A stretch of DNA of 23,166 nucleotides from positions 1 through 23,166 of IMG/VR virus record IMGVR_UViG_3300049783_000096; one strand, 5' to 3'. Within the stretch, counting starts at the first letter, position 1. Every line of letters begins with the position of its first letter. Source of the stretch: a virus. A model generated the notes under the pieces. The model searched no databases and was not told where the DNA came from. It saw only the letters and a program-made list of their open reading frames with translations. Shown piece by piece: positions 1 to 23,166 of this stretch. The position numbers and the translations under genes were made by a program.

Positions 1-1112
1 GTTACAGTTTCTAATAGTTTATGCTGTTTAACCATCGGGTATTCTAATACTTCTGTTTTCATTTGTTCTAAACGTGCTATTACTTTTGCTTTTAGTTCTG
101 GCGGCAATACTTGCGCACTTAGACTCATAGGATAGTTTACTCTGTGCGAGTAAAATATAATCCCCATTTTGTTAATAAAGTGGTCAATAACTTTGTCTAT
201 CTGCATAATGTTATTTGCTTGTACAGTAAATGCACCAACTACACGACTTACATTAGGAAAGCTCTTAAACACTTCGATGTTTTCTTCTATTACACTAAAT
301 TTACCATTGCCCCTAATGTATTCATACGTGTCGTATACACCGTCTATGCTTACGTTTACAGCTATGCTTTTAAACTTAGGCCAATAGTCGTGGATTGTTC
401 TACCGCCTTTAATGCCCAGCGTAGTACCGTTTGTAGCGTACTTTAGTTCAATGTTGTCGCCGTACTCTGCAAGTTTGTCTAGTATCTTATAATGGTATGG
501 ATCCATTAGAGGCTCACCGCCTGCAAACTCTACACGCCTAAAGAACGGTAGTAGTTTTTCAAATGACGTCCACCAATTGTCTGAGTTATCAAATGGACCA
601 ATATATTGTCCGGGTGTGTCTACTAGTGCATTAACAGTTGGTATTAGATAGTTGTCTTCTTTCTCGTAAAATTTAGTTACTTGTCCCCAGTCTTTCCAAC
701 TTGTACTGTCCAAGGGATTGCACATACGGCACTTTAAATTGCACAAGTTATTGAGCTTAATTTCCATTGTAGGAAACTCAAAAGGCATGCTATAATCATC
801 GTCTAAAGCGTCTAGTGCATCAGGGTATAAGTTGACCCTTGCTTCGGGTATTACTCCTGCTGTATGACGCTGTCGTAAGCTCTCTACACCCTGATCTTCA
901 AGGTCAAAGCATGGTTTACATACGTCTGGACGCTCACTATTAAGTACTTGTCTACGTACTTCTTTCATAGCATCGTTGTTCCATGCTTCTTCTAGGGTTT
1001 CTTTTTGTATCCAGCCAATGGGTTGACTACGGCAACATACTTTGATAGCACCGTCTTCTCGTGTAGCAAGTCCTGTAAAAGGATGCATACAAAATGTACA
1101 ACTCTTAGACAT
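1..1112 (-). CDS. Radical SAM protein with N-terminal Cys-rich (SPASM/twitch-like) segment, partial
   Basis: The frame is open from the ATG at 1112 down to the left edge, so the C-terminus is missing (about 370 codons seen). The core has the CxxxCxxC cluster motif (C124, C128, C131 in NNLCNLKCRMC) followed by AGGEPLMDP, the SAM-binding GGEP motif. Before the core there is a Cys-rich segment (C5, C8, C26, C27, C65, C68) that looks like a SPASM/twitch auxiliary-cluster domain, unusual in lying N-terminal. Members of this group reductively cleave SAM to start radical chemistry, often on peptides; the substrate here is unknown. It overlaps the end of the QueC-like gene by 8 bases (ATGTCTAA), so the two are probably translated as a coupled pair. 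The radical SAM assignment is firm and the specific function is not. Confidence 0.88.
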   Translation of the reverse strand, partial: MSKSCTFCMHPFTGLATREDGAIKVCCRSQPIGWIQKETLEEAWNNDAMKEVRRQVLNSERPDVCKPCFDLEDQGVESLRQRHTAGVIPEARVNLYPDALDALDDDYSMPFEFPTMEIKLNNLCNLKCRMCNPLDSTSWKDWGQVTKFYEKEDNYLIPTVNALVDTPGQYIGPFDNSDNWWTSFEKLLPFFRRVEFAGGEPLMDPYHYKILDKLAEYGDNIELKYATNGTTLGIKGGRTIHDYWPKFKSIAVNVSIDGVYDTYEYIRGNGKFSVIEENIEVFKSFPNVSRVVGAFTVQANNIMQIDKVIDHFINKMGIIFYSHRVNYPMSLSAQVLPPELKAKVIARLEQMKTEVLEYPMVKQHKLLETV

Positions 1113-1779
1113 TATCTATTCCCCATTGACGTTCTTTGCACCAAAAACATTCACCACAGATTGGAACATCTTGTCCAGGGGTATATGTTGTATAATTCAA
1201 ACCTTCAAACTCTCCTTCACAACTACGAGTAAGATCTAGTAAATCTTCAATATTATTTTCATAGTACTGGCGTATAATCCAATCCTTTTTAGTATACACG
1301 AAAGGATGACATATGTCAACTCCATTATGCACAAAATGCGGAGCAATATGGCCTTCATCTCGTTCTGCAACCTTGCCAGGAATATCTATATCTGGATTCA
1401 TATTTACGCCGCCGTATAACGCATCTAAGTTGTATTGGTGTGCAATGTATTCGTTGTGTGAACGCAATATAATTCTATTACCTGATTTCATTTTGCCATA
1501 CTCGTCTTTGATAAGATAATCAGTAGGCTCTTCTAATTCAGGTGGCACCAAATTTTTATGTACTATAAAGTTATTATTAAACCTGTTTTTAAACCAATCA
1601 ATTACGCCATCGGCAACAGGCCCTTGCCATGGTCTTGTTTTCCAGCAACGTATTTGTGAAGTAAAATGTATATCAGCACTAGTTTGAGAACAAATTAAGT
1701 AAGCAAGTATTGCACTATCAGCGCCGCCACTAAGACTGATTCCTATGCGTTTCCACTGTTGGTTCAGATACAAGTTCAT
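1105..1779 (-). CDS. QueC-like PP-loop ATP pyrophosphatase
   Basis: A 224-residue protein with the N-type ATP pyrophosphatase P-loop SGGADS (residues 17-22) and a C-terminal four-Cys zinc site: C187, then C208, C211 and C214 in CGECFWCKER. That layout is like QueC, which converts 7-carboxy-7-deazaguanine to preQ0 with ATP and ammonia. The spacing between the first Cys and the CxxCxxC is about 20 residues, longer than I expect for typical QueC. With FolE and QueE elsewhere in the window, a preQ0 role is plausible. Another PP-loop adenylation (amide- or thio-transfer) linked to the neighbouring radical SAM gene is also possible. No Shine-Dalgarno sequence precedes the ATG; an octamer CATAAATA ends 5 bases upstream of it. 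No other ATG precedes the P-loop. Confidence 0.72.
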   Translation of the reverse strand: MNLYLNQQWKRIGISLSGGADSAILAYLICSQTSADIHFTSQIRCWKTRPWQGPVADGVIDWFKNRFNNNFIVHKNLVPPELEEPTDYLIKDEYGKMKSGNRIILRSHNEYIAHQYNLDALYGGVNMNPDIDIPGKVAERDEGHIAPHFVHNGVDICHPFVYTKKDWIIRQYYENNIEDLLDLTRSCEGEFEGLNYTTYTPGQDVPICGECFWCKERQWGIDNV

Positions 1780-1784
1780 GCAAA

Positions 1785-1792
1785 TATTTATG
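1785..1792 (-). promoter_or_regulatory. T4-type late promoter octamer CATAAATA for the QueC-like unit
   Basis: Minus-strand CATAAATA matches the T4 late consensus TATAAATA at 7 of 8 bases. By the T4 rule (octamer at -13 to -6) transcription would start on the A of the ATG at 1779, giving a leaderless mRNA. Inferred from position only. Confidence 0.5.
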
Positions 1793-1793
1793 T

Positions 1794-1801
1794 ACTAAAT
1801 A
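1794..1801 (+). promoter_or_regulatory. Late-promoter-like octamer ACTAAATA for the 1834 gene
   Basis: Plus-strand ACTAAATA lies one base from the opposite-strand octamer, forming a divergent pair. It is 32 bases upstream of the ATG at 1834, which has a GCAGGA ribosome site. It matches the late consensus less well than its partner. Confidence 0.35.
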
Positions 1802-1833
1802 TTTTATAATAGATATTACTGGCAGGATTTACT

Positions 1834-2502
1834 ATGCTACATACATTACCATATACTGTTGATTCAACACTTCTTAATGAAGCACAGGGTTCTGTTCCGG
1901 CTGTAGAATCTAAACTAACAATTAATCAACCAACCGGCAATTTCTTTTACGATCCGTGGGAAATTAAAGAAGAATTTAAAGGCACAGTTTGGGAGACTCT
2001 TTTAAACACATTGCCTTTGGATATCGGCGAAGCAAGAATTATTGTACTTGGTAACGGAACAACCTATATGTCGCACACTGACATTGATGATAGATACCAT
2101 CTAAGTCTTAAAGGACAATATTCTTTTTTAATTAATGTAGACGATGAGAAAATGTATCCTACAGTAGCAGACGGACAATGGTACGAAATGAATACTGGTC
2201 TACGTCATGTAGCAGCAAATTTTGGATCGTACGATCGAGCCCAACTTGTTGTAAGAAAACTTTTAAATAATCCAACTTTAGAAAATTACACAACTGTAAC
2301 AATTAAGCCAATATGTGAAAATCCTAGATTTGAATTTGATGATTTGATTAGTCCATTGTTAAATAAAATAAACAAACAACAGTTAATTAATGACTTTAGT
2401 ATTTTACAAGATGGTGTTTCATTTAATCTAAACATCAATGCTATAAATGAACTAGACAGTATAGACCGTAATAAATTTAATATCCAATTATGTGAAACAT
2501 AA
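1834..2502 (+). CDS. Aspartyl/asparaginyl beta-hydroxylase-like Fe(II)/2OG oxygenase
   Basis: A 222-residue protein with the signature of the Asp_Arg_Hydrox family: H81-x-D83 followed by R87 and H89 (HTDIDDRYHLSL), then H125 (GLRHVAAN) and R135 (DRAQLVV). H81, D83 and H125 would bind Fe(II); the Arg residues would bind 2-oxoglutarate. Family members hydroxylate Asp, Asn or Arg side chains in proteins, or sometimes free substrates; the target here is not known. The oxygenase part covers about residues 65-142; the last 80 residues are AT-rich in coding and unrecognised. The ATG has a ribosome site (GCAGGA) about 7 bases upstream. Its 3' end overlaps the convergent oxygenase gene by 26 bases. 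Fold assignment is fairly sure; substrate class is inference. Confidence 0.75.
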   Translation: MLHTLPYTVDSTLLNEAQGSVPAVESKLTINQPTGNFFYDPWEIKEEFKGTVWETLLNTLPLDIGEARIIVLGNGTTYMSHTDIDDRYHLSLKGQYSFLINVDDEKMYPTVADGQWYEMNTGLRHVAANFGSYDRAQLVVRKLLNNPTLENYTTVTIKPICENPRFEFDDLISPLLNKINKQQLINDFSILQDGVSFNLNINAINELDSIDRNKFNIQLCET

Positions 2503-3028
2503 ACTTTGGGGTCATGCCTGCGTTAATGCCGCTATGCCATTCGTAATAATTATTCCAATGGAATAATGATCCAGCCGGACAGTTATACAAATAATCTTGA
2601 CCTAGCATAAAAATATGTCCAAGAACTTTATTACCTAGTGACATACTGTAGCGTTTGATTTCGCCCTGTTTTAAATATTCTTGTTCGTGGTCATCTACGT
2701 CCCAGTGCCAAGGTGCATAATATCCGGGGTCAACTCTACTAATCCATGCACGATGCACACCTTTTAAATTTAAATGATCTGCAACATCATCAACAAACTC
2801 TTGTGGAAAATGTTCGTTGGGATAATAGTTTGTCCACTTCATAGCATTGGTATTAAAATTAGCCTCCTTCCAGATAGTATGTATCTTTCCGTATTCGCTA
2901 TTATCTAAATTCCAACGACTTGGATCGGTGGTAACATCTGAGCCTTGTTTGTCTTTTAATGATGTTGTTAGATCTTTGTGATTATAAACATTAACAAACG
3001 TACAGCTCTTTAAATTATTGTGGTCCAT
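2477..3028 (-). CDS. Small Fe(II)/2OG oxygenase-like (double-stranded beta-helix) protein
   Basis: A 183-residue protein. The C-terminal half carries H108-x-D110 (PWHWDVDD), a GHIF strand at 137-140, AGSLFHW at 152-158 and the second His H165 (EWHSGINAG), followed by K175. This is the iron triad and fold order of 2OG-Fe(II) oxygenases, with Lys in place of the more common 2OG-binding Arg. It aligns motif for motif with the protein at 4872-5396 (PG..., HxD, RY, GHIF, AG.L..W, HG/HS..N.G), so the two are paralogues or members of one subfamily. No Shine-Dalgarno precedes the ATG; an octamer-like GATAAGTA ends 5 bases upstream. Substrate unknown. The triad makes catalytic activity likely; a cupin-type sensor is the alternative. 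Confidence 0.7.
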   Translation of the reverse strand: MDHNNLKSCTFVNVYNHKDLTTSLKDKQGSDVTTDPSRWNLDNSEYGKIHTIWKEANFNTNAMKWTNYYPNEHFPQEFVDDVADHLNLKGVHRAWISRVDPGYYAPWHWDVDDHEQEYLKQGEIKRYSMSLGNKVLGHIFMLGQDYLYNCPAGSLFHWNNYYEWHSGINAGMTPKFMFHIIGY

Positions 3029-3040
3029 AAGTATACTTAT
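3027..3040. repeat. 14-base perfect palindrome ATAAGTATACTTAT
   Basis: The palindrome spans the start codon and upstream region of the minus-strand oxygenase gene. A near copy of one arm recurs at 3057-3065 before the plus-strand gene. It may be an operator or a by-product of the mirrored promoters. Confidence 0.5.
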
Positions 3041-3041
3041 C
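3034..3041 (-). promoter_or_regulatory. Late-promoter-like octamer GATAAGTA for the 2477-3028 gene
   Basis: Minus-strand GATAAGTA is followed by TACTT and then the ATG at 3028. It forms an inverted pair with GATAAGTA on the plus strand at 3056. It deviates from TATAAATA at two positions, so it could instead be a regulator half-site. Confidence 0.4.
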
Positions 3042-3055
3042 GCTTGTAAATGTAT

Positions 3056-3063
3056 GATAAGTA
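3056..3063 (+). promoter_or_regulatory. Late-promoter-like octamer GATAAGTA for the 3069 unit
   Basis: Plus-strand GATAAGTA, then TAGTT, then the ATG at 3069: the same 5-base spacing as on the opposite strand at 3028. No Shine-Dalgarno lies between, so a leaderless transcript is predicted. Confidence 0.4.
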
Positions 3064-3068
3064 TAGTT

Positions 3069-3764
3069 ATGAATACAAGTAATTGGAAATATTATTACAA
3101 AAGAACAGCTGATCATGTAACATCATCATCTAACATGTTATATACAGCCTTAATGAATCCAACTAACGATATTTTATGTAAACATTATTGTATCAATGAA
3201 GATTATCAAGGCCATCAGCCTGGTATGACACAAGAGATAGTTGATTTCTTTTTTGAAAGAGAAGTGCGATTTTTAGAAGAGTTACAATATTTAAGTTGCA
3301 CTCCTAAACTTCTCAAAGTGGATCGTGATAATAATAAAGTTTTTATAGAATGGAATACAGAAACATTATCGCAGATAGTATTTGATCCAAACAGATCAAT
3401 AGATGACGAATTTCCTAATTGGAAAGATGAATTGTATAGCGTTGTAAAAGAATTTAAAAATAGTAAACATTATAAATTAGCACTCTATCCACATTGTTTC
3501 TTTATAAACAAAGACGGTATTTTAAAAATTATTGATTATTACTCAGTTGTACCGCATGACGATTATTTTATTGAAAGAAAATTAATTGCAGGCATGATTG
3601 GAGACGAAGGATCTTATAGGTTTGACCAATCAGAAAATGACGGCGTAATCGATCTCAAAAATTTCTTTAATCTTACAATGAACATACACTTGCCAAAGTG
3701 TTGGCCTAACTGTCCATTTCCAAATATTTTTCAAAATCTTTATAATACACTAAAGGAACATTAA
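3069..3764 (+). CDS. Kinase-fold-like protein, paralogue of 8861-9541
   Basis: About 231 residues from the ATG at 3069. The frame is open further upstream, but the N-terminus here (MNTSNWKYYYKR) lines up with the related protein at 8861. Near residues 140-159 it has YPHCFFINKDGILKIIDYYS, resembling the catalytic-loop-to-DFG stretch of aminoglycoside-phosphotransferase/RIO-type kinases (HP..F..D G.LK.IDY). The catalytic-loop Asp is not evident, so it may be a pseudokinase or a divergent small-molecule kinase. An earlier FEREVRFLEEL helix and a KVFIEW strand fit the N-lobe. The radical SAM gene begins 1 base after its stop, which implies an operon and a shared pathway. Function is unproven. Confidence 0.6.
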   Translation: MNTSNWKYYYKRTADHVTSSSNMLYTALMNPTNDILCKHYCINEDYQGHQPGMTQEIVDFFFEREVRFLEELQYLSCTPKLLKVDRDNNKVFIEWNTETLSQIVFDPNRSIDDEFPNWKDELYSVVKEFKNSKHYKLALYPHCFFINKDGILKIIDYYSVVPHDDYFIERKLIAGMIGDEGSYRFDQSENDGVIDLKNFFNLTMNIHLPKCWPNCPFPNIFQNLYNTLKEH

Positions 3765-3765
3765 A

Positions 3766-4875
3766 ATGTTTTCGTTTAACAAATTGTCTCAGATACAAAT
3801 AGAAATTACAAATAGGTGCCAAGCTAGTTGTCCTATGTGCTTACGAAATATTCACGGCGGAATTGAAAATCCTCTACTAAAGTTAAATGACTGGACATTA
3901 GATCAGTTTAAAACAATATTTAATAAAGAAGTACTTGCGCAAAATAAACATATAAACTTTTGTGGAGACTTTGGTGACCCTATTATTAATAACGATCTAA
4001 TAGATATGTGTCGATATGTAAAAGATAATAGTGTAGCAAGTATAAGCATAAGCACTAACGGTAGTGCAAGATCAGTCAATTGGTGGACCCAATTAGCATC
4101 AGCATTACCAGCTGAACATAACATAGAATTTGCACTAGATGGATTAGCAGACACACACCATCTTCATAGAATAGGAACATCGTACGATGCAATTATACGC
4201 AATGCTTCTGCATTTATTAAAGCCGGCGGCAATGCATCTTGGATGTTTATTAAATTTAAGCACAACGAACATCAATTGGACGATGCTAGACAACTATCTT
4301 CTGACTTAGGATTTACTTCATTTAACTTTAAAACTAGTAAACGATTTGGAAAACCATTTCCGGTATTAGATAAAAAAGGTAATACTGCTTACTATATAGA
4401 ACAGCATTCTAACAGCGATATAAACCCTGTAGAATTTAATGATTTAAAAGATTATAAAAAGTGGGAAGTAGATGTAAGTTGTTTTGCACACGAATCTAAA
4501 GAACTATTTATAGATGCACACGGTCATCTAATGCCGTGTTGTTTAATAGCTTCGTTTTTATACGCAAATTACGATACAAAATTACATAGTAAATATAATC
4601 TATTAGATAAAACATCTATTGTAAGTCTTGCTAAAGAAGTACAGGACGAAGTTTATAATTTAATTAATGAGTTTGGTGGATTAGATAGCCTAAACGCTAA
4701 TATACATGGCATTAAACATATTATGGATCAACCTGTTTGGCAAACACTTATTCATAAAAAATGGAACGAACATTCTTCCTCTCCATGTAAAATACTTTGC
4801 GGCAAGTCTTCGCCGTATATAAGGATAGACGAACAGCTTAATCGAGATAATATCTCGATAATCGAGATAATTTAA
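3766..4875 (+). CDS. Radical SAM protein with SPASM-like C-terminal Cys domain
   Basis: A 369-residue protein. The N-terminal core has CxxxCxxC at C18, C22 and C25 (NRCQASCPMC), then FCGDFGDP (residues 65-72) in the place of the GGEP motif, and ISTNGS at 95-100. The C-terminal part has C239, C258/C259 (MPCC), C341 and C345, consistent with a SPASM/twitch domain holding auxiliary Fe-S clusters. Such enzymes often modify peptides or proteins, by cross-link, epimerisation or thioether formation. The substrate here is unknown. It follows the kinase-like gene by one base. Its stop shares TTAA with the stop of the convergent oxygenase gene at 4872. No candidate precursor peptide lies next to it. 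Confidence 0.87.
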   Translation: MFSFNKLSQIQIEITNRCQASCPMCLRNIHGGIENPLLKLNDWTLDQFKTIFNKEVLAQNKHINFCGDFGDPIINNDLIDMCRYVKDNSVASISISTNGSARSVNWWTQLASALPAEHNIEFALDGLADTHHLHRIGTSYDAIIRNASAFIKAGGNASWMFIKFKHNEHQLDDARQLSSDLGFTSFNFKTSKRFGKPFPVLDKKGNTAYYIEQHSNSDINPVEFNDLKDYKKWEVDVSCFAHESKELFIDAHGHLMPCCLIASFLYANYDTKLHSKYNLLDKTSIVSLAKEVQDEVYNLINEFGGLDSLNANIHGIKHIMDQPVWQTLIHKKWNEHSSSPCKILCGKSSPYIRIDEQLNRDNISIIEII

Positions 4876-5396
4876 TTGTGAAGAGTAATTTGTAAAGTAA
4901 GCCTAGTATTATACCCAATATTAGCAGGTCCGTGTATACATTCAGGATCACTCCACTCATACAAATCGCCTGCCTTATAGTTAGACAACATTTTATCGTC
5001 ATACGCAAATATGTGGCCCGGCTCCCAGTCTTGTAAAAACATTGTATAACGTACAAAGTTGCTAACTTCAGTTAAGTGTGGATCAATGTGCATTGCTTGA
5101 AATTCACCGGGATATAACTTTACAAACCACCACGGCGAATGTTTTCTAGTTTCTGGCAGTTCAGGATATACAAAATCGTATCCTTCCATTTCTGGTGATC
5201 CTGCGTTAAGTTGATGAAAGAAAAATACATTCTTTGAATATCCAGGCCTTGCCATTTCTTTAAACTTTTCTAAAGTCTCGTTTCCGGTCCACCGATCTGG
5301 TTGCCATACTGGAGTTGTTTCGCCTTGCTTACTGTTTAACATATCAATAATATTATGTTCAGCGATCCAGTTTGCGTAATTACCTATATAATTCAT
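4872..5396 (-). CDS. Small Fe(II)/2OG oxygenase-like protein
   Basis: A 174-residue protein with H103-x-D105 (AMHIDPH), RY at 116-117, GHIF at 127-130, AGDLYEW at 142-148, H155 (IHGPANIG) and R165 (TRLTLQI). This is a complete iron triad plus a 2OG-binding Arg, so it is a better match to an active oxygenase than its relative at 2477-3028. About 100 residues precede the motif and may be a substrate-binding portion. The 3' end shares the TTAA stop with the radical SAM gene at 3766-4875; the 5' end is divergent from the radical SAM gene at 5459. The start is the first ATG after an AAGA-type ribosome site. The natural substrate cannot be read from the sequence. Confidence 0.75.
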   Translation of the reverse strand: MNYIGNYANWIAEHNIIDMLNSKQGETTPVWQPDRWTGNETLEKFKEMARPGYSKNVFFFHQLNAGSPEMEGYDFVYPELPETRKHSPWWFVKLYPGEFQAMHIDPHLTEVSNFVRYTMFLQDWEPGHIFAYDDKMLSNYKAGDLYEWSDPECIHGPANIGYNTRLTLQITLHN

Positions 5397-5421
5397 TTCT
5401 TAATACCACTCTTTCTTGGTG

Positions 5422-5429
5422 CATAAATA
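5422..5429 (+). promoter_or_regulatory. T4-type late promoter octamer CATAAATA
   Basis: Plus-strand CATAAATA, 7 of 8 to consensus, lies 29 bases upstream of the ATG at 5459. It directly abuts an opposite-strand ACTAAATA. Confidence 0.6.
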
Positions 5430-5437
5430 TATTTAGT
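5430..5437 (-). promoter_or_regulatory. Late-promoter-like octamer ACTAAATA for the 4872-5396 gene
   Basis: Minus-strand ACTAAATA is 33 bases upstream of the ATG at 5396 and directly abuts the plus-strand octamer. The two promoters face each other, so their transcripts would overlap slightly at the 5' ends. Confidence 0.35.
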
Positions 5438-5458
5438 GAATGTACTAAAAGGAATGAC

Positions 5459-6940
5459 ATGAATCGACACTGTATATTATTCAACGACAACCAACTAAAA
5501 GCAAGACGGGCTAGTGGAGCCTATCGTGTTGCTAATCTACTTGAGCGTCTTGGATGGACTGTTGATGTTATTGACTGGACTAAAAGTTGGCCTGAGGATA
5601 AACTATACGAATATCTTGACAAGAAAGTTAGCGACGATACTCTAATGTTTGGCTTTAGTTATACTTGGATGCAACCTCAATGGACACAGCAATTTATAAT
5701 TGATCTCAAACAGCGTTATCCGGGCCGCAAGTATCTTGCAGGTGGACAACAATTCTATCAATATGATATAGGTTGTGACGCTATGCTTTACGGCTATAGC
5801 GAAATGGTTATAGAGAATATATTAACATGGTGGTTTGAAAACGGTGATGCACCTCACGGAACACGCCCTATTGGTCTAGGAGGAGGACTTCTTATAGACT
5901 GTAATAGTACATATCCGGCTATGGGCCTAGAAGAATATAGTGTACAATATGCTCCAACAGATAGCGTACAGTCTCATGAGCAGCTCACTATAGAACTTAG
6001 CAGAGGTTGCAAATTTGCATGTAAATATTGTAATTATGCATTTCTTGGTATTAAAGAAGATACTAGTACTTGTGAAGAAAATTTACGCAACGAGCTTATG
6101 GAAAACTATAATAAATGGGGAGTTACTAACTATGTTATAGCAGATGATACTCTCAATGATCGAGAAACTAAGTTAGAAATGTTAGTACGAGTAGTTGAAA
6201 GCCTGCCATTCAAGCCTAACTTTAGTGCATTTATACGTATTGATTTAGTAATTAGTAAACCTCAACAAATGGAAATGTTAAGCCGTGCAAGAGTATGGGC
6301 ACACTTTTATGGTGTAGAAACATTTCACCCAGCCGCAGGTAAAGCCGTAGGCAAAGGAATGTCTCCTGATCGTATCAAACAAGGATTGATGGACATGCGC
6401 AAACATATGATGGATACGCTAGGTTTATACAGAGGTACTTTGGGAATGATAGCAGGCTTGCCACACGAAACACCAGACAGTTGGCAAACATCAGAAGATT
6501 GGCTTCGAGACAATTGGAGTGATCAGTGTTGGTATTGGTGGCCACTTGAAATAAGTACAGACACTAACACATTAACTACTAGTGTGTTTAGTAGAGAGTG
6601 GAAAAAACATGGCTACAGAGCTATAACAGACAACACTCAAATTCAAGAAATAGACAGTAAGTTTAACAAAACTAAAACAAATGTGCAACACAAATTTGAT
6701 AACAACAGTCTTATGTGGACAGCTGACTGGGCCGATATAAATCAAGCTACTAATTTCTGCACACAGTTTCAAGAAGGGTTTCATAAGAAATCAAAAAAAC
6801 TGTCAAACTTTGCAATACTAAGCGTTATTAATGACATAGGATACGAAAAAATCTTAGAAATGTCAGACGAAGATTTTCGTGGTAGTGAGGTAGATGCCGA
6901 GGTCATAGAACTTTATATTAAAAATAAGATGTCTTTTTAA
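5459..6940 (+). CDS. B12-binding-domain-type radical SAM protein
   Basis: The ATG at 5459 was chosen because AAAAGGA lies just upstream and the late octamer sits at 5422; the frame extends further up, but across that promoter. The 493-residue product has an N-terminal alpha/beta Rossmann-like region (about residues 15-125: ANLLERLGWTVDVIDW, LMFGFSYTW, YLAGGQQF) typical of cobalamin-binding class B radical SAM enzymes, though the DxHxxG base-off motif is not seen. CxxxCxxC follows at C184, C188 and C191 (SRGCKFACKYC), then ADDTLND and a TIM-barrel-like core with GMIAGLPHET. Relatives include methyltransferases and ring-rearranging enzymes. Whether it uses cobalamin is uncertain. Its stop shares TTAA with the convergent oxygenase gene at 6937. 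Confidence 0.85.
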   Translation: MNRHCILFNDNQLKARRASGAYRVANLLERLGWTVDVIDWTKSWPEDKLYEYLDKKVSDDTLMFGFSYTWMQPQWTQQFIIDLKQRYPGRKYLAGGQQFYQYDIGCDAMLYGYSEMVIENILTWWFENGDAPHGTRPIGLGGGLLIDCNSTYPAMGLEEYSVQYAPTDSVQSHEQLTIELSRGCKFACKYCNYAFLGIKEDTSTCEENLRNELMENYNKWGVTNYVIADDTLNDRETKLEMLVRVVESLPFKPNFSAFIRIDLVISKPQQMEMLSRARVWAHFYGVETFHPAAGKAVGKGMSPDRIKQGLMDMRKHMMDTLGLYRGTLGMIAGLPHETPDSWQTSEDWLRDNWSDQCWYWWPLEISTDTNTLTTSVFSREWKKHGYRAITDNTQIQEIDSKFNKTKTNVQHKFDNNSLMWTADWADINQATNFCTQFQEGFHKKSKKLSNFAILSVINDIGYEKILEMSDEDFRGSEVDAEVIELYIKNKMSF

Positions 6941-7746
6941 TAGTTCTCTATATGATCTATGCCCAAAGTTTTACGGAACTCTTGTGTAAACTTACCGTCA
7001 ATGCGTAATGCATAACTTTGTTCCATAATGCGCTCTCCGCCATGCCAATCTTGGTCATTCCACCAAGCTGCTCTAGTATTAAGATATGTTTTATTTTTAG
7101 TTTCGGGGTCCCATAAATAAAATGCTTTCTTAGTATTAGGACGAATATGTATAAATTCGTTATTGTGTGGAAATGATTCGTTCATTCCGTTTTTAGCATC
7201 GAGGTCTCTGTGTTCAAACGGAACACCGTCTGCTTCGCAATGAAAGAATATAACACGACCAATGTGTTCAAATATATTGTCTTTAATTAATTGTTCTGTC
7301 CATTTTACTGTTTCAGGAAAATGTTGTGCTTCTTCTGTTAGCTTACGTTCTGCTGTTCTATCGTCCCAAGACCCTTCTTCCCAAAGGAAATAATAAATGT
7401 AAGGATCATATGCACCTAGGGCCATTTTTAAGTAACGTGTAAAAACGTTACGTTGTTTGTAATTGCCAAAGTCTGAAGGCATAAGTTTCATCCCTTCAAT
7501 CTTAATAGGATTGTCATCTGCTAGTAATTGAAATTCTTCTAATGCTTGATAGATAGGTTTCCAATTTAACGTATAGCTCATATCTTCAAAAGTAAATCCA
7601 GGAGCCATCCATGTGCCTTCTTTAGCAAACTCTCTTGCCGCTGCAAAGCCATGCATTATTTCTGGTTGTAATTTTTCAAAAGTTTCCATATCGAGATACT
7701 TTTCCATATTAAAATATGGTCGACTATTAATTCCTTTAATTGCCAT
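6937..7746 (-). CDS. Fe(II)/2OG oxygenase-like protein, larger type
   Basis: A 269-residue protein with H179-x-D181 (FEHRDLD), a strand IHIRPNTKKAFYLWD at 199-213, H235 (DWHGGER) and R248 (YALRIDG): a full iron triad and 2OG Arg in the order of a double-stranded beta-helix oxygenase. The first 160 residues, rich in aromatic residues, are unlike the two smaller oxygenases here, so this one probably came separately. It is the downstream partner of the Tes-like radical SAM gene, overlapping it by 11 bases, and the two are likely co-translated. Substrate unknown. The fold call is moderately sure because only the motifs support it. Confidence 0.68.
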   Translation of the reverse strand: MAIKGINSRPYFNMEKYLDMETFEKLQPEIMHGFAAAREFAKEGTWMAPGFTFEDMSYTLNWKPIYQALEEFQLLADDNPIKIEGMKLMPSDFGNYKQRNVFTRYLKMALGAYDPYIYYFLWEEGSWDDRTAERKLTEEAQHFPETVKWTEQLIKDNIFEHIGRVIFFHCEADGVPFEHRDLDAKNGMNESFPHNNEFIHIRPNTKKAFYLWDPETKNKTYLNTRAAWWNDQDWHGGERIMEQSYALRIDGKFTQEFRKTLGIDHIENY

Positions 7747-8797
7747 AATTCTTTATCCATTCTTCAGGTATAGTATCGGGCAGCATTTTTCCATTATTTA
7801 CTGCGTGGTCTCTTAGTATAACTTGATGCACTAACGGGCTAGGCGGCTTGCCGGGAAGTATATCAGCTATTGCTTCTGTTTGCATCTCACTCAAGTCTAG
7901 CGTTTTAACATCTGGCCATTGAATAAGCTTTACTACTATTCCGTTAATTTCAACAGGATAGTGTGCCCTAATGCCTTGTTCGGGTCTAGGTATAAAGCTC
8001 CAGTTATTTTTTTCTGCAATTGCTTTTGCACGTTTAACTAATTCACTTAGGTACATTTTATCTTGATCAGGGCATCTACCTATTTCAGTGCCTACTCGAA
8101 TTCTATATAGGCTGCAATATTTTTTTACGTCATTAAATTTTTGTATTTCAGATAGACAGTATTCTAATTGATCAAATCCTTCAAGAGTATAACTAATATT
8201 TTTTATTGACAATCCCATTGCTACACAATTATCTAACCCTTGTTCTTGTTTTCCTCGTACAGTATGCCCTTGATAGTCAGGATGATTAAGTCCAACTGTA
8301 AAATGCACATTATCAAATTTTGTAAATTGACTAGCGTAATCAATTCTACCTAATTTAACACCGTTAGTTAAAATCATAATACCACGAGGTTTTCCAGGTA
8401 GTGCTTGTATAGCTTCTATTATTTCAGGCAAGTCTTTCCTTACAGTTGGCTCTGCTCCTACTAACGAAAGAGGATACCCGTCATCGGGCCAAGATTTAAT
8501 CGTTGTTAATATTGATTGTATTGCTGGATCGATAGATCTACTATCAGGTTCTTGATAACAATGCGGACATGCTAGATTGCATTTATTAGTTGTCTCTATA
8601 AAATAACTAGATAACGGGTGTCTTGGATAGTTGTAATTTAAATAAAACTCTGCATCAGGTTCTACAAGATGCTCGACATACCCGTGTTCGGAACATGTTT
8701 TACTTAACCATATCTGGTTATCTCTTTCAAATCGTACTGCTGGTACATGTCGATAACATTGTTCACAAACCGATAACGTATCTTTAAGTTTTCTCAT
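7736..8797 (-). CDS. Radical SAM protein resembling the Tes/MJ0619 family
   Basis: A 353-residue protein. The N-terminus has a zinc-finger-like module: C11-x2-C14, VPA, then C35 and H38 (KTCSEHGYVEHLVEPDAEFY), very like the opening of the Tes (tetraether lipid synthase) and MJ0619 (methanopterin methylase) group. The core motif is C73, C77, C80 (NKCNLACPHCYQEPD), followed by GAEPTVRKDLPEII (114-127), which matches that group's GGEPT(V)R.D signature with Ala for Gly. The family forms C-C bonds at unactivated carbons using a second SAM or lipid radical. The phage substrate is unknown. It is the first gene of a two-gene minus unit and divergent from 8861. Family resemblance is by motif memory, not a search. 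Confidence 0.82.
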   Translation of the reverse strand: MRKLKDTLSVCEQCYRHVPAVRFERDNQIWLSKTCSEHGYVEHLVEPDAEFYLNYNYPRHPLSSYFIETTNKCNLACPHCYQEPDSRSIDPAIQSILTTIKSWPDDGYPLSLVGAEPTVRKDLPEIIEAIQALPGKPRGIMILTNGVKLGRIDYASQFTKFDNVHFTVGLNHPDYQGHTVRGKQEQGLDNCVAMGLSIKNISYTLEGFDQLEYCLSEIQKFNDVKKYCSLYRIRVGTEIGRCPDQDKMYLSELVKRAKAIAEKNNWSFIPRPEQGIRAHYPVEINGIVVKLIQWPDVKTLDLSEMQTEAIADILPGKPPSPLVHQVILRDHAVNNGKMLPDTIPEEWIKNYGN

Positions 8798-8826
8798 TAA
8801 GTACTCACTTTTTAATTATATACTCA

Positions 8827-8834
8827 TATTTACC
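8827..8834 (-). promoter_or_regulatory. Late-promoter-like octamer GGTAAATA for the 8797 unit
   Basis: Minus-strand GGTAAATA directly abuts the plus-strand TATAAATA at 8835. It is a weaker match than its partner. Confidence 0.3.
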
Positions 8835-8842
8835 TATAAATA
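8835..8842 (+). promoter_or_regulatory. T4 late promoter, exact consensus TATAAATA
   Basis: Exact octamer on the plus strand. Predicted transcription start is about 8848, where the strong ribosome site AAGGAG (8848-8853) begins, 7 bases before the ATG at 8861. Confidence 0.75.
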
Positions 8843-8860
8843 TCAGTAAGGAGCAATGTT

Positions 8861-9541
8861 ATGGAGTATTATTGGAACAACGTGCCAGGTGCTGGACTTT
8901 GTAGGAACAATTTAATCTATACTAGTTTAATTAGCAAAGACGAAAAAACATTTTGTCAATGGTATTACAATGATGAAAAGTATCATGGTGGCCAAAATCA
9001 AGTAGTTGATGCTACCCTAATGCAAGAAAAATTTGATAGAGAAGTCGAATACTTGCTACTCATGCAACAGAATTATCCGCAATATATTCCAGAAATTATA
9101 GATATAGATATAGAAAAGAGAAAAGTATATCTAAGAATACAAGGTCCTGACTTTTGGGAACTTGCAGGTTGCGATCAAGAAAACTATGATAACGTATTAC
9201 CAGATTGGCAAGAACAGATGCTAGACATAATTCAAGCACATAAGAATCTAGGTATTTACAAATACAGTATGCACCCTAGTAGTTATTTTGTAGTAGACGG
9301 TAAGTTAAAAAGTATTAACTACTTCTTTGCGTATAATGAACAAGAGGGGCCTATTAGTATAGCAGATCACTCTAGTCATATTTACAGTACACGCCAAGAA
9401 GAAATGCGTAAACATATTGAATCATTAGGCATTGAGTGGGATACTCCTCAACCTTTAGACTTATTAGAACAACTATGTTGGGAAAGTTTTAGAAAAAACT
9501 ATCCTAACGACTTTATAGAGAAAGCTAAATGTATAAAATAA
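8861..9541 (+). CDS. Kinase-fold-like protein, paralogue of 3069-3764
   Basis: A 226-residue protein that aligns along its length with the product of 3069-3764: N..LIYTSLI..., FDREVEYL (58-65), KVYLRI (88-93), LPDWQEQMLDII (113-124), and MHPSSYFVVDGKLKSINYF (137-155). The last segment resembles a kinase catalytic loop and DFG strand, but the metal-binding Asp is Asn153 here and the HxD Asp is missing. A catalytically dead or repurposed kinase fold is the best reading. The start at 8861 is preceded by AAGGAG; an ATG at 8856 is out of frame. It overlaps the GNAT-like gene by 13 bases. Confidence 0.6.
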   Translation: MEYYWNNVPGAGLCRNNLIYTSLISKDEKTFCQWYYNDEKYHGGQNQVVDATLMQEKFDREVEYLLLMQQNYPQYIPEIIDIDIEKRKVYLRIQGPDFWELAGCDQENYDNVLPDWQEQMLDIIQAHKNLGIYKYSMHPSSYFVVDGKLKSINYFFAYNEQEGPISIADHSSHIYSTRQEEMRKHIESLGIEWDTPQPLDLLEQLCWESFRKNYPNDFIEKAKCIK

Positions 9542-10062
9542 TTCCTTGGAATAAAGACTTAGACTTAACAGACTTTTACAAAGAAGCTGAAAAAAGAGGA
9601 TTTGTAAATAACGCTAGTCAAAAAGCAATGATAGATTGTTTTCGTAATGAAGAAGAATGGCAAGTTTGGATATTATATTATAATGACCGTGCTGTTGGCA
9701 GTGTAGCTGCTCATAGTATAGAAGAAGGGTATCGCATATGTACAAGAACATGTGCATTTACTGATCTAATGCCAGTTGTATCTACAAGAACACGTACAGG
9801 AATTATTACGCATCAACATGTTACAGCACAATTTTTTATGCCTGCTTGTATTGAATGGGCAAAAGAACCAATGTATATTACAACACATCCTAGTAAAGTA
9901 GGAACACAACGACAAGTACATACTATATGGGGACCAAGTCTAGAAAAGACTGGAGTTCTTACAAAAGATTTTGAAAAAGACTATCGAGGTCATGTACAAA
10001 CATTTTGGAAACTAAACACTGATGTGTTTTTAGATCAACTAAACAAATACCCTAAATGGTAA
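9529..10062 (+). CDS. GNAT acetyltransferase-like protein (weak)
   Basis: A 177-residue protein. The stretch VWILYYNDRAVGSVAAHSIE (about residues 46-65) resembles GNAT strands beta2-beta3 with the G.V/G.I turn, and a helix-rich C-terminal half follows. The canonical acetyl-CoA pyrophosphate loop (Q/RxxGxG/A) is not clear; TRTRTGIITHQH at 86-97 is the nearest basic-glycine stretch. It is translationally coupled to the kinase-like gene (13-base overlap), so the two probably act together. Its stop lies 2 bases from the stop of the convergent tail fibre gene. It could equally be an unknown phage protein. Confidence 0.5.
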   Translation: MYKIIPWNKDLDLTDFYKEAEKRGFVNNASQKAMIDCFRNEEEWQVWILYYNDRAVGSVAAHSIEEGYRICTRTCAFTDLMPVVSTRTRTGIITHQHVTAQFFMPACIEWAKEPMYITTHPSKVGTQRQVHTIWGPSLEKTGVLTKDFEKDYRGHVQTFWKLNTDVFLDQLNKYPKW

Positions 10063-10064
10063 TA

Positions 10065-11120
10065 TTAGTTTAAGTCAACCCAAGCAGCACCAGTGTAACC
10101 TTGGAACTTAGTTCCAGTTGTGTTAAACACCATCATGCCTGCTGTTGGAGTTGGAATAGCTGCATCACGTGCTGCATCATCTGCATATCTACCAGGAGTA
10201 ATAGCACCTTCTGCTTTAAACTCGCCACCTAACCCAAACATGTATGAATTGTATGTACCACTACCTGCACCAATAATAAGACTTGCAGTAGATTTTGGAA
10301 AATCATCAGTGATATCGGCATCAGCTGCAAGTTCCGTAATCATTAACGCTGTAACTTTTCCTTCTGCAGAAACAGCATCATACGCAGATATCTTCCAACC
10401 ACCTACTATCTCTCCTGCTAAAACTGAAGTTGGAGTAGTAGTTGAACCCTTAACAGAAAGGAAATCTGTGTAAGGAAATCCGCCGTTAGCACCAGTAGTA
10501 ACCGCAGTTATCTGTAATGGTACTCTGTTACCGTTGTTTAAAATAATAGGACTAAGTGCAGTATTTGGAGCAATTGTATCTAAAGTAATTCCTGGTGTAG
10601 TAACAGTACCGTCAGTACCGTCAATAATTCGTGAACTGTCATCGCCAAATACGCTACCAGTTACATCGCCTGTAATGTTAATAGGGTATGTAGCACCGTC
10701 AATTAATCCACCTGATACATCTGTACCATTTACCCAGCCAGCACCGTCATATTTTAATACTTGTCCTACTGTAGGAGTACTAGATATTGTATCTACGTCT
10801 TGTAGTGCATTAATTGATTTGTTTGATAGTACAGTTGGATCGCCTGGCATCCAGTGAGTCATGCCTTGATCCCAAACTAATGCTTCACCATCACTTGGAA
10901 CATGTCCTGCACTTGTAGTATCAACATCACTTAAATTATTTATATTTAAATCGGAGTTAGCAACGTCCACCGCAATACCACCTGTTGTAGACCCATCGCC
11001 TACATAAAGTTTCTTAGTATCTGTTGTATATATTATTTCGCCTTCAGCTGGCACTGGCAAAGCGGCACCGTCAAGTGTTAACCTTTGTGCATCTGTGCCT
11101 CTTCTTAATCGTAAAGCCAT
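10065..11120 (-). CDS. Phage tail fibre / receptor-binding structural protein
   Basis: A 351-residue protein. The N-terminus MALRLRRGTDAQR...PAEGEIIYTTDTKKLYVGDG matches the Mtd N-terminal (tail-fibre anchoring) pattern of RRGT...GEI..T.DT..L..GDG. Two internal repeats follow: residues 59-93 and 103-133 share N.L.DVDT.S...G..L.wD....W..G. The C-terminus (GMMVFNTTGTKFQGYTGAAWVDLN) is the kind of end common in marine T4-like fibres. It has its own late octamer at 11155 and an AGGAG ribosome site, fitting a virion gene. Its place next to the enzyme island makes it a candidate target of those enzymes, but this is inference. Confidence 0.8.
   Translation of the reverse strand: MALRLRRGTDAQRLTLDGAALPVPAEGEIIYTTDTKKLYVGDGSTTGGIAVDVANSDLNINNLSDVDTTSAGHVPSDGEALVWDQGMTHWMPGDPTVLSNKSINALQDVDTISSTPTVGQVLKYDGAGWVNGTDVSGGLIDGATYPINITGDVTGSVFGDDSSRIIDGTDGTVTTPGITLDTIAPNTALSPIILNNGNRVPLQITAVTTGANGGFPYTDFLSVKGSTTTPTSVLAGEIVGGWKISAYDAVSAEGKVTALMITELAADADITDDFPKSTASLIIGAGSGTYNSYMFGLGGEFKAEGAITPGRYADDAARDAAIPTPTAGMMVFNTTGTKFQGYTGAAWVDLN
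10722..10946 (-). repeat. Two protein-level repeats within the tail fibre
   Basis: Residues 59-93 and 103-133 share the pattern N.L.DVDT.S....G..L..D....W..G, about 44 residues apart. Such repeats are common in fibre shafts and can be gained or lost by recombination. Confidence 0.6.
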
Positions 11121-11154
11121 TTTTCTTAACTCCTAAAATTTAAGTCTACATATG

Positions 11155-11162
11155 TATTTATC
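11155..11162 (-). promoter_or_regulatory. T4-type late promoter octamer GATAAATA for the tail fibre
   Basis: Minus-strand GATAAATA, 7 of 8 to consensus, lies just past the stop of the 11172 gene and 34 bases before the tail fibre ATG, with AGGAG in between. Confidence 0.6.
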
Positions 11163-11171
11163 ACAAAAGGT

Positions 11172-11489
11172 CTATTTCCTTTTCTTCATAAAGATCTTTG
11201 TACGCTTAGTAATATCCTTCTTTACACGCTCTATATCAACTACAAAGTTAACACTTTGCAGAACGTCTTCGTACTCGTCCATTAGATCTTCCATGCTTTC
11301 TTCAAACGCTAATGCATTATCAGCAGCAGAACTTTGTGGATCATTTTCAATAATCCATACCCTGCCGTCAGTGAATGTAACTTCAACGGCCTTAATGTAC
11401 TCGGTAGGAACAACTTTTATGTCGATATTACCGAGCACTTCAGGCCATTTGTCAATTACTTGCTTACTTAACTTATTTTTTTTAGGCAC
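11172..11489 (-). CDS. Conserved-looking phage protein of unknown function
   Basis: A 105-residue protein with no motif I recognise. The first half is mixed (DIKVVPTEYIKAVEVTFTDGRVWIIEND suggests a small beta element), the middle is strongly acidic (about residues 60-78) and the C-terminus is very basic (KKDITKRTKIFMKKRK). It overlaps the upstream gene by 8 bases, implying coupled translation with it. Position between late-type promoters and next to a tail fibre suggests a virion or assembly role, without direct evidence. Confidence 0.7.
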   Translation of the reverse strand: MPKKNKLSKQVIDKWPEVLGNIDIKVVPTEYIKAVEVTFTDGRVWIIENDPQSSAADNALAFEESMEDLMDEYEDVLQSVNFVVDIERVKKDITKRTKIFMKKRK

Positions 11490-12093
11490 TTTGGGCGGAC
11501 TTCTTACTAGTTTTCTTAGTAGGAACTAGTTCTTCCGCTTGACGTCTTAGTTGTGCTGCTTCTTTGCTTAGTCTATCTGCTTGTGAGCGATACTGTGCCG
11601 CAAGATCTGAGTCAGTTAAAACACCATCTGTTGCTGGTGCTACTGGTGCAGCTGTGACTGGCTCAGCAGGCTTTGTTATTGATGCATCTGATACATCTGC
11701 TGGCGTTCCGTCTGCTGGCTGCAATGCTAATGCTTCAACTGTAACACCTTTTTGACTTGCAATAGCGTCATTCAACTCTGAAAGAATTACAGTATTCTTC
11801 ATGTCTGGTGTCATTTCAATCTTGTTGGTCGGCATCTTAGCAAACTTGCCTGTTGCGGCAAATGCTCTAAGCATATTTCTACCATCTGGCAATTGAGTTC
11901 TGTCCATTGCTTCTGCTAGTTCGTATGCTGTTTGGCCTGCATTACTTTCAACTAGATTCATTAACGCATCATGTGCATCTGCTTCTAAGCTATCAGTAAA
12001 TACTACTAAGCATTGATCTGCTTCTTTAGGTACTACACGGTACGCTACTACGGCCCGTCTTTTAGGATTAATTTGTCTTCCGATATGTTTCAT
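11482..12093 (-). CDS. Conserved-looking phage protein of unknown function, Ala-rich C-terminus
   Basis: The ATG at 12093 (MKHIGRQINPKRR) was preferred to an in-frame ATG at 12135, because AACAGGAG lies just upstream and the earlier ATG sits inside the previous gene. The 203-residue product has a basic N-terminus, a helical domain to about residue 125 (VVFTDSLEADAHDALMNLVESNAG; LPDGRNMLRAF), then an Ala/Pro/Thr-rich linker and a predicted coiled coil with a Lys-rich tail (RSQADRLSKEAAQLRRQAEE). I recall similar proteins in marine T4-like phages but no function. It belongs to the three-gene unit 12340 to 11172. Confidence 0.72.
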   Translation of the reverse strand: MKHIGRQINPKRRAVVAYRVVPKEADQCLVVFTDSLEADAHDALMNLVESNAGQTAYELAEAMDRTQLPDGRNMLRAFAATGKFAKMPTNKIEMTPDMKNTVILSELNDAIASQKGVTVEALALQPADGTPADVSDASITKPAEPVTAAPVAPATDGVLTDSDLAAQYRSQADRLSKEAAQLRRQAEELVPTKKTSKKSAQSA

Positions 12094-12094
12094 A

Positions 12095-12340
12095 TTATTC
12101 TCCTGTTGGAGCCTTTTCAGCTTCTGCTTGGGCATCCTGTTGTGCTTGTACAGCGTTTAAAAATGCTTCTAGTTTACCATACACTGTTCCGACTGTAGTC
12201 ATTTCGTTCGGCTTAAATGCTCCACGGGTTGATGCAACATCAATGATTGATTTCATTGCTGTTAAATCTTGTACAGTAAGATCGGGTGCCTGTGTTTGTT
12301 CAGTAGCAGGTGTTGCTTCTGTTTTAGTTTCTTCGCTCAT
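12095..12340 (-). CDS. Small acidic phage protein of unknown function
   Basis: An 81-residue protein. A disordered Thr/Glu/Pro-rich N-terminus is followed by a helical segment LTVQDLTAMKSIIDVASTRGAF and VGTVYGKLEAFLNAVQ, and an Ala/Gln/Glu tail. The ribosome site TAGGAG is about 10 bases upstream of the ATG. It is the first gene of the unit that continues to 11172, ending 1 base before the ATG of the next gene. Not recognised beyond resemblance to small conserved proteins of marine T4-likes. Confidence 0.7.
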   Translation of the reverse strand: MSEETKTEATPATEQTQAPDLTVQDLTAMKSIIDVASTRGAFKPNEMTTVGTVYGKLEAFLNAVQAQQDAQAEAEKAPTGE

Positions 12341-12377
12341 AATTTCTATTCTCCTATATTATTATATATGCGTACTT

Positions 12378-12385
12378 TATTTATT
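12378..12385 (-). promoter_or_regulatory. Late-promoter-like octamer AATAAATA
   Basis: Minus-strand AATAAATA overlaps the stop of the 12381 gene and lies 37 bases before the ATG at 12340. It is a 7-of-8 match, but in an AT-rich run, so chance is possible. Confidence 0.4.
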
Positions 12386-12632
12386 TGTACTTCAAATGTG
12401 GACAAGCTAACATGAAATAACTTGCTTCTTTTGGATCTTCAAATGCTACTTTGAGATGATCCTTATCACGCGAAAGGTAATATCGATTCCTTAGATTTTC
12501 ACAAATCCATTTATCAACAGCACTTTGCATGTTGTATCTTTGTTGTAAGGACACTACTTCGAAGTGCCTAGGGCAATAAGGAGTCTGTCTTACACCAAAA
12601 AAGTTTAATGGATTAGGCTTCTTGAGCTTCAT
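12381..12632 (-). CDS. Small basic protein of unknown function
   Basis: An 83-residue protein without a recognised motif. It is basic and aromatic, with a single CPRH and a late ACPHLKYK; two Cys and two His could form a small metal site, but the spacing does not match a known finger. It overlaps the end of the VWA gene by 20 bases and has GGAG about 12 bases before its ATG, so it is read from the VWA unit's promoter. Existence is supported by the tight packing and the lack of any other frame here. Confidence 0.6.
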   Translation of the reverse strand: MKLKKPNPLNFFGVRQTPYCPRHFEVVSLQQRYNMQSAVDKWICENLRNRYYLSRDKDHLKVAFEDPKEASYFMLACPHLKYK

Positions 12633-13902
12633 AATGTGCTGTTACTCCAAATGGTGCTTGTAGGTTCTTATCGTGATGACTGTGTATTACAAATACTGTA
12701 TCACAGTAATCAGGATCACCCCAGCTATCCCATGCATATCCATCAGTGAACATTAAGAACTTTTTAGGCGCAATACCTTCTTGTTCCATATATGTCCAGT
12801 TACACATAAAGTCAGTGCCGCCACCGCCCATAATTTCATAATCTGTTAAGTCGTCTCCGCAATCGGCACTATAGTCTTGCTCGTTATAAACCTTAGTATC
12901 AAAGCACCACAATTTAATATTGTAGTCTTTGTACTCGTCCATAATGCCTTTTACTTCACTTAGGAAGTCTCTGCCTTGTATATCACCAATTGACCCACTC
13001 ATGTCAATTGCAATACAAAGATCTATTGTTTCAGCAAAATTCATACCTGGTAGTATAGCACCACTCATTTGTCCTTTGCGTGAAGGACGACTAAATGTAT
13101 AATCACTTTTAATAGTTGATTGTATTTGCTGACGTAGTATTTCACGCCAGTTCATTTTAGGCTCTGTAAGATCTTTAATTAATCTATCTACGCCTTTAGG
13201 AATATTGCCAGCACCTGCACTTTGTGCTGCTGAAACCATATTCTCTTTAATTTCGTCACGTATCTTTTTAAGTTCTTCTTTTGTATAAGTTGGACGTCCT
13301 TCACCATCTTTGTCGCCTTTCGGACCTTTGTTAGATTCGTTATCGCCGTCAGTCCAGTCAAGGTGTTCGTCTAATAATTCACCTAGTTGTTTAAGCTCGT
13401 CTTCATCATACTTTTCAAACAAGTCGTCATAAACTTCTTCTGAAGTCCAGTTTTCGTATTTAAAGTCTTGATAACATTCGACTAGCTTAGGCTTATGGCC
13501 AATGCTATCTCGTACAAGTATATTGTTTACAACGTAGTCTTGTGCAATGTTAGACAGCATAGCGTCTAAGTTACGGTCTTGCCATGTTCTACGTTCTAAG
13601 TGATCAAATACACAATGTAAAATTTCGTGTGCAATAACAAACTCAACCTCTTTATTATCCATTGAGTTAAAGAACTGAGTGTTGAAGTATAAGTTTCGAC
13701 CATCTACAGCCGCTGTGCCTAACCAATCATCTGCACTTTTAATTTGTAAACGTGTAGCCATATTACCAAAGAAAGGATGCTTTAGTAGTAAGCCTACTCG
13801 TGCAACGATAATGCGATCTAGAACTTCTACACGCATTTCAGCTAATGCTTCTGGAGTAATGTCTGGATCTGGTTGCCAGTGCTTCTTACCTTCTACGCTC
13901 AT
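12613..13902 (-). CDS. VWA-like metallopeptidase domain protein (partner of MoxR ATPase)
   Basis: A 429-residue protein with two parts. The N-terminal part has a zinc-peptidase motif HEILHCVFDH (92-101; HExxH plus a third His). The C-terminal part is a von Willebrand A-like domain with MIDAS elements DMSGS (300-304), GGGGTDF (359-365) and FTDG (385-388). A charged, Gly/Asp-rich linker lies at about 183-205. This combination is known as a putative metallopeptidase with a VWA-like domain, usually beside a MoxR-type AAA+ ATPase, as here. The pair probably forms a chaperone-like complex that remodels or inserts metal into a target. It has its own sigma-70-type promoter and an AAAGGA ribosome site. 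Confidence 0.85.
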   Translation of the reverse strand: MSVEGKKHWQPDPDITPEALAEMRVEVLDRIIVARVGLLLKHPFFGNMATRLQIKSADDWLGTAAVDGRNLYFNTQFFNSMDNKEVEFVIAHEILHCVFDHLERRTWQDRNLDAMLSNIAQDYVVNNILVRDSIGHKPKLVECYQDFKYENWTSEEVYDDLFEKYDEDELKQLGELLDEHLDWTDGDNESNKGPKGDKDGEGRPTYTKEELKKIRDEIKENMVSAAQSAGAGNIPKGVDRLIKDLTEPKMNWREILRQQIQSTIKSDYTFSRPSRKGQMSGAILPGMNFAETIDLCIAIDMSGSIGDIQGRDFLSEVKGIMDEYKDYNIKLWCFDTKVYNEQDYSADCGDDLTDYEIMGGGGTDFMCNWTYMEQEGIAPKKFLMFTDGYAWDSWGDPDYCDTVFVIHSHHDKNLQAPFGVTAHYEAQEA

Positions 13903-13931
13903 CTGCTATGTCCTTTCTAATTTATATAACT

Positions 13932-13960
13932 ATTATACTAGATTCTGAGTTGTTTGTCAA
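13932..13960 (-). promoter_or_regulatory. Sigma-70-type promoter for the VWA gene
   Basis: Minus strand: TTGACA (13955-13960), 17 bases, TATAAT (13932-13937). Both hexamers are exact consensus with the optimal spacer, so the host RNA polymerase should read it. Confidence 0.88.
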
Positions 13961-13971
13961 CCACAAAAGGT

Positions 13972-13998
13972 GATAGAGCGAGTTAAACTCGCCCTATC
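13972..13998 (-). terminator. Stem-loop after the MoxR gene, probable terminator
   Basis: GATAGGGCGAG and CTCGCTCTATC pair over 11 positions with one G-U, around a 5-base loop, 8 bases after the stop at 14006. Downstream in the transcript is ACCTTTTG, a weak U-tract. In the plus direction the stem is followed by TTTTT, so it may act both ways. Confidence 0.65.
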
Positions 13999-14005
13999 TT
14001 TTTGC

Positions 14006-15094
14006 TTAAGAACCCTGTGCAGCCTTAATGTACTTACCATAACGTTCATGGAATTCATCAAAGCATTCAACAGCGTCTGGATCAATGGGCAATGAGTACT
14101 GAGTAAGTGCGAGCTTAATGCCCATTACAACTAATTCAGTATCAAAGTTATCCATTGAAAAGCGCAGGAAATTGTTGACTTTCTTATCGAAGTCTTTGTC
14201 ACGTTTCTTATCAGCTTCTTGTAGCTCATAACACAATGACACAGTGAGGGAATACATAGCACTGATTTCTTTACTGGCCATCTCCGTAACTTTTCCTGCT
14301 AAAATATCAGTTGGATTAGGCATCCTTGACGCAACCTTGCGGTGTGCCATAAACTTGACAGCCAAGCCTTCTCCTACTGATCCACTTACTAAGTCTGTAG
14401 TAGTGGTTTCGTCTAGCTCGTCTTCAAGCAATTCGCTTACAAACGACCATGAACGGGGTGTTGCAAAAGAACGTGACGAACTACGTGGATCGAAGTCGTA
14501 CAAGTCTTTCTTTGCAAAAGTCAAGTATCCTACAACATCTTTGTGGATGTTGTTATCAACAGCCCACTGGAACCAGTCACCGAAGTCAACTGTAAGTTCT
14601 AAGTGGATAAAACGGTTTGCTAACGGAGCAGGCATTCTATACGTAACGCCTTTGTCAGCTTCTCTATTACCAGCAGCAACAATCATTACATTGTCTGGTA
14701 ACTTGTAAGTTCCTACACGACGATTAAGAATTAGCTGATATGCAGCCGCTTGCACACTTGGTGCCGCTGAGTTCATTTCGTCTAAGAACAATACAATGTG
14801 ATCGTATTGTGCAGCAAACTCTTCTGTTGGAAGTTCGCTAGGTGCGCCCCACACCATTGTACCTGAGTTGCTGTCGAAGTATGGAATACCTTTAATATCT
14901 GTAGGTTCCCAAAGCGACAAGCGAATGTCAATTAAATGCGAGTTTGAAAACCCGTCTGTAATTTGTCCTACAATGTCAGACTTACCAATACCTGGAGGCC
15001 CCCACAAAAAGATCGGACGCTTCTTCTTAAGAGCATGCTTGATGCTATTTTTTGCGCCGTTCGGTGAAACCGTTCTAGTGATTGTATTTTCCAT
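14006..15094 (-). CDS. MoxR-type AAA+ ATPase
   Basis: A 362-residue protein with Walker A GPPGIGKS (32-39), Walker B VLFLDEMN (101-108), sensor-1 IVAAGN (138-143) and the PLANRF arginine (157-162), in the order of the MoxR branch of AAA+ proteins. These ring ATPases work with VWA-domain partners to remodel or activate target proteins; the VWA/HExxH gene directly downstream is the obvious partner. A hairpin and a new promoter lie between the two genes, so each also has its own transcription. The start ATG has GAGGTAATACAAG upstream and its own sigma-70-type promoter. Confidence 0.9.
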   Translation of the reverse strand: MENTITRTVSPNGAKNSIKHALKKKRPIFLWGPPGIGKSDIVGQITDGFSNSHLIDIRLSLWEPTDIKGIPYFDSNSGTMVWGAPSELPTEEFAAQYDHIVLFLDEMNSAAPSVQAAAYQLILNRRVGTYKLPDNVMIVAAGNREADKGVTYRMPAPLANRFIHLELTVDFGDWFQWAVDNNIHKDVVGYLTFAKKDLYDFDPRSSSRSFATPRSWSFVSELLEDELDETTTTDLVSGSVGEGLAVKFMAHRKVASRMPNPTDILAGKVTEMASKEISAMYSLTVSLCYELQEADKKRDKDFDKKVNNFLRFSMDNFDTELVVMGIKLALTQYSLPIDPDAVECFDEFHERYGKYIKAAQGS

Positions 15095-15145
15095 CTTGTA
15101 TTACCTCTTTTGAGTTATCAGTGCTTAATTTCTAACTATACATAT

Positions 15146-15174
15146 AGTATACACTCCAACTCGCTAAAAGTCAA
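15146..15174 (-). promoter_or_regulatory. Sigma-70-type promoter for the MoxR gene
   Basis: Minus strand: TTGACT (15169-15174), 17 bases, TATACT (15146-15151). Each hexamer is one base off consensus. It lies just past the stop of the upstream gene with no terminator between. Confidence 0.82.
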
Positions 15175-15183
15175 CCGGTTTCT

Positions 15184-15576
15184 TTAATTATTTTGATCTT
15201 TATTTTGTCGATTAAGTGCTTTGCTAAGTCCGTACTTGCGCATATCACCTGAGAAAAGAGTTAATTCGACCGCTTTCTTTTGATGGGTAACTTGAATACC
15301 TTTGTGTCCTATGTAGTATGGACAATCAATAAATTTATCTAGGAATATGATTACTTGTGTAGTAAATGGCATATCGGCCGGGAAAGGTATGTCGTATGTA
15401 GCTAACTCAATCTTTGTTAGCACATCCATACCTGCTTCTGTAAGTCTAAGTCCACCTTCAGCTTTATTTCGTGTGTTGTGCCACCATAACGGCAAATACT
15501 CTTTAACCGCTAGTTCGTTATAACTCTGATCTAACTCTTTAAGGAATAACTTGGTATAGGTTTCTTTCCAGTTCAT
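15184..15576 (-). CDS. Unknown phage protein
   Basis: A 130-residue protein with no catalytic motif I can name. LRLTEAGMDVL (43-53) looks like a short helix-turn segment seen in winged-helix proteins, but nothing else confirms DNA binding. It overlaps the upstream gene by 4 bases (ATGA-type), so the pair is co-translated. The C-terminus is Lys/Asn/Gln-rich and probably flexible. Confidence 0.65.
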   Translation of the reverse strand: MNWKETYTKLFLKELDQSYNELAVKEYLPLWWHNTRNKAEGGLRLTEAGMDVLTKIELATYDIPFPADMPFTTQVIIFLDKFIDCPYYIGHKGIQVTHQKKAVELTLFSGDMRKYGLSKALNRQNKDQNN

Positions 15577-15860
15577 TCAGTCACGACATCGCCTGCTTGT
15601 AACTTATAGACTTTAAAGTCACTACAGTTAAAGAGCTCGTTAAGTTTACTTGCTAAATTGTGTGCATGTCCTGGATTAGAAAAGCTAGTTTTCTTATATT
15701 TAGGTCCAGGATAATTAGTTAAAGCGTTTGAACTTTTTAAATTGAAAGGGTTTTCTTTATAGAATACAGCCCAGATAGCTTCAGCATCTAAGATCTGCTC
15801 ACATCTATAATTTTTTTTGTTAGTGTATTCTAATAATACATTTGGTTTTGGTCTACTCAT
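15573..15860 (-). CDS. Unknown phage protein
   Basis: A 95-residue basic, aromatic-rich protein. It may form a small alpha/beta unit (EAIWAVFYKENPFNLK..., then HAHNLASKLNELFNCSDFKVYKL). No motif is recognised. It heads a two-gene unit with 15184-15576 (4-base overlap). The ATG has AAGG about 11 bases upstream and a late-type octamer at 15889. Confidence 0.65.
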   Translation of the reverse strand: MSRPKPNVLLEYTNKKNYRCEQILDAEAIWAVFYKENPFNLKSSNALTNYPGPKYKKTSFSNPGHAHNLASKLNELFNCSDFKVYKLQAGDVVTE

Positions 15861-15874
15861 ATATACGTACCTTA

Positions 15875-15918
15875 ATTAACTACGTATATATTTATCTCTT
15901 TTTTATATTAACTACGTA
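15875..15918. repeat. Direct repeat of 12 bases (attaactacgta), two copies
   Basis: Copies at 15875-15886 and 15907-15918, 32 bases apart, flank the octamer at 15889 in the short gap between two genes. They could be binding sites or a small duplication. Confidence 0.45.
15889..15896 (-). promoter_or_regulatory. Late-promoter-like octamer GATAAATA
   Basis: Minus-strand GATAAATA lies 28 bases before the ATG at 15860. It is the only such octamer noted in the right half and may be chance in an AT-rich gap. Confidence 0.4.
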
Positions 15919-15919
15919 C

Positions 15920-16174
15920 TTATTTCCATTCGGAACCACCGTCTAATTGAACCTGTACGGGCTCATTATCAATGCTTTGTACATGGTCTTTAATAAACTG
16001 TTCCATGTCACCGTTAAGTCGAGACATCACTTCGCCTAGAGTAAACGCAAGTCTTTTAGCACTATCAATGTCTAACCTAACTTCTTTTGCCCTACTAGCG
16101 TCTGCACCTTTAACAGTTTGAATAAACTGTTGTACTGGGAACGTGTTTATAGGATCAATCTTGTTGGTTGGCAT
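15920..16174 (-). CDS. Small unknown phage protein
   Basis: An 84-residue, mostly helical acidic protein (MPTNKIDPINTFPVQQFI..., SAKRLAFTLGEVMSRLNGDMEQFI). No known motif; it resembles small conserved proteins of marine T4-like phages by memory only. It overlaps the preceding gene by 20 bases and is the last gene of the exonuclease unit. Confidence 0.68.
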   Translation of the reverse strand: MPTNKIDPINTFPVQQFIQTVKGADASRAKEVRLDIDSAKRLAFTLGEVMSRLNGDMEQFIKDHVQSIDNEPVQVQLDGGSEWK

Positions 16175-16625
16175 TTGATAATTCCTGTCGCATTGTAAGA
16201 TCGTTCTTAAACGGACCTTTATAATTGTAACGTTCTAGTGTTATTAACTTAGGACAAAAGCTCTTTACCCATCCTTTGTCAAACTGTATAATGTAGTATC
16301 CTGCACAATACAAGCTCTTACTCTTAATACTTTTTGTAAATAAAGCAAACTTACGATGTACATCATAGATTACATTGTAAGGAGTTGTACTAGTTGGAAA
16401 TCCATAAATCTCTTTTTCAGTTTCTAACTTAACTGTATTGTCTTTGTCAAAGATAGTAAGTCCAAGTTCGCTCTTTAGTTGTGTTTTGTTATCAAAAAAC
16501 GCAACACCACTACTTGCAGAGAACATAAATTTTTCGTCATTAAAACTTAGTGTGCCTACATTCTGACCTGCTTCTTCAACGATCCAAAACTTATCTTTTA
16601 AAATTGTTTTTGCTTTTTTAATCAT
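16155..16625 (-). CDS. Unknown phage protein downstream of the exonuclease
   Basis: A 156-residue, beta-rich protein (KFWIVEEAGQNVGTLSFND, VAFFDNKTQLKSELGLTIFD). No catalytic motif was identified. It overlaps the exonuclease gene by 4 bases (ATGA) and the next gene by 20, so it belongs to the same transcription unit and may serve DNA metabolism. Function not recognised. Confidence 0.7.
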   Translation of the reverse strand: MIKKAKTILKDKFWIVEEAGQNVGTLSFNDEKFMFSASSGVAFFDNKTQLKSELGLTIFDKDNTVKLETEKEIYGFPTSTTPYNVIYDVHRKFALFTKSIKSKSLYCAGYYIIQFDKGWVKSFCPKLITLERYNYKGPFKNDLTMRQELSNANQQD

Positions 16626-17611
16626 TTGATATATCTCGCTTGTAACGGTTCTGCATAGTATTGTGCTTGATCAGCAATACGTTGCATGTCCCACTTAGCA
16701 CAGAACTTCATAAGGCGCATACCTACTTGTGCTATCTCTTTAGGATTCTCTGTTGCTTCGTTAATTGTTTCATCTATAATAGCACGTATATCTGCAGGCT
16801 GTGCTGTCAAGTCACATAGTACTACGTTGCGATTATAATCATCAAGTACACGATGTTCTTCGCCTTCATGATCAGTCCAACGTTGTAGCATCATGTTATT
16901 CCAGTTGTAGCCTTTAGTGCCTTTGTCTGCATATGCTTCAATAAGACCGACCTTGTTCTTAGTGCCTTTCTTACGTACACCGGGGTAAGCACTAAACACA
17001 TTATCACTAGTGTCGCCACGCATGCACTTCTCAAACAACATAAAGTCAGGATCAGGTGCAGGCTTTGCTTCTTTAGTCTTCTTGTCAATTACATGATTAC
17101 CTTTCTTATCAAAGTAGCCTTCGTGTGTAATAGTCAAGTCTTGTATGCCACTATATTGTGTACAGTTAGGCGCAATAAGTTGTGCAAAGTCACCGTCTGT
17201 ACTAATAATAACATGTTTATCATTAGGGTGTGCTTGTACCCAACCTGCAATAAGATCATCTGCTTCTAGTTGTCTGTGTCGCATAACAGTACAGTTAGTC
17301 TTGTCAGATACAAAGTTTTTAAACTCATCAAATATCTCCCAAAACACTGTATCTTCTTCACTCTCAACAACAGTCATCTTATCACGAGCAACTTGCCTGT
17401 TACGCTTGTACGGCAAGTAGAAGTCTTTACGCCAGCTACGACCTTCTAAACAAAATACAACATGAGTGCCGTTAAAGTCTTGCCAAGCCTTCTTTACGCT
17501 GTTAAGTGTAATATGCATAGCCATACCAACCTTAGTGTCAATGTCACCACGTACTACGTGTCTTGCACGAAAGAACGTGTTTGCTGTGTCTACTAGAATA
17601 TATGTTGCCAT
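16622..17611 (-). CDS. rnh: T4 RNase H-like 5'-3' exonuclease
   Basis: A 329-residue product from the ATG at 17611, chosen because the domain begins at once (MATYILVDTANTFFRARHV) and a short gene ends just before it. Metal-binding acidic residues of the PIN/FEN family are visible: D8 (LVDTAN), EADD (116-119), STDGDF (137-142) and RGDTSDN (198-204), followed by the helical SAYPGVRKKG turn that binds DNA. T4 RNase H removes RNA primers and flaps on the lagging strand during phage replication. A FEN-like nuclease acting on host DNA is the alternative. It lies behind a sigma-70-type promoter at 17729, fitting early or middle expression. Confidence 0.85.
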   Translation of the reverse strand: MATYILVDTANTFFRARHVVRGDIDTKVGMAMHITLNSVKKAWQDFNGTHVVFCLEGRSWRKDFYLPYKRNRQVARDKMTVVESEEDTVFWEIFDEFKNFVSDKTNCTVMRHRQLEADDLIAGWVQAHPNDKHVIISTDGDFAQLIAPNCTQYSGIQDLTITHEGYFDKKGNHVIDKKTKEAKPAPDPDFMLFEKCMRGDTSDNVFSAYPGVRKKGTKNKVGLIEAYADKGTKGYNWNNMMLQRWTDHEGEEHRVLDDYNRNVVLCDLTAQPADIRAIIDETINEATENPKEIAQVGMRLMKFCAKWDMQRIADQAQYYAEPLQARYIK

Positions 17612-17612
17612 C

Positions 17613-17699
17613 TTACGAACACCCCGATATACAAATTGTAAAAATGTCGCCATTCTGTATGAATGCAACTAATAGTGTAATGCCTATAATTTCTAACAT
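17613..17699 (-). CDS. 28-residue hydrophobic small protein
   Basis: A short frame MLEIIGITLLVAFIQNGDIF... starts at 17699 with AAAGG 7 bases upstream and stops 1 base before the exonuclease ATG. The first 14 residues are strongly hydrophobic, so it could be a small membrane peptide. It is the first reading frame after the promoter at 17729, which makes it a leader or coupling peptide candidate. Real expression is unproven. Confidence 0.45.
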   Translation of the reverse strand: MLEIIGITLLVAFIQNGDIFTICISGCS

Positions 17700-17728
17700 A
17701 GTTTTGCCTTTATGTAATTTATAGTACT

Positions 17729-17757
17729 ATTGTAACACCAGAACTGGCTGTTGTCAA
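17729..17757 (-). promoter_or_regulatory. Sigma-70-type promoter for the exonuclease unit
   Basis: Minus strand: TTGACA (17752-17757), 17 bases, TACAAT (17729-17734). The -35 is exact and the -10 is one base off. It sits immediately after the stop at 17761, without a terminator. Confidence 0.85.
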
Positions 17758-17760
17758 GCA

Positions 17761-18174
17761 TTAAGATACTTCGCTTTTGCCTTTATCGATTGGCACTACA
17801 TTAATGTAGCCCGCTTGTGCATCTGTTGATTGTCCTTCTTCACCAAGCATTTGCCTAATTAAAGTTTGGAACCAAGCATCTACAATAGCTTCATTTGTTT
17901 CGCCTTTGTATCCTGCATCAAGAAGTTGTTCAATAAACTCATTATTCCAATCGATCTCAAAGAAACCGTTCTTTATGTCATCTGGATTAATTTGTGTATC
18001 TAGTACAGCAACCCAAGGCTTGCCTTGTTTAGTTGCTTCAACTTTCTCTGATTCAAGTGCTTCACGTCGAATATCTTCGGATGTCTTTTTAGTATTAGTA
18101 TACCCTTCGACTTCGTCTTTTAATATCTTAGGTTGTACACCTAATGCTTGTTTTATTTTATTCCAGTTACTCAT
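17761..18174 (-). CDS. Unknown phage protein
   Basis: A 137-residue acidic protein; the middle section GKPWVAVLDTQINPDDIKNGFFEIDWN followed by a helix LLDAGYKGETNEAIVDAWFQTLIRQML looks conserved by memory of marine T4-like genomes. No enzymatic motif is seen. It overlaps the 35-residue frame upstream by 4 bases (ATGA), placing it last in the FolE-QueE unit. Confidence 0.7.
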   Translation of the reverse strand: MSNWNKIKQALGVQPKILKDEVEGYTNTKKTSEDIRREALESEKVEATKQGKPWVAVLDTQINPDDIKNGFFEIDWNNEFIEQLLDAGYKGETNEAIVDAWFQTLIRQMLGEEGQSTDAQAGYINVVPIDKGKSEVS

Positions 18175-18278
18175 AGTCCTGCCTCCCTTACCCGTTTTTC
18201 CAAATTGTCATTGTCGACGGGTTTGTATTGTTTATTTTTAATTTCATCAACTTCATGTGGACTAAGTCCCCCATGCAT
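18171..18278 (-). CDS. 35-residue small protein between QueE and the 17761 gene
   Basis: The frame MHGGLSPHEVDEIKNKQ... starts at 18278 inside the end of QueE (17-base overlap) and ends with an ATGA overlap on the next gene. It fills the only gap in the unit, and a plain helical charged sequence fits a real small protein. A longer frame in the same register, up to 18680, is a shadow of QueE. There is no clear function. Confidence 0.55.
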   Translation of the reverse strand: MHGGLSPHEVDEIKNKQYKPVDNDNLEKRVREAGL

Positions 18279-19158
18279 TGCCGAATAAGTCGATATGGAG
18301 CCTTGGGGTGAATCTCCAACCTTGCGCCATGCAAAGCTCGGCAACTTCTTTAACGTTGAGCGTGTACTCTTCAGAGCGTCCTCCCATCGGCATAAGATAT
18401 ACCGGACACTCGATCCCGGCGCCCCTGTACTCAGCAACAGCTTTTTTAACTTCGTCAACGTCCACACTGTCAGCCACAACAAACTTAAGATAAAGTTTAC
18501 TACCATGAACATTGTTATACTCACTAGCAATATCAGGGTTAATAGCGTCCTCCCAAGATTCTCCGCTGACACTAAGTTTTGGGGAACAACTCCAAGTAAC
18601 TTCAAATCGTTCTTGCCCGCTGATAAAGTCTCTAAAGTCGTCTCGTAGCTTTTGAGAAGTATTTGTTTCAAATGTAACATTTTTTAAGTCCTGCATACGT
18701 GGGTGGTCTAATAATTCGGTATAGAATCTCTGCCACCCTAACAAAGGTTCACCTCCGGTAAATATTAAGTGTACATCCTGTCCATTGTCCATTGTCCACT
18801 TACCCTCTGGAGTAAGTGATAATAAATGTTCAACAACTTCGTCTACAGTCCTATCCATCATTAGTTTCTTAAACTCAGGATAGATGCTTGCATACGTATC
18901 ACAACCAGTGTGTATAATAGGCAAGTCATTAAAGTCTGTTGTTGTTTTATGTACTTCTTTAGCAATTAAGTCCGCTACTTCAGGATTATGCTTAATACCG
19001 TTTGCTTGGTTTTCTGCACGACTAGGTGCATCACGTCCAAGTCCAAAGTTCATACAACGGAAGTTACAACCAAAGGTACGTAAGAATACACTAGGTACCC
19101 CTACAAACTTGCCTTCACCTTGTACACTATAAAATGCTTCGCTATAACGTAATTTCAT
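18262..19158 (-). CDS. queE: QueE-type 7-carboxy-7-deazaguanine synthase (radical SAM)
   Basis: A 298-residue protein with the QueE order: YSEAFYSVQGEGKFVGVPSVFLRTFGCN, then TGCDTYAS, TGGEPLL and a C-terminal PRLHIDLFGN. QueE rearranges 6-carboxy-tetrahydropterin to 7-carboxy-7-deazaguanine, the ring-contraction step of the preQ0 pathway. The cluster cysteines are C31, C35 and C86, so the usual close spacing is broken by a 50-residue insertion between the second and third Cys. It overlaps FolE by 4 bases, so the two are made together. In phages the pathway serves 7-deazaguanine DNA modification or host tRNA queuosine. Identification is strong. Confidence 0.87.
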   Translation of the reverse strand: MKLRYSEAFYSVQGEGKFVGVPSVFLRTFGCNFRCMNFGLGRDAPSRAENQANGIKHNPEVADLIAKEVHKTTTDFNDLPIIHTGCDTYASIYPEFKKLMMDRTVDEVVEHLLSLTPEGKWTMDNGQDVHLIFTGGEPLLGWQRFYTELLDHPRMQDLKNVTFETNTSQKLRDDFRDFISGQERFEVTWSCSPKLSVSGESWEDAINPDIASEYNNVHGSKLYLKFVVADSVDVDEVKKAVAEYRGAGIECPVYLMPMGGRSEEYTLNVKEVAELCMAQGWRFTPRLHIDLFGNAWGT

Positions 19159-19838
19159 CGTGCAAACTCCTGTTGCAACTTAATGTTATCAAAGAACTCT
19201 TTCTTTGTACCAGCATCATCTTTAAATGCGCCACGTAGTACAGTTGTTTGTGTAAGACTACTAGTTGCCATAATGCCTCTGTTCTCACAACACCCGTGTG
19301 TTGCTTGAATGTAAACACCTAAGTGTTCTGCATCAGTTGCTAGTTGTATTTCACGAGCAATATCATTTGCAAGTTCTTCTTGTAGCGTACCGCGTCTAGC
19401 ACACCATTGTGCAATACGTGTGTACTTACTAAGTCCAATAAGTTTGTCTGCTGCAATAATACCAATATATGCAACACCTGCTACTGGCTGATGATGATGT
19501 GAACACATACTTTTTAGTTCACTACGTACTACTAGCATACCTTCATAGCGTTCATCACTATCATTTGGAAATGCTGTTGCATTAGGCGCCGTATCGTAGC
19601 GTCCTGCCATAATCTCGTTGTAGTACATTTTAGCAAGACGCTTTGCAGTGCCTTTACTATTAGGATCATTATAACGATCAATTAGTAGTGCGTCTAGTAC
19701 ACCTTCAAAAGCAATTGCTGCTTCGTCAATTAATTCTTCTTTATCACCATTTTGTAGTACTTCGCTGATATTATCTCCCGCCCAGTAGCGGATGCCAGCT
19801 TCTTCTAACTTTGTCTTAATCTGTAGTGTTTTACTCAT
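19155..19838 (-). CDS. folE: GTP cyclohydrolase I
   Basis: A 227-residue protein with the FolE core: SMCSHHHQPVAG (110-121, zinc ligands C112 and H115), LIGLSKYTRIAQWCARRGTLQEEL (substrate and oligomer segment) and ATHGCCENRG (179-188, third zinc ligand C183). It converts GTP to 7,8-dihydroneopterin triphosphate, the entry step to both folate and deazaguanine; its coupling to QueE points to deazaguanine. It is the first gene after a consensus promoter whose -10 lies in a large palindrome, and it has CGGAG about 8 bases before the ATG. The next enzyme, QueD, is not in this window. Confidence 0.9.
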   Translation of the reverse strand: MSKTLQIKTKLEEAGIRYWAGDNISEVLQNGDKEELIDEAAIAFEGVLDALLIDRYNDPNSKGTAKRLAKMYYNEIMAGRYDTAPNATAFPNDSDERYEGMLVVRSELKSMCSHHHQPVAGVAYIGIIAADKLIGLSKYTRIAQWCARRGTLQEELANDIAREIQLATDAEHLGVYIQATHGCCENRGIMATSSLTQTTVLRGAFKDDAGTKKEFFDNIKLQQEFAR

Positions 19839-19876
19839 TTAATTCTCCGATGTTTAGGCAGTGGATTGCCGATAAT

Positions 19877-19915
19877 AATACAATGCACAATATAACTTAT
19901 ATTATACATTGTATT
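19877..19915. promoter_or_regulatory. 39-base imperfect palindrome over the FolE -10 region
   Basis: Outer arms AATACAATG and CATTGTATT pair perfectly. Inner arms pair with a few G-T type mismatches around a centre near 19896. The right arm contains the -10 at 19901-19906, so this may be an operator. Confidence 0.55.
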
Positions 19916-19929
19916 TAGGTTTTTGTCAA
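19901..19929 (-). promoter_or_regulatory. Sigma-70-type promoter for FolE-QueE
   Basis: Minus strand: TTGACA (19924-19929), 17 bases, TATAAT (19901-19906). Both hexamers are exact consensus. Confidence 0.88.
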
Positions 19930-19932
19930 GTA

Positions 19933-20139
19933 CTATATAAAATATTTGTTTAACATTTCAAGGCGGTCGTCTGCTGACGCCATTGCATCCAGTTCTTTTT
20001 GAATTGTTTCAATAATATCTGAATGTTCCCCAATGCCTACAACTTTTTGCATATAAATTTCAACATTAGTTTTGTGCAATTCAATCTCAGCTTCAGCGTG
20101 TTTTCTCATTGCGTTAATCATCTGTTCCTTCAAGTCCAT
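19933..20139 (-). CDS. Small helical phage protein of unknown function
   Basis: A 68-residue, almost wholly helical charged protein (MDLKEQMINAMRKHAEAEIELHKTNVEIYM...), perhaps coiled coil. AAGGAATT gives a ribosome site right before its ATG; it lies 11 bases after the HIT gene's stop. The FolE promoter begins directly after it, with no terminator between. Not recognised. Confidence 0.68.
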   Translation of the reverse strand: MDLKEQMINAMRKHAEAEIELHKTNVEIYMQKVVGIGEHSDIIETIQKELDAMASADDRLEMLNKYFI

Positions 20140-20150
20140 AATTCCTTTCC

Positions 20151-20525
20151 TTAGTATTTTTGTTTAGATGGAATGACGCCTCGTACGCCACCTTTCGGAT
20201 CTTCCATGTCTCCATCACGACGGAAGATTAAATGTACATGCGGATACATAACTGTCTGACCCGCACTTGTACCTATATTTAGACCAATGTTGTAACCAGT
20301 AATATTATTATTGGCTGTATCAACATTTTGTGTTCCCATTGCTGTTGCAAATCTAAAACACTTTTCTGCACTATCTTGATCGTTCACTTTAGGAACTATT
20401 AATAAGTGTCCTTCTGTTACAGGATACGCATCTTCAAAAACTGTAAAGTCTCTAGTATCAAGATATACAGTTGTCCATGGTGCTCTACCATCTTGCAGAG
20501 CTTTCTCTAATGTATCAAGCATCAT
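20151..20525 (-). CDS. HIT-family nucleotide hydrolase-like protein
   Basis: A 124-residue protein with the HIT layout: DAYPVTEGHLLIVPK (32-46), NIGTSAGQTV (83-92) and YPHVHLIFRRDGD (94-106). In the HxHxHxx motif the first His is replaced by Tyr94, but the middle nucleophilic His96 and the third His98 are present. DPKGGVRGVIP near the end is typical of bacterial and phage HIT proteins. Members hydrolyse nucleoside phosphoramidates or dinucleoside polyphosphates. It overlaps the SET gene by 4 bases. Activity is plausible but the altered motif leaves some doubt. Confidence 0.83.
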   Translation of the reverse strand: MMLDTLEKALQDGRAPWTTVYLDTRDFTVFEDAYPVTEGHLLIVPKVNDQDSAEKCFRFATAMGTQNVDTANNNITGYNIGLNIGTSAGQTVMYPHVHLIFRRDGDMEDPKGGVRGVIPSKQKY

Positions 20526-20896
20526 TCTTGTAAATCTCCAGGAGTTGTGTCATCACCTACTATTCCATCGTAGCCTTTAAATCTATAGTATACTGTTAGC
20601 TCTTCGCCGTCAGCAACAGGAATAACAGTATGCAATGTTCTATCGCCTTTATCTGTGCTAATGTAACAGTTAGGATTTTCTGAATGGTTAATAAATCCAC
20701 CAAGGGGCGTTCTTACCCATTCGTGTCTATCTCTATTGTGTACTAATACGTGCGTATCGCCAAATACAGTACCGGCATTAATATTAGTCGTAGCATGTAA
20801 TCCTAGACCATCTATTTTACTTTGCTTAATTGTTAAGCCTTCTGGTAACGGTCTGTATGTAAAATCGTTAAATGTTTTGTTTGTATTAAGCATCAT
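20522..20896 (-). CDS. SET-domain protein, putative lysine methyltransferase
   Basis: A 124-residue protein with the SET motifs GLGLHATTNINAGTVFGD (30-47), GGFINHSENPNC (66-77) and DGEELTVYY (96-104), in order. The NHS..PNC and GEEL..YY elements bind SAM and the target Lys. No pre- or post-SET cysteines are present, as in other short phage and bacterial SET proteins. It probably methylates a protein lysine; the target is not known. It overlaps both neighbours (4 bases with HIT, 11 with the phosphoribosyltransferase), so it is co-expressed with them. Confidence 0.85.
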   Translation of the reverse strand: MMLNTNKTFNDFTYRPLPEGLTIKQSKIDGLGLHATTNINAGTVFGDTHVLVHNRDRHEWVRTPLGGFINHSENPNCYISTDKGDRTLHTVIPVADGEELTVYYRFKGYDGIVGDDTTPGDLQE

Positions 20897-21458
20897 ACTT
20901 GCCTACTATTTCCCAAGGATACACAAGCCATACATCTTCTTCTGCTTTATTAATTTCGTGTGCAGAGTAACGTACACTATCAAATTCACTAGATAGGTTT
21001 TCAGTTAGTGTAGCAAACCTTACATTTGCAAGCTCGCCGTTCCACACAGTATTCCACCCATCGTATTCCATCGGCATACAACTTGCCATCCAGTCTTCCT
21101 TGATCCAATTAAAAGTGGCACCAGTATCGTTAATATCATCTACAACAAGAATCTTCTTACGTTTACCAATGTCCCAACGACTTTTAGTAGTAACACGCTC
21201 TTCTTCGTTAACATATCCAAATGCATCTTCTGACATCCAGAAATTACTTTCAGGCCCAACTTCATCGTCACGTAAACTTACTTTAAGTGCTTCGCAACGA
21301 ACGTCTAACATGTTGCTTAGTATAGTCGCAGGCACATTACCACCACGAGTAATACCTACAATATAGTCAGGCTTCCAGTTATCTTTTTGCATTTGCATTG
21401 CAATATCAATACACATTTTTTCAACATGACGCCAACTGTAATAATGTTTCTTAATCAT
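20886..21458 (-). CDS. Type I phosphoribosyltransferase
   Basis: A 190-residue protein with the PRPP-binding motif ILVVDDINDTGATF (103-116) and an upstream YIVGITRGGNVPATILS (32-48) typical of purine phosphoribosyltransferases such as hypoxanthine/xanthine-guanine enzymes. An acidic hood-like insertion lies between (64-98). It would salvage a nucleobase with PRPP, which fits phage nucleotide supply and, in this window, purine use by the FolE-QueE route. The base specificity cannot be read. The start follows a few bases after the 21464 gene. Confidence 0.83.
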   Translation of the reverse strand: MIKKHYYSWRHVEKMCIDIAMQMQKDNWKPDYIVGITRGGNVPATILSNMLDVRCEALKVSLRDDEVGPESNFWMSEDAFGYVNEEERVTTKSRWDIGKRKKILVVDDINDTGATFNWIKEDWMASCMPMEYDGWNTVWNGELANVRFATLTENLSSEFDSVRYSAHEINKAEEDVWLVYPWEIVGKYDA

Positions 21459-21463
21459 AGTAA

Positions 21464-21730
21464 TTATGTATTCCTTGTATATTCGTTAACTATTTCTTCT
21501 TCTGTCAGTTGCTTGCCGATTGTTCTTTGTGTACCGTCTTTTAAAGTACGTTCGATTACGCCGCTGTTATATTCAATATCCACAACACCGCCTTGCTCAA
21601 AGTCTTCGGGGTTTGTTTCATACCACAAACTTGTAAGGCTATGTGCATGAATAGACTTAACCTTTCCAGCCCATTCTATTGCTTCTAACTTCACTCTTTG
21701 ATTTTCAACTTCTTCGTCATATTCACTCAT
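21464..21730 (-). CDS. Small acidic protein of unknown function
   Basis: An 88-residue protein. The N-terminus is a charged helix (SEYDEEVENQRVKLEAIEW) and the rest includes a small beta-like stretch (VVDIEYNSGVIERTLKDGT). No known motif. It is 4 bases downstream of the cupin gene and 5 bases upstream of the phosphoribosyltransferase gene, in the same unit. Confidence 0.65.
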   Translation of the reverse strand: MSEYDEEVENQRVKLEAIEWAGKVKSIHAHSLTSLWYETNPEDFEQGGVVDIEYNSGVIERTLKDGTQRTIGKQLTEEEIVNEYTRNT

Positions 21731-21734
21731 TTTA

Positions 21735-22202
21735 CTATTGCTCCTTAGTAAGGTACTCCTTACTATCTATCCACCTATAACCAACGCTTTGTACAAATGG
21801 TACAAAGCCCCATGACTGTGCTTTCTTACCCATATAGAATAAACTCCAACACGGTATTTCGTTACCGTCTGCATCTTTACCCAATGTTAAGAAATGTAAA
21901 TCATCTGACCCGCGAAGTCTAAAGTGTCCTGGACCTCGCCATGTTCCTGTTGATCCTACTATAGTACCTTCTCGAGAAATACAAGGAGTATGTTCCCAGT
22001 AGCCGCCTTTTAGAATTAGGGTGGCATAACTCCACGGATGATTGTGTAATACAGGTTCATCGCTTTTTAAAACTTTGTGTAATGTAATGTTAAAAGGAAA
22101 GTTCTTTCTGTCCTTTAAAAACAAATACCAACGAACAAGATAAGGTTCGTTACTATCTCTATCTTTAATTACACGTTTACGACCTTTAAAAAATCCAAAC
22201 AT
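21735..22202 (-). CDS. Cupin-like protein
   Basis: A 155-residue protein with a cupin-type stretch: DEPVLHNHPWSYATLILKG (H53, H55), a following Glu/His (E70, H71 in GGYWEH) and a GPGHFRLRGSDDLHFLTL strand region. These residues could hold a metal in a beta-barrel. Small cupins of this type are frequent in marine T4-like phages, with no settled role; binding of a sugar, amino acid or other metabolite is possible. It shares 1 base with the upstream gene's stop. Confidence 0.65.
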   Translation of the reverse strand: MFGFFKGRKRVIKDRDSNEPYLVRWYLFLKDRKNFPFNITLHKVLKSDEPVLHNHPWSYATLILKGGYWEHTPCISREGTIVGSTGTWRGPGHFRLRGSDDLHFLTLGKDADGNEIPCWSLFYMGKKAQSWGFVPFVQSVGYRWIDSKEYLTKEQ

Positions 22203-22567
22203 TATGCTGACTCTTTCATTATGTCAAATGTTTTATACTTTGCAAGTTGCGCCGCATACGCATCTTTTAGTTCTTTTAGTTTAGGATACTTGGCTTCCAT
22301 GTCTACGTCACGTTTAAGTAACATTAGTACATCACGCATCTCGTCAAGTTCTGATAGAACATCTCTACCTTGTACTTCAAAAGTGCCATCCACTGTGATC
22401 ATCGATGCTTTGGCGGAAACGTCATCTGTCCATATACTACTGTTAAGTCCAGTTATACTTGATGTAGTAATTTGACCGGAATTAACCGTACTAGATCCCA
22501 TACCATTAGTACTGTACACATAGTCTGCCGGTGACCCACTAACAGTTATAGTTTGGCTACTATTCAT
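22202..22567 (-). CDS. Conserved-looking phage protein with C-terminal coiled coil
   Basis: The ATG at 22567 was chosen over an in-frame start at 22690, because the earlier portion lies inside the glycosyltransferase gene and AAGGC precedes 22567. The 121-residue product has a Ser/Thr/Gly-rich N-terminal half and a helical C-terminus starting at MITVDGTFEVQGRDVL, then LDEMRDVLMLLKRDVDMEAKYPKLKELK. The VDGTFEV.GRDVL segment resembles small proteins common in marine T4-like phages; a virion role is possible but unproven. It overlaps the glycosyltransferase by 8 bases. Confidence 0.7.
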   Translation of the reverse strand: MNSSQTITVSGSPADYVYSTNGMGSSTVNSGQITTSSITGLNSSIWTDDVSAKASMITVDGTFEVQGRDVLSELDEMRDVLMLLKRDVDMEAKYPKLKELKDAYAAQLAKYKTFDIMKESA

Positions 22568-23166
22568 TGTTAATTGCCTTATATAGTTCAGTTCCGCTAA
22601 AGAACTCTTTGTTAAGTAACTGACGTTGCTTTTCAAGGCTAACCAAATAGTCATTATAGTTCTCCATATAATCACGTATCTTGGATACAATTTCGCCTCG
22701 ATATTTTACATATTCGCTATAGTCTTCAGTCCATTTACTAGGATATTTAAACTCTGGCAACGACATTTCACTGTAGCTCAGTCTATCAGGTACCATAGGA
22801 ATAGCATCTACTAATGCTCCTTCATACCAACTAATGCCAAGTGTTTCTTGCAAGTTCGCACTAAACACCATTTTAGCTTCGCCTAATAAATTATGATATT
22901 CATTTTTTGTAAGTTGTTGATCTTGACATACTACAAATTCATATTCGGGAAGGTGATGCGCCAAGTCATTAAAGATTTCAACTTGCTTCTCAGGAGCAAC
23001 ACGGTGTGGAAACAAGATTAAGTCTCGCTTCTCCATACCTTTGTAGCTAATTAAACTATCTTTTAGATACTCCATAGGCCAGCCAACTTTAATTGCTTTG
23101 TCCATATCAACATTATAATTGTCCATCATAGTATCTGTAAACAAGTCAATATGAAAGTCTGTAGCA
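22560..23166 (-). CDS. Glycosyltransferase (GT-B fold, group 1/4-like), partial
   Basis: The frame is open to the right edge, so the N-terminal domain is missing; a TTG at 23144 is only an internal codon. The visible 200 or so residues match the C-terminal domain of GT-B enzymes: LILFPHRVAPEKQVEIF (strand-turn with the Lys that contacts the nucleotide-sugar), YEFVVCQDQ, and ANLQETLGISWYEGALVDAIPMVPDRLSY, the E-x7-E-like donor-binding stretch. It would transfer a sugar to phage DNA, a virion protein or a host glycan; which one is not visible. It is upstream of the coiled-coil protein in the same unit. Confidence 0.8.
   Translation of the reverse strand, partial: ATDFHIDLFTDTMMDNYNVDMDKAIKVGWPMEYLKDSLISYKGMEKRDLILFPHRVAPEKQVEIFNDLAHHLPEYEFVVCQDQQLTKNEYHNLLGEAKMVFSANLQETLGISWYEGALVDAIPMVPDRLSYSEMSLPEFKYPSKWTEDYSEYVKYRGEIVSKIRDYMENYNDYLVSLEKQRQLLNKEFFSGTELYKAINNE

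Follow-up and report, generated by a model that had tools for sequence, protein, structure and literature searches.

The window, a 23,166-nt stretch of viral DNA, takes in only the right third of an island whose genes form one co-inherited locus, in which a constant core is distinct from a variable shell. T4-type phages have been known since 2010 to carry islands dense in radical SAM genes, with no function assigned, and the present island is a variant of this functionally unexplained kind. Relatives are found in hundreds of IMG/VR contigs from what appears by gp23 to be one lineage with no cultured member, and the separation of core from shell yields a short list of testable proteins. Our preferred reading, which we regard as plausible and adopt tentatively, is that of a late-expressed, host-recognition-type island that decorates a virion or surface component in variable ways.

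Enzymes and core proteins of the island

The open reading frames, strands, overlaps and eight short units reported in the first-pass annotation are all correct, and the enzyme set is real and far above chance. It recurs in over 80 contigs and is under purifying selection, with dN/dS of 0.03-0.18 against the relative L006, which is 85-99% identical. The four radical SAM proteins proposed for positions 1-10062 are borne out by PF04055 matches and retention of CxxxCxxC in g01, g06, g08 and g10, with the SPASM-like g06 (3766-4875, plus strand) just under the curated cut-off, and they differ in architecture as had been claimed. g01 (3-1112, minus strand), the 3' end of which is lost at the window's left edge, possesses an N-terminal SPASM/twitch domain and scores 295.5 bits against N_Twi_rSAM (cut-off 170). 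The accessory, exchangeable g08 (5459-6940, plus strand) is of the B12 type (PhpK-like), its B12-binding match being weak, and g10 (7736-8797, minus strand), closest to TrsS/Tes, bears an HMPTM-type N-terminal zinc ribbon and is present in 0-3 copies in relatives. The suggested PP-loop ATPase, g02 (1105-1779, minus strand), contains the PP-loop motif and a QueC-like Cys-rich C-terminus, with only weak profile matches (phrog_1550, E 1e-7); its family (PPl) is found in six of seven full islands. A fifth radical SAM protein of the window, QueE (18262-19158), is situated outside the island together with FolE (19155-19838).

Four oxygenase-like proteins had also been described, and the HxD/E...H iron triad with a distal Arg or Lys is indeed present in all full-length homologues of g03 (1834-2502, plus strand; Asp/Asn beta-hydroxylase-like), g04 (2477-3028, minus strand; HxD...H), g07 (4872-5396, minus strand; HxD...H...R) and g09 (6937-7746, minus strand). 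Only g03 among them reaches a Pfam cut-off (Asp_Arg_Hydrox, marginal). g03, g04 and g09 each occur once per full island, while g07 is frequently duplicated in relatives. The motifs hold up in structural modelling of the hallmark protein g09, the model of which (pLDDT 84) adopts a double-stranded beta-helix; its best structure matches are L-proline cis-4-hydroxylase, PHD2 and AspH, at TM-scores of only 0.3-0.4, placing the fold nearest to proline and Asp/Asn hydroxylases. g09 is thus a predicted Fe/2OG oxygenase by fold.

The two kinase-like proteins, the paralogues g05 (3069-3764, plus strand) and g11 (8861-9541, plus strand), retain the protein-kinase fold attributed to them and look inactive. 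The fold was modelled for g11, in which it resembles Bud32/Ark1-like small protein kinases, and g05 was placed in the same alignment. In contrast to those kinases, both proteins lack HRD-Asp and the catalytic Asn, a YPHC motif replacing HRD in g05, and g11 additionally lacks the DFG Asp; both are therefore probably pseudokinases. The kinase catalytic-loop motif is missing in 153 of 154 homologues and present in one. The core protein g12 (9529-10062, plus strand), which adjoins g11 in 67 of 80 loci, had been called GNAT-like, and profile and structure-database comparison gave no Pfam or PDB match for it. The right boundary of the island is formed by the tail-fibre-like g13 (10065-11120, minus strand; phrog_677, phrog_9627). 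An Rfam search of the window returned no matches.

Extent, carriers and co-inheritance

The island continues past the left end of the window, where g01 is cut, and in relatives it reaches roughly three times the size of the portion seen here. Seven contigs cover it from end to end, with a length of 23-45 kb, 7-14 radical SAM genes and 5-11 Fe/2OG-type genes per island; g09, g12, g03 and g04 are present once and the g05/g11 type twice in all seven. The accessory families of relatives include radical SAM enzymes, oxygenases, methyltransferases, PLP enzymes, a halogenase and acyl transferases or hydrolases, and genes for Trp halogenase, aminotransferase, amidinotransferase and AMP-ligase occur among them. 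In the near relative G001 the island occupies 41-78 kb, flanked on one side by a structural block that includes a 5,185-aa gene and on the other by the fibre-like gene together with g15-g24. The hypervariable island is located at the structural/fibre boundary, as in T4-type host recognition clusters; the tail fibre beside it is conserved only in part.

At least 174 relatives of g09 were found in IMG/VR and none among 50,697 named phages. A pattern scan of 84,980 bacterial and archaeal genomes found no g09, and a bacterial origin of the island was dropped on that ground. Seven carriers possess a T4-type gp23, and with it a T4-type backbone; gp23 identity among carriers is 76-86%, and carrier contigs extend up to 357 kb. 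By this gp23 comparison the carriers are placed in one lineage of uncultivated T4-type jumbo phages. The rarity of the backbone genes g14-g24 near the island had prompted the idea of a module hopping between unrelated phages, which was abandoned in view of the shared gp23 and the synteny of G001 and G032 with the right flank of the window; G032 (357 kb) has most of g14-g35 after the island, arranged as in the window.

Co-occurrence across viral metagenomes, proposed earlier as a check, confirms that the genes recur as a single locus. Among 58 g09-anchored loci flanked by 7 kb or more on each side, a g05/g11-type gene is present in all 58, g12 in 53, g10 in 50 and g04 in 48, and 80 loci anchored on g12 contain g09 in 66 and g11 in 68 cases, many of the remainder being short contigs. 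The first-pass annotation had postulated one tailoring system with paired oxygenase and radical SAM genes; the co-inherited locus stands, while the pairing is not conserved in general, g09 adjoining g10 in about 46% of loci and otherwise a pseudokinase or another oxygenase. Accessory enzymes are exchanged gene by gene, even among close relatives. Compared with locus L011, for example, g11 is 100% identical, its operon partner g12 53% and g10 75%.

Relation to described islands

The earlier statement that no described system has this set of genes goes too far, because comparable islands occur in Campylobacter phages CP220/CPt10 and in the host-recognition clusters of pelagimyophages, and these share several accessory families with the present island. 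CP220/CPt10 carry 11-12 radical SAM genes (PMC2853527). They are likewise T4-type phages with an exchangeable radical SAM module upstream of the tail fibre, and share an amidinotransferase family with some island relatives; in contrast, oxygenases and homologues of g09, g05/g11 and g12 were not detected there. The host recognition cluster of pelagimyophages and cyanomyophages (PMC7029224), as in the Pelagibacter phage Mosig (EXVC030M), is a large hypervariable T4-type island with tail fibres. It has detectably homologous radical SAM cassettes, TauD and AspH-type oxygenases, and PLP enzyme, GDSL, SDR and methyltransferase families. The cluster differs in having more glycosyltransferases and in lacking g09, g05/g11, g12 and the twitch radical SAM family, and Mosig gives 2 PF04055 matches against 7-15 in most carrier contigs. 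The closest named gp23 (72%) belongs to Sinorhizobium phage Phosso (PV764938.1), a phage of S. meliloti, which has its own radical SAM cluster (about 185.3-192.4 kb) adjoining genes for a virion structural protein and a baseplate protein; that cluster, however, is small, with only remote radical SAM homologues and none of the core families.

Late-promoter-like boxes and possible products

Many transcription units are preceded by NATAAATA boxes, a T4-type late-promoter motif; in S-PM2/T4 the established late motif is NATAAATA/TATAAATA (PMC2984593). Of 260 unit heads, 71 carry the pattern [TC]ATAAATA, where shuffles give 10.9; among 627 inner genes the figure is 6. Most NATAAATA sites fall between genes in two genomes (28 of 39 and 29 of 44), and they precede large genes of the structural block as well as island units. 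Within the window, a TATAAATA box (8835-8842, plus strand) is situated 26 nt ahead of the start of g11, the intervening sequence containing an AAGGAG ribosome site; exact TATAAATA matches counted over the window alone are as frequent as expected by chance. A CATAAATA box before g02 (1785-1792, minus strand) is weak on its own because only ~5 nt separate it from the assigned start. Start codons were assigned mechanically, and box-to-start distances are therefore approximate. The boxes point to probable late expression of the island, driven by the promoter type that virion genes use.

In the preferred reading, the constant core (g09, g03, g04, the two pseudokinases, g12, several radical SAM enzymes and usually the PP-loop ATPase) would make one common modification or scaffold, with the pseudokinases possibly acting as docking or scaffold proteins, and the variable radical SAM enzymes, oxygenases, methyltransferases, PLP enzymes, halogenase and acyl transferases or hydrolases would diversify the core product. 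The product would most likely be a modified side chain or an attached sugar-like group on the phage adhesin/tail-fibre region, where variation of the decoration would be of advantage when receptors change or competitors are present. The fixed core, cassette exchange, late-type boxes, siting at the structural/fibre boundary and the placing of the Phosso cluster next to virion genes speak for this reading. If it holds, these phages would vary adhesion through chemistry as well as protein sequence, and the islands would represent a rich, so far unexploited store of oxidative enzymes. Trp halogenases, aminotransferases, amidinotransferases and AMP-ligases typically have small molecules, not proteins, as substrates; their occurrence in relatives and the partial conservation of the neighbouring tail fibre argue against virion decoration. 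We consider unlikely the bolder version of a combinatorial pathway, in which two pseudokinases serve as docking proteins in an unchanging core that acts on virion proteins, and interchangeable modules of radical SAM enzymes, oxygenases and halogenases give each phage its own non-canonical chemistry at the tip of the virion. Such a pathway would be the chemical equivalent of fibre tip switching.

The island may instead alter the host surface by building or modifying lipopolysaccharide or capsule sugars and so block superinfection, as proposed for the pelagimyophage clusters, whose islands are rich in GT8 (PMC7029224). A near relative's island indeed encodes an NAD-dependent epimerase/GDP-mannose-dehydratase-like protein, a clear match (E 5e-46), besides a hexapeptide acyltransferase, GDSL hydrolases and GT8-like proteins with glycogenin as best PDB matches (weak, E 0.19). 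An initial statement that sugar enzymes are absent thus holds for the window's part and was dropped for the island as a whole. The glycosyltransferase assignments in relatives are weak, however, and late-type promoters fit a change of host surface less well; the observations fit host and virion glycans alike, and we regard this reading as possible but rather unlikely. Gene-by-gene replacement, duplications and differing accessory sets would also be expected of a fibre-adjacent hot spot in which unrelated enzymes, auxiliary or selfish, collect without serving any single pathway; the constant core copy number in seven islands, its recurrence in g09- and g12-anchored loci and purifying selection render this improbable.

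A diffusible natural product or ribosomal peptide is suggested by the SPASM/twitch and B12 radical SAM enzymes, halogenase, amidinotransferase and AMP-ligase, all typical of natural-product clusters. We consider it quite improbable, for no precursor was found, the 1,416 inter-gene gaps have a median of -7 nt with only 10 above 100 nt, and no transporter, carrier protein or peptidase was seen; a RiPP gene cluster was dropped since the gaps leave no room for a precursor peptide gene. Hypermodification of phage DNA bases is brought to mind by QueE, FolE and the QueC-like g02, but QueE and FolE are ~8 kb from the island, which has no base-modification kinase or DNA-modifying domain, and the hydroxylase-like fold of g09 points elsewhere; this reading is highly improbable. 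DNA, or a peptide encoded within the island, is an unlikely substrate.

Several narrower candidates were rejected. PADLOC gave only weak radical SAM superfamily cross-matches to known anti-phage defence systems (pVip, PDC-M51A), and a search of G017 for collagen-like fibre targets of a prolyl hydroxylase showed nothing beyond short GXX runs. S670, a protein of 670-880 aa adjoining many islands, was not kept as the modified substrate because seven of seven tested carriers (G001, G003, G007, G026, G031, G032 and G034, some of them fragments) have no homologue and because its tail is invariant, the C-terminal C[NY]CDCW being kept in 78 of 78 complete copies.

Gene content and extent of the island

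The record of the window in IMG/VR is linear with 23,166 bases, and the gene list given for 1-10062 by the first-pass annotation is matched exactly by twelve tightly packed genes (g01-g12, left to right) in eight strand units. The four radical SAM (rSAM) enzymes listed there are g01, of twitch/SPASM type (NF033640, 295 bits), the SPASM-like g06, the PhpK-like g08, whose B12-binding match is weak, and g10, which has an HMPTM zinc ribbon besides rSAM and is nearest to TrsS/Tes. The four oxygenase-like proteins are g03 (Asp_Arg_Hydrox), g04, g07, and g09. The PP-loop ATPase is g02, while g05 and g11 are kinase-like distant paralogues of about 20% identity; g12 gave no match in Pfam or PDB, which leaves its earlier label "GNAT-like" putative.

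The island extends beyond what the window shows. In G001, a relative's contig of 85.7 kb with a 93% identical g09, it occupies about 41-78 kb; a structural block that includes a gene of 5,185 aa lies on one side, and a fibre-like gene, then g15-g24, on the other. In the 357-kb contig G032, most of g14-g35 follows the island in the same order as in the window. Seven islands are covered in full, on contigs that are fragments and with mechanical gene starts and gene calls; they span 23-45 kb and hold 7-14 rSAM genes and 5-11 genes of 2-oxoglutarate (2OG) type. All seven have g03, g04, g09, and g12 as single copies and the g05/g11 type in two, and six of them have a PP-loop gene. Of 30 carrier contigs, 29 gave 7-15 rSAM matches; among named control phages CP220 gave 11, Vibrio K566 6, Phosso 4, Mosig 2, PBECO4 1, and PA5oct and Vibrio 2.275.O none.

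Fixed core and exchangeable shell

The earlier proposal of one tailoring system agrees with the arrangement in related phages, which lack single scattered copies. IMG/VR holds at least 174 relatives of g09 (the best 80 are 73-95% identical), and in nearly all of their loci homologues of g01-g12 are grouped around g09. Among 58 loci with 7 kb on each side of g09, a g05/g11-type gene is present in all 58, g12 in 53, g10 in 50, g04 in 48, and g03 in 45. When anchored on g12, g09 is found in 66 of 80 loci and g11 directly upstream of g12 in 67; many of the 14 loci left over are short contigs or a variant island. The island genes are under purifying selection, as seen from dN/dS of 0.03-0.18 against the comparison locus L006. 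Catalytic motifs are essentially invariant: among full-length proteins, 96-100% of those in five rSAM families keep CxxxCxxC, and every one in the g03, g04, g07, and g09 families keeps HxD...H. The oxygenase motif also holds up in structural modelling; the best matches of the g09 model (pLDDT 84), at TM-scores of 0.3-0.4, are L-proline cis-4-hydroxylase, PHD2, and AspH. For accessory families lacking a Pfam match, the putative "oxygenase" label rests on motifs.

The g11 model (pLDDT 92) has Ark1 and Bud32 kinases as best PDB matches, and it again matches protein kinases in a viral structure library. A profile alignment with TTK shows neither the HRD Asp nor the catalytic Asn in either kinase-like type: the g11 type has HPSS instead, and the g05 type YPHC. 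The DFG Asp is also absent from g11, and a catalytic-loop-like motif is left in 1 of 154 g05/g11-type homologues. Both g05 and g11 are most simply read as pseudokinases.

T4-type gp23 is present in seven carrier contigs of 80-357 kb, two of which are identical to each other. Identity among these proteins is 76-86%, and with those of named phages (Phosso, Vibrio 2.275.O, Asteriusvirus) it does not exceed 72%. No match to g08, g09, or g11 was found among 50,697 named phages, nor to g09 by pattern scan of 84,980 genomes. The likeness of the carriers in gp23, together with the lack of g09 and g11 in named phages and of g09 in the genomes, shows the core (the two g05/g11-type genes with g03, g04, g09, and g12) to be the mark of a single uncultivated lineage. 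By contrast, the accessory enzymes around it form a mosaic. Between the window and locus L011, g11 is identical, yet the overlapping g12 is 53% and g10 75% identical; L011 lacks g06 and has another gene in place of g08.

Expression, product, and target

Late promoter motifs are NATAAATA in cyanophage S-PM2 and TATAAATA in T4 (PMC2984593). Of 260 genes that head a unit, 71 are preceded by the box [TC]ATAAATA, where shuffled sequence gives 10.9; among 627 inner genes, 6 have it. In the carrier contigs G017 and G018, respectively, 28 of 39 and 29 of 44 NATAAATA sites lie outside called genes, uncalled sequence being 3-6%, and such sites precede both large structural-block genes and island units. 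An exact late-type box lies at 8835-8842 ahead of g11; in the window overall, the count of this box is no higher than chance. From these motifs we infer that the island is probably expressed late.

The combination of a fixed core, a variable shell, promoters of late type, and a position between the structural block and the fibre gene suggests that the island makes a decoration at a late stage, its base being shared and its finish variable. A precursor peptide encoded in the island was rejected, since the 1,416 gaps between island genes, whose median is -7 nt and of which 10 are longer than 100 nt, leave no room for it. The decoration may be a sugar, as a near relative's island has a clear sugar-nucleotide epimerase/dehydratase gene and, weakly, GT8-like genes. 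Islands of further relatives encode a Trp halogenase, class III aminotransferase, TauD, 2OG-FeII_Oxy_5, AMP-ligase, FkbM and other methyltransferases, GDSL hydrolase, and hexapeptide transferase. The virion surface is the favoured, not settled, target, ahead of the host surface, a small molecule, or DNA.

Known phage islands and neighbouring genes

The rSAM-rich island as a kind is already known, without explanation. Campylobacter phages CP220 and CPt10 carry 11-12 rSAM genes and are 96% identical overall, yet differ in whole rSAM/amidinotransferase clusters (PMC2853527), and pelagimyophages have a host recognition cluster containing rSAM cassettes (PMC7029224). Accessory-family profiles found homologues of TauD, AspH, g06, c3-type rSAM, PLP, GDSL, SDR, and MT in Mosig, and of g06-type, c3-type, and amidinotransferase families in CP220. 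In contrast to the island, neither phage yielded g09, g05/g11, or g12 homologues with profiles. New here are the lineage's core and the enzyme density. Vibrio phage K566 (L208; 255 kb; seawater and oysters) has a cluster with five twitch-type rSAM genes and is a possible further accessible system. In the Phosso rSAM cluster, the 306-aa XYS97446.1 (L215:18415-19335, minus strand) has the C-terminal end DYCHTSCHASCHSSRSRR, a Cys-repeat tail resembling those of radical SAM peptide substrates.

A 670-880-aa protein with no assigned function adjoins many islands (L096:15631-17643 in G017, L102:4820-7456 in G018) and is absent from several island carriers. The copy searched had no match in named phages; 431 relatives were found in IMG/VR, and a C-terminal C[NY]CDCW is present in 78 of 78 complete copies of a protein only about 50% identical (alignment A4). 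On the minus strand of the window, QueE (a fifth radical SAM protein) and FolE lie in tandem at 18262-19838, syntenic in G032, and are possible 7-deazaguanine DNA modification genes. A 169-aa ORF (18171-18680, minus), without homologue among the first loci fetched, lies in another frame over the 3' part of QueE (18262-19158, minus). At 12613-15094 (minus), a VWA-type protein with HExxH, labelled "HNH endonuclease" in PHROG, adjoins a MoxR-like AAA ATPase of 50% identity to the PA5oct ATPase. The ORF truncated at the right edge (22560-23165, minus) is glycosyltransferase-like by eye only, with no supporting Pfam or PHROG match, and its G032 homologue is 64% identical. Several proteins at 121859-142174 of G017 have glycine-rich C-termini with ends ...GGSGIVVIRYLYQ-like, which seem to be a recurring domain of tails or fibres.
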